Shown here: positions 1-64,000 of the stretch, piece after piece
Layout: every line of letters begins with the position of its first letter
Position numbering within the stretch: position 1 is the stretch's first letter
Origin: Rhizobium leguminosarum bv. trifolii WSM1325
GTDB taxonomy: Bacteria; Pseudomonadota; Alphaproteobacteria; Rhizobiales; Rhizobiaceae
Direction: 5' to 3'
DNA length: 64,000 nucleotides
Assembly: GCA_000023185.1 (NCBI GenBank)
Contig: CP001623.1
Span: forward strand, 496,001-560,000
The notes under the pieces: generated by a model
What the model saw: only the letters and a program-made list of their open reading frames with translations
What the model was told of the DNA's origin: nothing
Database searches by the model: none
Position numbers and translations under genes: made by a program

Positions 1-1496
1 TGAAGGGACGGTCCCGACAAGACAGACTGGAGGGCGCCTTCTCCGTCTATGAAGTGCACGTCGGCTCCTGGCTTCGCGATCAAAAGGACGGCAACAGGTC
101 GCTCGACTGGGTCGAACTCAGCCAGCGGCTGGTTCCCTATGTCAGCGACATGGGCTTTACCCATATCGAGCTGCTTCCGATCATGGAGCATCCGTTCGGC
201 GGCTCCTGGGGCTATCAGCCGCTCGGTCTGTTCGCTCCCACCGGCCGATACGGGACGCCTGAGGATTTCGCTTATTTCGTCGACCGGTGCCATGGCGCCG
301 GGCTCGGCGTCATCCTCGACTGGGTGCCGGCCCATTTCCCCACAGATGCCTGGGGGCTTGCCCGCTTCGACGGCAGCGCGCTCTACGAGCATGAAGATCC
401 GCGCGAAGGCTTTCACCGCGACTGGAACACGCTGATCTACAATCTCGGCCGCAACGAGGTGAAGGGATTCCTGATCGCCAGCGCGCTGGAATGGCTGGAG
501 CGCTACCATATCGACGGTTTGCGGGTCGACGCCGTTGCCTCGATGCTCTACCGCGACTACAGCCGCAACGAGGGCGAATGGATTCCCAACCAATATGGCG
601 GTCGCGAGAATCTGGAAGCGGTCGAATTCTTCAAGCATCTGAACAGCATCATTCACGAGCGCTGCCCGCACGCGATGACGATCGCCGAGGAATCGACGGC
701 CTGGCCCGGGGTGACGAAGCCGCCGGAGCAAGGGGGGCTGGGCTTCGACATCAAGTGGAACATGGGCTGGATGCATGACAGCCTGAGCTACATCGAGAAG
801 GATCCGATTTACCGCAGTTACGCCCATGGCACGATGACCTTCGGCATGATCTATGCCTATTCCGAGCGCTTCATTCTGCCGATTTCACATGACGAGGTCG
901 TCTACGGAAAGGGCTCGCTGCTGGCGAAAATGCCGGGCGACGAATGGCAGAAGTTCGCCAATCTGCGCAGCTATCTCGCCTTCATGTGGGGTCATCCCGG
1001 CAAAAAGCTCTTGTTCATGGGGAGCGAAATCGCCCAGCCTGGCGAGTGGAACCATGATGGGTCGGTGACCTGGGATGTGCTGGACCGGCCTCAGCATGTC
1101 GGCATTCAGCGGCTGGTGAAGGATCTAAACGGCCTTTACGCCGACGAGCCTGCATTGCAGTTCGGTGACTTTCATCCCGAGGGTTTCGAATGGGCGGCAG
1201 CCGACGACGCCGTCAATTCCGTCCTCGGCATGCTGCGTTATGCGCCCGATCGCGCTTCACCGGTGCTGGTCATGTCGAATTTCACGCCGGTGCCGCGTTA
1301 CGGCTACAGGGTCGGCGTGCCCAGCGACGGTGTGTGGATCGAGAAGATGACGACGGATGCGCGGGAATATGGCGGTTCGGGCCTGGTCAATGGCGCGGTG
1401 TCGACTGAACCCGTGCCCGCCCACGGCAGGCCCGTCTCCCTGGCGCTGACGCTGCCGCCGCTATCGACGATTTTTCTGCAGGGGCCGTCGCCTTGA
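1..1496 (+). CDS. glgB: 1,4-alpha-glucan branching enzyme, 5'-truncated by window edge
   Basis: This is the C-terminal part (about 498 residues of the usual 730 or so) of the GH13 glycogen branching enzyme, which moves alpha-1,4 chains to alpha-1,6 branch points in the cytoplasm. The reading frame is open from base 3, and the segment [11 protein letters not shown] marks entry into the catalytic barrel. All four GH13 signatures are visible: DWVPAHFP (I), [12 protein letters not shown] with the nucleophile Asp (II), AEEST with the acid/base Glu (III) and SHDEV (IV). The C-terminal all-beta domain follows and ends normally at TGA. The N-terminal domains lie outside the window. The treZ and malQ genes 15 kb downstream belong to the same glucan metabolism, though other genes separate them. 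Confidence 0.97.
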
Positions 1497-1522
1497 CGGC
1501 GCGGCCGCGGAACTGTCATTTC

Positions 1523-1543
1523 GGTGACGGTTTCACCGTCACC
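1523..1543. terminator. Hairpin between convergent glgB and ABC ATPase genes
   Basis: A perfect 9-bp stem (GGTGACGGT / ACCGTCACC) with a TTC loop lies between the glgB stop and the end of the convergent ABC ATPase gene, and it includes that gene's stop codon. There is no clear T-run on either side. It is placed to act as a shared bidirectional terminator or a 3'-end stabiliser. Confidence 0.5.
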
Positions 1544-2300
1544 TGAGATAATGGATATGCGGGCGCGCATGATAGGGAGAGGCTTCGATGCGCGCCTCGA
1601 CGGAGAAGACGTCACGCAGAAGGTCTTCGCTCAATACATCCTGCGGTGCGCCGGAGGCAACGATCCTGCCTTGCTGCATGATGATCAGTTGGTCGCAAAA
1701 CATGGCGGCATGGTTGAGATCGTGAAGGGCGACGATGCTGGTGATCGGCAGGCCGGAGACGAGCCGCATCAGGCCGATCTGGTGCTGAATATCGAGATGG
1801 TTCGTCGGCTCGTCGAGGATCAGCTCCTGGGGCGATTGGGCGAGCGCCCTTGCGATATGGGTCCGCTGTTTTTCGCCGCCCGACAGGCTCTGCCAGCGAT
1901 CGTCGCGCTTTTCCGCCATGCCGGCGCGCGCCAGCGCCTCTTCGACCGCTTCCTCGTCGGTCTTCGTCCAGCCTGAAAACATCGACCGGTGCGGGAACCG
2001 GCCGAGCTTGACGACGTCGACGACCCTGAGATTGGCATTTGTCGTGGCGTGCTGCTCGACGAAGGCGATGCGCCTTGCGATCGAGCGGCGGCTGATCGTG
2101 CCGATGTCGCTCCGGTCGAGCGTGACCCGGCCGGAATGCGGCCGCTTCAGGCCGGCCAGAAGCCGCAGCAATGAGGTCTTGCCCGAGCCGTTTGGCCCGA
2201 GCAGACCAAGCATCCGGCCGGGCTGCGCCTCCATGGAAACGCCATCGAGAATGGTCTTCTTGCCAATTTTCCAGATGAGGTTGTCGGCTTTGATGCTCAT
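1539..2300 (-). CDS. Iron-siderophore/cobalamin-type ABC transporter ATPase
   Basis: A 253-residue ATPase of the FecE/BtuD/FhuC family that powers import by the permease encoded just upstream. Visible motifs are Walker A GPNGSGKT (residues 35-42), signature LSGGEKQR (139-146) and Walker B with D-loop LILDEPTNHLD (160-170). Length is normal for the family. The ATG overlaps the TGA of the permease gene by 4 bp (ATGA), so the two are translationally coupled. It is the last gene of a substrate-binding protein / permease / ATPase operon. The transported compound (ferric siderophore, haem or corrinoid) cannot be decided from the sequence. Confidence 0.95.
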   Translation of the reverse strand: MSIKADNLIWKIGKKTILDGVSMEAQPGRMLGLLGPNGSGKTSLLRLLAGLKRPHSGRVTLDRSDIGTISRRSIARRIAFVEQHATTNANLRVVDVVKLGRFPHRSMFSGWTKTDEEAVEEALARAGMAEKRDDRWQSLSGGEKQRTHIARALAQSPQELILDEPTNHLDIQHQIGLMRLVSGLPITSIVALHDLNHAAMFCDQLIIMQQGRIVASGAPQDVLSEDLLRDVFSVEARIEASPYHARPHIHYLR

Positions 2301-3337
2301 GATGCGCGCTGGAACCGGTAGAGGATGATAGAGAAGAAGGGGACGCCCACCAGGGCCGTGACGACGCCGATCGGCAAGATCTGATTGGGAATGAGGGCGC
2401 GCGCGGCAATGTCGGCGAGCACCATGAAGATCGCTCCTGCTATGGCGCAGGCTGGCAGCAGGCGCACATGCAGCGGCCCGACGACAAAGCGGGCGACATG
2501 CGGGACGACGAGGCCGACAAAGCCGATCGACCCCACCATGCTGACGATCGTCGCCGTCATCATCGCCGTCAGCGCGAAGAGCACCATCCGCGCGCGGCCG
2601 ACATTGACGCCGAGCGAGGAAGCCGCCTCGTCGCCGAAGGTGAAGGCGTCAAGCACGCGGGCATAAAACAGGCAGCCGATGAGGCCGATGCCGACGACAA
2701 TCGAGACCAGCGCGAATTCCGGCCAGCGCACACCGCCGAAGCTGCCGAGCAGCCAGAACATGACGTCGCGGGCCTGCTGCGCATTGGCCGAGGTGGTGAC
2801 GATATAGGACGTGGTGGCGTTGAAAAGCTGCGAAGCGGCGACACCGGCAAGGATGGTGCGATCCGCGCCGCCGCGCGTGCCGTTCGAGAGCAGCGCCACG
2901 AAGAAGAAGGCCGCGAAGGCGCCTGCAAAGGCGCCGGCCGAAAGCGAGACCGCGCCGGCGCCGATCCCGAGAATGACAATTGCGACGGCGCCAGTCGAGG
3001 CGCCGGCGGAGATGCCGAGAACATAGGGCTCGGCAAGCGGGTTGCGCAGCAGCGACTGCATGATCGCGCCCGACAGCGCAAGGCCCGCGCCGCAGAAGGC
3101 GGCAACGAGCGCCCGGCTGAGACGATAATCCCAGATGACGGTCTCGTGGATGCGGTTCAGTTCGACCGCGGTCCATCCCAGCCGGTTGGTGACGGCCGAA
3201 AACGTGGTTGCAAGCGGGATCGGCAGGTCGCCGATCCCGACGCTGACGCCAATGGCGATAGCGATGAGGCAGAAAGAGGCGAGGAGCAGTGCGAGGACGG
3301 CTCCCAGCTGCCGGAAGATACGGCCCGCTTCCGTCAC
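2297..3337 (-). CDS. FecCD-family ABC transporter permease
   Basis: A 346-residue, very hydrophobic protein of the FecCD (BtuC-like) permease family, with about nine or ten membrane segments. Family signatures include the stretch ALSGAIMQSLLRNPLAEPYV near residue 90 and GFVGLVVPHVAR in the C-terminal half. It probably forms a homodimer in the inner membrane and takes substrate from the binding protein encoded upstream. The start is GTG and overlaps the TGA of the binding-protein gene (GTGA). The middle position in the operon and the overlaps on both sides support one importer. Confidence 0.95.
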   Translation of the reverse strand: MTEAGRIFRQLGAVLALLLASFCLIAIAIGVSVGIGDLPIPLATTFSAVTNRLGWTAVELNRIHETVIWDYRLSRALVAAFCGAGLALSGAIMQSLLRNPLAEPYVLGISAGASTGAVAIVILGIGAGAVSLSAGAFAGAFAAFFFVALLSNGTRGGADRTILAGVAASQLFNATTSYIVTTSANAQQARDVMFWLLGSFGGVRWPEFALVSIVVGIGLIGCLFYARVLDAFTFGDEAASSLGVNVGRARMVLFALTAMMTATIVSMVGSIGFVGLVVPHVARFVVGPLHVRLLPACAIAGAIFMVLADIAARALIPNQILPIGVVTALVGVPFFSIILYRFQRAS

Positions 3338-4359
3338 TTCAACAGACCGAGAGCCTTCAACTGGCCGGCCACCTGTTCAGCGCCGTAGACCGTGCGGACG
3401 GTCGGGTTCATCGCCTGGCCGTCCATGATCACGATCGCCTTGTTTTTGACGGCAGGGATCTGGCTGACGGCCGGATCGGTGTTCAGGAAATTGATCTTGG
3501 CCTCCGGCTTGTCGAGCTCCCAGCGGTTGCGGTCGAGACTGGCGACGACGATGATGTCGGGATCGGAGGCGATGATGCCTTCCCAGCCGAGTGTCGGCCA
3601 TTCCGCTTCCGCTGATATCGCATTGTGTCCGCCGAGCAGGTCGGCGATGAAGCCGGACGCGCTGTTCTTGCCGCCGAGATAGGCATCGGCCGATGGGCTG
3701 GGGCTGGAGAACCAGAAGACGTAGGAAAGGCTTTTGCCGTCCCTCGAAACGCTGGAGCGAAGCTTGGCTTCGCGCGCCTTAAAGTCTGCAATCAGCGCCT
3801 GGCCGCGATCGGCGACGTCGAAGATCTGCGAGAGTTCATCGATTTCCTTGTAGAGAAGATCCATATTCCACAGCTCGGCGCGGCTGCCGTACTGGTCCTT
3901 GACGTCCTTGGTGCTGAGGCAGGTGCTGGGCGAGAGATAGGTCGCGACGCCGACCTTGTCGAAATCCTCGCGCTTGGCGACCTTGCTGTTCGGCCCGACC
4001 AGGCTCGGCAGAGCCACCGCCACGAAGTCGGGATTTTCGGCGAGCATCGATTCGAAGGTCGGCATCTCGACGGTCAGAAGCTTGACCTTGGCATTGGCTT
4101 CGGCGAGCTGCGGCAGGACCTTGCTCGGCCAGAAGGCCGTGCCGGCCATCTTGTCCTGAAGGCCGAGCAGCAGCAGGATTTCAGCGCTGTTCTGGCCAAG
4201 GCCGATCGCCCGTTCGGGTGCCTTCTGGAAAGTCACCTGCGCGCCGCAGTTTTCCAGGCTCAGCGGGTAGGTCGTCGAACCGGCCAAAGACGGATTTGCG
4301 GCAAGGCCGATCATGGCGGAAAGGCCGCAGGCGGCCAGAAGCGATTTAAGGCTGGTCAC
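3334..4359 (-). CDS. Iron-siderophore-type ABC substrate-binding protein
   Basis: A periplasmic binding protein of the FecB/FhuD/BtuF class (helical-backbone fold), first gene of the operon. I place the start at the GTG at 4359, because a GGGGAA ribosome-binding site precedes it and the protein then opens with a clean Sec signal peptide (SLKSLLAACGLSAMIGLAAN, cleavage near NPSLAG). The longer ATG at 4428 would put an unlikely 23-residue leader in front. The mature part holds typical family segments: PERAIGLGQNSAEILLLLG near the N-terminus and EGIIASDPDIIVVASLDR towards the C-terminus. There are about 341 residues. The upstream region is AT-rich, as expected for a promoter, but I could not identify a convincing iron-regulatory box. 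Confidence 0.93.
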   Translation of the reverse strand: MTSLKSLLAACGLSAMIGLAANPSLAGSTTYPLSLENCGAQVTFQKAPERAIGLGQNSAEILLLLGLQDKMAGTAFWPSKVLPQLAEANAKVKLLTVEMPTFESMLAENPDFVAVALPSLVGPNSKVAKREDFDKVGVATYLSPSTCLSTKDVKDQYGSRAELWNMDLLYKEIDELSQIFDVADRGQALIADFKAREAKLRSSVSRDGKSLSYVFWFSSPSPSADAYLGGKNSASGFIADLLGGHNAISAEAEWPTLGWEGIIASDPDIIVVASLDRNRWELDKPEAKINFLNTDPAVSQIPAVKNKAIVIMDGQAMNPTVRTVYGAEQVAGQLKALGLLK

Positions 4360-4512
4360 GAAGTTTCCCCGGTGCGTGAGTATATCCGGCCGCCGTATAG
4401 CCTCAGAAACGGGCGGAAAACAAGACAAAATAAATCAACTTATCTCAAAATTGACAGCGTTTTGCTGCCGGGCAAAGTGCCATCAACCGCGAAACTGAGC
4501 CGCGTTCGCCGT

Positions 4513-5150
4513 CTAAACAGGGCCGACCGGTGACAGCGACTTGCCGTAGACTGCGAAGATCGCGACGATCTCCTTGAGGATGTCGGAGAGCGGAAGCGTG
4601 CCCTTTCTGTTGAACGCCATGTCGTCACGTTCGAAAGGGCAAGGCAGATCTCGCTGGAATCGTGACGCGACTGGTAGGCGAGACCGTCCGGCCGGTCGGC
4701 ATAGTGCCAGAGCACGTCGGTCCAAAGGCCGCATGGTCCGTAGGCGCCGGTGGAGACGGCATATCAGTGCCGAGGGCCTCCAGGCCGGTTCCGTGCATGC
4801 GCACGATCCTCAGCGGCCTGATACAGCTGAGCTCGCTGATGGCGCGGGTGGTGATTTCGGCCATGGACACCATCAACCGCCGGGGATTGCGCAGGATCGT
4901 TTCGGCACGCGCTCCCCGGAGCGGCTCATCCCGATATAGAGAATTTTGAAACGTCTGCTGGCGCTGTCGAAAAACGGTTGGAGGCGGCAATCCCGGAACC
5001 GGGTCCAAAGAAGATGGGATCGAGATGCGTCCGATGGACCCTATGGAGGACCTGCCCGGCGGGAATGAGATCAATCGGCAATGGCGAATGGGCGGCCAAG
5101 CGGGCGGGCAGTGCAGCTTCCGACGGTCCCCGGCCTGCATTTGCGCGCAT
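4513..5150 (-). pseudogene. RES-domain toxin (NAD+ phosphorylase family), multiply frameshifted
   Basis: A RES-family toxin reading frame broken by several small indels. The N-terminal part (LHRVHRTHLDPIFFGPGSG then NRF) is read from the ATG at 5150. The next part (FKILYIGMSRSGE) is in a second frame and RAETILRNPRRLMVSMAEI in a third. The segment LWHYADRPDGLAYQSRHDSS is in a further shifted frame, and the end (LSDILKEIVAIFAVYGKSL) needs another shift. Intact homologues degrade NAD+. The ATG shares one base with the stop of the antitoxin gene (TGATG), the usual coupled arrangement. At least four shifts argue for a dead toxin unless the sequence is poor here. Confidence 0.8.
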
Positions 5151-5761
5151 CAGGCAAGGCCGTGGGAAGTTTCAATCCGGATCAGATGCCGGACTGCTTC
5201 ACGATCGCCGTCGCGCAGCGCCTGCAGGGGTGTCTGACCACCGAGAACCGTATCGGGAGCAAGTAGAAAATCCAATGCGACCCACGGACCGGCGGCGGCA
5301 AAACCGCCCACGACGTCGGAAATCCCTGCGATCACCTCACCTTGATTAAACTGGCAGAGCGGATAACGCCAGTCGCGGCCCTCGCGCACGGCAAGCAGCG
5401 TGCCGGCTCGTCGCCTCTTGTCGACGGCCTGTCTGCTGATGCCGAGGACTCGTCCGGCGTCCTCGGCCGACATCGTCCCACCGGCCCGTTCGACGAGATT
5501 TTGCCGATGCTCGACATTGCGAGCCAGTGCCGGAACCAGCGGATCGAGATCGTTTATCGCCGCGCCGACCATGTCCGAGCGGCTGAGAAGCTGCGCCAAC
5601 GATCCGGCGTCCGTCGGGGCTGAAAGCGCCTCGGCCAGGTCCTTTGCCGACACATTCGCAGAAATGCGCACCAGCGCCGAGGTCGCGCGTCGCAGAAACG
5701 CGGTTCTGATGGAATTTGCCTCTTCCCGCACAGTGACGGTTCCGGATGCGTGATGGGCCAT
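5150..5761 (-). CDS. Xre/MbcA/ParS-type antitoxin of a RES toxin-antitoxin pair
   Basis: A protein of about 203 residues whose C-terminal half (LDFLLAPDTVLGGQTPLQALRDGD) matches the toxin-binding domain of Xre-MbcA-ParS antitoxins (former DUF2384). The middle part (SAEDAGRVLGISRQAVDKRRRAG) reads as a DNA-binding helix-turn-helix. I chose ATG 5761 because an AAGGAG ribosome-binding site lies 7 bases upstream; the ATG at 5800 has none and would add 13 residues. In this family the antitoxin neutralises the RES toxin and represses its own promoter. The toxin downstream is broken, so the antitoxin may now be an orphan regulator. Confidence 0.85.
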   Translation of the reverse strand: MAHHASGTVTVREEANSIRTAFLRRATSALVRISANVSAKDLAEALSAPTDAGSLAQLLSRSDMVGAAINDLDPLVPALARNVEHRQNLVERAGGTMSAEDAGRVLGISRQAVDKRRRAGTLLAVREGRDWRYPLCQFNQGEVIAGISDVVGGFAAAGPWVALDFLLAPDTVLGGQTPLQALRDGDREAVRHLIRIETSHGLA

Positions 5762-5776
5762 TCGGCGGCTCCTTGG

Positions 5777-5802
5777 TTGACAAGGTATATATATGGCCAA
5801 TG
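5777..5802 (-). promoter_or_regulatory. AT-rich palindromic stretch in the antitoxin promoter
   Basis: Directly upstream of the antitoxin ribosome-binding site lies an alternating AT tract (TATATATA) flanked by GGCC and TTGACAA-like sequence. It is the natural place for a self-regulatory operator of an Xre antitoxin. The assignment rests on position and the partial symmetry only. Confidence 0.3.
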
Positions 5803-5834
5803 ATAGAATCAGCCACGTATTAGGACCGAGCTCA

Positions 5835-6698
5835 TCAGTGAGCTTCGAAAAACTCCCTCATCGCCCGGGAGAGCGCATACGGATTTTCCTCGGCCACGTG
5901 GTGACCGCTCTCTATGCCGTAACCTCGCACATCATCCGCCCAGCTTCGCCAGATGGCGACAGGATCTCCATAGATCTTTTCCAGGTCGTCGCTGAGCGAC
6001 CAAAGGCACAGCATGGGGCAGTTCACTTTCCTGCCGGCGTCGCGGTCCGCGCTGTCGTGCAGATGATCGATGCTGAGGCCGGCGCGATAATCCTCGATCA
6101 TGCCATGGATCACACCGGGATCACGGATGACGTCGAGCAGGTCATCATAGGCCTCCGAACCCATCAGCCTGGGTGACAGCTTGTCGTACCAAGCTAGCGG
6201 ATTGGCTGAAATTGCGCGTTCGGGCTTTTCCGGCTGGGCAAAGAAGAACCAGTGATACCAGTCTCTGGCAAAGGTCCAGTCGGCGCGCTCGAGATGCTCG
6301 ATAACAGGAATGGCGTCCACGATGACGAGCTTGCGCACGCAGGCGGGATGATCCATCGCCATGCGAAACGCCGTCAAGCTTCCACGGTCGTGTCCAACTA
6401 CGAAGAAGCTTTCGTGTCCCAATCGTTTCATCAGCTCGACGAGGGCGTGAGCCTTGGCGCGCTTAGAGGAATTGCTGCTATCCGGAGCGTCGCCCGGCTG
6501 ATAGGAGCGGCCGAAGCCAGGAAGATCGGGACAAACGACGTGGTAGCCTGATGACAAGAAATCTGCAGCTTTGCCCCAGGTCATATGGGTCCTTGGGTGG
6601 CCGTGGAGAAGAAGAACGGCTGGCCCCGATCCTCCGTGACGGACACGAAGCGAGCCTGCTGCGGTGTCGATCGCATCCAGGGTGAAGCCATCGAACAT
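5835..6698 (-). CDS. Alpha/beta hydrolase, fluoroacetate-dehalogenase-like
   Basis: A 287-residue cytoplasmic alpha/beta hydrolase. Visible elements are the oxyanion motif HGHPRTHMTW (32-41), the nucleophile Asp104 in VGHDRGS, the pair His149-Trp150 (RDWYHWFFF), Tyr204 in EDYRAG, and a C-terminal catalytic His in ESGHHVAEENP. Asp104, Arg105, His149 and Trp150 fall at the positions known for fluoroacetate dehalogenases. The second carboxylate-binding Arg of those enzymes (position 108) is Leu here, so the true substrate may differ. It lies 2 bp after the small gene upstream on the same strand and is probably co-transcribed with it. Confidence 0.85.
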   Translation of the reverse strand: MFDGFTLDAIDTAAGSLRVRHGGSGPAVLLLHGHPRTHMTWGKAADFLSSGYHVVCPDLPGFGRSYQPGDAPDSSNSSKRAKAHALVELMKRLGHESFFVVGHDRGSLTAFRMAMDHPACVRKLVIVDAIPVIEHLERADWTFARDWYHWFFFAQPEKPERAISANPLAWYDKLSPRLMGSEAYDDLLDVIRDPGVIHGMIEDYRAGLSIDHLHDSADRDAGRKVNCPMLCLWSLSDDLEKIYGDPVAIWRSWADDVRGYGIESGHHVAEENPYALSRAMREFFEAH

Positions 6699-6700
6699 CT

Positions 6701-6982
6701 TCAGCTCAGCTTTCCCACGAGCTTGGCATAGTCCGAAAATGTCAGCCGTTCGCCTTTCCTGCCTGCCTCCTCGGCGAGCTGCAGCACACGGATGGGAAAC
6801 AGGATCGCGGCGCGGTTGGCACCGGACAGTTCATGGTCGTCATCGTCTTCGATTGCCTTCTTGGCTTTCGAGAGCGCGGCATTGAGTTCTTGGCTGGTGA
6901 GCAGTTCTTTCTCGACGATCGCATCACAAATCGACGCCATGGCCATGATCAGGCCCTTGAGCTGGAGGTTGGCCGTATTCAT
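6701..6982 (-). CDS. Small conserved-type cytoplasmic protein, function unknown
   Basis: A 93-residue protein with no signal peptide or membrane segment. It opens MNTANLQLKGLIMAMASICD and has an acidic patch EDDDDHE near residues 45-51. The start at ATG 6982 is supported by a GGAG six bases upstream; a longer open frame to 7291 has unlikely composition and no ribosome-binding site. It sits directly before the hydrolase gene and may form a two-gene unit with it. I do not recognise the family. Confidence 0.7.
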   Translation of the reverse strand: MNTANLQLKGLIMAMASICDAIVEKELLTSQELNAALSKAKKAIEDDDDHELSGANRAAILFPIRVLQLAEEAGRKGERLTFSDYAKLVGKLS

Positions 6983-7058
6983 GAGAACTCCGAGGAAACG
7001 ATGGATCTGGGACGATGGCGCTCCGGCTCTTCGCCGATTGCGCCGCGGCATTGCTACG

Positions 7059-7508
7059 TCAGTCCGGTTGAACCGGCCGGATCGTATCGACGGCGACGGC
7101 GCCCTCGAGGATCCCGCGCGTAATATCGCGCCTGTTCCGGTCGATCTCGATGACGGTGTAAAGCTTGTCGTCCCGAAAGGCGCTGGCATTGACCGTGGTG
7201 ACATCCTCGGCGGGAGCCGCATCCACTTCCATGAAGTCGAGCTCACGAGCCGCGGCGACGATCCTGGCGTCACCGGGCGTTCTGGCGGCAACGACGACAG
7301 TGCCGTGTCCGGGGGAATTGTCCCATCGCGGATCGTCGGGTGCGGCGATCGGCTCCAACCGGTAGATGTTGAGCATCTCGCCGCCTATGTCGGACGACGC
7401 TTGCGCAGCATCCTCGATTTGCGCCTGGCTCTCGACCGACTTTCCGAAAGTGGTCGGGCTGGTCGCGTTATTGATTTCTTCCTTGCCTGTCCTTGAGACG
7501 TTCGACAT
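7059..7508 (-). CDS. Hypothetical protein with an EcfG-type promoter
   Basis: A 149-residue hydrophilic protein. The N-terminal 60 residues are low-complexity and polar (MSNVSRTGKEEINNATSPTT); the C-terminal half looks folded (WDNSPGHGTVVVAARTPGDA, then FRDDKLYTVIEIDR). Start ATG 7508 has a GGAGA box. I do not recognise the family. A perfect GGAAC-N17-CGTT sequence ends 25 bases before the start, so the gene probably belongs to the general stress response of Alphaproteobacteria. It diverges from the large HAMP kinase gene. Confidence 0.75.
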   Translation of the reverse strand: MSNVSRTGKEEINNATSPTTFGKSVESQAQIEDAAQASSDIGGEMLNIYRLEPIAAPDDPRWDNSPGHGTVVVAARTPGDARIVAAARELDFMEVDAAPAEDVTTVNASAFRDDKLYTVIEIDRNRRDITRGILEGAVAVDTIRPVQPD

Positions 7509-7532
7509 GTCGCTCTCCATTGTCAGAACGGT

Positions 7533-7558
7533 AACGACAGCCGGCAGCAAAGTGTTCC
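7533..7558 (-). promoter_or_regulatory. EcfG-type (general stress sigma factor) promoter
   Basis: Read on the minus strand, GGAAC (7558-7554) and CGTT (7536-7533) are separated by 17 bases. This is an exact match to the known alphaproteobacterial general-stress promoter GGAAC-N16/17-CGTT. The -10 element ends 25 bases before the ATG at 7508, a good distance. Confidence 0.75.
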
Positions 7559-7729
7559 GCGCACGAAAAACCACAAATTTGACCGGAGCGGTTTCGGGCG
7601 AGCATTTCCGATATTTGCAACTATCAGGCTCATTTTGGGTGGTGAATCATGTTAGGATGAACGCGGGACGGCCCATACCATTTTCTGAGTTGAGCACTAA
7701 ATTACCAGTCGTCGAACAGGGGGATTTTC

Positions 7730-10700
7730 GTGAGCAACCAAACTAGCGAATTCGCGCGCGACAGCGTTGCGGTAGATAGCCTCAATGGGCATGACCACAA
7801 AACGATGGCGTTCGACGACGCCAGCGCGCTTCTGGAGGTCCTTGTCGCGGTTAGGCGCGGCGACTTTTCCGTAAGGATGCGGTCCGACCTCACAGGTCTC
7901 ACCGGCAAAGTCGCCGATGCCCTCAACGACATCATTGCCGCCAATCAGCGCATGGCCCAGCAGCTCGAGCATGTCGGGCAGGTGGTCGGTCGGGACGGGC
8001 GAACGAGCACGCGCGTACGCTTCGGCCTGTCGGACGGCTCCTGGTCTGAAATGGAGGGATCGATCAATGGTCTGATCGACGATCTCCTGTGGCCGACGAC
8101 AGCTGTTACGCGCACGATTACGGCTGTCGTCAAGGGAGATCTCTTGCGGACCGTGCCGCTCGACGTCGACGGGCGGCCGCTCAAAGGTGAATTCCTGCGC
8201 TCGGCCGATATCGTCAATACGATGATCAAGCAGTTGAGCGTCTTCACCTCGGAAGTAACGCGCGTCGCGCGCGAGGTCGGCACGGACGGAAAACTCGGCG
8301 GCCAGGCGCAGGTGCCGGAGGTGACCGGCGTCTGGAAGGACCTCACCGAAAGCGTGAACTCGATGGCGTCGAACCTGACGGCGCAGGTGCGCAACATCGC
8401 GGAAGTGACGATCGCCGTTGCGAATGGCGATCTTTCCAAGAAGATTACCGTCGACGTGCGCGGCGAGATCCTGCAGCTGAAGGAGGCGATCAACACCATG
8501 GTCGACCAGCTCAGATCCTTCGCCTCGGAAGTGACGCGCGTCGCCCGCGAGGTCGGCACCGAAGGCAAGCTCGGCGGACAGGCGCTGGTGCCGGGTGTCG
8601 CCGGAACCTGGAAGGACCTGACCGACAGCGTCAATGCCATGTGCGGCAACCTGACGGCGCAGGTGCGCAACATTGCCCAGGTGACCACGGCCGTGGCGCG
8701 CGGCGACCTGTCGCGCAAGATCACCGTCGACGTCTCGGGCGAAATCCTGGAGCTGAAGGAAACCATCAACACGATGGTCGATCAGCTCAACGGCTTTGCC
8801 GGCGAGGTGACGCGTGTGGCGCGTGAAGTCGGCACAGAGGGCCGCCTCGGCGGTCAGGCGCAGGTGCCAGGCGTCGCCGGCACCTGGAAGGACTTGACCG
8901 ATAACGTCAATTCCATGGCCTCGAACCTCACCGCGCAGGTGCGCAACATCGCCGAGGTCTCGACTGCGATCGCCAACGGCGACCTCTCGAAGAAGATCAC
9001 CGTTACGGTGTCTGGGGAAATCCTCGAGCTGAAGGAAACGATCAACACGATGGTCGATCAGCTGAACGCCTTTGCGTCGGAAGTGACCCGCGTGGCCCGC
9101 GAAGTCGGCACCGAAGGCCGGCTCGGCGGCCAGGCCAATGTGCGCGGCGTCGCCGGCACCTGGAAGGATCTAACCGAGAACGTCAACTCGATGGGCGGCA
9201 ACCTGACGGCGCAGGTGCGCAATATCGCGGAAGTCTCGACCGCCATCGCCAATGGCGACCTGTCGAAGAAGATCACCGTCGACGTGAAGGGGGAGATCCT
9301 CGAATTGAAGGAGACCATCAATACGATGGTCGATCAGCTGAATGCCTTCGCCTCGGAAGTGACCCGCGTGGCGCGCGAAGTCGGAACGGAGGGACGGCTC
9401 GGCGGTCAGGCGAATGTGCGCGGCGTTGCCGGCACCTGGAAGGACCTGACAGACAGCGTCAATTCCATGGCTTCCAACTTGACCGGGCAGGTGCGCAACA
9501 TCGCCGAAGTCGCGACCGCCGTCGCCCAGGGAGACCTGTCCAAGAAGATCACCGTGACGGTGTCGGGCGAAATCCTCGAACTGAAAGAGACCATCAACAC
9601 GATGGTCGATCAGCTCAACGGCTTTGCCGGCGAGGTGACGCGTGTGGCGCGCGAGGTCGGCACGGAAGGGCGGCTGGGCGGCCAGGCGAACGTGCTCGGC
9701 GTCGCCGGCACCTGGAAAGACCTGACCGACAGCGTCAACTCAATGGCAGGCAATCTGACGGCGCAGGTGCGCAACATCGCCGAAGTCTCGACTGCGATTG
9801 CCAATGGCGACCTGTCGAAGAAGATCACGGTGTCGGTCTCGGGTGAAATCCTCGAGCTCAAGGAAACGCTGAACACCATGGTCGATCAGCTGAACCGCTT
9901 TGCTTCCGAAGTCACCCGCGTTGCCCGCGAGGTCGGCACCGAGGGCAAGCTCGGCGGCCAGGCGCAGGTGCCAGGTGTCGCCGGCACCTGGAAGGATCTC
10001 ACCGAAAACGTCAATTCCATGGCCTCCAACCTGACCGGCCAGGTGCGAAACATCGCCGAAGTGACGACGGCCGTGGCGCGCGGCGACCTGTCGCGCAAGA
10101 TCACCGTCGACGTGAAGGGGGAAATCCTCGAACTGAAGAACACCATCAACACGATGGTGGACCAGCTCAACGCCTTTGCCGGCGAAGTGACGCGCGTCGC
10201 CCGCGAAGTCGGCACCGAAGGCAAGCTCGGCGGCCAGGCGCAGGTCTCCGGTGTTGCCGGCACCTGGAAGGACCTGACCGACAGCGTCAACTCCATGGCC
10301 GGCAACCTGACGGCGCAGGTGCGCAACATCGCCGAGGTGGCTACCGCTATCGCCAACGGCGACCTGTCGCGCAAGATCACGGTCGACGTGCGCGGCGAAA
10401 TCCTGCTCTTGAAGGATACGCTGAATACCATGGTCGATCAGCTTCGCTCCTTTGCCGGCGAAGTGACGCGTGTTGCCCGCGAAGTCGGCACCGATGGCAG
10501 GCTGGGCGGCCAGGCCGTCGTTCCCGGCGTCGCCGGCACCTGGAAGGACCTGACCGATAACGTCAACCTGCTCGCTGCCAATCTGACGACCCAGGTTCGA
10601 AACATCGCCGAAGTGACGACAGCCGTGGCGCGCGGCGACCTGTCGCGCAAGATCACCGTCGACGTGAAGGGGGAAATCCTCGAACTGAAGAACACCATCA

Positions 10701-13700
10701 ATACGATGGTGGACCAGCTCAACGCCTTCGCCGGCGAAGTGACGCGTGTCGCCCGTGAAGTCGGCACCGAAGGCAAGCTCGGCGGCCAGGCACAGGTGCC
10801 GGGCGTTGCCGGAACCTGGAAGGACTTGACCGACACCGTCAACGTCATGGCCGCCAACCTGACCGAGCAGGTCCGCGGCATCGTCAAGGTGGTGACGGCG
10901 GTGGCGAACGGCGACCTCAAGCAAAATCTCACCGTCGCATCGAAGGGCGAGGTGGCCGCCCTTGCCGAGACCATCAACAACATGACCAACACGCTCGCGA
11001 CCTTTGCCGATCAGGTGACCACGGTTGCGCGTGAGGTGGGCGTGGAAGGCCGCCTCGGCGGGCAGGCGAATGTTCCGGGTACTGCGGGAACCTGGAAGGA
11101 CTTGACCGGCAACGTCAACCTGCTTGCCGCCAACCTGACGACGCAGGTGCGCGCCATTGCCGAGGTGGCGACCGCCGTCACCAAGGGTGACCTGACGCGC
11201 TCGATCAAGGTCGACGCGCGCGGCGAAGTGGCCGAGCTCAAGGACAACATCAATACGATGATCGACAACCTCAGGCTGACCACCGAGCGCAACACCGAGC
11301 AGGACTGGCTGAAGACCAACCTGGCGCGCTTCACCAATATGCTGCAGGGGCAGCGCGACCTGACGCTGGTCGGCAAGATGCTGCTGTCGGAGCTGGCGCC
11401 TCTGGTCGGCGCCCATCAGGGGGTCATCTACCAGGTGGATGCCGACGAGCGGCAGCCGATCTTGTCGCTGCTTTCCGTCTACGCGAAAGGGGGCGAGGCG
11501 GCGCACCCGGCGCGGCTCGAATTCGGCCAGGGACTTGTCGGCCAGTGCGCCAGCGACGCCCGCCGCATCCTGGTCACCGACCTTCCCGACAACGTCGTTC
11601 CGATAAGCTCCGGCGTGTTCACGACCCTGCCGAGGAGCGCCATCGTGCTGCCGGTGCACTTCGAAGGTCAGGTGAAGGCGGTGATCGAGCTGGCCTCCGT
11701 CGGCGAATTCACCGAGTTGCAGCTGTCCTTCCTCGATCAGCTGACGACATCGATCGGCATCGTCCTCAACTCGATCGAAGCGACGATGCAGACCGAAGGC
11801 CTGCTCAAGCAGTCCCAGCAGCTTGCCGCCGAGCTTCAGACGCAGCAGCGCGAGCTGCAGCAGACCAACGAGCAGCTCGGGCAGAAGGCGCAGCAACTGG
11901 AGGAGCGCAACGTCGAAGTCGAGGCGAAGAACCAGGAAATCGAGCAGGCCAGGCGCGCGCTCGAGGAAAAGGCAACGGAGCTGGCGCTGACATCGAAGTA
12001 CAAATCCGAATTCCTCGCCAACATGTCGCATGAGCTGCGCACGCCTTTGAATTCGATCCTCATCCTCGGCCAGCAACTGGGAGAAAATCCGGATGGCAAC
12101 CTCTCGGGCAAACAGGTCGAGTTCGCAAAGACGATCCACGGCGCGGGAACCGATTTGTTGAACCTGATCAGCGACATCCTCGACCTGTCGAAGATCGAGT
12201 CCGGAACAGTCTCGGTCGATGCCGAAGAGATTTTTGTCAGCAACCTGCTCGAGATGATGGCGCGGCCATTCCGGCACGAGGCCGAAAACCGGGACCTGTC
12301 GTTCTCGGTCGATGTCGGCGCCGATGTTGCAAAGAGCCTCATCACGGATTCGAAGCGACTGCAGCAGATCCTCAAAAACCTGCTGTCGAATGCCTTCAAG
12401 TTCACCGCGCAGGGCGGCGTGACACTTCGCGTCGCGTCGGCAACGAGCGGCTGGTCGTCCGATCATCCCTCCCTCAAGCACGCGCCTTCGGTCATTGCCT
12501 TCGAAGTCGTCGATACCGGCATCGGCATACCGCCCGAAAAACAGCGCATCATTTTCGAGGCGTTCCAGCAGGCGGACGCTTCGACGAGCCGCAAATACGG
12601 CGGCACCGGCCTCGGCTTGGCGATCAGTCGCGAACTGGCGAACCTGCTCGGCGGCGAAATCCAGCTGCGCAGCACCCCCGGTATCGGCAGCACCTTCGTC
12701 CTCTATCTGCCGCTCACCTATGTCGGCGCCGGCGCGGCTGCCCCCAAGACCGTTCCGTCGGCAAATGTCGTAGAATTCGCCGAGGCGGCAGCAAACCGCC
12801 GCGCCGAAAAGCCGATCGAACATGTTGAAGACGATCGCCATCAGATAGAGGCCGGCGACTCCGTGCTGCTCGTCGTCGAGGACGATGCGCATTACGCCCG
12901 CGTGCTGGTGGATCTCGCCCGCGACAATGGATTCAAGGTTCTGGTGGCGATGCGTGGCAGCGATGCGCTCGCACTCGCGCAGGACTACAGGCCGGCGGCG
13001 ATCTCGCTCGACATCTTTCTGCCCGATATGCTCGGCTGGACGGTGCTGAGCCAGCTCAAGCAGAATCCGCAGACGCGGCATATTCCGGTCCAGATCATCA
13101 GCCTCGACGAGGATCGCCAACATGGGCTGACCCGCGGCGCCTTCGCCTTCATGAGCAAGCCGACGACACCAGAAGGCCTTGGCAAGGCACTGTCGCGATT
13201 GAAGGCCTATGCACAACCGCGCCGCAAGCATCTGCTGCTGGTGGAAGACAACGAGGCCGAGCGTCTGAGCGTCACCGCCCTTCTCGGACATGACGACATC
13301 GATATCACCAGCGTCGGCTCCGGATCGGAGGCTCTCGACGCCCTTCGGCAGAATGCCGCCGACTGCGTGGTGCTCGACCTTTCCCTTCCCGACATGTCCG
13401 GCTTCGACGTGCTGGAGCAGATACGCGACGACGCCGAGATCCGCGAGGTGCCGGTGGTCGTCTTCACCGGCCGGGAGCTTTCCGCCGAGGAAGACGCGGC
13501 ACTGCACAGCATGGCCCGCAGCGTCGTGGTCAAGGGGGTCGAGTCGCCCGAACGTCTCCTGGATGAGACGGCCTTGTTCCTGCACCGGGTGGTCGCCGAC
13601 CTGCCGGCCGCAAAACAGGCGACGCTGCAGGAACTGCACAGCTCGGATGAGGATCTTGTCGGCGAGACCGTGCTGCTCGTCGACGACGATGCCCGCAACA

Positions 13701-14029
13701 TCTTCGCGCTGAGCAGCGTCCTCGAACGCCGGGGAATGAAGGTCCTGACCGCGACGACCGGCAGCGAAGCCATCGATGTCATCAACAACGAACCCTCTGT
13801 CGCGATCGTGCTGATGGACATCATGATGCCTGGAATGGACGGCTACGAGACGATGCAGGTCATCCGTTCGGAGCCCCGGTTCCGGCGGCTGCCGATCGTG
13901 GCGCTGACGGCCAAGGCGATGAAGGGCGACCGCGAGAAATGCCTGGAAGCGGGCGCATCCGACTATCTGGCGAAGCCGGTCAATACCGAACAGCTTCTGT
14001 CGGCTCTTCGCATGTGGCTGCATCGCTGA
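7730..14029 (+). CDS. Giant HAMP-array hybrid histidine kinase with GAF and three receiver domains
   Basis: A 2099-residue soluble-looking kinase. It starts at GTG 7730 behind an AGGGGG ribosome-binding site and has no membrane segment. Order: an N-terminal degenerate HAMP-like unit; eleven HAMP repeats of 92 residues (about 174-1185), each with [18 protein letters not shown] and [11 protein letters not shown]; a GAF domain (about 1208-1353); a long coiled coil; HisKA with His1434 in [12 protein letters not shown]; HATPase ([27 protein letters not shown]); then three receiver domains with phospho-accepting Asp1761, Asp1883 and Asp2030. The layout resembles group III (Nik1/Os-1-type) osmosensing kinases of fungi and their bacterial relatives. 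The signal is unknown. A REC-kinase-REC gene follows after 10 bp. Confidence 0.95.
8251..11286 (+). repeat. Eleven tandem 276-bp repeats encoding HAMP units
   Basis: Eleven direct repeats with a strict 276-bp period start at 8251, 8527, 8803, 9079, 9355, 9631, 9907, 10183, 10459, 10735 and 11011. They are in frame inside the large kinase gene, and each encodes one 92-residue HAMP unit. Several units are nearly identical at DNA level, whereas the last one (from 11011) and the final coiled segment are more diverged. No length variation or frame break is present. Confidence 0.95.
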
Positions 14030-14039
14030 GGACCTCGCC

Positions 14040-15716
14040 ATGAACCCCGTCAACATCCTCCTCGTCGACGACCAACCGGCAAAGCTCCTGAGTTACGAGG
14101 TCATTCTCGAAGAGCTCGAGGAAAACCTCATCAAGGCGCAATCCGCTCGCGAAGCCTTCGAGCACCTGTTGCGCACTGAAATCGCGGTGATCCTCGTCGA
14201 TGTCTGCATGCCCGAACAGGATGGGTTCGAGCTCGTCAGCATGATCCGGCAGCATCCGCGCTATCAGAACACGCCGATCATCTTTGTTTCCGCCGTGATG
14301 CTGGCGGAACCCGACCGGCTGCGCGGCTATGCTGTGGGCGCGGTCGACTACGTCTCTGTTCCGATCGTCCCCGAGGTGCTGAGAGCCAAGGTGCGGGTCT
14401 TTGCCGAGCTCTACAGGAAGACGAGGGAACTCGAACGCCTGAACGTCGAGCTGGAGGCCCGCGTTCAGCAGCGCACCGCCGAGCTCGAGGCTTCTGCAGC
14501 GCAGTTGCGTGAGCTCAACGAGGAACTCGAGCACCGGATCGATCAACGGACGCGGGAGCGCGAAGAGGCGCTCGCACAGCTGTTCGAGGCGCAGAAGCTC
14601 GACACGATTGGCCACCTGACGGGTGGCGTGGCCCACGACTTCAATAACCTCCTGATGGCAGTTCTCGGCAGCCTGAATCTTCTCAAGAAGCGGCTTCCGG
14701 CCGATGAACGCAGTGAACGCCTGGTGACGAACGCGATCCAGGCGGCCGAACGCGGCACGGCGCTCACCCAGCGCCTGCTTGCTTTCGCACGCCGCCAGGA
14801 GCTTAAGCCGCAGGCGGTCGACTTCTTCAGGCTGTTCGAAAACATCGAGGATCTTCTCGCCAAGGCGGTGGGGCCGCGCATCGAAATCCGCAAAAGCATC
14901 CCGGCGGATCTGGCACCCCTCCTGGTCGACAGCAACCAGTTGGAACTGGCGTTGCTCAACCTGTTCGTCAATGCGCGGGATGCGCTCGAAAGCGGCGGAG
15001 CCGTGACGGTTGCCGCGGCGGCAGCCGAAGAAGCCCGGCCGGCCAGCCTTGCAGGCGGAAATTACATCAGGATATCGGTGTCGGACGATGGCGAGGGGAT
15101 GGACGAGGCAACGGTCTCGCGTGCCGCCGAACCGTTTTTCACCACCAAGGGGGTCGGCAAGGGCACCGGTCTCGGCCTGTCGATGGTGCATGGCCTGGCG
15201 GCGCAATCCGGTGGCTCGATCCAGATATCAAGCGTTAGGGGCAAAGGCACGACGGTTTCGCTTTGGCTGCCCGTTGCCGAGGCATTCGTCAAGGTGCAGC
15301 CTCCCGTCGAGCTGCCGGCGACGGAGCCTTTGAAGCCGGCGTCGCGGCCGCTTGCCATTCTCGTAGTTGATGACGATGCCCTTGTCAGGACCGGGACCGT
15401 GGCGATGCTGGAGGATCTCGGGCACCTGCCGCAGGAAGCGTCTTCCGCTTCCCAGGCCTTGGAATTCTTTGCCCACGGGCAGGATTGCGATCTCGTCATC
15501 ACCGATCATGCCATGCCGGGCATGACGGGCGCCGAGCTTGCGCGTCACCTTCGCTCCTCCTTTCCAGGCCTGCCCATCATCCTTGCCTCAGGCTATGCCG
15601 AGTTTTCCGAGGACCATGGCCTCGGCCGGATGCTGCGGATGAAGAAGCCATTCACACAGGAACAGCTTCAGGCGGCGATGGATCAGGCGCTCTCGGGCAA
15701 AGTCGCGGCGGCCTGA
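14040..15716 (+). CDS. REC-histidine kinase-REC hybrid two-component protein
   Basis: A 558-residue cytoplasmic protein. An N-terminal receiver domain (Asp54 in ILVDVCMPEQDG) is followed by a long coiled coil (about 123-185), a HisKA segment with His199 in GGVAHDFNNLL, and an ATPase domain (NLFVNARDAL, DDGEGM, GTGLGLSMVHG). A C-terminal receiver has Asp489 (LVITDHAMPGM). The HDFNN-type kinase differs from the H-box of the upstream giant kinase. The gene starts 10 bp after that kinase, so the pair is almost certainly one operon. Its first receiver is a plausible phosphotransfer partner, although no HPt domain is visible nearby. Confidence 0.93.
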   Translation: MNPVNILLVDDQPAKLLSYEVILEELEENLIKAQSAREAFEHLLRTEIAVILVDVCMPEQDGFELVSMIRQHPRYQNTPIIFVSAVMLAEPDRLRGYAVGAVDYVSVPIVPEVLRAKVRVFAELYRKTRELERLNVELEARVQQRTAELEASAAQLRELNEELEHRIDQRTREREEALAQLFEAQKLDTIGHLTGGVAHDFNNLLMAVLGSLNLLKKRLPADERSERLVTNAIQAAERGTALTQRLLAFARRQELKPQAVDFFRLFENIEDLLAKAVGPRIEIRKSIPADLAPLLVDSNQLELALLNLFVNARDALESGGAVTVAAAAAEEARPASLAGGNYIRISVSDDGEGMDEATVSRAAEPFFTTKGVGKGTGLGLSMVHGLAAQSGGSIQISSVRGKGTTVSLWLPVAEAFVKVQPPVELPATEPLKPASRPLAILVVDDDALVRTGTVAMLEDLGHLPQEASSASQALEFFAHGQDCDLVITDHAMPGMTGAELARHLRSSFPGLPIILASGYAEFSEDHGLGRMLRMKKPFTQEQLQAAMDQALSGKVAAA

Positions 15717-15763
15717 GGGTCGAAGTGGGGATGTGCTGGGGTGTATTGCGTTCTGGGTCGGCT

Positions 15764-15994
15764 TTAACTCGCGTCGCTTTCAAACCGCTGCCCGGCATAG
15801 AGGATGCGGAGGATAACAATTCGGTGGGCTCAACTCGAACGCCACGCTTACCCGGCGCTCGAAACCACAATGCGTAACCCGGGTCGGACATGATCGCGGA
15901 TGCTGCGGCGTTCGTGGTACGTTTCGAACCCACTTACGAAGGTCTTGATGCGGGCCACATAATCGCGGGCGACGGCAGAAGATGCGGATGTCTT
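15764..15994 (-). pseudogene. ParE/RelE-type toxin remnant, N-terminally deleted and frameshifted
   Basis: The C-terminal two thirds of a ParE-like toxin can be pieced together on the minus strand from three frames: ARDYVARIKTFVSGFETYHE through DHVRPGLRIV, then GFERRVSVAFELSP, then IVILRILYAGQRFES before a TAA at 15764. The usual N-terminal part is missing, and the upstream antitoxin reading frame runs directly into the relic. Two single-base shifts and a deletion make a working toxin unlikely. Confidence 0.75.
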
Positions 15995-16247
15995 GCGGAC
16001 TATAGATACCCGCCCAATCCAATTCCGCCTCATCGGGAAGGCGGATATCGGCCTTGTAGGCATCATAGATGGCCGTAACTTCTGTTCGCAGCCAATTCTC
16101 GACGGCATTCTCGCGTTCCTGCAAAGCCCGCAGTCCCTCGCGTGTGACTTCGCTCTCCGAGGCGTAATAACCGTTGGACACCCGCTGTTTAACGCGCTTC
16201 GCCATTTCCAGGGGCAACGTGATGCTCATTTGTTGCGTCGAACGCAT
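15780..16247 (-). CDS. ParD-type antitoxin, fused at its 3' end to out-of-frame toxin relic
   Basis: The first 80 or so residues are a ribbon-helix-helix ParD antitoxin (CC2985-type): QQMSITLPLEMAKRVKQRVS forms the DNA-binding strand and first helix, followed by YYASESEVTREGLRALQER. The frame then continues through the broken toxin gene to 15780 and gives an artificial 75-residue tail, so the present protein would be 155 residues instead of 80-95. The start ATG 16247 has AGGAG eight bases upstream. DNA binding could survive. The antitoxin partner is not functional (see the ParE relic). Confidence 0.7.
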   Translation of the reverse strand: MRSTQQMSITLPLEMAKRVKQRVSNGYYASESEVTREGLRALQERENAVENWLRTEVTAIYDAYKADIRLPDEAELDWAGIYSPQDIRIFCRRPRLCGPHQDLRKWVRNVPRTPQHPRSCPTRVTHCGFERRVSVAFELSPPNCYPPHPLCRAAV

Positions 16248-16282
16248 CGAATAAACTCCTGCTGTTGCAGGTTTATAGCACG

Positions 16283-16313
16283 CGATAGGATAAAATCCTT
16301 CTCCCGATAGGAT
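16283..16313 (-). promoter_or_regulatory. Paired 9-bp direct repeats upstream of parD
   Basis: The sequence CGATAGGAT occurs at 16283-16291 and again at 16305-16313, exactly 22 bp apart (two helical turns). It lies 36-66 bases upstream of the antitoxin start. This is the spacing expected for cooperative binding by a ribbon-helix-helix antitoxin at its own promoter. Function is inferred. Confidence 0.45.
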
Positions 16314-16447
16314 GGAATCATACTCTTTGGGTCTCTGCCGGAGGGCACCTCGCGACGATGGCCGCTCTGCGCTCTTCGTGCGTGCGAAACTTTTTGCCCT
16401 GACAAAAGTTACCCAGATCCCATCCCAATTTCATCGAAGGCTTTCCT

Positions 16448-18217
16448 TTGACCCAAATGACGTTCGGACCGGCATCCACTGAAGAGGGTTTTCTATTCCG
16501 CCTCTGGGCTCCCTTGCATGAAAGCGTGTTGTTGAAGATTGAAGGCGATGATCCGCGGCCGATGCAGGCGGTCGGGGACGGCTGGCACCACTCTACAGTC
16601 GCGGATGCCAATGTCAGTACGCGCTACTGCTTCGTCCTGCCGGACGGTCTCGAAATACCCGATCCCGCCTCGCGGTTTCAGCCGCAGGATGTGCACGGAC
16701 CGAGCGAAGTGGTCGACCTTTCCTTCTATCGCTGGAAGACGAGCGACTGGACGGGACGGCCCTGGGAAGAGATGGTGATCTATGAGATGCATATCGGCTG
16801 CTTCACGCCGGAGGGTACTTTCAAGGCCGCGATCGAGCGGCTCGACCATCTGCAGGCGCTGGGCGTTACGGCGCTGCAGATCATGCCGCTGAGTGAATTT
16901 CCCGGCCGTTACAGCTGGGGTTATGACGGCGTGCTTCCCTATGCTCCGGACAGCAGCTACGGCCGGCCGGAAGATTTCATGGCGTTGGTGGACGCAGCGC
17001 ACCAGCACGGCATCTCGGTTTTCCTGGACGTGGTCTACAATCACTTCGGGCCGGACGGCAATTACATCCCGGCCTATGCACCGCTCTTTACCGATCATCA
17101 CAAGACACCCTGGGGCAACGGTATCAATTACGACGGCGACGGGTCGGAGATGATCCGCGAATTCATCATCGAGAACGCCATCTATTGGATCACCGAGTTC
17201 AGGCTCGACGGTTTCCGCTTCGATGCCGTGCATGCCATCAAGGACGATAGCTCCGAGCATCTGCTTCACGCGCTTGCCCGCCGCGTCAGGGCCGCGGCCG
17301 GCGACCGGCATGTTCATCTGATCGTCGAAAACGAGGAGAACGACAGCGACCTGTTGCAGCGTGACGAAAACGGGGAAGTGAAGCTGTTCACCGCCCAGTG
17401 GAACGACGACGTGCACCATGTGCTGCATATCACCGCCACCGGCGAAACCTTCGGCTATTATGCCGATTACGCTGGTGACGCCGGCAAGCTCGGCCGGGCG
17501 CTGGCGGAAGGTTTCGTGTTTCAGGGGGAACACATGCCCTATCGCGGCGGAAGCCGCGGCAAGCCGAGCGGCCATCTGCCGCCCACCGCTTTTATCTCCT
17601 TCATCCAGAACCATGACCAGATCGGCAACAGGGCGCTGGGGGATAGGGTTCTGGCTTCGAGCCCGGCTGATGTCGTCAAGGCAGTCGCCGCCATCTACCT
17701 GCTGGCGCCTGAGATCCCGATGCTGTTCATGGGGGAGGAATGGGGCGCCAGAGAACCTTTCCCCTTCTTCTGCGATTTCGACGAGGATCTGAACGAGAAG
17801 GTCAGGAAAGGCCGTCGCGAGGAGCTTTCCCGTCTCCCGGGCTTCGACGCCGACGACCTTCTCGACCCGACGGCGCCATCGACCTTTGCCGCCGCCAAGC
17901 TGGACTGGTCGAGACTCGCCTCTTCCGAGTTACTCGGTTTTTACAGGATGCTTCTCGACCTCCGGCACCGCAGGATCGTGCCTTTGCTGAAAGGCGCTGG
18001 CGCCGGAACCGCGGTCTATCGCTCGGCGGGAAGCGCGCTCGCGGTGGATTGGACCCTGGCGCAGAACCGGCGTCTTCATCTGCAGGCCAACCTCGGCGCC
18101 GAGGCGGTGCCGCTCGTCTCGCCGCAGGACGACGGCGAGACGATCTTCGGTCTCGGCGGAAGCGACGGCGGCGATCTCGCACCCTGGACGGTGATTTGGA
18201 ATATCAGCGAGGCGTAA
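16448..18217 (+). CDS. treZ: Malto-oligosyltrehalose trehalohydrolase
   Basis: A 589-residue GH13 enzyme that releases trehalose from maltooligosyl-trehalose, the second step of the TreY-TreZ route. Visible features are an N-terminal beta domain (FGPASTEEGFLFRLWAP), GH13 regions DVVYNHFGPDG, GFRFDAVHAI (nucleophile Asp), VENEEND (acid Glu) and QNHDQIGNR, and family-typical FMGEEWGA. I take TTG 16448 as the start since AAGG lies 7 bases upstream; ATG 16457 is an alternative that loses three residues. malQ follows 29 bp downstream on the same strand. No treY is present in the window. Confidence 0.93.
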   Translation: MTQMTFGPASTEEGFLFRLWAPLHESVLLKIEGDDPRPMQAVGDGWHHSTVADANVSTRYCFVLPDGLEIPDPASRFQPQDVHGPSEVVDLSFYRWKTSDWTGRPWEEMVIYEMHIGCFTPEGTFKAAIERLDHLQALGVTALQIMPLSEFPGRYSWGYDGVLPYAPDSSYGRPEDFMALVDAAHQHGISVFLDVVYNHFGPDGNYIPAYAPLFTDHHKTPWGNGINYDGDGSEMIREFIIENAIYWITEFRLDGFRFDAVHAIKDDSSEHLLHALARRVRAAAGDRHVHLIVENEENDSDLLQRDENGEVKLFTAQWNDDVHHVLHITATGETFGYYADYAGDAGKLGRALAEGFVFQGEHMPYRGGSRGKPSGHLPPTAFISFIQNHDQIGNRALGDRVLASSPADVVKAVAAIYLLAPEIPMLFMGEEWGAREPFPFFCDFDEDLNEKVRKGRREELSRLPGFDADDLLDPTAPSTFAAAKLDWSRLASSELLGFYRMLLDLRHRRIVPLLKGAGAGTAVYRSAGSALAVDWTLAQNRRLHLQANLGAEAVPLVSPQDDGETIFGLGGSDGGDLAPWTVIWNISEA

Positions 18218-18246
18218 CGGCGTGCTGACAGGAAGGCGATTAAACG

Positions 18247-20106
18247 ATGAAACCTGCTGAGTTCGACAAGCTCGCCCGTCGGCACGGCATCAGCCCGACC
18301 AGGCCCAGTCCCGACAATCGGGAGGTGGCGATATCAGCCGAGACCAAGCGCAAGATCCTCTCGGCACTCAAGATCGACGTGCCGGGAAGCGCCGATCCCG
18401 CGACCTGCGCGTTACGGCCCAAGCCGGCGGCTAAGAAAATCGCCAGGTCATTTCTGCCCGATTTCCTTTCCGGCACGCGCGTCTGGGGCGTGAGCCTGCA
18501 GCTCTACGAGCTCCGTTCGGCGCGCAACTGGGGCATAGGAGATTTCGAGGATCTGTCGGATATGGCGGATCTCGCAGGATCGTTGGGCGCCGATTTCATC
18601 GGCCTCACCCCGCTTCATGCGCCGTTTCTCGCCGATCCAGACCGTTGCAGTCCCTACGAGCCGTCGAGCCGCCAGCATCTCAACCCGCTCTATATCGCGG
18701 TCGAGCGATTGCCGGGTTTTGCCTGCGGTCCCGAACTCGAACGGCATTTGGAAAGCCTTCGCCAAACCGATCTCGTCGACTACGTCGGCGTCGCACAGAT
18801 CAAGCTGAGGGTCCTGCGCGATCTTTGGCCGGCCTGGCGACAGAGCAGCGTGATCGACGATGCCTATGATCCGGCCGATTTCGACGCCTTCATCACGCAA
18901 GGTGGTAACAACCTGCGGCTGCATGCGCTTTTCGAATGCCTCTCGTTTTCCATGGTCGAGCGCGGGACAGGCGCCGGCTGGCAACGTTGGCCGGCCGATT
19001 TCCAGCGCTTCGAAAGCGCCGCCGTTGCCGAATTCGAGCGCGAACACGCGGACGACGTCCTTTTCCACATGTGGCTGCAATGGCTCGCCCACCGGCAACT
19101 GATGCAGGCGGCGGACCGGGCGCGGAAGGCAGGCCTGCGGATCGGGCTCTATCTCGATCTTGCCGTCGGGGAGGCGGTCGACGGTTCGGCGACATGGAGC
19201 GAGCCGGATACCTATGTCTCGAAGGCCACCATCGGCAGCCCACCCGATCCATTCGCCGTGGACGGGCAGGACTGGCACCTTGCCGGATATCTGCCTTCCG
19301 CGATCGCGGCAGGAGAAATGTCGCCTTTCCGGCGCATGCTGAGCGCTGCCATGCGATATGCGGGCGCCATCCGCATCGACCACGCCGCAGCACTTCGCCG
19401 CCTCTTCCTGGTGCCATTGGGCAGCAGGCCGGACGGCGGCGCCTATGTCTGTTATCCCGCGGATCGGCTGCTGCAGATCCTCGCCGAAGTGTCCGCAGAG
19501 CATCGGTGCCTCGTTATCGGAGAAGACCTGGGCCTGATCCCCAAGGGATTGCAGGACGATCTTGCGACGGCCCACATTCTCTCCTACCGCATCCTTTCCT
19601 ATGAACAGGACGAGAAGGGCTTCAAGCCGGCGGACGTCTATCCCGCCCTGGCTTTGGCCTGCATTTCGACGCATGACCACCAAACCCTTGCCGGCTGGTG
19701 GCGCGGCGCCGACATTCAGGCCCGGTGCGACCACGGCATCGTGCCGCCCGATCTCACCAAGAAGCACCTCGAAGACCGCAAGCGCGAGCGGAGGAACCTG
19801 AAAGCGGCGCTGAAGGCTGCCGGCCTCGAACTGCCGGCCAGGCTTTTCCAAGCGCGGGCAAGCGAGGAGACGCTGAGGGAATTGACCGTCAGCGCTTATC
19901 GCTTCATCGCCAGGACGCCCTCGCTTCTCGCCGCGGTCCGTCTCGCCGATCTCACCGACGAAAAAAGGCCAACCAATGTGCCAGGCACCAGCGACAGCTA
20001 TCCGAACTGGAAGCCGAAGCTATCGGTTTTGCTCGCCGATCTGATGTCGAGCCCGCTGCTGAAGAGCGTGACGGCGGCAATGCGGGAGGAACGTCCGCGG
20101 GAGTGA
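18247..20106 (+). CDS. malQ: 4-alpha-glucanotransferase (amylomaltase)
   Basis: A 619-residue GH77 enzyme that transfers maltodextrin segments between glucans in the cytoplasm. Diagnostic segments are RNWGIGDFEDL, GLTPLHAPF with SPYEPSSRQHLNPLYI, GLRIGLYLDLAVGEAVDGS (region with catalytic Asp), IRIDHAAALRRLFLVP and VIGEDLGLIPKG, and the late HDHQTLAGWW. The first 75 residues form the N-terminal extension seen in proteobacterial MalQ. It directly follows treZ and probably shares its transcript; together they would recycle maltodextrins towards trehalose or back into glycogen. Confidence 0.94.
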   Translation: MKPAEFDKLARRHGISPTRPSPDNREVAISAETKRKILSALKIDVPGSADPATCALRPKPAAKKIARSFLPDFLSGTRVWGVSLQLYELRSARNWGIGDFEDLSDMADLAGSLGADFIGLTPLHAPFLADPDRCSPYEPSSRQHLNPLYIAVERLPGFACGPELERHLESLRQTDLVDYVGVAQIKLRVLRDLWPAWRQSSVIDDAYDPADFDAFITQGGNNLRLHALFECLSFSMVERGTGAGWQRWPADFQRFESAAVAEFEREHADDVLFHMWLQWLAHRQLMQAADRARKAGLRIGLYLDLAVGEAVDGSATWSEPDTYVSKATIGSPPDPFAVDGQDWHLAGYLPSAIAAGEMSPFRRMLSAAMRYAGAIRIDHAAALRRLFLVPLGSRPDGGAYVCYPADRLLQILAEVSAEHRCLVIGEDLGLIPKGLQDDLATAHILSYRILSYEQDEKGFKPADVYPALALACISTHDHQTLAGWWRGADIQARCDHGIVPPDLTKKHLEDRKRERRNLKAALKAAGLELPARLFQARASEETLRELTVSAYRFIARTPSLLAAVRLADLTDEKRPTNVPGTSDSYPNWKPKLSVLLADLMSSPLLKSVTAAMREERPRE

Positions 20107-20298
20107 TTAAGGCCGGGCGAGCCGTTCGCTTCATCATTGTCGTTCGATAGGGCCTTGCGCTCATATGGAAATCGATCGTGGAGGGAACGAATAGGAAGCC
20201 GGCGAATTTTGAAGGAATAAGGACGGGGATTACCGAGATGAGGACCTGTCCGCTTTCGCCGCGTGAGATGCGGCGACTATATTGATGGAAAAAAGACC

Positions 20299-20460
20299 AT
20301 GACGAGCGCATTCATCCTTATCGCATTGGCTCTGATCATCATCTACGCCGGCCCGACATTGCTGTTCATCTGCGTCGGATATGCCGATTATATGCTGGAG
20401 CGGCGAAGGCATATGGTGGCGTTGAAGCACGCCGTGAAGCGTCGCAGCGACGAGTTTTAG
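20299..20460 (+). CDS. Small membrane protein, 53 residues
   Basis: A single hydrophobic segment (FILIALALIIIYAGPTLLFI) is followed by a basic cytoplasmic tail (ERRRHMVALKHAVKRRSDEF), so an N-out/C-in topology is likely. The ribosome-binding site before ATG 20299 is weak (GGAAAAA). It stands alone between malQ and a convergent frameshifted membrane-protein gene. Its size and composition resemble many uncharacterised rhizobial membrane peptides; I do not recognise a family. Confidence 0.5.
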   Translation: MTSAFILIALALIIIYAGPTLLFICVGYADYMLERRRHMVALKHAVKRRSDEF

Positions 20461-20562
20461 AGCCTTTCGCGGTAAAACCGCTTCGCACTTCTCCTGGAAT
20501 GGCTCGAGGTGGCGGACGCCTTTCGTCGGCTTGTTACTCTGATTTCCCAGAAAAGGGATGCA

Positions 20563-20616
20563 GAGGCAGGTTTGCAAAACCCGCCTCCGGCAGAGGCGTT
20601 TGTGAAACGCCTCTGC
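20563..20616. terminator. Two consecutive stem-loops between convergent genes
   Basis: The first hairpin pairs GAGGCAGGTTT (20563-20573) with AAACCCGCCTC (20577-20587), with one mismatch. The second is perfect: GCAGAGGCGTTT (20590-20601), loop GTG, AAACGCCTCTGC (20605-20616). They lie between the small membrane-protein gene and the 3' end of the convergent gene. No long T-run follows, so they may act as terminators or as RNA 3'-end protectors. Confidence 0.5.
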
Positions 20617-20623
20617 GAATAGC

Positions 20624-21034
20624 TAGTCGTTCGCCGTGACCTTGACGCCAAGCAGCGAAGAAATGGTGTTCGGTGCGCCCATGGCCGCGCCGATGATCAT
20701 CGGGACGGGAACCGAGCGCAAAGATTACCAGGAAGGGGTAGACAAGCACGATCATCGGTAAGCCGGCAGCCAGCGCATCGTCCTGCACATAGATGTTGAG
20801 GATACCGGCTCCGAGCACAAAGGGATACAGCGGCGCAAATCTGTCGAACCACATCCTGAAAGGCCCCGCCAGGAGAAGAACGAGCGCTGGCAGAATGAAA
20901 ATGCCGAGATTTCTTGCGACATTCATGAGCTCGGGACCGAACGGTTCGGTGGAGGAATAAAGTCGGCCGATCTGGCAGGCCGCCCACAGAGCAGCGATCG
21001 CGGCCCCGGCATATCCGGCTGGTCTTGCTAACAT
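20624..21034 (-). pseudogene. Integral membrane protein with a frameshift near its end
   Basis: Read from ATG 21034, the protein is hydrophobic with about four membrane segments (AAIAALWAACQIG, LGIFILPALVLLLAG, LYPFVLGAGILNIYV, PMIVLVYPFLVIFALG). Near 20700-20712 the frame then turns into Arg/His-rich sequence with no membrane character. One frame over, the natural-looking end VPMIIGAAMGAPNTISSLLG followed by VKVTAND and TAG at 20624 is found. An indel in a C-rich stretch (CCCGTCCCG) explains the break. Without it the protein would be about 136 residues. Family unknown. Confidence 0.6.
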
Positions 21035-21248
21035 CGCCGAACTTCCCTTAGTTCACACGTCGCGTTGGCCCGGTCCGTCCGTTCATCATATCCGCGCATA
21101 TTCTCGGATTTACCACTCGGTCTCCGAAAAGTTCAACGCCAACGTGAGGGGATAGGCGACTGCATGCGCTTCGACAGAACGACGCGATGCCGCGGTCGTT
21201 CCGGTTTCGAGCGAAGTCTCGCCTCCTCTGATGTCTCAGCCAAATTCT

Positions 21249-21273
21249 GGAACAATGTCTGTCGTCCCCTGTT
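21249..21273 (+). promoter_or_regulatory. Possible EcfG-type promoter (one mismatch)
   Basis: GGAAC at 21249 is followed after 16 bases by TGTT, one base from the CGTT consensus of the general-stress promoter. It lies 54 bases upstream of the lipoprotein start at 21327. The single mismatch makes it only tentative. Confidence 0.35.
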
Positions 21274-21326
21274 ACATTGACGATAAAAGCGCGTGCCGCG
21301 TGAAGACAAGGCAGCTGGAGGGATCG

Positions 21327-21617
21327 ATGAAGCGGAGCATAGGATTTGGGCTGGTTTTTGCGGTTGTGCTGACAGGCTGTACGACCGGAGCAGGCAGTTA
21401 TTCGTCGGCAGGACTGGCACCCATTCCCGGCAGCATCACGTATAATGGGCAGCCTCGTACCAAGTTGACGAAATCGCCGGTGGGCTCTTCCTTCCCCCAC
21501 ACCTTCACAGATCAATGGGGGCGCCAGGTCGAGGAGATCTACATCATCCGGCCCGACCGGAGCTTGTTGATCGCCGAGCGCCACTACCGGCCGGTCTTCT
21601 CGCTCGACGACGACTAG
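21327..21617 (+). CDS. Small putative lipoprotein
   Basis: A 96-residue protein that opens with a lipoprotein signal peptide (MKRSIGFGLVFAVVLTGCTT, lipobox LTGC, Cys18). The mature part contains a basic segment YNGQPRTKLTKSPVG and ends in an acidic tail (SLDDD). ATG 21327 is chosen because GGAGG lies 5 bases upstream and the signal peptide begins there; a longer open frame from 21231 has no such support. The predicted location is the periplasmic face of the inner or outer membrane. The family is not recognised. Confidence 0.7.
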   Translation: MKRSIGFGLVFAVVLTGCTTGAGSYSSAGLAPIPGSITYNGQPRTKLTKSPVGSSFPHTFTDQWGRQVEEIYIIRPDRSLLIAERHYRPVFSLDDD

Positions 21618-21716
21618 AACGGGAGGATTTTAGGTCCCTTCGACCTGAATCTGAATCCTGTTCTCCGAAAGCCGCTCACACTTTTCGGCATCATGTTCCA
21701 GGAAGGAGAAATGATC

Positions 21717-22124
21717 ATGCCGCGCCGCAAGAGCACTGAGACGACGACCCTCGACACCAAGGGAGCTAAGATCGGCGAGCCCGTTCCGAAAGCCGTCATC
21801 GATACGAATACGGCATCGGTCGGCGTTCCCCGACAGTCTGATCATGACCTGGCCGAAGAGCTCGGCGCGTTGCGAAAGCAGATCGGCACGCTCCAGCAAC
21901 AGGTCCTCGATGCCGCCCGATCGGTAAAGGGGAGTGCCGGGAAAGCAATGCGTCAGACGGAAGCGGCGGTGAAGCTCTACCCGGCCTCAACGCTGCTGCT
22001 CGTCGCGGCGGTTGCCGGCGCACTTGCCTTTGCTGGGCGTCGTGCCGCCCTGCCGCGCCATCGGCCTCAACCGGCACTGCGGGAGTTGCGGGATCTCTAC
22101 GACACGATCCGCGAGCGCATCTGA
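21717..22124 (+). CDS. DUF883/ElaB-like tail-anchored protein
   Basis: About 135 residues. A polar N-terminal half is followed by a helical segment (LAEELGALRKQIGTLQQQVL), then one membrane segment (ASTLLLVAAVAGALAFAG) and a basic C-terminal end. This architecture fits the ElaB/YqjD/DUF883 group, stress-induced inner-membrane proteins that bind ribosomes in enterobacteria; that function is inferred from the family. An AAGGAG box is 8 bases before ATG 21717 but only 2 before ATG 21711, so I prefer 21717. Confidence 0.65.
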   Translation: MPRRKSTETTTLDTKGAKIGEPVPKAVIDTNTASVGVPRQSDHDLAEELGALRKQIGTLQQQVLDAARSVKGSAGKAMRQTEAAVKLYPASTLLLVAAVAGALAFAGRRAALPRHRPQPALRELRDLYDTIRERI

Positions 22125-22190
22125 CAAGATTTCAGGATTGTCAGCATCACGATTCTGGCCGACCCTTCATTATCGAAGCGAGGGGACGGC

Positions 22191-22439
22191 ATGTTCGACA
22201 TCATCATACGCAGCGCGCTGGATATCGTTGGGCGAACTGAGCGCCTTATCGAGGCAATGAGGCGAATGCTCCAGAATGACGACCTCGACGAAGTCGAGGT
22301 CTACGAGCTCGATCATGAGATCGAGCGGCTCGGGGACGTGGTTTTCAACGTGGACGAAGCCGTTCGATCGTTGGCACGCACGGTTGAATGCTGGCCGCAG
22401 GCCGCTCTCGCACACGGGATCCGACGGACATTGCATTGA
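22191..22439 (+). CDS. Small hypothetical protein
   Basis: An 82-residue protein with a mostly helical, acidic middle (QNDDLDEVEVYELDHEIERL) and no signal peptide or membrane segment. A GAGGGG box lies before ATG 22191. It stands in a run of small genes on the same strand. I do not recognise the family. Confidence 0.5.
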   Translation: MFDIIIRSALDIVGRTERLIEAMRRMLQNDDLDEVEVYELDHEIERLGDVVFNVDEAVRSLARTVECWPQAALAHGIRRTLH

Positions 22440-22618
22440 CGGTTGATGGCCGCTTTGGCAGCTGACGCGTCACCAATTCCGCTTTGAGTTAGCGTTGCCG
22501 ATTCTGCGTGTCACGCCGATGTCACGCGACCGTCGCAGCAATATGTGCTTGATGGACACCGTTAGGCTCAGACCAGGCGCGGTGGGGCTAAAATTGCTTT
22601 TTTCGTTGGGGCATCGCA

Positions 22619-22846
22619 ATGACCTTGAAATCCTCGGGGGAGAAATCTCCCCATGAATTCATCTTTCCGGTTCACACCCGGACGATCGCAGAGATCAGGT
22701 ACAATAGTCTCAGCCGCATCATGACGGTGGTCTATCACGACGGCCATTCCTGCACGACTTCCGGCATACAAGGCCCCGCAATGCTGAGGATCCTCGCCCA
22801 GCGTCCGTTGGAGCGCTCTCCGTTTCTGTTGCAGACGGTCATCTGA
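22619..22846 (+). CDS. Small hypothetical protein, possibly KTSC-like
   Basis: A 75-residue protein. The segment RTIAEIRYNSLSRIMTVVYH is reminiscent of KTSC domains, which are short RNA-associated modules, but the resemblance is weak and the ribosome-binding site (TGGGGC) is poor. A competing open frame on the other strand covers the same bases. I keep the plus-strand call because its composition looks natural. Confidence 0.4.
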   Translation: MTLKSSGEKSPHEFIFPVHTRTIAEIRYNSLSRIMTVVYHDGHSCTTSGIQGPAMLRILAQRPLERSPFLLQTVI

Positions 22847-22979
22847 GGGGAAAAGACGTGGCGGGCCTTTTCCGGTACGGCGCTGCTGGGCATCGGTTTG
22901 TTTAATCAGCACGGTCGTGCATCTATTTCCCCCGGGCTGCGTTCACTCCGAAGAGCCGGACCTATTGGAGAGAACGCCT

Positions 22980-23243
22980 ATGACCTTTCCACCACCTAAA
23001 ACCGAATCTCCCGCGGAGCGCTTCGAAGAGGCGACCGCAGCCGCGCGCGACGCTTTGGAAAGGCTGATTGCAGCCGCCAATGAAGCCGGATGGGGCACTG
23101 AGGAGATAACCGCAGCACTGCTTAAGGCCGCCCAGTCTTTAAGCGATGCCAACAAGAGAGATCCCGATCCGGCCGACGATCCCTCAATCAGCGACGCAGC
23201 CGCCAGGCAGGACCAGATCGGCCACGGCGAACTCTATGATTAG
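22980..23243 (+). CDS. Small hypothetical protein
   Basis: An 87-residue soluble protein with a proline-rich start (MTFPPPKTESPAERFEE), a helical centre (AARDALERLIAAANEAGWGT) and an acidic tail. A GGAG lies nine bases before ATG 22980; the longer open frame from 22917 has no such box. Family unknown. Confidence 0.6.
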   Translation: MTFPPPKTESPAERFEEATAAARDALERLIAAANEAGWGTEEITAALLKAAQSLSDANKRDPDPADDPSISDAAARQDQIGHGELYD

Positions 23244-23392
23244 TGGGCGTAGCACTGGTTTTCCCCCGCGATGAGACGAGGGTTGCCGGAATTCATGTTC
23301 GAGTGTTGCATGTCTTTGCTCTCGGCACCCGTTCGCAATATGCGAAGGCTGGCTAGCCATGCGGGCGGTAGGGACGAGTTGCAAGATTATCG

Positions 23393-24495
23393 TCAGCGCA
23401 TGAGCAGCGCGACCAAACCAACCCGGGAGTTTACCCCGAGCTTGGAATAGATGTTTCTGAGGTGGGTTCTGACCGTTTCGTAGCTGATGTGATCGGCTAT
23501 GGCCACCTCTTTTGGAGAATGGCCCGAGGCTATGCTTGATGCGATCCGAATCTCCGTCGCAGTCAGTTTGTAGGCTTCCATTAGGAAGTCTCGCCGCTCA
23601 TTGAGCGGCGTGGCCACCATCGGCTCGACAATGACGGCTACGGTCGGCCCCTCCAAGATCTCAGTGAATGCGTCGGACTGGAGCCGGAGGAGTGTGATGC
23701 GATAACTTGCCTTGTCCTTCCCCTTTGCAATCGCCGTATGCGGCCTTGTTTGCACACCTTTTCTGGAGGTCAGGAAATCGAGAACAGCGGTCGACCTCTC
23801 GCATTGAACTTCGAGCTTGCCGCCTGGGGCGACATGCATAGGAAAGCCAGTCGCCATTAAGGCTTCCGCGCTCTTATTCCATTGGCGTGCTCGCCCTTGC
23901 TCCGAAACGTAGATCAGTCCGACGCCGATGCTATCAAACAGGGTTTGCGTTGTCTGTCTTTCCGGGGCGAGTAAATCGCGCTTCCGGATGAAGTCGAAAG
24001 CTCTTTTCAAATGGGGAGCGAGTATCGTGTACCGCCCGGCTGCCTCCTTGTTGAAACCGGGATCCGCTGACGACGTGCAGGTCGATAGGACGAAGGTGCG
24101 GGTTTCCTCCCGAATGATGGAGACACCAATGCTCGTCTCGCATTGGGCCTGCCCCTTCAGCCAATCATTGTAGAATTCCGATTTGAGCAAGTCCTCGCGT
24201 GGAAAGATCTCGTCTCCGCAGACACCCTGACCGACGGGCACTGAGCTCAATCTCGGAATCCAGGGGTTCACTGCGGCAAAGTGGCTGCTGAACTGGTCGA
24301 CCTCATTCCTCGAAAACCCCGATACGTAGGGAACATGGGCCACAGGCGAGGCAGATCGTGGTAATGGAGGGCAGCCTTTCCATTCGGCGAGGTTTGCGCA
24401 ACGCGATCTAGAAAATCCTGCCAGTTGCACTCACCGAATAGACTTCCATAGATCAAATCTATCAGCTCAGATGAAGCGTCTTTTGACTGGAGCAT
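23393..24495 (-). pseudogene. LuxR-family transcriptional regulator with one frameshift
   Basis: The N-terminal part (LIDLIYGSLFGECNWQDFLD through KAALHYHD) is read from ATG 24495. The rest (SASPVAHVPYVSGFSRNEVD onwards) is one frame off, with the join near 24340-24360. The C-terminal HTH is clear: YKLTATEIRIASSIASGHSP, then KEVAIADHISYETVRTHLRN and IYSKLGVNSR. The central region resembles the PAS-like sensory part of rhizobial solo LuxR regulators (AVNPWIPRLSSVPVG). Without the indel the protein would be about 367 residues. From the inner start at 24430 a 345-residue protein with an artificial N-terminus remains possible. Confidence 0.75.
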
Positions 24496-24668
24496 GATCT
24501 TTCTGAAAATCCCATAGCGAGTATTTTCGGTATTAAATAACGTTGGTCAGGTAAAGACAACAGCAACCCCATGTAATATCAAATCGGCGACCATGGACAT
24601 CAGTTGCACATCGCAGTGCGGCACTGCTCGCTGCTTCAAGCGAGCGGGTATGGCCAAATCAATAGGTC

Positions 24669-25739
24669 TCACCGGCCGATCGTGGCGACGGAGCCGCGCA
24701 GGACGAGGCTCGTGCGGACGCGCAGACGTTCGACGGCAAGAGGGGTGCGTTCGATACGGGCGATGAGCCGCTCGCCGGCGAGCTTGCCCATCTCGTAGAC
24801 GCGCTGGTCTACGATGGTGATCGGCGGAACGGTGACGCTGGTCCAGTCGGCGTCGAGAAACGAAATCATCGACACGTCCTTGGGGATCGACAGGCCGAGC
24901 GATTGTAGCGACTTGAAGATGCGCAAGCCGACGAGGCTGTCCGATGCCAGCAGCGCCGTCGGCGCGGCACTGTCGGCGAGCAGGCTTTTGATCACGCCGT
25001 CTGTCTGGCGCTGGTCCGTGGCTCCGAGCCTGACATAATGAAGAGGGTTCGGCAAACCCGCCTCGGTCAGGACGCTGACAAAACCTTCTACGCGTTCGCG
25101 CACGGCGGAATTCGAGATCCGCCCGATATCTGTGGGCCCGCCGCCCTCGGCATCCATAGCAGAGACGTAGGCGAGGCGGCGATGTCCTTGCTCGATCAGA
25201 TACCGGGTCGCCGCGATGGCCGCATCCCGGTCGTCGCCGGTCACGGCGTCGACATCGAGTTCCGGGATCGCCCGGTCGAACAGGACGAGCGGCACGCCGG
25301 CGCGGCGGACGTGGTGGAGATGATCGATGCTGTCGCAGCGGGCCGGAGTGACGATCAGGCCATCGACGCGTTTGCCGATCAGGAGGTCGACGGCCGATTT
25401 TTCCGCATCGAGCTCTTCGCCCGAATTCGCGATGATGACGTTGAATCCCGCGAGGCGGGCGGCATCGCTGATGCCGCGCACCGCCAGGCTGAAGAAAGCG
25501 TTCTCGATATCGCCGACCACGACCCCGATGATACCGGATCTTCCGGTGCTCATGCTCCGGGCGAGTTCGTTCGGGCGGTATTCGAGGGCGGCGGCGGCCG
25601 CCATGACCTGATCTGTGATCTTGGCGCTGACCACGCCGTAGCCGCCGAGAACGCGGGCGGCCGTCGCCTTCGAGACCTTTGAGGCCTTCGCGACGTCGGC
25701 GACCGTGACTGCACGTTTCGGATGAGCGGAATCTTCCAT
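24669..25739 (-). CDS. LacI-family transcriptional regulator
   Basis: A 356-residue repressor-type protein. An N-terminal LacI HTH with hinge helix ([20 protein letters not shown], then [13 protein letters not shown]) is followed by a periplasmic-binding-protein-like sensor domain ([37 protein letters not shown]). It is divergent from an amino-acid ABC importer and FAD oxidase operon, and a pair of palindromes with the ACCGGT centre typical of LacI operators lies between. It most likely controls that operon and perhaps itself. The effector should be the imported compound or its breakdown product. Confidence 0.92.
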
Positions 25740-25799
25740 GGGCCGAGGACTACAAGAGTTGTTGACGGCAGGTCAATTGACGGATATCAAATATGTCGT

Positions 25800-25832
25800 G
25801 AGACCGGTCTCTTTATATCAGAGACCGGTATC
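25800..25832. promoter_or_regulatory. Paired operator, probably for the divergent LacI regulator
   Basis: A perfect 12-bp palindrome GAGACCGGTCTC (25800-25811) and a near copy GAGACCGGTATC (25821-25832) are 21 bp apart, two helical turns. Both have the CG-centred ACCGGT core known from LacI-family operators. They sit in the 178-bp gap between the lacI-type gene and the importer gene. Confidence 0.7.
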
Positions 25833-25916
25833 TTGTCCACAAATCTCTGTCGCGATGCGCGGCAGCGTGGGACGACAATGCCGACAAGAGCATTCCTTTC
25901 AGAGCGGAGAACGACG

Positions 25917-26744
25917 ATGAAGCCTTTTCTATTTTTTCCGGCCATCATGGCCCCGTTGCGGGCCGGCCTTGTCACATGCCTTCTTGCGATGGGGGCAGGT
26001 TCTGCGGCCGCAGCCGACAATCCCTATAACCTGATCGAGCCAGGGACTATCAGCGTCGGCACGATGGGCGATTCCAAGCCCTACACGTTTGCCACGGCGG
26101 ACGGCCAGTTTACCGGTTTCGATATCGAGTTGTTTCTCAACGTCGTCTCCCGCCTCGGCTTTCAAAAAGACAAGGTGACGTTTACGGGCCAGGAATTTTC
26201 AGCACTCCTGCCGTCGGTCGCAAACGAAAGGTTCGACGTTGCCGTTGCGGCGATCGGAACCACCGAAGCCCGCAAGAAGACCATCGACTTTTCCGACGGC
26301 TATCTTGCCGGTTATCTCTCCGTGCTGACCCCGGATGCCGGTATCAAGGATGCCGATGGCCTCAAGGGCAAGCGTCTCGGGGTCGTGCAGGGGACCTTGC
26401 AGGAAGTCTATGCGGCCAAGAATTTCGAGGGAACCGATCTGGTGAAATTCCCCGACAACAATTCTGCCGTGGCTGCCCTCAACAACGGAACGGTCGATGC
26501 GCATTTTCTCGACTACGAGGCCGCCAAGCAATATGGCGAGCGCTATCCCGCGCTGAAGGTTGCCGTGAATATCCCCTCCTTCGATGCGCCTGCTGGCTTC
26601 GTGGTCCGAAAAGGAAATGACGCCTTTCGCACGGCGCTCAACGGCGCGCTTCACGATGCGATGCAGGACGGCACCTGGAAGACCCTTTACGAAAAGTGGT
26701 TCCCCGGCTCGCCGATGCCGGAACAGTATCTTCCCAAGAAGTGA
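25917..26744 (+). CDS. Amino-acid-type ABC transporter substrate-binding protein
   Basis: A 275-residue periplasmic binding protein of the polar amino acid class (SBP_bac_3). A Sec signal peptide ([20 protein letters not shown], cleavage around GSAAAADNP) is followed by [31 protein letters not shown] and [20 protein letters not shown], typical of lobe 1. ATG 25917 has GGAG seven bases upstream; the open frame from 25722 passes through the promoter and operators and is not the real start. First gene of the importer-oxidase operon. Opine, amino acid or amine substrates are all possible. Confidence 0.92.
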
Positions 26745-26750
26745 CGCCGC

Positions 26751-26777
26751 AAGCCGCCCGCTCATGGCGGGCGGCTT
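26751..26777 (+). terminator. Intercistronic hairpin after the binding-protein gene
   Basis: A perfect 11-bp GC-rich stem (AAGCCGCCCGC / GCGGGCGGCTT) with a TCATG loop lies 6 bp after the binding-protein stop. It has no T-run. In ABC operons such hairpins stabilise the upstream message or partly terminate, giving more binding protein than membrane components. Confidence 0.6.
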
Positions 26778-26834
26778 ACCAAGGCTCTGCCGGACGGCGG
26801 CGTCCGCGCCGGGCAAGAATTCATGGGGATCTGA

Positions 26835-28367
26835 ATGAACTGGCTTGAAAATCTGCGCCGCAGCTTCCTGGACTGGGACGCCATGGCGGAAGTTCTGCCG
26901 AGCATGATCAGCGTCGGCCTGAAGAATACGCTGATCCTGGCCGCTGCCTCGACCGTGCTCGGCGTCATCATCGGTATGGCGCTTGCCGTGATGGGCATCT
27001 CGCAATCCCGCTGGCTGCGGCTGCCGGCGCGCATCTACACCGATGTTTTCCGCGGGCTTCCGGCGATCGTCACGATCCTGATCATCGGCCAGGGGTTTGC
27101 CCGGATCGGGCGCGAGATCTTCGGTCCGTCTCCATTTCCGCTCGGCATCCTGGCGCTCAGCCTGATTGCCGGAGCCTATATCGGCGAAATTTTCCGGTCC
27201 GGCATTCAAAGCGTCGAGCGCGGCCAGATGGAAGCCTGCCGGGCTCTCAGCATGAGCCATGGGCAGGGCATGCGCCTGATCGTCATCCCACAAGGCATCA
27301 GGCGGGTTCTGCCGGCGCTGGTCAATCAATTCATCGGAAACGTCAAGGATTCCAGCCTTGTCTACTTCCTCGGATTGCTCGCTTCCGAGCGGGAGATCTT
27401 CCGGGTCGGCCAGGATCAGGCCGTCGTCACCGGCAATCTGTCACCGCTGCTGCTGGCGGGCGTCTTCTATCTCGTCATCACCGTTCCGCTGACCCACTTC
27501 GTCAACTATATCGATGCGAGACTGCGGCTGGGAAAACAAGGCCGCGGCTCGGGTGTTGCGAGCGGATTGGTCGAGGTAAGCGAGTTGCGGGCCGCTGGCC
27601 CCCATCCCACGGGCACGGCCGAGGAGAGTACGCCGCGCTTCAAAGGCGGCGCCCTGAACATCCGAGACCTCGCCATGGCCTACGGCGATCTCGACGTGTT
27701 GAAGGGTGTTGATCTCGACATCGCTGCCGGAACCGTCACTTGCATCATCGGCCCTTCCGGCTCGGGAAAATCGACGCTGCTGCGATGCATGAACAGGCTT
27801 GTCGAGCCGAAAGGCGGCGACATCCTGCTCGATGGCGAGAGCATCCTGGCGATGAAGCCGGAGAGGCTGCGCCGGCGAGTGGGCATGGTGTTCCAGCACT
27901 TCAACCTGTTTCCCGATCACACGGCACTCGAAAACGTCATGCTTTCGCTGACCAAGATCAAGAAGATGCCGAGGCAGGAGGCGCAGCGCATCGCCGAGGC
28001 GCGTCTGGCGGAGGTCGGTCTCGCAGAGCGTAGGGATCATCGGCCCGCAGGCCTGTCGGGTGGGCAGCAGCAGCGCGTCGCCATCGCCCGCGCGCTTGCC
28101 ATGGATCCGGAGGTGATGCTCTTCGACGAAGTGACAAGTGCGCTCGATCCCGAACTGGTGAAGGGCGTGCTCGACCTGATGGCCGCTCTCGGTCGACAGG
28201 GCATGACGATGGCCGTGGTGACGCATGAGATGGGATTTGCCCGCAGGGTGGCAGACCAAGTCGTCTTCATGGATGAGGGTCGCATCGTCGAGGCCGGCTG
28301 CCCGGAGCAGATCTTCGACAATCCCAAAAGCGAGCGGCTGAAGCGCTTCCTTGCGGAAGTTCTCTGA
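26835..28367 (+). CDS. Amino-acid ABC transporter permease-ATPase fusion
   Basis: A 510-residue natural fusion. Residues about 1-235 form a HisM/GlnP-type permease with five or so membrane segments and the conserved loop [21 protein letters not shown] 30-residue linker leads to a GlnQ-type ATPase (about 270-510) with Walker [11 protein letters not shown]-loop FQHFNLFPD, signature LSGGQQQR and Walker [13 protein letters not shown]. The usual second permease is absent, so the fusion presumably dimerises. There is no frameshift at the join. It lies between the binding protein and the oxidase. Confidence 0.93.
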
Positions 28368-28463
28368 AGCGCCTGAGGCAACGCATGGTGCCCCCGGTCG
28401 TCCTCATGCCGGGTGCGCCGGATTTCATTCGATCTAGCAAGAGCAGACAACAAGGTTATCGAC

Positions 28464-29600
28464 ATGAATGCTTCCACCAAACCTTCGAAGGTCGTCGTCA
28501 TCGGCGGCGGGATCTTTGGCGTCTCGACGGCTGTCCATCTGGCACGGCTCGGGGTCCGCATCGTGCTCATCAATGACGGCCCGCTCGCCAACGGCGCCTC
28601 CGGTCGTTCGCTCGCCTGGCTCAATTCGGCGCGCAAACGCACCGATGCCTATCACCGGCTGCGGTTGGCCGGCATAGATCGCTACCGCACGCTGGCCGTC
28701 CGGTATCCCGATGCGCCGTGGCTGTGCTTCGATGGCGGCCTGACCTGGGATGCGGACGATGCCGGCAACGAGATCGCTGAGATCTTCGACTATGAGCGCG
28801 ATCTCGGCTATCACGCGCAGTGGCTCGCCCCCGAACGAATTGCTGCAGCGACGCCGGGTGTCGATGCAAGTGTGGTGACGCGGCAAGGCGCGATCTTCAA
28901 CCCCGGGGAGGGCTGGGTCGATCTTCCGTCCTTGATCGCCACGCTTGTGGAAGAATTCCGCACGCTGGGCGGCGAGATCATCACGGACGCGGGTCGCGCG
29001 ACGGTCGATATTGAAGGCGGGCGCGCCCGTGGCGTGATCACCGCAGACGGCATGCGCCGCGACGCGGATGCCGTGCTGCTTGCTGCCGGCGGCGACGTTC
29101 CCGCAATCGTTGCCGAGGCCGGCCAGCATATCGGCGATGCAACGCCCGTCGCCCTTCTCGTCAGGACAAAGCCGATCCGCCACCCGTTGAAGGCCGTGCT
29201 CAATACCCCTCGCGTCGCCATCCGGCCGACGCCCAACGGTGGCTTCGCGCTCGATTCCGCCTGGTCCGAGGAGGAGGTGAGCGTGAAGCCCGACGGCAGC
29301 TATGAAATCAGACAATCGACGCTGGAGGGGCTGCTGCGCGAGGCTTCCAGGGTTCTCGAAGGCAATCCTGCGCTGGAGGTCGAAGATTATGGGGTCGGCC
29401 TCAAGCCTATCCCGGGCGACGGCGAGCCCGTTTTCGGCGAACTGCCGTCGATCCCGGGTTATTTCGTCGCCTTCAGCCATAGCGGCGCCACCCTCGGCCT
29501 GATTGCCGGCGAACTGCTGGCGGACGAGATCGTCACTGGACGCAGGCATCCGCTGCTGGCGGAATTTCGGCCGGAGCGTTTCAGCGCGTCGCGACGATGA
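28464..29600 (+). CDS. FAD-dependent amino-acid/amine oxidoreductase (DAO family)
   Basis: A 378-residue DAO-type flavoprotein. The dinucleotide-binding start KVVVIGGGIFGVSTAVHLAR is followed by an acidic-free strand end, a substrate domain, and the C-terminal FAD segment LKPIPGDGEPVFGELPSIPG with FVAFSHSGATLGLIAGELLA. It would oxidise an amine or D-amino acid to the imino/keto product with H2O2 release. As the third gene after an amino-acid importer, it probably acts on the imported substrate. Start ATG 28464 has AAGG upstream; an open frame from 28413 adds 17 residues without support. Confidence 0.88.
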   Translation: MNASTKPSKVVVIGGGIFGVSTAVHLARLGVRIVLINDGPLANGASGRSLAWLNSARKRTDAYHRLRLAGIDRYRTLAVRYPDAPWLCFDGGLTWDADDAGNEIAEIFDYERDLGYHAQWLAPERIAAATPGVDASVVTRQGAIFNPGEGWVDLPSLIATLVEEFRTLGGEIITDAGRATVDIEGGRARGVITADGMRRDADAVLLAAGGDVPAIVAEAGQHIGDATPVALLVRTKPIRHPLKAVLNTPRVAIRPTPNGGFALDSAWSEEEVSVKPDGSYEIRQSTLEGLLREASRVLEGNPALEVEDYGVGLKPIPGDGEPVFGELPSIPGYFVAFSHSGATLGLIAGELLADEIVTGRRHPLLAEFRPERFSASRR

Positions 29601-29674
29601 AGGCCGGAGCGGAGGCCGATGCATCCTTCTGAGCCGTCGAGCGTTCTATCGCCAGGAACAACTGGAGACACATC

Positions 29675-30187
29675 ATGCTCAAGGACGAACTCGGGGACAC
29701 CGGCACAAACAAGGATATGCGCGACGCTGTGGAAACCGCGCCGGCCTCCTTCGAAGAGGCGGGCATCAACCCTGATCTTATCAGACGTGAGGGTTTCGCC
29801 AGCGAGGCCGAATATCGGGCATATATTGCGACGCTCGGTGGTTATGCTTCCGTTGGAGACACCGTCGAGGAGCCCCTCCCGATCTACGAAGGTCATGTGC
29901 TGGAAGGCCGTCTGCAAGAACTGCGAGAAGAACTCGAAAACCTCCGCGCTCGCCTTCACGTGATCCAACATCAGGCCGCGACCGTCGTGACGGAGAACGT
30001 CCGATGGGCCGATGCCAGCGCCCATGCGCAGCTCGGCAATCAGCCTTGGCTCAAGCTGGCAGGTGCAATGGCGGCGACCTTCGTCGCCACCAGGGGCATC
30101 ATGCGTTTGCCGCTGGGAGCCGTGGCGACGACGGCGCTACCGTTGGTGGCGGCGGCGATGAACCGGAAGCTCGCCAAGCGTCGATAA
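29675..30187 (+). CDS. Hypothetical protein with a C-terminal membrane-like region
   Basis: A 170-residue protein. An acidic, soluble N-terminal half includes a helical coiled-coil-like stretch (VLEGRLQELREELENLRARL). The C-terminal half holds a hydrophobic segment (LKLAGAMAATFVATRGIMRL) and ends in a basic tail (NRKLAKRR). A GGAG lies seven bases before ATG 29675. It may be a tail-anchored stress protein; the family is not recognised. Its stop is 3 bp from the end of the convergent phosphatase-like gene. Confidence 0.65.
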   Translation: MLKDELGDTGTNKDMRDAVETAPASFEEAGINPDLIRREGFASEAEYRAYIATLGGYASVGDTVEEPLPIYEGHVLEGRLQELREELENLRARLHVIQHQAATVVTENVRWADASAHAQLGNQPWLKLAGAMAATFVATRGIMRLPLGAVATTALPLVAAAMNRKLAKRR

Positions 30188-30190
30188 ATA

Positions 30191-30919
30191 TCAGGCAAAG
30201 CCGATTTCCGCGAGCAGAGGCAGGTGGTCCGAGGCAATCCTTGTCAGGCGGTTTTCCAGGACCGCCGCCTGTTTGACGATGAGATCGTCAGTGACGAAGA
30301 TGTGGTCGAGGCGCATCAGCGGGTAGCGCGAGGGAAAGGTGGCTCTCGGCGCGGCGCTGCCTGCGAGCTGGGCGTCCTTCAATGACCGCGCGGCAAGTCG
30401 GTAAGTCGCCGATGACGGAATGGCGTTGAAATCGCCGCAGAGGATGGTTGGAAGAGGTTCATCTGTCGTGCCGCGTAGCCAGCCGGGGTTCAGCAATGTC
30501 GTCATCTGCCGGATGCGCTCGCGGCCGCGAAGGCCGAGATGGGTGTTGACGACCAGCAGTTTTCTGTTGCCGACCAATATTTCGACGGAAATGGCGCCGC
30601 GCTGTTCGCCGATGGATGGCAATGGTCCGGCCTTGACCGCGCCGGTCGGCAGCGAAGTGATGATCGCATCGCCATACTGCTCCTCAGCGATCGACAGCGC
30701 CGGATGGAAATGAGCCTGCATCTTCAAAAGCGAGGCGATCGCATGGGCCTGGTCGACGCCGCCGGTCCTGCGGCGGAGGACGTCGACCTCCTGAAGAGCG
30801 ACGATATCAGCCTCAGCCTCGGCAATGACAGAAGCGATGCGGCCGGGATCGAGCTTCCGGTCGCCGCCGATACAACTGTGCACGTTATAGGTCAGGATTT
30901 TGATTGATTGATCCGGCAT
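30191..30919 (-). CDS. Endonuclease/exonuclease/phosphatase-family protein, YbhP-like
   Basis: A 242-residue EEP-fold protein. Motifs in order are KILTYNVHSC, VALQEVD (metal-binding Glu), LLVVNTHLGL, LCGDFNAIPS (catalytic Asp/Asn) and ASDHLPLLAEI (Asp-His) near the C-terminus. Such proteins cut phosphodiesters in nucleic acids or lipids. In E. coli the family member ybhP lies next to clsB (cardiolipin synthase) and ybhN; homologues of both are the next genes here, which favours a membrane-lipid role. ATG 30919 is preferred over the longer frame from 31000 because the conserved strand starts six residues later. Confidence 0.85.
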   Translation of the reverse strand: MPDQSIKILTYNVHSCIGGDRKLDPGRIASVIAEAEADIVALQEVDVLRRRTGGVDQAHAIASLLKMQAHFHPALSIAEEQYGDAIITSLPTGAVKAGPLPSIGEQRGAISVEILVGNRKLLVVNTHLGLRGRERIRQMTTLLNPGWLRGTTDEPLPTILCGDFNAIPSSATYRLAARSLKDAQLAGSAAPRATFPSRYPLMRLDHIFVTDDLIVKQAAVLENRLTRIASDHLPLLAEIGFA

Positions 30920-30991
30920 AGGCCCTGCTGAACTCGTTCCCCCCGGGGAAACATAGAAGCTCCCCTGGAAAACATAGAACTGGTTCTGCAG

Positions 30992-31016
30992 GGAACACAA
31001 AACTCGTTTGATCGTT
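30992..31016 (+). promoter_or_regulatory. EcfG-type promoter of the ybhN-like gene
   Basis: GGAAC at 30992-30996 and CGTT at 31013-31016 are separated by 16 bases, an exact match to the general-stress consensus. The -10 element ends 42 bases before ATG 31059. On the minus strand the same stretch reads GGAAC (31018-31014)-N16-TGTT (30997-30994), a one-mismatch promoter facing the YbhP-like gene, so the element may work in both directions. Confidence 0.7.
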
Positions 31017-31058
31017 CCCGATCATCGACCATCGCGCTCGCACTCCTGAGGACAATCG

Positions 31059-32021
31059 ATGAGCTTGAAAAGCATGATATGGAATGGACTGCTCGTTGCT
31101 GCCCTTTGTCTTGCGGTCTTTCTCCTCTATCGAATATTCCAACAATATAGCCTCGATCAGATCGTCCAATCGGTTCGCAGCATACCCCTTTCGACCTTTT
31201 GCACTGCACTTCTCTTTGCGGCGGCGTCCTATCTGTGCCTCAGTTGCTTCGACCTCCTGGCGATCCGCTCGCTCGGCAAATCCTTGCCCTACCGGAATAT
31301 CCTGCTCGCCTCGTTCATCAGCCTTTCGCTCGGGCATAATATCGGCTTTGCCGGGCTGAGCAGCGGCGCTTTTCGCTATCGTTTCTATTCACGCTGGGGG
31401 CTGACGGCGGAGGACTTGGCGAAGATCATCCTGTTTTGCGGTGTCACGGTAGGGCTCGGGCTGATCACGCTTGGCGGCATCGCCATGATCGTCAATCCCG
31501 GCGATGCCGGGCGCCTTCTGCGCATCGACCCGGCAAGTGTGCGCATCTTCGGTTTGCTGGCGCTGGTCGTGCCGGCTCTCTATGCGGGCCTGGCGTTTTT
31601 CATCCGCGGCACGTTGGGGCTGTGGCGCTGGTCGTTTCAGTTGCCACCATTTTCGATCGCGGTCGCACAGGTTGCGGTCGGGACGATCAATTTCATGCTC
31701 GTCTCCGCCTGCCTGCACCAGATGCTTTCGGCCTTCGGCGACGTTGCCATCTTCAGGTCGGTGACGGCTTACGTGCTTGCCAATTCGGCGATCCTCGCGA
31801 CGCATGTTCCGGGCGGTCTCGGCGTGCTCGAGGCGACAGTCTCCTATGTCGTGCCGAAGGAGGCGTCGATCGGCGCGCTGATTGCGTTCCGCTGCGCCTA
31901 TTTCTTTATTCCACTGGCGCTCGGCACGACGCTGCTCGTCATCAGCGAGGTCGTTTTCCGACGGAGGTCAGGCGGGGCGAATGAGGCGGCGGACGAGCGC
32001 GCCGAGGCCCAATCGGTTTAA
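31059..32021 (+). CDS. YbhN-like integral membrane protein (lysylphosphatidylglycerol synthase TM family)
   Basis: A 320-residue protein of the UPF0104/LPG-synthase transmembrane family with about seven or eight membrane segments. Typical stretches are SLSLGHNIGFAGLSSGAFRY and SAILATHVPGGLGVLEATVS. E. coli YbhN and relatives are inner-membrane proteins linked to cardiolipin and phospholipid handling. A GAGG box precedes ATG 31059, and an exact EcfG-type promoter lies upstream. The 3' end overlaps the 3' end of the convergent phospholipase D gene by 54 bp. Confidence 0.88.
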   Translation: MSLKSMIWNGLLVAALCLAVFLLYRIFQQYSLDQIVQSVRSIPLSTFCTALLFAAASYLCLSCFDLLAIRSLGKSLPYRNILLASFISLSLGHNIGFAGLSSGAFRYRFYSRWGLTAEDLAKIILFCGVTVGLGLITLGGIAMIVNPGDAGRLLRIDPASVRIFGLLALVVPALYAGLAFFIRGTLGLWRWSFQLPPFSIAVAQVAVGTINFMLVSACLHQMLSAFGDVAIFRSVTAYVLANSAILATHVPGGLGVLEATVSYVVPKEASIGALIAFRCAYFFIPLALGTTLLVISEVVFRRRSGGANEAADERAEAQSV

Positions 32022-33479
32022 AACTGTGAACGGTCGAACCGGGTCGAAGATCGCCGTGCCTGAAATCGGTGAAATGCTGCCCGACAGCTCGACGGTGAAT
32101 TCCCGTAAACCCCGAGGCCCGTCATTGAGAGCGTCGACCGCCTCGATCAACGTGCCGCTTTGCATCAAGGCTGCGGCGAAGGTTTCCGGGGTGGTTCCGA
32201 GATATTCCGAAAGCAGGTGATTGCGCAGATCCGCGATCGCGCCGCGGTGCGCGTCACTACCTGCCTCAAACAACATGTCGCATTCGCCATCCAGCCCTTC
32301 CGAGCGATTGTTGAGATTGGAGGAGCCGATGCGGACCAGCTCGTCATCGGCGATGATCAGTTTGGAATGGACGAGCACCTCCACCTCGCCGTTCTCTCCG
32401 GGCGTGACTGGCCCGGGTACGACGGCATAATAGACGCGCAAGCGATCGGCGCGATCGGCGCGTTTGAGGCGGCGGATGACGCGGTCGCGATTGCCGCCCA
32501 TGACAAGCTTTTCGATCAGCCCATGAGAACTGCGCGTGCAGATGATGACGACCTCGGGGCCGTCCTCCTCCTGCAGCCGCGCCGCGATGGCGTCAGCGAC
32601 GCGGAAGGAGGCGAGATATTGCGCCTCGATGTAAAGCTGCCGCCGCGCCCGGGCGATGACGTCCAATGTCATGGCGATTCCGTCGCTGATGCCGGCGCGA
32701 AAAGCGGTCGACGGCTCCGTCAGCGCGAAGCTGACCGCGATGTCCCTCATCGAAACGGCGAGATCGTCCGGCCAGGAAAAAGCGACATCTTCGGCCAACG
32801 GCAGGTGGTTTTCACCGGTCGCGTTTTCCCAGCGCCGCCTGGCGATATCGCCGATCAACCTAGCAGCATCGCCGGCGACCATTGCCTGAACGTCGTGCAG
32901 GGGATCGTATGAAACGCCCTCGGGATCGCGCCGAAGTTTATCTTTGGCGCGATGAAGCCAGGTGTCCCATCGCCGCGATGTCAGGTCCATGCCGCCAATG
33001 AAGGAGACGGCATCGTCGATGCAGACGAGCTTCTGATGGTGGCAGCCGCGCACCGCGCGCTGAAGATCGAAGCGCAGATCGATCCGGTCATTCCTTGGGA
33101 AACTCTTCTTGCGAAGCAGCCGGAGCGACTTGTCCGAATAGATGGGACCGAGCGTCCAGACGAGGATGCGTATTTCGAGCTGCGGATTTGCGGCCGCCAG
33201 TTCATGCAGTAGGTCGGACAGGGTCTCGTCGGATTTGTCAGGTTCCATCGGGATGTCGGGGTTGAAATCCCAACCCACGATCCAGACGGTGCGCCGTGCC
33301 TGCCGTAGTGCGCGCGCCAACTCCGCAAAGTAGCTATTGCCGTTGATCAGGAAGGTCGTCTTCGCAGCGCTCCCTTGGAAACGCAAGTCGCTGCCATCCT
33401 GTTTTTGGCGGTCGCTCGGCCGTTGTGATTTTGTCTGGGGCAAGCTCGGGTTATTGAAGATGGTTTCGAATGTCGTCAT
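31968..33479 (-). CDS. Phospholipase D-family protein, cardiolipin synthase (ClsB)-like
   Basis: A 503-residue protein with two HKD half-sites: HHQKLVCIDDAVSFIGGMD in the first half and HSKLIIADDELVRIGSSNLN in the second, as in PLD/cardiolipin synthases that transfer phosphatidyl groups. The N-terminus (FLINGNSYFAELARALRQAR) matches bacterial PLD-like enzymes without membrane anchors. ATG 33479 is chosen because GAGG lies six bases upstream; the longer frame from 33587 crosses the promoter. An exact EcfG-type promoter lies 29 bases upstream. Lipid substrate is inferred from the ybhP/clsB/ybhN-type neighbourhood. Confidence 0.88.
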   Translation of the reverse strand: MTTFETIFNNPSLPQTKSQRPSDRQKQDGSDLRFQGSAAKTTFLINGNSYFAELARALRQARRTVWIVGWDFNPDIPMEPDKSDETLSDLLHELAAANPQLEIRILVWTLGPIYSDKSLRLLRKKSFPRNDRIDLRFDLQRAVRGCHHQKLVCIDDAVSFIGGMDLTSRRWDTWLHRAKDKLRRDPEGVSYDPLHDVQAMVAGDAARLIGDIARRRWENATGENHLPLAEDVAFSWPDDLAVSMRDIAVSFALTEPSTAFRAGISDGIAMTLDVIARARRQLYIEAQYLASFRVADAIAARLQEEDGPEVVIICTRSSHGLIEKLVMGGNRDRVIRRLKRADRADRLRVYYAVVPGPVTPGENGEVEVLVHSKLIIADDELVRIGSSNLNNRSEGLDGECDMLFEAGSDAHRGAIADLRNHLLSEYLGTTPETFAAALMQSGTLIEAVDALNDGPRGLREFTVELSGSISPISGTAIFDPVRPFTVLNRLGLGALVRRLIRPA

Positions 33480-33507
33480 GATTGCCTCGGCTCTAACTGC
33501 GAGAGCA

Positions 33508-33532
33508 AACGCTTGGAATATTTTTGGGTTCC
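33508..33532 (-). promoter_or_regulatory. EcfG-type promoter of the phospholipase D gene
   Basis: On the minus strand GGAAC (33532-33528) and CGTT (33511-33508) are 16 bases apart, an exact match to the general-stress promoter. The -10 element ends 29 bases before the ATG at 33479. Confidence 0.75.
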
Positions 33533-33596
33533 CTGCGGCGCCAGATGAGGCGGTCTGGTTGGTAGGGGCCGGCGATACGAAGTGCAAGGAAACGAG

Positions 33597-34841
33597 ATGT
33601 CACAACGAGCAGGCAGCGCCGATCTTCCCCTTCACGGGGGACGCGTGCCGTATTGGCTTGGCGACAGGATGACGCGGCTCGGAACGCTGATCACCGAGGC
33701 GATCGTCCATCATTATGGCCGCGACGAATTCCTGCGCAGGCTCGCGCATCCCTTCTGGTTCCAGTCCTTCGGCGCGGTAATGGGCATGGATTGGCATTCT
33801 TCCGGCATCACCACCAGCGTTCTCGGTGCGCTGAAGCGCGGGCTGAAGCCGCGTGCCGGCGAGCTCGGTCTGCATGTCTGCGGCGGCCGCGGCGCGCATT
33901 CGCGCAAGACGCCGCTGGAGCTCGTCTCGATCGGCGAGCGTGTCGGTCTCGACGGCGAGGGGCTCGCGACCACGAGCCGTCTTATTGCCAAGGTCGACAG
34001 CGCCGCCCTCCAGGACGGGTTCGACCTTTATCTACACGGGTTCATCGTCGCCGATGACGGCCATTGGGTGGTCGTGCAGCAGGGCATGAACGGCGATAAG
34101 CGGCAGGCCCGGCGCTATCATTGGCTATCCGAAGGGCTGGAGAGTTTCGTCGACTCGCCGCATGCGGCAATCGAGGGAAGAAGCCAGGGTGAGATCGTCA
34201 ATCTTGCCGACCGGCGTGCCGAGCGCTCGCGTCGCGGTCAGCTCGATCTGCTGGCGACCCTCGGTCCCGACCGGATCATCCGCGAAGCCGCCGCACTGCT
34301 GCGTGCCGAAGCGCCGGCGCCCGAACCCGCCGAACAGCCGATGCTGCCGCATCTGATCATGCCCGCCCATCACGATGTCCGCGAGAGCGACGTCAACATG
34401 CGGCGCCTGCATGGAAATCTGGCTGCCGCCGCCGACCGCGGGCCGGCGGATTTCGAAGAGCTGCTGCTCGTTCCAGGCGTCGGCGCCCGCACGGTGAAGG
34501 CGTTGGCGATGGTGGCGGAAGTCGTCCACGGCGCGCCTTGCCGTTTTTCCGATCCGGCGCGCTTCTCGATCGCCCATGGCGGCAAGGACCGCCATCCTTT
34601 TCCGGTCCCGCTCAAGGTCTATGACGAGACGATCGCCGTGATGAAATCGGCGGTGCAGAAGGGCAGGCTCGGACGCGAGGAGGAGTTGCAGGCGCTCAAG
34701 CGCCTGGACGACCAATCCAGGCAGATGGAACGCTATGTGACCGGTCCCGACCTCAAGGAAATCATCGCCGGCGAAGTCCGCCAATCCGCCGATTTCGGCG
34801 GCCGGAGCGTCTTCGGCTGGGAGGAACCGCCCGCAGAATAG
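33597..34841 (+). CDS. DUF763 domain protein
   Basis: A 414-residue protein of the DUF763 family (COG1415), found in archaea and many bacteria. Characteristic stretches are ADLPLHGGRVPYWLGDRM near the start, FWFQSFGAVMGMDWHSSGIT, and GLHVCGGRGAHSRKTPLEL. A helix-hairpin-helix segment FEELLLVPGVGARTVKALAM around residue 285 suggests nucleic-acid binding. Function unknown; a role in DNA repair is often guessed from the HhH motif. AAGGAA precedes ATG 33597. It diverges from the phospholipase D gene. Confidence 0.85.
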   Translation: MSQRAGSADLPLHGGRVPYWLGDRMTRLGTLITEAIVHHYGRDEFLRRLAHPFWFQSFGAVMGMDWHSSGITTSVLGALKRGLKPRAGELGLHVCGGRGAHSRKTPLELVSIGERVGLDGEGLATTSRLIAKVDSAALQDGFDLYLHGFIVADDGHWVVVQQGMNGDKRQARRYHWLSEGLESFVDSPHAAIEGRSQGEIVNLADRRAERSRRGQLDLLATLGPDRIIREAAALLRAEAPAPEPAEQPMLPHLIMPAHHDVRESDVNMRRLHGNLAAAADRGPADFEELLLVPGVGARTVKALAMVAEVVHGAPCRFSDPARFSIAHGGKDRHPFPVPLKVYDETIAVMKSAVQKGRLGREEELQALKRLDDQSRQMERYVTGPDLKEIIAGEVRQSADFGGRSVFGWEEPPAE

Positions 34842-34862
34842 GGCACGCTTTATGCCATGATC

Positions 34863-35312
34863 TTAACTCGCTGAGCCAGGCAGGACGACCTCGCCGTTTT
34901 CCTCACCATCCCAGTACCGGATGGAGGACGCTGAAACCTTGATAAGAACGATCCCAGGAGTATCCACTCCTTCAGGAAACCACCGCTCGAGATCGGGCAC
35001 CCAATGTTCTTCGAATGCCGCCTTGTCCCGCACCAGCGAGGCGAAGCCCTCGACAGCGATGAAAATCCCCGGCTTGCCGAGGAGGCTGGGAGGAGCCGTG
35101 AACGTCAGCGAGACGGTGTCGATGCCTTCGATCTCCGTGATTTTCCTGCTGTCTTCATACGAGAAGAACCAGGAATCCCCGTCATATTCGACGTCGCCGT
35201 TATTGCTCATCGGTCGGGCCGAGATGCGGCCCGACCCGGCATTCGTCGACAGCATGCAGAAATCGATCTTCTTCAGTTGCGAGGATAAGTCTTCGAGGGT
35301 CATGGACGCCAT
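34863..35312 (-). CDS. PPOX-fold (pyridoxamine-phosphate-oxidase-like) general stress protein
   Basis: A 149-residue protein of the split-barrel flavin-binding family, close to general stress protein 26. Visible stretches are MTLEDLSSQLKKIDFCMLST, the core strand RISARPMSNNGDVEYDGDSW with FFSYEDSRK, and a C-terminal strand GIVLIKVSASSIRYWDGEEN. GGGAG lies six bases before ATG 35312; upstream codons to 35510 have no support. A one-mismatch EcfG-type promoter lies 32 bases upstream, consistent with a stress role. Confidence 0.85.
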   Translation of the reverse strand: MASMTLEDLSSQLKKIDFCMLSTNAGSGRISARPMSNNGDVEYDGDSWFFSYEDSRKITEIEGIDTVSLTFTAPPSLLGKPGIFIAVEGFASLVRDKAAFEEHWVPDLERWFPEGVDTPGIVLIKVSASSIRYWDGEENGEVVLPGSAS

Positions 35313-35343
35313 TGCGATCTCCCGGGTTTGAATGCTGGGGAGT

Positions 35344-35368
35344 AGCGTGCAAGCGCCCAAATTGTTCC
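35344..35368 (-). promoter_or_regulatory. Possible EcfG-type promoter (one mismatch)
   Basis: On the minus strand GGAAC (35368-35364) is followed after 16 bases by CGCT (35347-35344), one base from CGTT. It lies 32 bases before the start of the PPOX-fold gene. The rest of the 200-bp gap to 35512 shows nothing further. Confidence 0.4.
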
Positions 35369-35511
35369 GCGGAAGGCTCCCGGCGGCATCTTTGCCCACG
35401 AAGTCATTGCCAGGGATGATCTGCATAGCGGAAAAATCGTGTCGCCCGTCGCGGATTTGCTGGAAAGCGTCCTTCGCACAGCTGAAAAGACGCGCGGCGC
35501 GGCCATGCATC

Positions 35512-36645
35512 TTATAGAAACAGGAGCCGCTTCACCATCGGCCCGAGCTGCGAATATGGCAAGTACGACGCGCCGACCACTAACATCGGCAGCAGTGCCG
35601 GCACCAGAACAGGCAGGACGTTACCCTTGTTGATCAGCATCGTGGACGTCTTCAGTGATGCGAGGTAGACCGGTTTCACGTCGCGGAATTCCGCCACCTC
35701 TGGCTCGCTTTCATCACCGACGACATTATCCCCGAGCGTCGCACGTTCGCTCCATCGCTCGAAATCCGTCACCTTCGAGAGAGACAGCAGGATCGTCTTC
35801 CTTTTCAGACGGGAGACTTGCATGGCGACGCCGACGAGTGGAACAGCATAGTAGATCACGACCACCATCAGCCACGCCCCGCAGACGGCGGTGAACAGAC
35901 CGGGGGTCACGGTCTCGCGCTGCATCACATGGCCGACGCCGGCCGCGAAGACGGAACTCACCGCAAGCGTGAAGAGGCCATAGCCGGCTTGGTAATAGCT
36001 GAGGAAGCCGAGGCCGCCATGGCCGTCGGGATGCGTGACCACGAGACGGAGATGGCACCTTGCGACGCTCGACAGGAATAGGCACCAGATCACATGCTTC
36101 CATACGAGACGCGTCAGCAGGAACCAGTAGACGGTGTTGCCGACTGCCAGGCACCAGAAGCCTGTCATCGAAATGCTTCCGTCGCCGACCGCCCATGGGG
36201 GCGCGGATCCGCCAAGGAACGTGGACGCATTGAAGACCGTCGCGGCGAGCGCCAAACCTAAGCAGATGAGTTCCGGAAAGCCGGCAGTTGTTCGAGCGCC
36301 TGCATCACGCAGCGCCTTCCGGGTGTCTGGGATGGATTGCGACGACACGAGCGGAATCCTAAAGAGGATTGAAACGCACTCGTCGAGGGCGAAACCGATG
36401 GGCTTTTCCGCCAGCGTCAGCAGGACCGGCGCGATCAGGAACTTTGCCCACGCTCCCCAGTCGTGAAGGAAGAGGCCGGCCCCGTGTCCGCCGCTGGTCG
36501 CCAGCAGAAGCAGCACCGGGATTGTCCAGCACAGGCCTGCAAAGACGAATGCCCGCCATCCGCGCTTGCGTATGCCAAGCCGGGTCATCAGCTCGTAGAA
36601 CGGCCCGCCATGCATGATCCGCAGGCGATCGTCGTCGCTGGCCAT
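35512..36645 (-). CDS. Polytopic membrane protein of unknown family
   Basis: A 377-residue protein with seven or so hydrophobic segments, among them FVFAGLCWTIPVLLLLATSG, FLIAPVLLTLAEKP, FPELICLGLALAATVF, LAVSSVFAAGVGHV and VLVPALLPMLVVGA. A conserved-looking polar stretch VVTHPDGHGGLGFLSYYQAG, with three His/Asp/Gly turns, sits between membrane segments and may be a functional site. A strong GGAGGGG lies before ATG 36645, one base after the stop of the MscS gene. It is the last gene of the FGE-HAD-MscS unit. I do not recognise the family. Confidence 0.8.
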   Translation of the reverse strand: MASDDDRLRIMHGGPFYELMTRLGIRKRGWRAFVFAGLCWTIPVLLLLATSGGHGAGLFLHDWGAWAKFLIAPVLLTLAEKPIGFALDECVSILFRIPLVSSQSIPDTRKALRDAGARTTAGFPELICLGLALAATVFNASTFLGGSAPPWAVGDGSISMTGFWCLAVGNTVYWFLLTRLVWKHVIWCLFLSSVARCHLRLVVTHPDGHGGLGFLSYYQAGYGLFTLAVSSVFAAGVGHVMQRETVTPGLFTAVCGAWLMVVVIYYAVPLVGVAMQVSRLKRKTILLSLSKVTDFERWSERATLGDNVVGDESEPEVAEFRDVKPVYLASLKTSTMLINKGNVLPVLVPALLPMLVVGASYLPYSQLGPMVKRLLFL

Positions 36646-36646
36646 T

Positions 36647-38564
36647 CTACCCCTCCGCGGCCACCACCTTGGCTTGCTGCGTGCGTATCGCGGCCGCCGC
36701 AGCGGCAGCGCCGTCCCTGTCGTCGCCGCCGACCTGCACCGACGGCGTCGCGAATTCGATGCCGTTCGCCTGGAAAGCCTCTCGAATTTTGGCATAGGCC
36801 TTGCGCCGGGATATAGGTTTGCATTCCGGGCACTGTCGTCATCGCAAAGCTGAGAACGATGCCATAATCGCCGAACTCCTCGACACCCTTCATCTTCAGC
36901 GGCTGGATAAACATCGGCCCCAGTTCCGAATCGGCCTGCAGCTCGGCGCCGATCTTTTTCGCGAGCTTGCGCGCCTTCTCTATGTCGGTGTCGTAGCTGA
37001 CATTGACCCGGAATTTGTCGATGACCCAGTCGCGGCTCATGTTCTCGACGGCGCCGAGCTCGCCGAACGGAACGGTGAACACCGGGCCGCGGTGATGACG
37101 AAGCCGCACCGACCGGAGGCTGAATCCCTCGACGGTCCCTTTGTAGCTCTTCGCCTGAATGTATTCGCCGACACGGAAGGCGTCGTCGAGCATATAGAAG
37201 ACCCCGCTGATGACGTCCTTCACCAGCGTCTGCGATCCGAAGCCGAGCGCCACGCCGAAGATGCCCGCACCTGCGATCAGCGGCCCGATTTCGACGCCGA
37301 GCTCCGCAAGCACGATCAGCCCGGCGATAGCCGCCACCATCACGGCCAGCACGTTCCGGAAGATCGGCAGCAGGGTGCGAAGCCGCCCCCGCCGGGCAGC
37401 CTGCGAAGGATCGTTTCCAGCTTCGGCCTGCACCGAGAGGCGCCGGTCGATCCACGACTTCGCCAGGTGCCATGCGAGATCGGCAAGCAGCAGGACGACG
37501 ATGCTCTTCAGAAGTCCGTAGGCCACCGAGGCCACGGCAGGATCGCTGTGAACAAGCGAGTTGGGATCGACCCTCCACACGATCGCCACCCAAGCGACGG
37601 CGACGGCGACAACGACGGCCCGGCTGCCGCGGACAAGCAGGACGCGCTTGGTGCTGTCGGGTTCCGAGGGGATCATGCCGGTTGCAGTCTGACCGGCGAA
37701 CCGAAGCACCGAGGGCAGCGCCATCGCGTAGACGCCCAGCCAGAACAGGCCGCGGAGACCGACGCACCAGAGCGCCCAGACGATCACGAAGGCAAGGCAG
37801 AGCGCGATGCGCATCCGAAAGGGCCTCTCGGACGAGGAGACGACACCCTCGACGGCCAAAGCGAGAAGAACGAACGAGAAGCAGAACGAGATCGCCGCAG
37901 TCACCGAGGGGTCGACTGACAAAGGCCGGCCGAGGCTTGCCGCTGCCACCCCGACGATCGCAGCGCCCGCGAAGATCTTCGTCCGCCTCCGAGCGGGAAC
38001 TGTCAGCATGGCCGTGTCGAGCAGAGCCGAGATCGCTCGATATGCCAAGAGCGCCAGTAGCGAGACGAGGAGTACGATGCGTGGGAGTACGGGCCAATCG
38101 AAGGCGAAGTAGACGGCGGCCATCGCCGCAGCAGAGATGCCAATGGCCAGCAGGCGCTCCTGCAGCCCTTCCGCGCGCCTTCTTGATCGCACAAAAAGAC
38201 GTTCGGCGAAAAGTCCGACCGCCGTCAGCCCAAGGAATGCGACGAAAACAGGCAGCCGGCCATGGGAGAGCGCATCTTCTCTCGTGCGAGCAGCGGCGGC
38301 GATCACCTCGGCGGGAATCCTTGGGATTGCCTGAACGGCGCCATCGATCCGGCTCCGGGTGGCCGCTTCCCATGTTGCCAGCCCGGCATCCGCTTCCTGG
38401 GCAGCCGCGAGCGTCGGGCCGGGCGCCTTCTCCAGCCATGACCGGACCTCGGGATCCTGCAATAACCGCACGAGATCGTCGACCTTCTGCGGCCGCGGCG
38501 CTTCCTGGGCAGTGGCGACGACGGACATCAACACGAACAGGACGAATCCACCGATCCATTTCAT
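36647..38564 (-). pseudogene. MscS-family mechanosensitive channel with one frameshift near the C-terminus
   Basis: A large MscS-type channel (about 638 residues if intact) with a signal peptide (MKWIGGFVLFVLMSVVATAQ), about eight membrane segments, and the typical pore and vestibule: GPLIAGAGIFGVALGFGSQT then LVKDVISGVFYMLDDAFRVG and VRLRHHRGPVFTVPFGEL. At 36805-36815 an extra C in ATCCCGGCGC shifts the frame after VPGMQTYI. The expected end (RRKAYAKIREAFQANGIEF, then ATPSVQVGGDD, stop TAG at 36647) is one frame over. In the shifted frame the product would end near 36588 with an unnatural Arg/Gly tail. A two-base GAAGG distance rules out ATG 38570; 38564 fits. Confidence 0.8.
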
Positions 38565-38576
38565 GCGCATGTCCTT

Positions 38577-39590
38577 CTATTTCTCGAATGAGAAGACCTT
38601 CTTCCAGTCCGCTTTCATATCGACAACCAGCCAGTTGCGGCGCTCCGCTTCGTCGAGCGCCTTGTCGAGCTTGCCGATTTCGCTCTTTCGATCGTAGGCG
38701 ACCTCCCGTTCCGCATCCGTGTGATGGACGATCATCGCAAAGCTCGGACCCTTGGCGGTGACCCATCGCAGCATCTCGTAGTCGCCGTCAGAATTCCCGG
38801 CCACGAAGATCGGCTTGCGCCCGATGAACTTGTTGATGCCGGAAGGCTTGCCGGCGCCGTCGTCGACGAAGTCGATCTTCGGCAGCCTGTTGAGCACGGG
38901 CTCGTCGCCGACAATGGCATATTCCGTCGTGATGGTGCTGCCGACCACCTGTTCCGGCGGAATGCCGTACATTTTCTCGGTCACCGGCCGCATGAATTCG
39001 ACGCCGCCGCCGGAGACGATGTAGGTCTTGAAGCCGTTGGCCCTGAGGTAATCGAGGAGTTCGCGCATCGGCACGAAGGTCATCTCGTCGTAAGGCTTTG
39101 CGGTTTTCGGGTGCTTGGCGCTCGCAAACCAGTCGGTGACGATCTTCGAGAACTGGTCCGTCGTCATCCCGGCATGCGTCGTCATCGCGAGATCCATGAT
39201 CCCTTTCTCGCCGCCTTTCATCACGCCCATAGGATCGCCTGCCAGCACCGACTTGAACGGCTCCTTGGTCTGCCATTCAGGGTGCTCCGCTGCGAGCGTC
39301 TTCACACGGTCGAGCATAAAAGCAAACTGGAAGTAGATGGGTTGCTCCGACCAGAGGGTGCCGTCATTGTCGAAGACCGCGATCCGGTCTTCGGGCACGA
39401 CGTATCCTTCGCCGCCCTCGGCTGTCGTTGCCTTGACGAAATCCATGATCCTGGTCTTTGCCGCGGTATCGTTCCAGGACGGCAGGACCTCCTGCGCCAC
39501 GGCCGTTCCGACGACTCCACTGACGAGCAGCAGCGCGGCGACGAGAAATGATGCAAGCACGGTATCGGAAGCCTGGAAACGCCTTCTCAT
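38577..39590 (-). CDS. Exported HAD-superfamily phosphatase
   Basis: A 337-residue protein with an N-terminal signal peptide/anchor (VLASFLVAALLLVSGVVGTA). The HAD nucleophile motif DNDGTLW (residues about 74-80), motif II in TYIVSGGGVEF and motif III/IV in FVAGNSDGDYEML are all present, so phosphatase activity in the periplasm is likely. It overlaps the FGE gene by 4 bp and is 12 bp from the MscS gene, so the three are co-transcribed. The substrate is unknown. Similar exported HAD proteins occur beside sulfatases and DUF1254 genes. Confidence 0.88.
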   Translation of the reverse strand: MRRRFQASDTVLASFLVAALLLVSGVVGTAVAQEVLPSWNDTAAKTRIMDFVKATTAEGGEGYVVPEDRIAVFDNDGTLWSEQPIYFQFAFMLDRVKTLAAEHPEWQTKEPFKSVLAGDPMGVMKGGEKGIMDLAMTTHAGMTTDQFSKIVTDWFASAKHPKTAKPYDEMTFVPMRELLDYLRANGFKTYIVSGGGVEFMRPVTEKMYGIPPEQVVGSTITTEYAIVGDEPVLNRLPKIDFVDDGAGKPSGINKFIGRKPIFVAGNSDGDYEMLRWVTAKGPSFAMIVHHTDAEREVAYDRKSEIGKLDKALDEAERRNWLVVDMKADWKKVFSFEK

Positions 39591-40561
39591 TTCACTTCTC
39601 CTTCGGTGCGCCTGACGCAGCGGAAGCCGACATGGCTGGTGGACGTATCCTCGGGCTCGGCGTGGCGGGCGGCAGGACGGTAGCGTCTGCAGTAGTTTGG
39701 GGCGCAGAGATGGGAGCCGCCCTTCAGCACCCGCCGGGCTATCCGGATTTCCGGCTGGCGCGGATCGTAGCTTGCCTCGGCGTCACGCCCGCGTGGGTTG
39801 CTCGGAATGCAGCACGAGTGCTTCGCCGGTTCAGGATGCCGGGTCGACCAGTAGTCGCTGGTCCATTCCCAGACATTGCCGATCACGTCGTAGAGGCCGA
39901 AGCCGTTCGGCGGGAACGAACGCACGGGCGAGGTGCGTTCTTGGCCTTTCGGCTTCATCGAGTGGGTAGGGAACGTGCCGCTCCAGGTGTTTGCCATCGG
40001 CACACCGCCCGGCGCGAACTCGTCGCCCCATGCATATTCCGCATCATCCAGCCCGCCGCGGGCGGCAAGCTCCCATTCGGCCTCCGTCGGTAAATCGAGC
40101 CCGGCCCACTCCGCATAGGCAGCGGCGTCCGCGTAGGCGACATGTACGACCGGATGATCGAGCTTGCCGCGCAGATCGCTGAGACCGCCGAGGGGGCGGC
40201 GCCAGTTCGCACCGAACTTGAATGTCCACCACTGGGAGATGTCGGCGCCGTTCACGGCTTTCGGCTGCGTGAATACCAGCGACCCCGCCCTCAGCATCTC
40301 GGGCTTCGCACCGGGATAGTCCTTCGGATCGGGAGCTATCTCTGCGACGGTGACATATCCGGTCGTCTCGACGAATTGCTTGAACTGCCTGTTGGTGACC
40401 GGCGTCAGCGACATCCAGAAGCCGTCCACCTTGACCGGGTGGGCCGGGGCCTCCTCCGGATAATGATGGTCGGAGCCCATCGTGAACGTCCTGCCGGGAA
40501 TCCACACCATGCCCTCGGACTCGCGCCGGGCTTCTGTCGCGCTGTCGAATGCCAATGCCAT
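39587..40561 (-). CDS. Formylglycine-generating enzyme (sulfatase-modifying factor, SUMF1/EgtB family)
   Basis: A 324-residue FGE-sulfatase domain protein. The start segment MVWIPGRTFTMGSDHHYPEE, VNRQFKQFVETTGYVT-type stretch, LPTEAEWELAARGG and GNVWEWTSDYW are characteristic. The two copper-binding active-site cysteines are present in GGSHLCAPNYCRRYRPAARH, so it should convert a sulfatase Cys to formylglycine. The exported sulfatase 6 kb upstream has the right motif. ATG 40561 has GGAGG five bases upstream; the longer frame from 40603 has none. A shared 19-bp palindrome lies 54 bp upstream, so this gene starts its own transcript. Confidence 0.92.
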   Translation of the reverse strand: MALAFDSATEARRESEGMVWIPGRTFTMGSDHHYPEEAPAHPVKVDGFWMSLTPVTNRQFKQFVETTGYVTVAEIAPDPKDYPGAKPEMLRAGSLVFTQPKAVNGADISQWWTFKFGANWRRPLGGLSDLRGKLDHPVVHVAYADAAAYAEWAGLDLPTEAEWELAARGGLDDAEYAWGDEFAPGGVPMANTWSGTFPTHSMKPKGQERTSPVRSFPPNGFGLYDVIGNVWEWTSDYWSTRHPEPAKHSCCIPSNPRGRDAEASYDPRQPEIRIARRVLKGGSHLCAPNYCRRYRPAARHAEPEDTSTSHVGFRCVRRTEGEVK

Positions 40562-40615
40562 CGCGGCCTCCAGAACCGATATCCCCGACCTTAGCTCCCG
40601 CACGCCGTCAGGAAA

Positions 40616-40634
40616 GAATGTTACTGTTAACTCG
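40616..40634. promoter_or_regulatory. Regulon palindrome, site A (upstream of the FGE gene)
   Basis: GAATGTTACTGTTAACTCG, one of four gap-free copies of a 19-bp palindromic element in this region (others at 48691, 51059 and 53271). It lies in the 90-bp gap between the batD-like gene and the FGE gene. Confidence 0.65.
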
Positions 40635-40651
40635 ACGTAACAAAGCGTCCG

Positions 40652-41944
40652 TCATGCCACCGGATTGAGGTCGGGCAGGGCGGATTTTCGCGCTCGCCCC
40701 TTGTTCGTCGCTGCCAAGGTGATGGCGTCCGCGAATTTGCCGCGATCCAATTGCATGTCGCGCGACCGGAAGAGGCGGCGCTCGAGAATGGTGACCTGTG
40801 CCGCAAGCCGGGGATTGCCCTGCGCTTCAGCCCAGTCGGAAACCGACCGGAATCCGAGGCTCAAGCTCCAATCCTGAAGCGCCCGATAGATTGCCGGATC
40901 GGGCCCGACCCTGATGATGGTTCGAAAGCGGCGAAGTCTTCTTTGCGGCGAATTTCGGCGGCTCATTCGACGCCGTTCCGCCCATGCGCGGATTGCCGAG
41001 CCCCTTTGCCACGCGACAATTGCCGCAAAGCCGGCGAGCACGGCCGCGCATGATAACAGCACTACCGGCCAGGCATTCTTTCCTTCGTCTTCGCCAGGTG
41101 GATTGAATTTCGGATCGATGCGCTCGGTTGAAGGCGCCTTCGCCACGACGATATCAACGGCCGGAAGGGTCGCCGTCGCTGCGGCATGGGCATCCAGGTC
41201 GAACCATTGGTAGGAAACGGGTGGCGCCTGGAAGCCGCCTGCCGCAGAAGTCGTGTAGACCACGGTTTCCGTCCGGGTACTTCCGGTCTCGACGCTCCGG
41301 CCGATCCCGCGCTGTTCGACGCCGTCCGTCAGTGACGGCGGCTTCACATATTGCGCGACCCCCGCCGCCCGTCCCAGATCGACCGGTGGGATCAGCATGG
41401 CCTGCATGTCCTCGGCAAAGATGACGATCGTCCTCACGACAGCGTCGCCGGCCTTCAAATCTGCCGGGCTTCTGTCGAAGGACTGGCTTACCGTCAGGTT
41501 GCGGGCGGCGAAGGGGCTGGCCGCCTGATTAGGAGCGGCCGCGACATCGAAGGAGGGAAGGGCCACACGCACCTGCGCCTTGATCGCGCTTCCGTTCGCC
41601 GAATAGCCAAGATCGACCGCGATTTCGGGCAGCGCGACGGATCCGGGCTTCTCCGGGACGATCACGTAGCTCCTGCGTATTCCCGAATATTGAACGTCCG
41701 CGATCGTCTGGACGAGGTTCTGGGCACGATCGTCGGAAAGCGTGACAAGGGCGGCCGGGACCTCGAACAGCGGATATTGCGGCGGCGACGTGAAGAAGTC
41801 CGGCGCGAAGATGTCGACGACGACGTGGACCTGCTGGCCGGGGACGATCCCTTCCGCTCCTTCGATGGCGGCGCGTCCGAAGGGTTCGGCGGCGATGGCC
41901 TGTCCGCATGCCAACGCCCAGAAAAGCGTGGCTGGAAGTCTCAT
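40652..41944 (-). CDS. BatD-like protein (oxygen tolerance / DUF7939-type)
   Basis: A 430-residue envelope protein: signal peptide (MRLPATLFWALACGQAIAAE), beta-rich periplasmic domains (QQVHVVVDIFAPDFFTSPPQ, FAEDMQAMLIPPVDLGRA), one membrane segment (AWPVVLLSCAAVLAGFAAIV) and a basic helical cytoplasmic end. Order and position after two VWA genes identify it as BatD of the Bat (Bacteroides aerotolerance) module. The ATG overlaps the TGA of the VWA-TPR gene (ATGA). It closes the MoxR-Bat unit; its stop is 18 bp from palindrome site A. Confidence 0.82.
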   Translation of the reverse strand: MRLPATLFWALACGQAIAAEPFGRAAIEGAEGIVPGQQVHVVVDIFAPDFFTSPPQYPLFEVPAALVTLSDDRAQNLVQTIADVQYSGIRRSYVIVPEKPGSVALPEIAVDLGYSANGSAIKAQVRVALPSFDVAAAPNQAASPFAARNLTVSQSFDRSPADLKAGDAVVRTIVIFAEDMQAMLIPPVDLGRAAGVAQYVKPPSLTDGVEQRGIGRSVETGSTRTETVVYTTSAAGGFQAPPVSYQWFDLDAHAAATATLPAVDIVVAKAPSTERIDPKFNPPGEDEGKNAWPVVLLSCAAVLAGFAAIVAWQRGSAIRAWAERRRMSRRNSPQRRLRRFRTIIRVGPDPAIYRALQDWSLSLGFRSVSDWAEAQGNPRLAAQVTILERRLFRSRDMQLDRGKFADAITLAATNKGRARKSALPDLNPVA

Positions 41945-43494
41945 GGCGACCGCCTCCTCGCCTCGAGGGAAAACTTGCGGGCCAGCAGGTCCGCCGGGCT
42001 GACATTGATGTTCTTCATCCACATCTCTGACGTCTGCTCGGCAATATCAATCTGACCTTCGTTGCCCTCCTTTCCCTTCTCGTCGAACTGGACGCTGTCA
42101 GGATTCTCGCTCGGCTGTTCAGGCTGTTCTTCCTGCTTTTCCTTCTGTTGCTTCAGCAGTTGCCGCGCAACAGTGAGGTTCGCCTCGGCATCCGGCCATT
42201 CGCTTCGTTTATCGAGAGCCTTCTCATAGGCTGCGACAGCCTCCTCGAACTTCGATAGTTGGAGGAGAGCATTGCCTTGGTCGTACCAGCTCTCCGCCGT
42301 ATCGATGGAAGCAAAGGCGTCGATCGCCTCCTCGAATTTGCCGGCTCGATAGAGGGCGACGCCCTTCCACATCGGATCGGCAAAGTGGTTTGCGGCCTCG
42401 TCGTACTTGCCCCGCTCGAAGGCAATGCGGCCTTGCTGATCGGCAGTCAGCCACATCTCGATCAGTCCCTCCGCATGGGCGCTGCCCGGCGACAGCATCC
42501 GCAGGGCGAGCAGCAGCATGGCGATCCGCACCACCCAGCCCTTGCGGAACGACAGGGCCATCGCGACCGCGACCGGCACGACCAGCCACCAGCCGAGATC
42601 GCGCCAGCGGTCACCCTCTGTCTCCTGCTTCTGTGCGAAATTGCTGCGGATACGCTGCATGATCCAGCGAACATCCGTGTCGTCGTCTGTGATTGTCGCG
42701 ACATCAGCCCCCGCTTCCCTGCCGACGGCCTGGAGCCCGGCGACGTCGAGCTTGGGAAAGAGACGTGCGCCGGATGCATCCGAGAGAAATCCGCCATCCG
42801 GCGTCTTGACCGGCCCGCCCGCCGAAGTGCCGATCCCGAGAATGACGACGCCGTCGCCGCTCGACTTGAGTGTCTGCACAGCAGCGGCTTCCACTCCGTC
42901 GGTCAGCAGCAGGATCGTGCCGGCGACCCCCTCTTTGTCCAGCAGACTTTGCCCGAGCAGCAGGGCAGCTGCCGTGTCCTTGCCCGGCGTTGGCATGATG
43001 CGTGTCGCCAATGCCTCGGAGTAGCTTTCAAGCAGCGCCGCGTCCTCGGTCGGCGGCAGGACCAGATGCGCGGTGCCGGCATAGGCGATGATCGCGGTGC
43101 GCGCGCCCTGTCGGACCTCGATCACATCCTTGATCTTGAGTTTCGCCCGCTCCAGCCTGGACGGGGTCACGTCGATGGCGTCCATTGTCTGCGACAGGTC
43201 GACGGCGATGATGAGAGGCGCCGTGTCCTCGACGAAGGGCGGCGGTTCGCGCTGCCATGTCGGTCCTGCCGCTCCAGCGATCCCGGTGGCGAGGAGGGGA
43301 GCCAGCAACCAGGAAGGCCGCATTCGTGAGCGTCCCGAAGTATCGACGACGAGGCGGTCGAGCAGATGCGGCGCGATCATGCCCTTCCATTGTGCACGGA
43401 TGTCGCCGGAGCGTGAGACCATCCAGAGGATCACGGCCGGCAGTACGAGAAGGAGCAGGAGCCAGGGACGCAGGAAATGAAAATCCGTGATCAT
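41941..43494 (-). CDS. VWA-TPR protein (BatB/BatC-like fusion)
   Basis: A 517-residue inner-membrane protein. N-terminal membrane segments (PWLLLLLVLPAVILWMV, then LLAPLLATGIAGAAG) flank a von Willebrand A domain with intact MIDAS residues (AVDLSQTMDAID; LLLTDGVEAA). Another membrane segment follows, then TPR repeats (MWKGVALYRAGKFEEAIDAF, SWYDQGNALLQLSKFEEAVA). BatB and BatC are separate proteins in many bacteria; the fusion is common in Proteobacteria. Both ends overlap neighbours by 4 bp, so translation is coupled. Confidence 0.88.
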   Translation of the reverse strand: MITDFHFLRPWLLLLLVLPAVILWMVSRSGDIRAQWKGMIAPHLLDRLVVDTSGRSRMRPSWLLAPLLATGIAGAAGPTWQREPPPFVEDTAPLIIAVDLSQTMDAIDVTPSRLERAKLKIKDVIEVRQGARTAIIAYAGTAHLVLPPTEDAALLESYSEALATRIMPTPGKDTAAALLLGQSLLDKEGVAGTILLLTDGVEAAAVQTLKSSGDGVVILGIGTSAGGPVKTPDGGFLSDASGARLFPKLDVAGLQAVGREAGADVATITDDDTDVRWIMQRIRSNFAQKQETEGDRWRDLGWWLVVPVAVAMALSFRKGWVVRIAMLLLALRMLSPGSAHAEGLIEMWLTADQQGRIAFERGKYDEAANHFADPMWKGVALYRAGKFEEAIDAFASIDTAESWYDQGNALLQLSKFEEAVAAYEKALDKRSEWPDAEANLTVARQLLKQQKEKQEEQPEQPSENPDSVQFDEKGKEGNEGQIDIAEQTSEMWMKNINVSPADLLARKFSLEARRRSP

Positions 43495-44480
43495 GCCGCC
43501 GCCCTCCGCCTGAACGCGGCCGCCGTTCCCGAGATAAGATAATAGGCCGCCAGCAGTGCGACGGCGGCCAGCAGCGGCCAGTGGAACAGCTCGATCCGCG
43601 GCCGCCAGGACAGGTTCTTCTGATCCTCCGGCGTTATCTGGTCGAGCACCTCGTAGATCGCCGCCAGCTGCGACTGGTCGCCTCCGAAGAAGTAGCGGCC
43701 GCCGGTGCTCGCGGCGATCTTCTGCAGCGTCGCGGTGTCCAGCTTGTCCTCGCCCGTCGCGGCCGGGTCTCCGATACCCACCGTGTGGAAGATCACGCCC
43801 TTCGACTTCGCGATCTCGGCCGCCTTCAGGGGCGGCATCCTGCTGGCCGTGTCGTTGCCATCGGTCAGAACGATGAGCACCTTTTCCGGCGCGGTCGTCT
43901 TGCCGAACATCTTGATCGCAAGACCAAGGGCGTCTCCCAGCGACGTCCGCGGTCCGGCCATCCCGGGAACGGTGTCGGCGATCATCGTCCGGACGAGCTC
44001 GTGATCCATCGTGAAGGGTGCGAGCGGATAGGGCGCGTCTCCGAACGCGACGAGGCCAATCCGATCGCCCGGTCTTTTCCCGACGAAATCGGCGACGACC
44101 TGCCTGACGGCTTCGACGCGGGCGAGGGGCTTTCCATCGGCGCCAGGGAAGTCCCGCGCATCCATCGACTGCGACAGGTCGAGGGCGAGAAGGATGTCGC
44201 GCTGCGGCTCAACCTTCTCGATCGGCGGCTCCACGAACTGGGGCCGTGCCAGGGCGAGCACCACCAGGCACCACGCCAGGGTCTCACAGACGAGCTGCGG
44301 CCATGTCCTGCGCGTCACCACCGATCCCTCGGTCGGACGAACGCCCGCCGCCTTGGCGACCTGCGAGAAGAAGGGCAGTCTCACGGACGCCGATGTCTCC
44401 CGATGAGCCGGCAGCAGCCACCAGACCAGCACCGGCAATGGCAGCACAAGCAGAAGCCAGGGAAGATCAAGCTGATACAT
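43491..44480 (-). CDS. VWA-domain protein (BatA-like)
   Basis: A 329-residue protein with an N-terminal membrane segment (LPWLLLVLPLPVLVWWLLPA), a VWA domain with MIDAS motif LALDLSQSMDARDF and VLTDGNDTASR, and a C-terminal membrane segment (WPLLAAVALLAAYYLI). The chaperone-like VWA proteins of MoxR modules bind metal-dependent partners in the periplasm. ATG 44480 is used because the membrane segment starts there and it overlaps the upstream gene by 14 bp; the open frame from 44651 runs antisense-like through that gene. Confidence 0.88.
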   Translation of the reverse strand: MYQLDLPWLLLVLPLPVLVWWLLPAHRETSASVRLPFFSQVAKAAGVRPTEGSVVTRRTWPQLVCETLAWCLVVLALARPQFVEPPIEKVEPQRDILLALDLSQSMDARDFPGADGKPLARVEAVRQVVADFVGKRPGDRIGLVAFGDAPYPLAPFTMDHELVRTMIADTVPGMAGPRTSLGDALGLAIKMFGKTTAPEKVLIVLTDGNDTASRMPPLKAAEIAKSKGVIFHTVGIGDPAATGEDKLDTATLQKIAASTGGRYFFGGDQSQLAAIYEVLDQITPEDQKNLSWRPRIELFHWPLLAAVALLAAYYLISGTAAAFRRRAAA

Positions 44481-44988
44481 GATATTGCTCGATCCATTTG
44501 CGGGCGGCGATGACCAGATCGCCGCAGACATTCGATGGCAGATCCGCGACGATCTCGGCGCCATGATACTCGAAGTCGTCCAGAAGGCGTTCGAGCGTGT
44601 CTCCGGTCCCATCCTCGTCATGCGCGTCGAGAAATCGAACCCAGCCGTCACCGGAAAGAGAGGCGACCTCCTCGCGCGGCCAGGCCCCCAGCGCCGTCCG
44701 CTTCAGAACTTCTGCGAGATCCCGGATAGCGTCGGGGCGCGTCGCGGGGTGTCGGAGCTTGCTCGATATCCCTTCCAGCAAGGCCAGGGCCTCGCGCCTG
44801 TAGGCGTTGGCGCGGTAAAGCCTGATCCATCGGAGAACCACCAGGAGAGCCGTGAAGGCCAGCAGGGCTGCGACCAGAGCCCAGCCCCAGGTCTGCGGCC
44901 ACCATGAGACCGGAGCCGGCACCACGATGTCGTGCAGCGAACGCAGCGCCATCTCCGTCATCAGATCAAGCTTTGCTTCCGGCTCCAT
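44467..44988 (-). CDS. DUF4381 family protein
   Basis: A 173-residue protein with one membrane segment near the start (WGWALVAALLAFTALLVVLR) and a helical cytoplasmic part (AYRREALALLEGISSKLRHP). DUF4381 proteins always travel with MoxR-DUF58-VWA modules. ATG 44988 shares one base with the stop of the DUF58 gene (TGATG) and has GGAGG eight bases upstream. Confidence 0.83.
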   Translation of the reverse strand: MEPEAKLDLMTEMALRSLHDIVVPAPVSWWPQTWGWALVAALLAFTALLVVLRWIRLYRANAYRREALALLEGISSKLRHPATRPDAIRDLAEVLKRTALGAWPREEVASLSGDGWVRFLDAHDEDGTGDTLERLLDDFEYHGAEIVADLPSNVCGDLVIAARKWIEQYHVSA

Positions 44989-45922
44989 CAACGCCTCCGT
45001 TGCCGCCACGCAGACTGCTCCAGCAGACGCCTGAGCTGCGGCGCGGTTTCCTCGGCGGCCGATATGGGCAGTATCGGAAGCCCGAGCCGGCGCTGCCACG
45101 CTCTCAGCTCGCGGCCGCGGTTGCGGGCGAACGCGTCGATCGACGATCGGACGCTTGGTGTCCGCAGAGCCAGCTCGGCCTGCGGGCCGCCGCCGCTGAC
45201 GACGATGTCGCCCGAGGTCGGCAGGTCCAGTAGAAAGGGGTCGTAGATCAACAGGCAGATCACGTCGTTGCGGCTCGAGAGCCTCAGCAGGATGTCTTGC
45301 GTCGTCGCGGTATGGCCGTCGAAGTCGGAGACCACGACCACGAGATGGTCGTGGTGGGCGATATTTGCGACCGCCGACAAAACCGTGTCCAACGCCTGCG
45401 GGTCAGGCTCGCTTTTGCTGTCTGCGCGCAAGCTCGCGTTCTGCCGTGCGATTTGTTCCGCAAAGGCAATCACCGCATTACGGCTGCGATGCGGTTTTGC
45501 CTCGCTCGTTGCGCTTTCGCCGAAGACGAAGCCGCCGACCCGGTCGCCGGAACCCAGTATGCGCCAGGCGCAGAGCATCGCGGCTTCCGCTGCCGTGACC
45601 GATTTCATCGATCGCCTGCTGCCGAAGAACATGTTGATCCGTTGGTCGACGATGATCAGCGCGGGCCGCTCCTTTTCCTCGGAATAGATGCGGACCACCG
45701 GTCTGCTGGTTCGCGCGGTGACGCGCCAGTCGATGGAGCGGATGTCGTCGCCGGGCAGATAGTCGCGCAGTTCTTCGAAGATCAGTCCCCGGCCGCGCAT
45801 CGCCGATTGCATGCGGCCTGCAAGCTGCTGATGGCTGCGCGCCTTCTGGACGAAGCTCAGATCTCGGGCTCTCGCTTCGAGCGCGACCAGTTCGTCCGTC
45901 GAAACATAGACGCCCGCATCGC

Positions 45923-45926
<4 letters not shown>
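44988..45926 (-). CDS. DUF58 family protein
   Basis: A 312-residue protein of the DUF58 family. The signature YLPGDDIRSIDWRVTARTSR with PVVRIYSEEKERP is present, followed by a VWA-like fold (LIIVDQRINMFFGS, VVVVSDFDGHT). It is the standard partner of MoxR ATPases and probably acts in cytoplasmic assembly of the Bat complex. The ATG overlaps the moxR stop by 4 bp. Confidence 0.9.
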
Positions 45927-46900
<974 letters not shown>

Positions 46901-46922
46901 GGGAGCCTCGGTGAGAAAGGAG

Positions 46923-46947
46923 AGGCGCGCAGACCGTCTGCGCGCCT
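46923..46947 (-). terminator. Hairpin between sulfatase and moxR
   Basis: A perfect 11-bp stem (AGGCGCGCAGA / TCTGCGCGCCT) with a CCG loop lies 12 bp after the sulfatase stop and 23 bp before the moxR start. It has no strong T-run, so it may lower read-through from the sulfatase gene rather than block it. Confidence 0.5.
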
Positions 46948-46958
46948 TGGTGCATTGA

Positions 46959-48593
46959 TTATTTCTCGATACCGCGGTCCTTGAAGGACTGGTCAATCGC
47001 CTTGTCCACCTCGGCGCGGACGCCTTCGATGTTGAAGCTGGCGACCCGCTGGCTCGGCGGATATTTGACGAAGGTCTCGAGGAAGGCAGCTCCCTGCAAC
47101 TGACCCTTCACCAGCAGGTAGTCGTTGCGGATGACCCAGTCATTGTACTGGTCGGATACGACGTCGGCCCGTTCGTAGGGGTCCATGCGCAGATTGAACA
47201 GCTTCGGGATTCTCCAGGTGACGAGCGGGTTCTGCCAGACCGCAAATCCACCGGGCAGCTGTTGCTCCTTGAACACCACCTTCCAGTCGTCGTAACGCGT
47301 CGCGACCAGTGCGCCGTCATCATCGAAGTAGTAGAAGTCATGACGGGCGCTCTTGTCCGTTTTGCCTGTGAGGTAGTCGAGTTGGTTGTAGCCGTCGAGA
47401 TGGTTGCGGAAACTGCTGGCGCTTCCCTCCGGTTTCCACCCGCTGAGGAGGCGGCTTTTGACGTCGGGATCACCGGCGGCCGCAAGCAGCGTCGGGAACC
47501 AGTCGAGACCGGACATCATTCCATTCGAAACCTGGCCGGGCTGGATGTGGCCCGGCCATTTCACCATGGCCGGAACGCGGAACGCACCCTCCCAGTTGGT
47601 GTCCTTCTCGCTGCGGAACGGCGTTGTCGCCGCATCGGGCCATGAGAATTGGTTCGGGCCGTTATCGGTGCTGTAGACGACGATGGTGTTGTCGGCGATC
47701 CCGAGTTCGTCGAGCTTCTTCAAGATCTTTCCGACCATCTGATCGTGCTCGACCATGCCATCGGCATATTCGTTTCCGAGCATGCCGCTCTGACCCCGCA
47801 TAGACTCCCGCACGTGCGTGAAGACGTGCATGCGCGTCGCGTTCATCCAGGTAAAGAACGGCTTCTTCGCCTTCACCTGACGGTCCATGAAGTCCATCGC
47901 CGCAGCGCTGGTCTCGTCGTCGATCGTCTCCATCCGCTTCTTGGTCAGCGGGCCGCTGTCCTCGATCTTGCCGTCGGCCGACGCCTTGATGACGCCGCGC
48001 GGCGAGTAGGCCTTCAGGAACTCGGTGTCATCCTTCGGCCAATAGGGCGCTTCCGGCTCCTCTTCGGCGTTCAGATGATAGAGATTGCCGAAGAATTCGT
48101 CGAAGCCGTGTTTGGTCGGAAGATACTCGTCCCTGTCTCCCAGGTGGTTTTTGCCGAACTGCCCGGTTGCATATCCAAGCGGCTTCAGCGCCTGCGCGAT
48201 CGTTATGTCGCCGGCTTGCAAACCGACCGGAGCACCAGGTGCGCCAACCTTGCAGAGTCCGGTGCGCAGGCATGTCTGGCCGGTGATGAAAGTCGAGCGG
48301 CCCGCCGTGCAGCTGTTCTCGGCATAATAATCGGTGAACATCATGCCTGATTTGGCGATGCTGTCGATGTTCGGTGTCTTGTATCCGACGACGCCGAAGG
48401 AATAGGCGCTGATATTCGTCTGCCCGACATCGTCACCGAAGATGACAAGAATGTTCGGCTTGGAGGCATCGGCTGCGGCCGGTGCTGTTGTTGCCTGCTG
48501 CGCGAATACCGGGGGTGCGATCGCGGCCGCGGTCACGGTCATCGCGACGGCGGCCGTGGCGGCAAGGAGTCGTCGATAGATGGGCGTACTCAT
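46959..48593 (-). CDS. Exported arylsulfatase (type I, formylglycine-dependent)
   Basis: A 544-residue sulfatase with a signal peptide (RRLLAATAAVAMTVTAAAIA, cleavage near VFAQQA). The metal-binding start NILVIFGDDVGQTN and the maturation motif SCTAGRS with Cys95 (pattern C-x-A-x-R, where the CxPxR form is more usual) are visible; the later FGKNHLGD and VVYSTDNGPNQF carry metal and sulfate-binding residues. The nearby FGE gene can supply the formylglycine. The ester substrate is unknown. ATG 48593 has AGGAA seven bases upstream. Palindrome site B lies 97 bp upstream. Confidence 0.92.
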   Translation of the reverse strand: MSTPIYRRLLAATAAVAMTVTAAAIAPPVFAQQATTAPAAADASKPNILVIFGDDVGQTNISAYSFGVVGYKTPNIDSIAKSGMMFTDYYAENSCTAGRSTFITGQTCLRTGLCKVGAPGAPVGLQAGDITIAQALKPLGYATGQFGKNHLGDRDEYLPTKHGFDEFFGNLYHLNAEEEPEAPYWPKDDTEFLKAYSPRGVIKASADGKIEDSGPLTKKRMETIDDETSAAAMDFMDRQVKAKKPFFTWMNATRMHVFTHVRESMRGQSGMLGNEYADGMVEHDQMVGKILKKLDELGIADNTIVVYSTDNGPNQFSWPDAATTPFRSEKDTNWEGAFRVPAMVKWPGHIQPGQVSNGMMSGLDWFPTLLAAAGDPDVKSRLLSGWKPEGSASSFRNHLDGYNQLDYLTGKTDKSARHDFYYFDDDGALVATRYDDWKVVFKEQQLPGGFAVWQNPLVTWRIPKLFNLRMDPYERADVVSDQYNDWVIRNDYLLVKGQLQGAAFLETFVKYPPSQRVASFNIEGVRAEVDKAIDQSFKDRGIEK

Positions 48594-48690
48594 CACGGGT
48601 TTCCTTTCTGCTTGCGGTTCGACATTTTCGGTCTGCTTGTGGATCGGATGACTTGGCAGGGATACTGCTTCAGGCTCAGTCAGGTGGTAA

Positions 48691-48709
48691 GCTTGTAACT
48701 GTTACTTCG
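48691..48709. promoter_or_regulatory. Regulon palindrome, site B (upstream of the sulfatase gene)
   Basis: GCTTGTAACTGTTACTTCG, a copy of the 19-bp element also found at 40616, 51059 and 53271. A further half-site GGTAACA follows at 48722. It lies between the sulfatase start and the 3' end of the lipoprotein hydrolase gene. Confidence 0.65.
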
Positions 48710-48746
48710 AGGTCGGCCGGAGGTAACAATCGCCTGCCCAAGCCGG

Positions 48747-49982
48747 CTATTGCGTCAGGGGCTTCGACTGGCGGTCGTTGTGCAGGCCGTCTTCCAGCTC
48801 CGTTCCTGTCGGCTGCCGCTTTCTTGCCGGCTGCTCGATGATCACAAGTGGTGCTGCAACTGCAGCGCCTGCGACTGTGCCGACGGTGCGCGCTGTCCCG
48901 CCCACGACGGCGGCGACGCCCTGTCCGAGAGAAATGTTGGAATCCGTCAGCGTTTGCCCGGTCATCAGACGCTGGCCGATGAGCTGGACGATGTCGGGAC
49001 TTTCGGCGAACTTGCCATGATGGAGGCTGTCGCCGGCCTTCACCTTCGTGAGGTCGATCGCGGTGATGCCCGCCTTTTCCAGCCTGGATCGATAGGGCTC
49101 CTTCGACGGGTCTATGGCACCGAGCCGCGACACGTTGCCGGTGATGAAGCTCGATGCCGCGAGCGCCCGGTCGTCCTGGGACACGAAGATGGTGAACTTC
49201 GGTTTCGGGTCTCCCATCTCGACGAACTGCTTGGCGAACACCTGGATGTCGATGTCGGGCGAGGCGAGGATGACGTTGTGTATCTTGGCGTTGACGTGAC
49301 CGTCGCGGATGCCCATCTGCCGCAGCGATTCCATCGCCAGCCACGTTCCCATGGAATGCGCGAGGATGGTGATGTCCTTCACATCAGGATCGGCGGCGAG
49401 GACCCGCAGCGCCTGCTCCAGCGCCGTGCGCGAATAGTTCGTGCTTTCCTTGTCGTATTCGTATCCGGTGAGCTGCGCGCGTGACGGCCAGGTGAAGAGG
49501 ATCGGCGTCGCCTGCATGCCGCTGTCGTGGACGATCTGGGCGAGGCGGAAGACCGAGTCCTCGTATGTGTTGTTAAACCCGTGGATGAAAACCAACGCAT
49601 GCCCGCCCTGAATATGCTGGCGGAACCATGCCCGGCCTTCCGGAATGGTGTCGATCTGCTTCACCCGTGTCACGGCAAAGTCCGTGGCAGGATTGGGCGG
49701 CAGTCGCTGCGGCCACTGGACGGTGCCCGCCTCGCGCTTCGGCGGAATGGAAACCGCAACGTCGGTCATGGAGGGCTTTGGGCTGCGCTCGCCGTTGAAC
49801 AACGTCGCCGGATCGCCCGACGGCTGTCGGGTCGTTGCGACGAGCATGTCGACCTGCGCGGTTCCGGGCGTGGCCGCAGTCAGCGCCACAGGCTGCATGA
49901 CGCCGCGTGGATGTCCGCAGGCGCAAAGCGGCGCCAGGAGAACCAGCAGCGCGATCAGTCGAAGCGATGTCGCCCGGGGCAT
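48747..49982 (-). CDS. Lipoprotein alpha/beta hydrolase (DUF900 family)
   Basis: A 411-residue protein with a lipoprotein signal peptide (SLRLIALLVLLAPLCACGHP, lipobox LCAC). The hydrolase core has an oxyanion loop FIHGFNNTYEDSV, nucleophile Ser in LAHSMGTWLA and catalytic Asp/His candidates in SPDIDIQVF and DSLHHGKF. DUF900 proteins are poorly known esterase-like enzymes. Its start is 9 bp after the stop of the barrel-protein gene, so the two form one transcript under palindrome site C. Confidence 0.85.
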   Translation of the reverse strand: MPRATSLRLIALLVLLAPLCACGHPRGVMQPVALTAATPGTAQVDMLVATTRQPSGDPATLFNGERSPKPSMTDVAVSIPPKREAGTVQWPQRLPPNPATDFAVTRVKQIDTIPEGRAWFRQHIQGGHALVFIHGFNNTYEDSVFRLAQIVHDSGMQATPILFTWPSRAQLTGYEYDKESTNYSRTALEQALRVLAADPDVKDITILAHSMGTWLAMESLRQMGIRDGHVNAKIHNVILASPDIDIQVFAKQFVEMGDPKPKFTIFVSQDDRALAASSFITGNVSRLGAIDPSKEPYRSRLEKAGITAIDLTKVKAGDSLHHGKFAESPDIVQLIGQRLMTGQTLTDSNISLGQGVAAVVGGTARTVGTVAGAAVAAPLVIIEQPARKRQPTGTELEDGLHNDRQSKPLTQ

Positions 49983-49991
49983 GATCGATCC

Positions 49992-50987
49992 CTATTGCGC
50001 CGCTATGTTCATCGGCTTGGTGATCGACAAGGGCATCGAGACCGTCAGATAGACGGCGTCTCCCTCGGCACGGTTTTCGGCGGCGAACTCGTGGAAATAC
50101 TTGATGCGGGTCGAAATCGGCACTTCGCCCGCTTTGAACGTCCAGCCGATGGTCGCGCCGATGGCCGCGACGCGCCCCTTGAAATCGCTGGACGCGCCGG
50201 CGCCGCTGTCGCCGCTCACCTGATCGTAATAGTACCCAACGAGACCGGCGTCGAACTGCTCGTTGAAGTGCTGGACGGCTGACCATTCGACATGGAACTC
50301 GTTGCCCGTGCGGTAGTCGGTGGCAGGGTTCTCGGCATTGAACGTCATGCCGACCACCGCCGACAGGTCAAGCCCGATTGCCGGATCGAGCCAGGTCACG
50401 CCGGCCGAAATGTCCGCGCCCCAATGGTGGAAGGCTATGTTCGATATCTCGCCGTCTTGATAGTCACCGATCGGAACGTTGACCAGAAGGGCGGTCTGCC
50501 AATGGAAGTTGCCGGCCTCCCAGCCCAGCAGGGCGCCAAGCACAGGATCGCCAACGGTGAAGATCGGATCGGAGATCGATCCGGACGCTGTCCCACCTCG
50601 CGGTCCCGCCAATGTCACATCGGCGTCCGTGTTCTTCCAGCCGACAGGGACGGTCAGCGACAGCCCAAGGTGACCTCCCGCAACATCTTCCGGAAGAATC
50701 CAGAGCACGGTAGGCACCTCGATGACTGCCTTGCCCTCCACGCCGACGGCCAGACGTCCGCCGGTCGGTAGGACTTTTCCGCCGCCGAGATCTCCCGTAT
50801 AGAGGTAGATATCGTTCGAGAAGAAAACGCCCGGCGGCGGCGTGATGGCCGCGGCAGGGCCCTTCGATCCGAGAAGATAAAAACCCGCTCCGCCCTCGGC
50901 GGCGAAGGCGAGCGGAGGCAGCAGCGTCACAGCTGCGCCTGCGAGAAAGGTGGAGGCGACTGAGAAGACAAGCAGCTTGCGTATCAT
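49992..50987 (-). CDS. SphA / phenol-MetA-pathway type outer-membrane protein
   Basis: A 331-residue beta-barrel-like protein with a signal peptide (KLLVFSVASTFLAGAAVTLL then AFAAEGG). The start of the mature chain (EGGAGFYLLGSKGPAAAITP) and the alternating strands with the final aromatic residues are typical of the Phenol_MetA_deg/SphA family; these barrels are thought to pass hydrophobic compounds. ATG 50987 has GAGGG six bases upstream; a longer frame from 51041 overlaps palindrome site C. First gene of a two-gene unit with the lipoprotein hydrolase. Confidence 0.82.
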   Translation of the reverse strand: MIRKLLVFSVASTFLAGAAVTLLPPLAFAAEGGAGFYLLGSKGPAAAITPPPGVFFSNDIYLYTGDLGGGKVLPTGGRLAVGVEGKAVIEVPTVLWILPEDVAGGHLGLSLTVPVGWKNTDADVTLAGPRGGTASGSISDPIFTVGDPVLGALLGWEAGNFHWQTALLVNVPIGDYQDGEISNIAFHHWGADISAGVTWLDPAIGLDLSAVVGMTFNAENPATDYRTGNEFHVEWSAVQHFNEQFDAGLVGYYYDQVSGDSGAGASSDFKGRVAAIGATIGWTFKAGEVPISTRIKYFHEFAAENRAEGDAVYLTVSMPLSITKPMNIAAQ

Positions 50988-51058
50988 GGCGGCCCTCAAC
51001 ATCATCGCCCGCAATCTGCGGACAGGTCGAAGGAAAGCCATCGGAGGCTGCCGGACAA

Positions 51059-51077
51059 GGATGTTACTGTTACATCG
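51059..51077. promoter_or_regulatory. Regulon palindrome, site C (upstream of the SphA-like gene)
   Basis: GGATGTTACTGTTACATCG, a copy of the 19-bp element also found at 40616, 48691 and 53271. It is 71 bp upstream of ATG 50987 and overlaps the stop codon of the TPR regulator gene. Confidence 0.68.
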
Positions 51078-52794
51078 ACCCGTTGCTGGCGAGTTCCGGC
51101 GATTTTAAGCCCGCTGCCAGAATGCCTGTTCGAAGGGCAGCTTTGAGACTGCTGTCAAAACGCGCTCCGGAGAACATGGCTGCGACTGTCCGGTCGAGAT
51201 CGGGATGCTGCAGACGGGCTGCGGCTATCTCCTGCTCCGTCACCGGCCGGTCACCGAGGCGAGCGATGGCGGCCAGCTTCAACACGGTCGTCGGCGTATC
51301 GGCTGCCGGGACCTGCCGGGCAAGTAAAACCGCTTCGGCGTAGTGCCCCTGGCGGTAGGCGTCGAGGATCATGACGAAATTCGCGTCACGTATCGTCTGG
51401 CCGACGAGGTCGGTCGCCTCTTTCGCAAGGCGGCTACCCTCTTCCCAGTGCCCGCTCAGGAAGAGGGCCATCGAGAGCTTTGCCAGGAGGTCTGCATTTT
51501 CCGGGTTCAGGGCGACACCGCGCCGGCCGGCTGCGATGGAGGCGTCGTTCTGGCCGACCTGGTATTGCGTCGCCAACTGGGCAAGCGCTGCCCTGGTGGA
51601 GACGGGCGAGACCGTTGCAGCCCGGTTCGCGAGTTCGAGACCGCGGCCGAAATAGCTGTCGTCGCCGGTCGTGCGGCCGGTCCACATGAAGACGCGTGCA
51701 AGTGTCGCCATCGCGTCGGCGTCAGCGGGATCCGCGGCGATCGTTGCTTCCAGGCAGGGACGGGCCGCTTTCAGAGCGGCCAGGCGGCGCTGTTCGGCGG
51801 CAAATTCGCCCCTCAGCACGCAGATGTTGCCGGTCGTGGATGCCGGCAGATTGCGCCGCAGTTCCATGGTGTTGACGACGCCGACAGGTCCCGCGATCCT
51901 GCGGGAGACGCCGTAGACCAGCGCGCGCATCGCGTCATCTCGCGTCCCGGTTCCTTTTTGGCGTCGATCCTGGTCGGTCCAGACCGCCTCTCCCGTGGCC
52001 GCGTCGGAAAGCTGCCACCACAAGGAGACGGATGTCGCATCCTCACCGTAGCGCATCCTGACGTCGTACGTCGTCTGCTCGGCCGGCTCGACGCCGGGCC
52101 TCGTCATTGCATCGGATTTGAGGCGGACGGTGCCGAACCGCGCAAGCGACACGGCCAGATCTTCGATGACCGCCTCTCCGGCCACCGTATCCTTCTGCGC
52201 CGCATTCAGCGATAATGAAACGAATGGCTTTTGCGTATCCAAAGGCGCGGGCATGGCGGCGCGGAAGACAGCGTAGCCTCCGGCCATGGCAATGGCGGCG
52301 AAGCTCGCCAGCGCGATCGCAATGTGACCTTTGCGCTTGACGGCGGACCCTGACGAAGGCGTCCGGTCTTCGGCTGCCGGGACGATGTCCTCTTCGACAT
52401 CGGAAACATCTTCGCCGGGGCATGGCGGTTGCCCTCGCTCGACGAAGACAGGAACATATCGTCCGCGGGGAATGTCCAGGCGCGCTCCAGGCTCGTCGCC
52501 GAGCTGCTCGTAATATTTCGCCAAGGTCTCACGAAGACGCGTCGCCTCTATGCGCACGATCGGATCGGACGAGGGATCGAACGACGCAGGCCGGTTGAAG
52601 ACGTCGATCGCGATGGAATAGGCCTTCACCGCGTCGCCGCGACCTTCGAAAACGGCGTCGACGATGTATCTGAGAAACGCTCTATGGCGATCGGAGACAT
52701 GAAGCCGCGGGTCGGCCAGAAGTCGCTCCGCCTCCGACCTTGCCTCGCTCTCACAGACCGCCTGTGCCCCGCTGCTCATGCCGTTCGCTGCCAT
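51070..52794 (-). CDS. Membrane-anchored TPR protein with a putative DNA-binding N-terminus
   Basis: A 574-residue protein. The N-terminal domain (SDRHRAFLRYIVDAVFEGRG, then DPIVRIEATRLRETLAKYYE and PRGRYVPVF) is typical of a group of rhizobial regulator-like proteins otherwise annotated as adenylate-cyclase- or TolB-related. A disordered acidic linker, one membrane segment (residues about 157-178) and a periplasmic TPR-like region (AALAQLATQYQVGQNDASIA, ENADLLAKLSMALFLSGHWE) follow. The topology recalls CadC/ToxR-type one-component regulators, but a winged helix is not evident, so the regulator role is inference. It is the only regulator candidate in the palindrome region. Confidence 0.7.
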   Translation of the reverse strand: MAANGMSSGAQAVCESEARSEAERLLADPRLHVSDRHRAFLRYIVDAVFEGRGDAVKAYSIAIDVFNRPASFDPSSDPIVRIEATRLRETLAKYYEQLGDEPGARLDIPRGRYVPVFVERGQPPCPGEDVSDVEEDIVPAAEDRTPSSGSAVKRKGHIAIALASFAAIAMAGGYAVFRAAMPAPLDTQKPFVSLSLNAAQKDTVAGEAVIEDLAVSLARFGTVRLKSDAMTRPGVEPAEQTTYDVRMRYGEDATSVSLWWQLSDAATGEAVWTDQDRRQKGTGTRDDAMRALVYGVSRRIAGPVGVVNTMELRRNLPASTTGNICVLRGEFAAEQRRLAALKAARPCLEATIAADPADADAMATLARVFMWTGRTTGDDSYFGRGLELANRAATVSPVSTRAALAQLATQYQVGQNDASIAAGRRGVALNPENADLLAKLSMALFLSGHWEEGSRLAKEATDLVGQTIRDANFVMILDAYRQGHYAEAVLLARQVPAADTPTTVLKLAAIARLGDRPVTEQEIAAARLQHPDLDRTVAAMFSGARFDSSLKAALRTGILAAGLKSPELASNGSM

Positions 52795-52889
52795 TACGCA
52801 CCTCACGCCCGCCTGTCCATAAGCCGTCGCGAATATGCGTCATGTCACTGAAAGTTGCAATCCAGTTCCCGTGCATCGTGAACGATAAG

Positions 52890-53180
52890 TTAAGGGTGGC
52901 GGTCCGGCCGTATCCGCGCCAGGCGTGAACGGCAGCGGAGGACGACATCGGATTCAAGCGCCTGACACACGCCCCGGTACTCTTCAATGAGTCCGTCCTC
53001 TCCGTCGCCGGGGCGCTGGACAAGGCGTTCCAGCGTGGCGGTCGCATCTTGATAAGCCTCGCAGAGAGCCTCGAAGGAAGGATCGCTCGGCCAGAGTCGC
53101 TGAAGCTCGCCACGCAATGACGGCAGCCGCAGCATCAACTTCAAAAGTCCGCGGTGGGCGGCAGCTCTGGCGGTGTCCAT
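52890..53180 (-). CDS. Small hypothetical protein
   Basis: A 96-residue, Leu/Arg-rich helical protein (GLLKLMLRLPSLRGELQRLW, then SFEALCEAYQDATATLERLV) with no signal peptide. The ribosome-binding site is distant (AAGGA 12 bases upstream of ATG 53180). It lies upstream of the TPR regulator on the same strand and may be co-transcribed. Family not recognised. Confidence 0.55.
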   Translation of the reverse strand: MDTARAAAHRGLLKLMLRLPSLRGELQRLWPSDPSFEALCEAYQDATATLERLVQRPGDGEDGLIEEYRGVCQALESDVVLRCRSRLARIRPDRHP

Positions 53181-53270
53181 GGCGAGCAGGCGTTCCTTTC
53201 AGTCAGGAGGCGTGCAATGAAGCGCGAGGCGCCTCGGTTCATTCTCGCGCCGGTCAACCGCAAGAATCGA

Positions 53271-53289
53271 GAATGTTACTGTAACATTC
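53271..53289. promoter_or_regulatory. Regulon palindrome, site D (upstream of the barrel/DUF1254 operon)
   Basis: GAATGTTACTGTAACATTC is a perfect 19-bp palindrome with a central T, the best copy of the element also found at 40616, 48691 and 51059. A second short palindrome GTAACCGTTAC follows at 53319-53329. It is 99 bp upstream of the barrel gene start. Confidence 0.72.
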
Positions 53290-53388
53290 GTACGGCACTG
53301 CCCGCCTTGCGGATCGCGGTAACCGTTACAGGCTGTGGCCGAATGCAGTTTCGTGCTGGAGTGCGTGCGGTCGATAGAAGAGGTGTCC

Positions 53389-54083
53389 GTGCGCCCGCAT
53401 ACTCCCGCATTGTCACTAATGTTGGCACTGCCTTCCCCGGCCGGTGCCCAGGAGGCGCACGACGCCGTCAACGAGGCCAACAACCCGCTGACGCCGAAGA
53501 TCACCATCAACCTGCAGGACTATTACATACCGAGCTTCATCGACACGCCGGGAGTGCCCGAGGCGAAGCAGTTCCTGCTGCGCGGTCTCATCCCATGGGA
53601 CATGTTCGGGCTGCCGCAGCTTCTTCGCTTTACGCTCCCGATCGCGACGTCTCCCGACGTTCCAAGCGGATATGTCACGGGGCTCGGTGATCTCACGCTG
53701 ATGGATCTCTTCATCCTGCCAAAACACGGGAATGTTCTCGGCGCCGGCCCGCTGCTCGTCGTTCCCAAAGCCACGGACGTGTCCCTTGGAAGCGGCAAAT
53801 GGCATATCGGCGTGGCGGGCGTCGTGATCGCACCTCAAAGATGGGGGCTCCTCGGAGCTCTGGCGACCTATCAGGTGTCCTTCGCCGGCGTGGAACTTCA
53901 ATCTCGAGGACGGCAACTCCTACATCCCATGGGCGCTGGCGTCGGCAAGGTGTTCCAGCTCGAAAGGGCGTGACGATGAACGCCTTCGTTGAGGCTCAGT
54001 ATACGGTCTGGCACGACGGACCGGGTGCGCCCCGCTGGCAGATCTTCGCCGGCGTCAATTTGCAGTTTCCGGTCGGACGGTGA
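53389..54083 (+). pseudogene. Outer-membrane barrel-like protein, multiply frameshifted at its 3' end
   Basis: Read from GTG 53389 (AGAGG five bases upstream), the protein has a signal peptide (TPALSLMLALPSPAGAQ) and barrel-type sequence (ITINLQDYYIPSFIDTPG, then LPIATSPDVPSGYVTGLGDL). From about 53890 the natural continuation WNFNLEDGNSYIP is in another frame, GAGVGKVFQLER returns to the first, and the end GVTMNAFVEAQYTVWHDGPG then RWQIFAGVNLQF (stop at 54083) is in a third. At least three indels are needed. If intact it would be a first operon gene before the DUF1254 pair. Confidence 0.7.
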
Positions 54084-54109
54084 CATCCGACACAATTTAG
54101 GAGCATCCC

Positions 54110-55519
54110 ATGCGTAAAACGGTCTTCGCGTTCCTCATGCTTTTCGCCGCCACGACCACCGCCGCAGCGTTCACTTCCGAGGAGCTGGCGTCCCGCACGG
54201 TCGAGCGGCGCGCCGTCGAGGCCGTTATCTGGGGAATTCCGGCGGTCAACTACGACCTGATGCTCCAGGAGATGCTCACCAAGACGAAGGGAAAGGTGAA
54301 CCAGATCCTCTACTGGTCGCGGCCGCTCGACTAGCACAACCAGACCCTGACGCCCAATCCCGACGCGATCTATCTGATGGCATTCACCGACACCAAGAGC
54401 GTGGGTCCCGTCGTGATCGAGGTGCCGCCCGCCGAGGGAGGCTCGATCAACGGCAACATCGTCAATATCTGGCAAATGGCCCTCGAGGACGCTGGCCCGT
54501 CCGGCGCCGACCAGGGCAATGGCGGCAAATATCTTGTGCTTCCGCCGGGATACAAGGACAAGGCCCCGGACGACTACATCCCGCTCCAGTCCGACACGTT
54601 CGGCGGATACGCGCTTCTGCGATCGAACCTTGCCAGCCATAGCGATGCTGACATTGCCAAATCCGTCGAATACGCCAAGCGACTGAAGATCTATCCGCTG
54701 TCGCAGGCCGCAAACCCTCCGCAAACGGTCTTCACCGACGCAAAGGACGTCGTCTTCGATTCCACCATCAAGTACGACGAAAGTTTCTTCAAGTCGCTCG
54801 ACCGGGTGGTGCAGTACGAACCGTGGCTATCGCGCGACCGGGCGATGATCGACCCACTTCGGTCGCTCGGCATCGAGAAGGGCAAGACATTCGCTCCGAC
54901 GCCGGCGGTTGGAAAACAGCTCGAAGCAGGCGTGAAAGAGGGAAAGGAATGGCTCGCGGAAAAGTACGATAGCGGGCTGATCCCCTTCTACGACAACAGC
55001 CGATGGAACTTCGCGGGTAGCCCCGAACTCGTGAAGAGCGCCCAGGCTGGATATGGCGAACCCGAAGCTTATCCGGTCGATCTGCGCGGCGTCGCCTATA
55101 GCTACGCCTTCGTTGGCCTCAAGCGGATGGGGACCGGGCAATTCTACCTGATCTCCATCAAGGACAAGGCCGGTCATGACTTCGACGGGTCGCAAACCTA
55201 TCGCCTGAGCGTGCCAGCCGGCGTGCCCGTTCAGCAATATTGGTCGCTGACCGCCTACGACCGCGAGACCCATGCGCTCATTCGTAACATGGACCGCGCC
55301 AGCCGTTCGTCGCAGATCGCCGATCTCAAGAAGAACGAGGACGGCTCCGTCGACATCTTCCTCGGTCCGAAGGCCCCGAAGGGTGAGGAGGCGAACTGGA
55401 TCCCGACCGATCCCGAGCGGAAGTTCGAAGTCATGTTCCGTCTCTACGCGCCGACCAAGGCATTGTTCGACAAGAGCTGGGTGCTCCCGGATCTGGACCA
55501 AATCGAAGCGAAGGAGTGA
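54110..55519 (+). pseudogene. DUF1254/DUF1214 protein interrupted by an in-frame amber codon
   Basis: One open reading frame of about 469 codons with a signal peptide (TVFAFLMLFAATTTAAAFTS), interrupted by a single in-frame TAG at 54332. The context LYWSRPLD-stop-HNQTLTPNPDAIYLMAF shows that a Trp codon (TGG) at a position conserved in the family was changed to TAG. No frameshift is involved. The remainder (ANPPQTVFTDAKDVVFDSTI, then MFRLYAPTKALFDKSWVLP) is a normal DUF1254 plus DUF1214 protein. Such proteins are exported and of unknown function. A restart at 54377 would give a protein without signal peptide. Confidence 0.85.
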
Positions 55520-55523
55520 CCAG

Positions 55524-56918
55524 ATGATCAATAAGACAGTTGTTGCAGCCCTGGCGATAACGCTTGCCGCAGGTTTGCCGGTCTTCGCCCAGGACGCCCC
55601 GAAGCCGCCGGAGATGACCGCGCAGCAGGCGAAGGAGGAGGTCGCCTACGCCATTGGTCTCCAGGCATGTCTTTGGGGCTTCCCACTGAGATTCAACGCC
55701 CTCGCAGGGGCTGAAGGCGTGAAGGCCGGTGGCGTAGCGGTAAACGACATCCACAAGTTCACCGCCCTGAAGACCGCCAAGGACCGCTTTATCGTCACGC
55801 CCAACAACGTGACGATCGATGGTTACGGTCTGATCGAACTCCGCGAGCCGGTCGTGATCGTCGTGCCGCCACTGGCGGAACCCCGCTGGTACATCGTCCA
55901 GATCGGCGACATGTTCGACGAGGTCGCCCATAACGTCGCTGGAACGCGTGGACCCGAGCCGGGCGTCTATCTCGTCACGGGACCGGATTTTGAGGGCAAG
56001 GTGCCTGGCGACATGAAGCAGGTCGAAATCCGCACGAAGCGGGCCGTCGTCGGCCTTCGGGTTCTCGTCCGCGGCGAAGCCGACCTTCCGAAAGCGCTGG
56101 AAGCGCAGAAGGGTTTCCGGCTCATTCCTCTTTCGGCCTATCTCCGTGATGGCCTTGCCTACAAGCCGCCAGTGGAAAAGCCTGATGCCTTCGTTCCCCA
56201 CAGCAGCGAGACCGGCGCACTCGGCTACTTCGATGAACTCGGACAGGCGATGATGGCCTTCTTGTCCGCCTCGGCCGACTCCGACGACGAACTGGTCGCC
56301 TCGTTCCGTCAGATCGGCCTCAGCGTCGGCGCCGGATTTCAGCCTGCCCTGATCGATGAACCGGTGAAGCGGGGCCTGGAGCGCGCCGCCGCCAGCGGAA
56401 GCGCCATCATCGACAGCAAGTGGGCTGCGGCCGGCAACACCGTCGACGGCTGGAAGTACACCTTCGCCGGGGGCCGCGCGGGTTACGACCCCGCTCTGCG
56501 GGCGGCTCTAGCGAAATACGAACTCGGGGCGCAGTTGTCCGACCAGGTCATCTATCCGAACACGTCAGTCGATGACACGGGAGAGAAGCTGACAGGCAAC
56601 CGCAAATACGTCCTGCAGTTCCCTGCTGGCGGGCAGCCTCCGGTGTCGGTGTTCTGGAACATGGCGATGTACGCTCCCGACATGCTCTTCGTCGACAACG
56701 ACTTCGGTCGCTACAGCATCGGAAGCACCACGGATGGTCTAAAGCCGGAGGCCGACGGGTCGTTGACCATTCTCATCCAGAACGAGAAGCCCGCCGAGAC
56801 GGCCAACTGGCTTCCCGCGCCAAAAGGCGAATTCAACCTGACCCTCAGGATGTACGGCCCCAAGACCGACGTGCTTGACGGGACGTATCACATTCCGGCT
56901 GTCAGGCAGGCGAAATGA
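55524..56918 (+). CDS. DUF1254/DUF1214 exported protein
   Basis: An intact 464-residue paralogue of the preceding gene. Signal peptide MINKTVVAALAITLAAGLPV (cleavage after VFAQ), DUF1254 part (IGLQACLWGFPLRFNALAG, then PNNVTIDGYGLIELREPVVI and PRWYIVQIGDMFDE), and C-terminal DUF1214 part (YVLQFPAGGQPPVSVFWNMA, then NEKPAETANWLPAPKGEFNL). ATG 55524 has AAGGAG seven bases upstream; the gene starts 4 bp after the previous stop, so the pair is co-transcribed. Function unknown. Confidence 0.9.
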   Translation: MINKTVVAALAITLAAGLPVFAQDAPKPPEMTAQQAKEEVAYAIGLQACLWGFPLRFNALAGAEGVKAGGVAVNDIHKFTALKTAKDRFIVTPNNVTIDGYGLIELREPVVIVVPPLAEPRWYIVQIGDMFDEVAHNVAGTRGPEPGVYLVTGPDFEGKVPGDMKQVEIRTKRAVVGLRVLVRGEADLPKALEAQKGFRLIPLSAYLRDGLAYKPPVEKPDAFVPHSSETGALGYFDELGQAMMAFLSASADSDDELVASFRQIGLSVGAGFQPALIDEPVKRGLERAAASGSAIIDSKWAAAGNTVDGWKYTFAGGRAGYDPALRAALAKYELGAQLSDQVIYPNTSVDDTGEKLTGNRKYVLQFPAGGQPPVSVFWNMAMYAPDMLFVDNDFGRYSIGSTTDGLKPEADGSLTILIQNEKPAETANWLPAPKGEFNLTLRMYGPKTDVLDGTYHIPAVRQAK

Positions 56919-57127
56919 AGCCGCGAGCAGGCGTAGCGGCGGCCTTGATCTACTGATCACAAACCAAGGTCCGGGGACGAGCCTGCGAAACCTGCGCGCG
57001 ATCAAGGAAGCCGGATATAAACAGACCCAAAATCATCCGCTCCAATGCCCAATGCCTCGGCAAAGGAAGGGATAAAGGTTCGATTCCCTTCAAGACTGTA
57101 ACCGATCTCCCGACGAAAACCTGGCAC

Positions 57128-58045
57128 TCAATGGCCGTCGGGCGGGACGGCTTCGGTCGGAACCGTCTCTTTCAAATTCTTCCGGTGGAAGATGAAGAGC
57201 CCCGCAACGACGATGATTGCGGCCCCGACGATGATCTGCGTATCGGGAACATCGTTGAAGAACAGGTAGCCGAGGATGATCGCCCAGAGCAGCAGCGTAT
57301 ATTGCAGCGGCGCGAGCAGCGATGCTGGTGCGAGCTTTAGCGAGCGGGTGATAAGTAGATGCGCGCAGGTGGCAACGATGCCGAGCAGCAGCATGCCGGA
57401 CCAATCGATGAGCGTTGCCGGCTGCCAGTGACTGATGCTCAAGGCGATGCCGGTGACGAGCGCGGCGATCGTTTGCCATGTTACCAGCGTCGTGTCGCTG
57501 GTCGAGCGCAGATAACGGCTCATCACCAGCGACAGCGCAAAGGCAAGGCTGCCGGCAAGGCCGAAGAGCGATGGAAGCGACAGCATCGCCGTGGACGGAC
57601 GTAGCGCGATGACGACGCCGGCAAAGCCGATCAGAACGGCGAGCCACCGGCGCCAGCCGATCTTCTCTCCGAGAAAGAAATGCGAGAGCGCCGCAATGTA
57701 GATCGGCCCAGCCATATAGAAGGTCATGACGTCTGCGAGCGGCAGATAGGCGACGGCAGCGTAGAATAGGGCGACATCGCAGGTCGCCATGAAAACACGG
57801 ATGAACTGCAGGCCCTTCTGCTCCACGCGGAACAAGGCCAGCGGCCCTTGCCGCAGGATCATTGGCCCGAGCACGATGAAGGCGCCGACCGAGCGGATCA
57901 CCAGCACCTGGCCGACGGCAAAGCTCGCGACCAGCCACTTGCCCATTGCATCGTTCAGCGCAAAAAGCAGATCGCCGAGCAGCATCAGTAGGACGCCAGT
58001 CATGATCAGGTTTCCGGCATTGGCTACGCCAGTCTTGGGTGTCAT
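57128..58045 (-). CDS. DMT-superfamily (EamA) transporter
   Basis: A 305-residue inner-membrane protein with ten predicted membrane segments in two EamA repeats (first: LLMLLGDLLFALNDAMGKWL; second: LAFALSLVMSRYLRSTSDTT). Substrates in this family range from amino acids to nucleosides and drugs; none can be named here. ATG 58045 has GAGG nine bases upstream, better than the closer ATG at 58054. It is transcribed towards the 56.9-kb gene end, after the LysR gene on the same strand. Confidence 0.9.
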   Translation of the reverse strand: MTPKTGVANAGNLIMTGVLLMLLGDLLFALNDAMGKWLVASFAVGQVLVIRSVGAFIVLGPMILRQGPLALFRVEQKGLQFIRVFMATCDVALFYAAVAYLPLADVMTFYMAGPIYIAALSHFFLGEKIGWRRWLAVLIGFAGVVIALRPSTAMLSLPSLFGLAGSLAFALSLVMSRYLRSTSDTTLVTWQTIAALVTGIALSISHWQPATLIDWSGMLLLGIVATCAHLLITRSLKLAPASLLAPLQYTLLLWAIILGYLFFNDVPDTQIIVGAAIIVVAGLFIFHRKNLKETVPTEAVPPDGH

Positions 58046-58143
58046 CTTTGGCATCCTCGCAAAGCAGCCGCGCATGCGTGGCCGAGTGCGGCTTCTGCCT
58101 TAACAATGCTGATGTCAAGCCGCCGGCGCGGAGGATCAGACGC

Positions 58144-59067
58144 CTAGAGCGCCCAATCATCCCAATTCTGGACTTCGGCCGCTTTGTCCTCGCGGCAAAT
58201 GGTTTCCAGCGCCAGCGAGGCACGACTGGAGTGCCTTTGATTATGCCGCAGGATCGCAAATTGGCGGGACGGCAGAGGGAAGCGCGCCTTTACCAGCAGA
58301 CCTTGCGTCAGGAGCGGTGCGGCCACGGTACCTGAGACGACCGTCGCGCAGAGGCCCTCTCTTGCTGCCGATATGACCGCCTCGTTCGACGGCAGTTGCA
58401 GCGCGACAGCCAGATCTCCGGGGACTATGCCGAGATTGGAAATCGCCGCCTCGAAAGCCGATCGGGTTCCGGACCCCTTTTCCCGCATGACCCATTTTGT
58501 GCCCGAAACCAGCTCTGCCGGTGCAATTGGTTTGCCTCGCGCCCAAGGATGGCGCGGACCGACGACGACAAGGAGTTCGTCCTCGGCAAGCGGCTGAACA
58601 TGCAGCGCCGGCTCATCAACGCTGCCTTCGACGAAACCGACTTCGGCCAATCCATCGAGAACCGCTTTTGCTGCCGTGGTCGTGTTGCCAATCATCAGCT
58701 TCAAGTCGATGCCCGGGTAGCGGATCTTGAAACGCATCAGCATCGCCGGTAGCCAGTAGCTTGCGATCGTCTGGCTCGCAAAAACGACCAGTTCACCCTT
58801 TTGCAAGCCGCCGAGATCGGACAGGACGAGGGCTGCGGCCTTTGCGCGCGCCAGCGTCGCTCTAGCCTCCCCCAGAAACACTCGCCCTTCATATGTCAGC
58901 TCTATGCGGCGTCCGACGCGATGGAAAAGCTCGACACCATAGGAGGTCTCGAGATTGCGGATAGCCGAGCTGACGGCCGATGGCGTAAGCCCGATCGCAA
59001 AGGCGGCCTTGGTCAGATGCTCACGTTCCGCAACCGCGACAAAAATGGAAAGCTGTTCAAATGTCAT
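58144..59067 (-). CDS. LysR-family regulator, YeiE-like
   Basis: A 307-residue LysR protein: N-terminal HTH (LTKAAFAIGLTPSAVSSAIR, then LETSYGVELFHRVGRRIELT) and a C-terminal effector domain (LVVFASQTIASYWLPAMLMR, GIDLKLMIGNTTTA). It is divergent from a YeiH-type membrane protein gene, as yeiE is from yeiH in E. coli, and probably regulates it. In enteric bacteria YeiE answers to sulfite; that link is from the family only. Confidence 0.9.
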   Translation of the reverse strand: MTFEQLSIFVAVAEREHLTKAAFAIGLTPSAVSSAIRNLETSYGVELFHRVGRRIELTYEGRVFLGEARATLARAKAAALVLSDLGGLQKGELVVFASQTIASYWLPAMLMRFKIRYPGIDLKLMIGNTTTAAKAVLDGLAEVGFVEGSVDEPALHVQPLAEDELLVVVGPRHPWARGKPIAPAELVSGTKWVMREKGSGTRSAFEAAISNLGIVPGDLAVALQLPSNEAVISAAREGLCATVVSGTVAAPLLTQGLLVKARFPLPSRQFAILRHNQRHSSRASLALETICREDKAAEVQNWDDWAL

Positions 59068-59108
59068 GATTCAATCGTTCGATTTTACCGAATGAATCAT
59101 GCTATACT
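59068..59108. promoter_or_regulatory. Divergent LysR/yeiH-like promoter with inverted repeats
   Basis: GATTCA (59068-59073) and TGAATC (59093-59098) form an inverted repeat, and TTCG (59078-59081) / CGAA (59089-59092) a second one inside it. A -10-like TATACT lies at 59103-59108 towards the yeiH-like gene. This is where a LysR protein would bind. Confidence 0.5.
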
Positions 59109-59167
59109 ATTCAATGGAAGTCGACAATTGAGTGTGGGAGATTACAGTCCTCCGCAAGGTCTTGCCG

Positions 59168-60193
59168 ATGATCGTTTCCGCCTCACGTTCCCTGTCGCTT
59201 CCCGCCGTCTTGCCGGGGCTTGTCCTGTGTGCGGTAGTCACGCTTTCTGCGTATCTCATTGAGCAGCTGCAGATGATGGTTTTCGGCTCGCATTGGATCG
59301 AGAGCCTCGTGCTCGCCATTCTGATCGGCATTGCCGTGCGCTCCTCGATCTGCCTGCCGCAGACGTTTATTCCCGGCATCCAGTTCACCGCCAAGACACT
59401 GCTCGAGATTGCGGTCGTGTTGCTCGGCGCCTCGCTCAGCACGGCTGCCATCAGGCAGGCCGGACTGCCGCTTGTCGGCGGAATTGCCGTTCTGGTTGCT
59501 CTGTCTTTGGTCGGCAGCTTTGTTATCGGGCGGCTCTTCGGGCTGTCGGCCAGCCTGGCGACGTTGGTTGCTTGCGGCAACTCGATCTGCGGCAATTCAG
59601 CAATTGCCGCCGCAGCGCCGGTGATCGGCGCCAAACCGGACGATATCGCCGCCTCGATAGCCCTTACCGCGCTGCTCGGCATCGGGGCAGTGCTGACGCT
59701 GCCGCTTCTTCATCTGCTCTTGGGTCTAAGCGCCGTACAATATGGCGTTTTCGCAGGACTGACAGCCTATGCCGTCCCGCAGGTCTTGGCGGCCACGGCC
59801 TCTGCCGGAGCCGTCAGCACCCACGTCGGCACGCTCGTCAAACTGATCCGCGTGATGATGCTCGGGCCCGTCATCCTTCTGCTCGGTGTAGTTCATGGCC
59901 GGCGCGCTGGCGGCTCTGCAGTCAATCTGCGTCATGTTCTCCCATGGTTCATCCTCGGTTTTGCAGCCATGGCGACGCTTCGTTCCCTCGACGCGATCCC
60001 GGCGCCGCTACTGCCCGGGGTGGCGGCGGTCTCCGCCGCCTTCACCGTCACCGCCATGGCGGCTTTGGGCCTCTCCGTCGATGTCAGATCCGTCGCCCAT
60101 ACCGGCGGTCGTGTCCTCGCAGCGGCGGCGCTGTCGCTGTTGGCGCTGGGGGCTCTCGGGCTTTGCCTGATCGGGCTGCTGAACATCGCCTGA
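59168..60193 (+). CDS. YeiH-family membrane protein (UPF0324, putative sulfate/sulfite exporter)
   Basis: A 341-residue protein with about ten membrane segments and typical stretches of the Cons_hypoth698/UPF0324 family: ESLVLAILIGIAVRS, ATLVACGNSICGNSAIAAAA, GLTAYAVPQVLAATASAG and VGTLVKLIRVMMLGPVILLL. It is thought to export small anions such as sulfite. ATG 60193's gene start at 59168 is chosen because AAGG lies eight bases upstream; an open frame from 59132 adds twelve residues without support. Confidence 0.87.
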   Translation: MIVSASRSLSLPAVLPGLVLCAVVTLSAYLIEQLQMMVFGSHWIESLVLAILIGIAVRSSICLPQTFIPGIQFTAKTLLEIAVVLLGASLSTAAIRQAGLPLVGGIAVLVALSLVGSFVIGRLFGLSASLATLVACGNSICGNSAIAAAAPVIGAKPDDIAASIALTALLGIGAVLTLPLLHLLLGLSAVQYGVFAGLTAYAVPQVLAATASAGAVSTHVGTLVKLIRVMMLGPVILLLGVVHGRRAGGSAVNLRHVLPWFILGFAAMATLRSLDAIPAPLLPGVAAVSAAFTVTAMAALGLSVDVRSVAHTGGRVLAAAALSLLALGALGLCLIGLLNIA

Positions 60194-60674
60194 TCGAGGT
60201 GACGCCCAAAATACTTGCAAAGATTCCGGTTGCCTTCCAAGCGATCGCGGCCAGCCCGTATAGCCAGTCAGGCGGAAGCATAGATCGTCATGCTTCCATG
60301 GCGCCCTATTGCGCGCCAATCGGCTGTAGAGCAATTCCACCGAAGTGCTCAGCGAATTTCCGCCCGGAATTGCATAAAACCCAAGATAGCGTCTCCATGG
60401 CATGGGGAAAAGCGGCAGTGCTGCGACTTGGGTCGTTTCCCGAACAGGGCGGCATCGCCGGTCGCCAAACGACCGGCATGAACCCTTCGATCGCCATATC
60501 GGCGTATCGCTCTGAAATATATTTCACGGTGTGAATTATATTGACAGCGCGCAGCTGTTGCGATTATCTACCCATACCGGACTTCGAGGAGGAACTCCGG
60601 TCTTCAATGGATCATCGGCAGCCGCTGAGGCGCCGCCGGATATTTGGGAGGGGCTTCGGCCTCGAGGAGGAAAC
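60194..60674 (+). promoter_or_regulatory. 480-bp gap upstream of the sugar ABC operon
   Basis: No convincing gene is present. An inverted repeat TTCAC-GGT-GTGAA lies at 60523-60535 in an AT-rich stretch, followed by a TTGACA-like -35 sequence at 60540, and may be the operator and promoter of the downstream sugar operon. The remaining 300 bases show no clear feature. Confidence 0.4.
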
Positions 60675-61703
60675 TTGCGCAAATTTCTAAGCACGACCGC
60701 ATTGGCGGTCCTTGCATCGACGCTTTTCGCCGGCGCGGCCAATGCGGACGCGGAAAATCCGTTCCGCTGCAAGCCCGGTGAAAAATACGTCATGAACGTC
60801 ATGGTATCGGGCGTCGAATATTGGTTCCCGGTCTATGAAATGTTCAAGCAGGCCGGTCAGCAGCTCGGTTGCGAGACCGCCTATACCGGCACGCCGGAAT
60901 ATGACGTCAACAAGCAGATCGCCACTTTCGACCAGGCGCTGGCCCAGAACCCGGCCGGTATTCTCGTTCACCCGATGAACTCCGACCCGTTCATCGAGCC
61001 GATCAACCGGGCGATCGACCAGGGCACGGCGGTCGTGACATTCGCAGCCGATGCGCCGCTTTCCAAGCGCATCTCGTTCGTCACGTCGGACAATACCCGC
61101 GAAGGCACCTATGCGGCCGACGCGATTGCCGAAAAGATGGGTGGCAAGGGTGAGTATGCCGTTCTCGAAAATCCGGGCCAGGACAACCACGACAAGCGTA
61201 TCGCCGCCTTCATCGCCCGTATGGAGGAAAAATATCCTGATATGAAGCTGGTCGGCCGCGCTGCGTCCAACCAGGACCCGAACAAAGCCTATCAGGGTCT
61301 GATGAGCTTGGTGCAGGCACATCCGAACATTGGCGCCGTCTTCATGCCGGAAGCGAATTCGGCCATCGGCGCTTCGCAGGCCAATAAGGAAAGCGGCGGC
61401 AAGATCCTCGTGATGTGCGCCGACGTCAACGCCAACATTCTCGACATGATCAAGGCGGGCGAAGTGTTCGGCTCGATCAACCCGAACCAGGGCATGCAGG
61501 GTTACATGGGCTTCATGCTCCTGTGGCTTGCCAAGCATCCCGAACTCATCGACCCGATGAACGACGCCAAGCGCGTCGGCTTCAATCCGATGAGCATTCC
61601 GTTCGTCGACAACGGCTTGTCGATCGTCACGGCTGCCAATGCCGACGATTTCTACTGGGACAAGTATCTGAAGCGGCGGGGCACCAAAGGCATCGAGGAG
61701 TAA
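60675..61703 (+). CDS. Sugar ABC transporter substrate-binding protein
   Basis: A 342-residue periplasmic binding protein of the ribose/xylose-type (Peripla_BP_4) family. The start is TTG 60675, directly behind an excellent GAGGAGG box, and opens a signal peptide ([20 protein letters not shown], then ANADAEN). Family stretches are [34 protein letters not shown] and [21 protein letters not shown] frame extending back to 60531 crosses the promoter palindrome. Pentose, hexose or polyol substrates are possible. Confidence 0.92.
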
Positions 61704-61714
61704 GCTTTTGTGCC

Positions 61715-61745
61715 GGCTGTCCGGGGCAGGAAACTCCGGACAGCC
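61715..61745 (+). terminator. Intercistronic hairpin after the sugar-binding gene
   Basis: A perfect 10-bp stem (GGCTGTCCGG / CCGGACAGCC) with an 11-base loop lies 12 bp after the binding-protein stop and 24 bp before the ATPase start. As in the amino-acid operon, it may stabilise the upstream message or give partial termination. Confidence 0.6.
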
Positions 61746-61768
61746 ACCGCGAGCGGGAGGAGGAGACG

Positions 61769-63310
61769 ATGATGGCGTCGGTGCCGGTTTTGGAAATCCG
61801 CAATGTCAGCAAGCACTTCGGTGCGGTGAAGGCGTTGACGGAGGTGAGCTTCAGCCTGGAGAAGGGCGAGGTTCATGCGCTTTGCGGCGAAAACGGCGCG
61901 GGCAAGTCGACGCTGATGAACATCATTGCCGGCGTGCTGCAGCCGACCGAGGGGGATGTTCTCGTCGATGGCGCGCCGGTAAAAGTGACGTCGCCGGCCG
62001 TGGCGCAATCGCTCGGGCTTGGCCTCGTGCATCAGGAAATCGCGCTCTGCCCCGATGCGACGGTGGCCGAGAACATGTTCATGGCCGCGACCAACCGCCG
62101 CCGCTCGCCTTTCATGAATTATGGCCGGCTGGAGCGGGATGCGCAGGTCGTGATGAACCGTCTGGCGCCGATCGACGTGCGCCGCAAAGTCGGTGACCTG
62201 TCGATTTCCAGCCAGCAGCTTGTCGAGATCGCCAAGGCGCTGACGCTCGATTGTCGGGTGTTGATCTTCGACGAACCGACAGCGGCGTTGACGGAATCGG
62301 AGACGCAGGTCCTGTTCGCAATCATCCGCGACCTCAAGGCGCAGGGTATTTCAATCATCTATATCAGCCACCGCATGGCCGAAATCTTCAGCCTGTGCGA
62401 CCGGGTCACCGTGTTTCGCGATGGCCGTTATGTCTCGACGGAGAAGGTGGCGGATTTGACGCCGGATGATGTGGTGCGCCGCATGGTCGGGCGCGAGATC
62501 ACCCAGCTCTATCCGGAAAAGCAGGCGCTGGCGGAGCGGACCGATGAGATCATCCTGAGCGTTCGCGATCTCGGTGACGGCAGCCGCTTCACGGATGTGA
62601 ACTTCGACCTGCGCAAAGGGGAAATTCTCGGCGTCGGCGGGCTGATCGGCTCGGGCCGCACCGAGATAGCCGAAGGAATTTGCGGATTGCGTCCGGTAAT
62701 CGACGGCGAGGTGCAGCTGCACGGACAGCGGCTGCGGGCGCGCTCCTATGCGCAGGCAGCGCAGGCGGGCGTCGTCTATCTGTCGGAAGACCGGAAAGGC
62801 TCCGGCATATTCCTCGATCTTTCCATTGCCCAGAACATTGCCGTTCTCGATTTGAAATCGCTGACCGGACCGCTGGGACTGTTGAATTCCAAGGCCGAGG
62901 CGGATCGTGCCCACAACCTGGTCCGGCGGCTCGGCGTGCGACTGGGTGGCATCGACATGCCGGTCTCGTCGCTGTCGGGGGGAAACCAGCAGAAGGTGGC
63001 GATTGCCAAGCAGTTGGCGGTCAATCCCAAGGTCATCCTGATGGACGAACCGACCCGCGGCATCGATGTCGGCGCCAAATCGGAAATCCACCGGCTGCTG
63101 CGCGATCTCGCGCGCTCCGGCATCGGCATCGTCGTCATCTCGTCGGAACTGCCGGAGCTTCTCGGTCTGTGCGATCGGGTGCTGGTCATCCACGAGGGCA
63201 CGATCGCAGGCGAGGTCGAGGGCGAGGCGATGACGGAAGAAGCGATCATGCGGCTCGCCTCGGGGATCGGCGGCCACAACAATTCGAAGGCATCAGAGCA
63301 TGCCGCGTAG
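61769..63310 (+). CDS. Sugar ABC transporter ATPase with two nucleotide-binding domains
   Basis: A 513-residue RbsA/XylG-type ATPase. First domain: Walker [10 protein letters not shown], signature-like [15 protein letters not shown], Walker [12 protein letters not shown]. Second domain: [13 protein letters not shown] in place of a strict Walker A, signature [14 protein letters not shown] and [14 protein letters not shown]. The substituted second site is normal for the family. ATG 61769 (or 61772) follows AGGAGGAG. Middle gene of the importer. Confidence 0.94.
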
Positions 63311-63338
63311 GGAAAAAGCAGGGGCAGGAGACAGGGTC

Positions 63339-64000
63339 ATGGCGGACGCTACATTGGCAGCGGCACATCAGGCACGCGCGCCTGGCTGGAAACGGCTGGG
63401 GACGATGCGCGAGGCGGGACTGATCGCGATCATCCTGGCGCTCTGCATCGTCATGAGTTTTGCCTCGCCGCATTTTCTGACGCTCGGCAACTTCCGGGCG
63501 ATGCTGATGTCGTTTTCGGTGGAAGGGATCGTCGTCGTCGGCATGACCATCCTGCTGATCGTCGGCGGCATCGACCTGTCGGTCGGCTCGGTCGTCTGCT
63601 TCTCGATGGTGCTGTCGGGTTCGCTGTTCCTGATGGGGCTCGATCCGTGGAGCGCATCCCTGATCGGCATTCTTGCCAGCGGCCTGATCGGCTGTGTCAT
63701 GGGCTTCTTCGTCACAGTCGTCGGGCTTAACCACTTCATCACATCGCTTGCGGCCATGGTGATCGTGCGTGGTATCTGCCTGATCATCACCAAGGGAACG
63801 CCGCTGTCGCTGTTCACCTTGCCACCCTCGTTCAAGGCGGTCGGGCAGGGCACATTCTACGGCGTCCCCTATGTGATCCTGATTTTTGTTGCGGTTGTCG
63901 TGCTGTTCGATTTCCTGCTGCGCCGGGCAACCGCCTTCCGCAAGGTGTTCTACACCGGCAGCAACGAGAAGGCGGCGCTCTATTCCGGTATCAAGACCAA
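63339..64000 (+). CDS. Sugar ABC transporter permease, 3'-truncated by window edge
   Basis: About 220 residues of an RbsC/XylH-type permease. Visible stretches are GLIAIILALCIVMSFASPHF, MTILLIVGGIDLSVGSVVCF and LNHFITSLAAMVIVRGICLI, with five or so membrane segments so far. AGGAG lies eight bases before ATG 63339 and the frame is open to the window end. It completes the binding protein / ATPase / permease set; the C-terminal third lies outside the window. Confidence 0.93.
   Translation, partial: MADATLAAAHQARAPGWKRLGTMREAGLIAIILALCIVMSFASPHFLTLGNFRAMLMSFSVEGIVVVGMTILLIVGGIDLSVGSVVCFSMVLSGSLFLMGLDPWSASLIGILASGLIGCVMGFFVTVVGLNHFITSLAAMVIVRGICLIITKGTPLSLFTLPPSFKAVGQGTFYGVPYVILIFVAVVVLFDFLLRRATAFRKVFYTGSNEKAALYSGIKT

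Follow-up and report, generated by a model that had tools for sequence, protein, structure and literature searches.

Palindromic putative operators linked to a family of probable TPR regulators in Rhizobium leguminosarum bv. trifolii WSM1325

Genes and sites at the locus

The window, that is the whole stretch of 64,000 nucleotides of contig CP001623.1 that was analysed, holds an accessory region in which minus-strand genes for a small protein, a TPR protein, a transporter, a hydrolase, a sulfatase with MoxR/Bat-like genes behind it and an FGE-HAD-MscS unit diverge from a plus-strand barrel-DUF1254 unit (Table 1). The 96-aa small protein has no Pfam match and is weakly similar (15 bits, 25% identity) to a small protein that occurs in 43 of 80 related loci. 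On the plus strand, the barrel gene and the first DUF1254 gene are both interrupted in WSM1325.

Table 1. Genes, domains and sites of the locus in window coordinates
Feature	Position	Strand	Remarks
MscS-like channel	36588..38564	-	frame from annotated ortholog; C-terminal end approximate
HAD family hydrolase	38577..39590	-	homology
Formylglycine-generating-enzyme-like protein (FGE)	39587..40561	-	homology
Operator copy 1 (putative)	40616..40634	.	GAATGTTACTGTTAACTCG; upstream of FGE
Extra half-site GTAAC	40637..40641	.	11 bp past right half of copy 1
MoxR-DUF58-DUF4381-VWA-VWA/TPR-BatD-like genes	40652..46900	-	behind sulfatase
Sulfatase	46959..48593	-	Pfam/homology
Operator copy 2 (putative)	48691..48709	.	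GCTTGTAACTGTTACTTCG; upstream of sulfatase
Extra half-site GTAAC	48723..48727	.	22 bp past right half of copy 2
DUF900 alpha/beta hydrolase	48747..49982	-	family in 55/80 related loci
Transporter/outer-membrane-like protein (PF13557)	49992..50972	-	Pfam, homology
Operator copy 3 (putative)	51059..51077	.	GGATGTTACTGTTACATCG; upstream of transporter
TPR regulator P0001	51070..52794	-	predicted N-terminal winged-helix-like domain, hydrophobic segment, TPR C-terminus; proposed operator binder
Regulator N-terminal domain	52399..52755	-	119 aa modelled; mean pLDDT 88
Small gene, 96 aa, preceding regulator	52890..53180	-	homology-refined
Operator copy 4 (putative)	53271..53289	.	GAATGTTACTGTAACATTC; between divergent small-gene/regulator and barrel/DUF1254 units
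Operator copy 5 (putative)	53315..53333	.	CGCGGTAACCGTTACAGGC; 56 bp before barrel start; 44 bp from copy 4
Barrel-like gene	53389..54080	+	frame interrupted near 53967 in WSM1325
DUF1254/DUF1214 gene	54110..55504	+	one in-frame stop in WSM1325
Second DUF1254/DUF1214 gene	55272..56918	+	mechanical ORF limits
LysR gene	58144-59067

A first-pass annotation of the window had described four related 19-mers, and these are found letter for letter at 40616, 48691, 51059 and 53271, with 11 of 19 positions common to all four and with the last a perfect palindrome, its central base excepted. Their placement 54-99 bp upstream of first genes also stands, since starts refined by homology (FGE 40561, sulfatase 48593, transporter ~50972, barrel ~53389) give 55, 98, ~87 and 100 bp. 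The statement that no other copy lies at a gene start has to be given up, because copy 5 at 53315-53333 is such a copy. Copy 4 had been assigned to the barrel-DUF1254 unit, which is half of the picture: it does lie upstream of the barrel gene, and on the other side the pair formed by copies 4 and 5 fronts the divergent unit whose last gene encodes the TPR protein, copy 4 lying 91 bp upstream of that unit.

The sites are conserved at the promoters of orthologous genes in relatives. At the FGE promoter, the place of copy 1, a site is present in five of five aligned orthologous loci, and the neighbouring GTAACAA is invariant in six of six aligned promoters, as is GGTAACAATC beside copy 2. Copy 3, which overlaps the 3' end of the TPR regulator gene, is identical in all five aligned orthologs, where its flanks are also well kept, and the orthologous loci L117, L118, L122, L123 and L124 each have an equivalent of copy 5, spaced 43-44 bp from their copy 4. 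Additional GTAAC half-sites with offsets of 11-12 and 20-22 bp are seen only in window-type loci, which are mutually related, and do not occur in the set of 80 loci.

Motif frequency in the window and the genome

Seen in isolation, four sites of this length within 13 kb might be noise, and copy 1 by itself is at genome background level: it departs from TGTWACNGTWACA at two positions, a tolerance that yields 95 places in the genome, and is credible because it is conserved, with better cores in related strains. The core TGTTACTGTTAC at up to two mismatches matches seven times in the window against 0.52 expected, the last palindrome being counted on both strands and one match (46227) lying inside the MoxR gene; none of 100 shuffles reaches seven. 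In the 7.4 Mb of WSM1325, TGTWACNGTWACA has four exact places, all within ~6 kb of three full-length TPR genes, and at up to one mismatch 8 of 12 places lie within the same distance, so that the sites concentrate near these genes rather than at random positions. The letter-reversed pattern at two mismatches gives 985 matches versus 95 for the real one, ten times more, and this control therefore provides no background estimate for the TGTWACNGTWACA palindrome.

The sites are nearly confined to three WSM1325 loci, as many as there are full-length TPR paralogs. The motif had been taken to belong to a single accessory region, which is incorrect given the further copies at the two other loci. A dedicated one-factor regulon survives in part: the genome scan and the orthologous promoters strongly support one type of factor, whereas the two additional loci with paralogous regulators carry close variants of the motif. 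The locus in the window is therefore one of three related regulator loci, among which cross-talk may or may not occur.

Motif grammar and linkage across relatives

Linkage to the regulator family extends well beyond this strain. A related 19-bp motif is carried by 77 of the 80 loci fetched for the regulator, compared with 3 in letter-reversed DNA. Chance or repeat-element resemblance is rejected on this comparison together with the window shuffles and the genome scan; the sites far outnumber those in shuffled, reversed or Markov controls and are conserved at orthologous promoters, which leaves that explanation a negligible probability. Across loci the grammar is GTAnnnTAC-N-GTAnnnTAC, i.e. two 9-mers with a 1-bp spacer: 82 perfect and 57 one-off matches have spacer 1, while spacers 0, 2 and 3 yield 0, 0 and 1 (at least 11/12 positions). 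These counts favour the double 9-mer, and a 13-bp core as the whole motif was dropped. The window sites are a variant of this grammar, roughly GnaTGTTAC-N-GTwACAtnC. In simple classes, the 90 distinct sites comprise 26 inverted, 8 direct and 5 everted arrangements, with 51 unclassed.

The distance from site to next start has a median of 90 and a 5-95% range of -20 to 315 bp (searched from -60 to 400). Such wide variation argues against a promoter element, for instance the -35-like box that an alternative sigma factor would recognise, in place of an operator. Sites of the R. rhizogenes/tumorigenes clade are asymmetric and keep the same direction relative to annotated genes, as a promoter element would; most sites are nonetheless near-palindromic with a fixed 1-bp spacer between the 9-mers, and no sigma-factor domain occurs in the family representatives scanned, so that we regard a promoter element as very improbable. 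Target-gene counts depend on mechanically called ORFs, which gave 198 first genes including 22 singletons, and families were named by Pfam from one representative per cluster. The pair of putative regulator and site recurs across many soil bacteria, often before likely cell-envelope genes of uncharacterised role.

Family-wide whole-genome tests with a fixed pattern are weak. In 151 family genomes the consensus 19-mer at up to two mismatches has nine places in three genomes, all with the TPR domain, and seven of the nine are within ~3 kb of a TPR regulator gene (five of the seven in WSM1325). With three mismatches allowed, 17 of the 151 genomes match: of the 58 that have the TPR domain 10 do so, and of the 93 that lack it 7 (8 places); as genomes lacking the domain are matched and the reversed control is frequent, this is background level. 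The fixed pattern GTANNNTACNGTANNNTAC occurs in 34 of the 151 genomes, in many cases because of a GTACCGTAC... class that is unrelated. Once that class is removed by eye, 17 places are left, and 10 of these have a regulator gene no more than 10 kb away (3 of the 10 in WSM1325). Blind palindrome and gapped-word searches of 60 family upstream regions did not rank the motif first. The link between regulator and motif fades among distant family members, where GTAnnnTAC units can stand alone ~100 bp upstream.

The sites might be bound by another, unlinked regulator, e.g. of LysR or TetR type, with the TPR protein merely a member of its regulon. A LysR gene does lie in the window, the TPR gene itself carries a site as a target would, and the small upstream protein without Pfam match could be a regulator. 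TGTTACTGTAACA also fits the LysR-type T-N11-A motif. Against this, no DNA-binding Pfam domain occurs in the 21 families that rank next in spread across the 80 motif-bearing loci, each judged by representatives, and no LysR domain occurs among representatives of the 22 most widespread families. The restriction of the two-mismatch places to three TPR-domain genomes and the parity of motif loci and TPR paralogs in WSM1325 likewise count against an unlinked factor, which we consider unlikely.

The TPR protein

The factor, left unidentified by the first-pass annotation, now has a strong in silico candidate in the linked TPR protein. In Pfam scans the window protein has TPR repeats only and no receiver domain, and its N-terminal domain has no match in Pfam or NCBIfam, nor in a sequence search against solved structures. 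The domain is predicted to form a winged helix, with PhoB/OmpR-type DNA-binding domains as best structural alignments. The model runs through four helices and then two strands, and lacks the antiparallel beta-sheet ahead of three helices that is a feature of OmpR/PhoB. The Trans_reg_C profile (PF00486) matches none of 37 regulator members at E up to 10 within HMMER's filters. Profile comparison with Trans_reg_C gives E 0.2 against a target set that includes several sequences read on the wrong strand, and 0.011 after strand choice, by a rule that itself seeks Trans_reg_C-like letters; in global mode there is no match. The recognition helix and wing align co-linearly with PhoB/OmpR domains in a weak profile comparison that is below significance. 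Hydropathy peaks at residue 158 (1.98, by composition only), after the N-terminal domain, and in 72 of 80 relatives the value reaches 1.6 or more at a peak that falls within residues 110 to 220. The C-terminal part is a predicted helical repeat region, putatively periplasmic. We take the TPR protein to be a probable membrane regulator of the ToxR/CadC-like kind and a putative operator binder.

Like ToxR/CadC-type one-component regulators, it has a predicted order of N-terminal winged helix, one hydrophobic segment and C-terminal domain, and several sites lie upstream of its presumed targets. Unlike them, it lacks a Trans_reg_C match, has a TolB/TPR-like sensor part and is associated with a GTAnnnTAC-N-GTAnnnTAC operator, with sites before the regulator's own gene in many loci; the first elements of its domain model are helices, in a place taken by a beta-sheet in CadC and other OmpR-type domains. 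CadC, too, is described as binding a promoter at two sites, of which one contains a quasi-palindromic 17-mer (PMC5430869). PhoB/OmpR effector domains resemble the modelled domain most closely in structural alignment, and the half-sites of window-type loci are 11-12 and 20-22 bp apart. PhoB-type tandem sites have the same kind of spacing. PhoB/OmpR response regulators differ from the window protein, which is without a receiver domain and matches them in sequence below significance, and the main site is in most cases an inverted repeat, not a direct one. Other WSM1325 TolB/TPR proteins (L028; L029-L032 and L034) match the same profile in their C-terminal part and differ in their N-terminal domain, which is Trans_reg_C in L028 and cyclase-like in the remainder. 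Some database names of matches read 'Adenylate cyclase'.

Proposed mechanism

We consider it likely that the palindromes serve the linked TPR protein as operators, and that this protein would control its own and neighbouring units. The sites, their near-confinement to three loci, their conservation and their linkage to the regulator family are observations, and the fold is a prediction; that the protein binds DNA, how it lies in the membrane, what it senses and in which direction it acts are inferences. A cytoplasmic N-terminal winged-helix domain would bind paired 9-bp GTAnnnTAC units 10 bp apart, about one helical turn, and at two window promoters the additional GTAAC half-sites, which lie a further one or two turns away, would help. 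A single transmembrane segment would tether the regulator, and the C-terminal TolB/TPR-like part would sense an envelope signal. Besides its own unit, the targets would include the sulfatase with its MoxR/Bat-like genes, FGE-HAD-MscS, the transporter-DUF900 hydrolase pair and barrel-DUF1254. Because each 9-mer is itself palindromic, units could be paired one helical turn apart in several orientations. More tentatively, and with the balance tilting against it, an undescribed winged-helix class might define a large family of membrane-tethered TPR regulators that read the self-complementary 9-mer with a dimer of their own per unit, form higher-order assemblies and share an envelope regulon (sulfatase, DUF900, DUF1254, DUF3604, DUF3300, DUF2092).

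Significance

We found no paper combining DUF900, DUF1254, sulfatase, MoxR and TPR, while DUF1254 is mentioned once each in 5 papers. Of 115 papers with one of the literal motif strings in their text, the 15 listed are unrelated by title. A published census of transmembrane regulators was built on Pfam DNA-binding profiles (PMC10269533) and would probably miss the TPR regulator family. If the proposed reading is true, it would assign both a function and a DNA code to a TPR family known only by generic database names, the best 120 of 153 matches being named as 'tetratricopeptide repeat protein', 'hypothetical protein', 'Adenylate cyclase' or 'TolB-like protein' kinds only, and it would tie DUF900, DUF1254/1214, DUF3604, DUF3300 and DUF2092 into testable regulons in a clover symbiont.

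Palindromic sites in the window

The four 19-mers of the first-pass annotation are all present where it placed them and agree at 11 of 19 positions. Their distances to gene starts, earlier put at 54-99 bp, hold up closely when homology to annotated orthologs is used to refine the starts (see table). The core pattern is matched seven times in the window against 0.52 matches expected, a number reached in none of 100 shuffles. The claim that no further copy lies at a gene start has to be abandoned, since there is a fifth; copies 4 and 5 sit between divergent units, with the barrel/DUF1254 genes reading rightward and the small gene and TPR regulator leftward.

Features discussed in the text (window positions unless a contig or locus is named; all sites lie upstream; scores are against the family consensus; FGE, formylglycine-generating-enzyme-like protein)
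Feature	Position	Detail	Score of 18
Site 1	40616	FGE, 55 bp to start	12
Site 2	48691	sulfatase, 98 bp	11
Site 3	51059	transporter, about 87 bp	14
Site 4	53271	barrel, 100 bp	16
Site 5	53315-53333		10
TPR regulator	51070-52794 (-)	contig position C2:547067
Paralogous regulators	C1:2399869; C3:403715	full-length
Small gene	52890-53180	96 aa; start 53180, 91 bp to site 4
Barrel gene	53389-54080 (+)	frame shift near 53967
Interrupted barrel/DUF1254 genes	53389-55504
Stretch from transporter start to third operator	50972-51077
SH3-domain gene	L118:15001-17610	869 aa
GTAATGTACNGTACATTAC copies	G102:C23:49325; G030:C61:5640

Distribution in the WSM1325 genome

Window positions 40000-54000 match NC_012848.1 without a difference. 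This sequence belongs to R. leguminosarum bv. trifolii WSM1325, whose genome of 7.42 Mb contains three full-length members of the TPR regulator family by profile search, the one in the window included, and ten weaker matches to the C-terminal part only. The genome-wide motif scan called for in the first-pass annotation puts the best matches near these regulators: within about 6 kb of the three genes lie all four exact places of TGTWACNGTWACA and 8 of the 12 places that differ from it by no more than one base. Site 40616 is absent from those 12, having two mismatches, a level at which the genome holds 95 places. Exact GTANNNTACNGTANNNTAC occurs three times, at both paralog loci and nowhere in the window, and the consensus 19-mer at up to three mismatches six times, always at the three regulator loci and once (53271) in the window. 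Both other loci also carry a DUF900 hydrolase, 51-53% identical to that of the window, alongside either DUF1254 genes or an MscS gene and an HlyD gene divergent from it.

The TolB/TPR part is also fused in this genome to canonical Trans_reg_C or to other N-termini (L028-L032, L034), which we take to be cyclase-like; such fusions may be the source of 'adenylate cyclase' names.

A shared motif at regulator loci

A scan of species genomes yielded 157 relatives; 80 loci from this set were retained. In a search upstream of the regulator open to any gapped palindrome, the two top entries were words nested in GTATGTTACNGTAACATAC, each in 20 of 80 loci. The motif is best described as two GTAnnnTAC 9-mers separated by 1 bp, a spacing that gives 82 perfect matches and 57 that are one off, as against 0, 0 and 1 for spacers of 0, 2 and 3 bp. 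At a threshold of 13 matching positions out of 18, 77 of the 80 loci have a site; raising the threshold to 14 leaves 147 sites, whereas reversed and Markov sequences have none. When the loci were thinned to 42 differing by at least 25% in the N-terminal domain, 39 retained a site (reversed control, 3), and in 25 the site precedes the regulator gene by 420 bp or less (control, 0). Although 83.5% of bases are coding, 116 of 156 sites fall outside predicted coding bodies. The middle triplets are less constrained, the 90 distinct sites comprising 26 inverted, 8 direct, 5 everted and 51 unclassed by our own simple classes. Judged by their sequence, the window sites are variants of this family consensus.

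The exact palindrome GTACCGTACNGTACGGTAC occurs in many family genomes, often without the TPR domain, and GTAATGTACNGTACATTAC, present in two genomes lacking that domain, may be the site of another factor.

Orthologous promoters

The proposed comparison with related rhizobia bears out the promoter assignment: in five plasmid loci (R. johnstonii, R. leguminosarum, R. indicum, strain SU303) sites lie at the same promoters as in the window, some with better cores. R. tumorigenes and R. rhizogenes have a variant, GTACGTTACNGTAA, at the FGE, sulfatase, hydrolase, DUF1254, transporter and regulator promoters, and its GTACGTTAC half lies on the gene-proximal side; the variant was read off these sequences before being scanned for. 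Three sites of this type occur at an unannotated locus of Sinorhizobium sp. RAC02, and none in letter-reversed controls, in two leguminosarum-type loci or in the window. Across 66 flanks of window-type loci, extra GTAAC/GTAAA half-sites follow the right half at 11-12 bp (10 cases; reversed-word control, 1) and 20-22 bp (9 cases; control, 0).

The barrel gene is frame-shifted, and a single in-frame stop interrupts the first DUF1254 gene; their orthologs on other plasmids are annotated full-length, and the operators preceding the interrupted genes are nonetheless well conserved. An SH3-domain gene, preceded by the third operator, separates regulator from transporter in two other strains; WSM1325 lacks it, and there the operator faces the transporter instead.

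Genes behind the sites

First genes were taken from a mechanical ORF caller, with one Pfam-scanned representative per cluster. These first genes include the regulator itself (48 of 80 loci), DUF1254/1214, a small protein and HlyD (15 loci each), DUF900 hydrolase (13), DUF481-like barrel (9), sulfatase, DUF3300, Cys-rich repeat, Lnb_N and DUF2147 (5 each), DUF3604 and MGH1-like glycosidase (4 each), FGE (3) and DUF2092 (2); clusters without a Pfam match account for 7, 7 and 4 loci. Sulfatase and FGE thus recur behind sites beyond the window's own locus. The small protein family, to which the window's small gene has weak similarity, is present in 43 of the 80 regulator loci, behind a site in 15. 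The small protein could be a partner of the TPR regulator.

Range of the proposed code and regulation

Family-wide, 60 upstream regions of domain-bearing genes were drawn from 95 matches spread over 58 of 151 genomes. Few contain the full site: five at 14/18 and five at 11-12/12, against none in the control in either case, one of each five being the knowingly picked locus L206. Among the 30 closer members the single 9-mer shows enrichment, with 12 near occurrences against 1 far; 11 of these 12 fall between -78 and -122 relative to the approximate domain start. The 30 distant members show no enrichment (1 near, again L206, and 1 far). The proposed DNA code thus either is the property of a subfamily or has been altered past recognition outside it.

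Among the papers listed by the literature searches, none on the TPR regulator family or the 19-bp motif was found. Transmembrane regulators were identified via Pfam DNA-binding models in PMC10269533; the N-terminal domain of the TPR regulator matches no models of that kind. CadC, according to PMC5430869, has an OmpR-type winged helix and two promoter sites. The reading to which we commit is a ToxR/CadC-like membrane regulator that would bind the putative 19-bp operators and control its own gene and its neighbours; we infer binding, direction of control and signal. Activation with positive autoregulation would fit slightly better than repression, because in window-type loci most sites are 55-137 bp ahead of a start codon, and because sites are oriented relative to the genes in one clade and precede the regulator gene itself.
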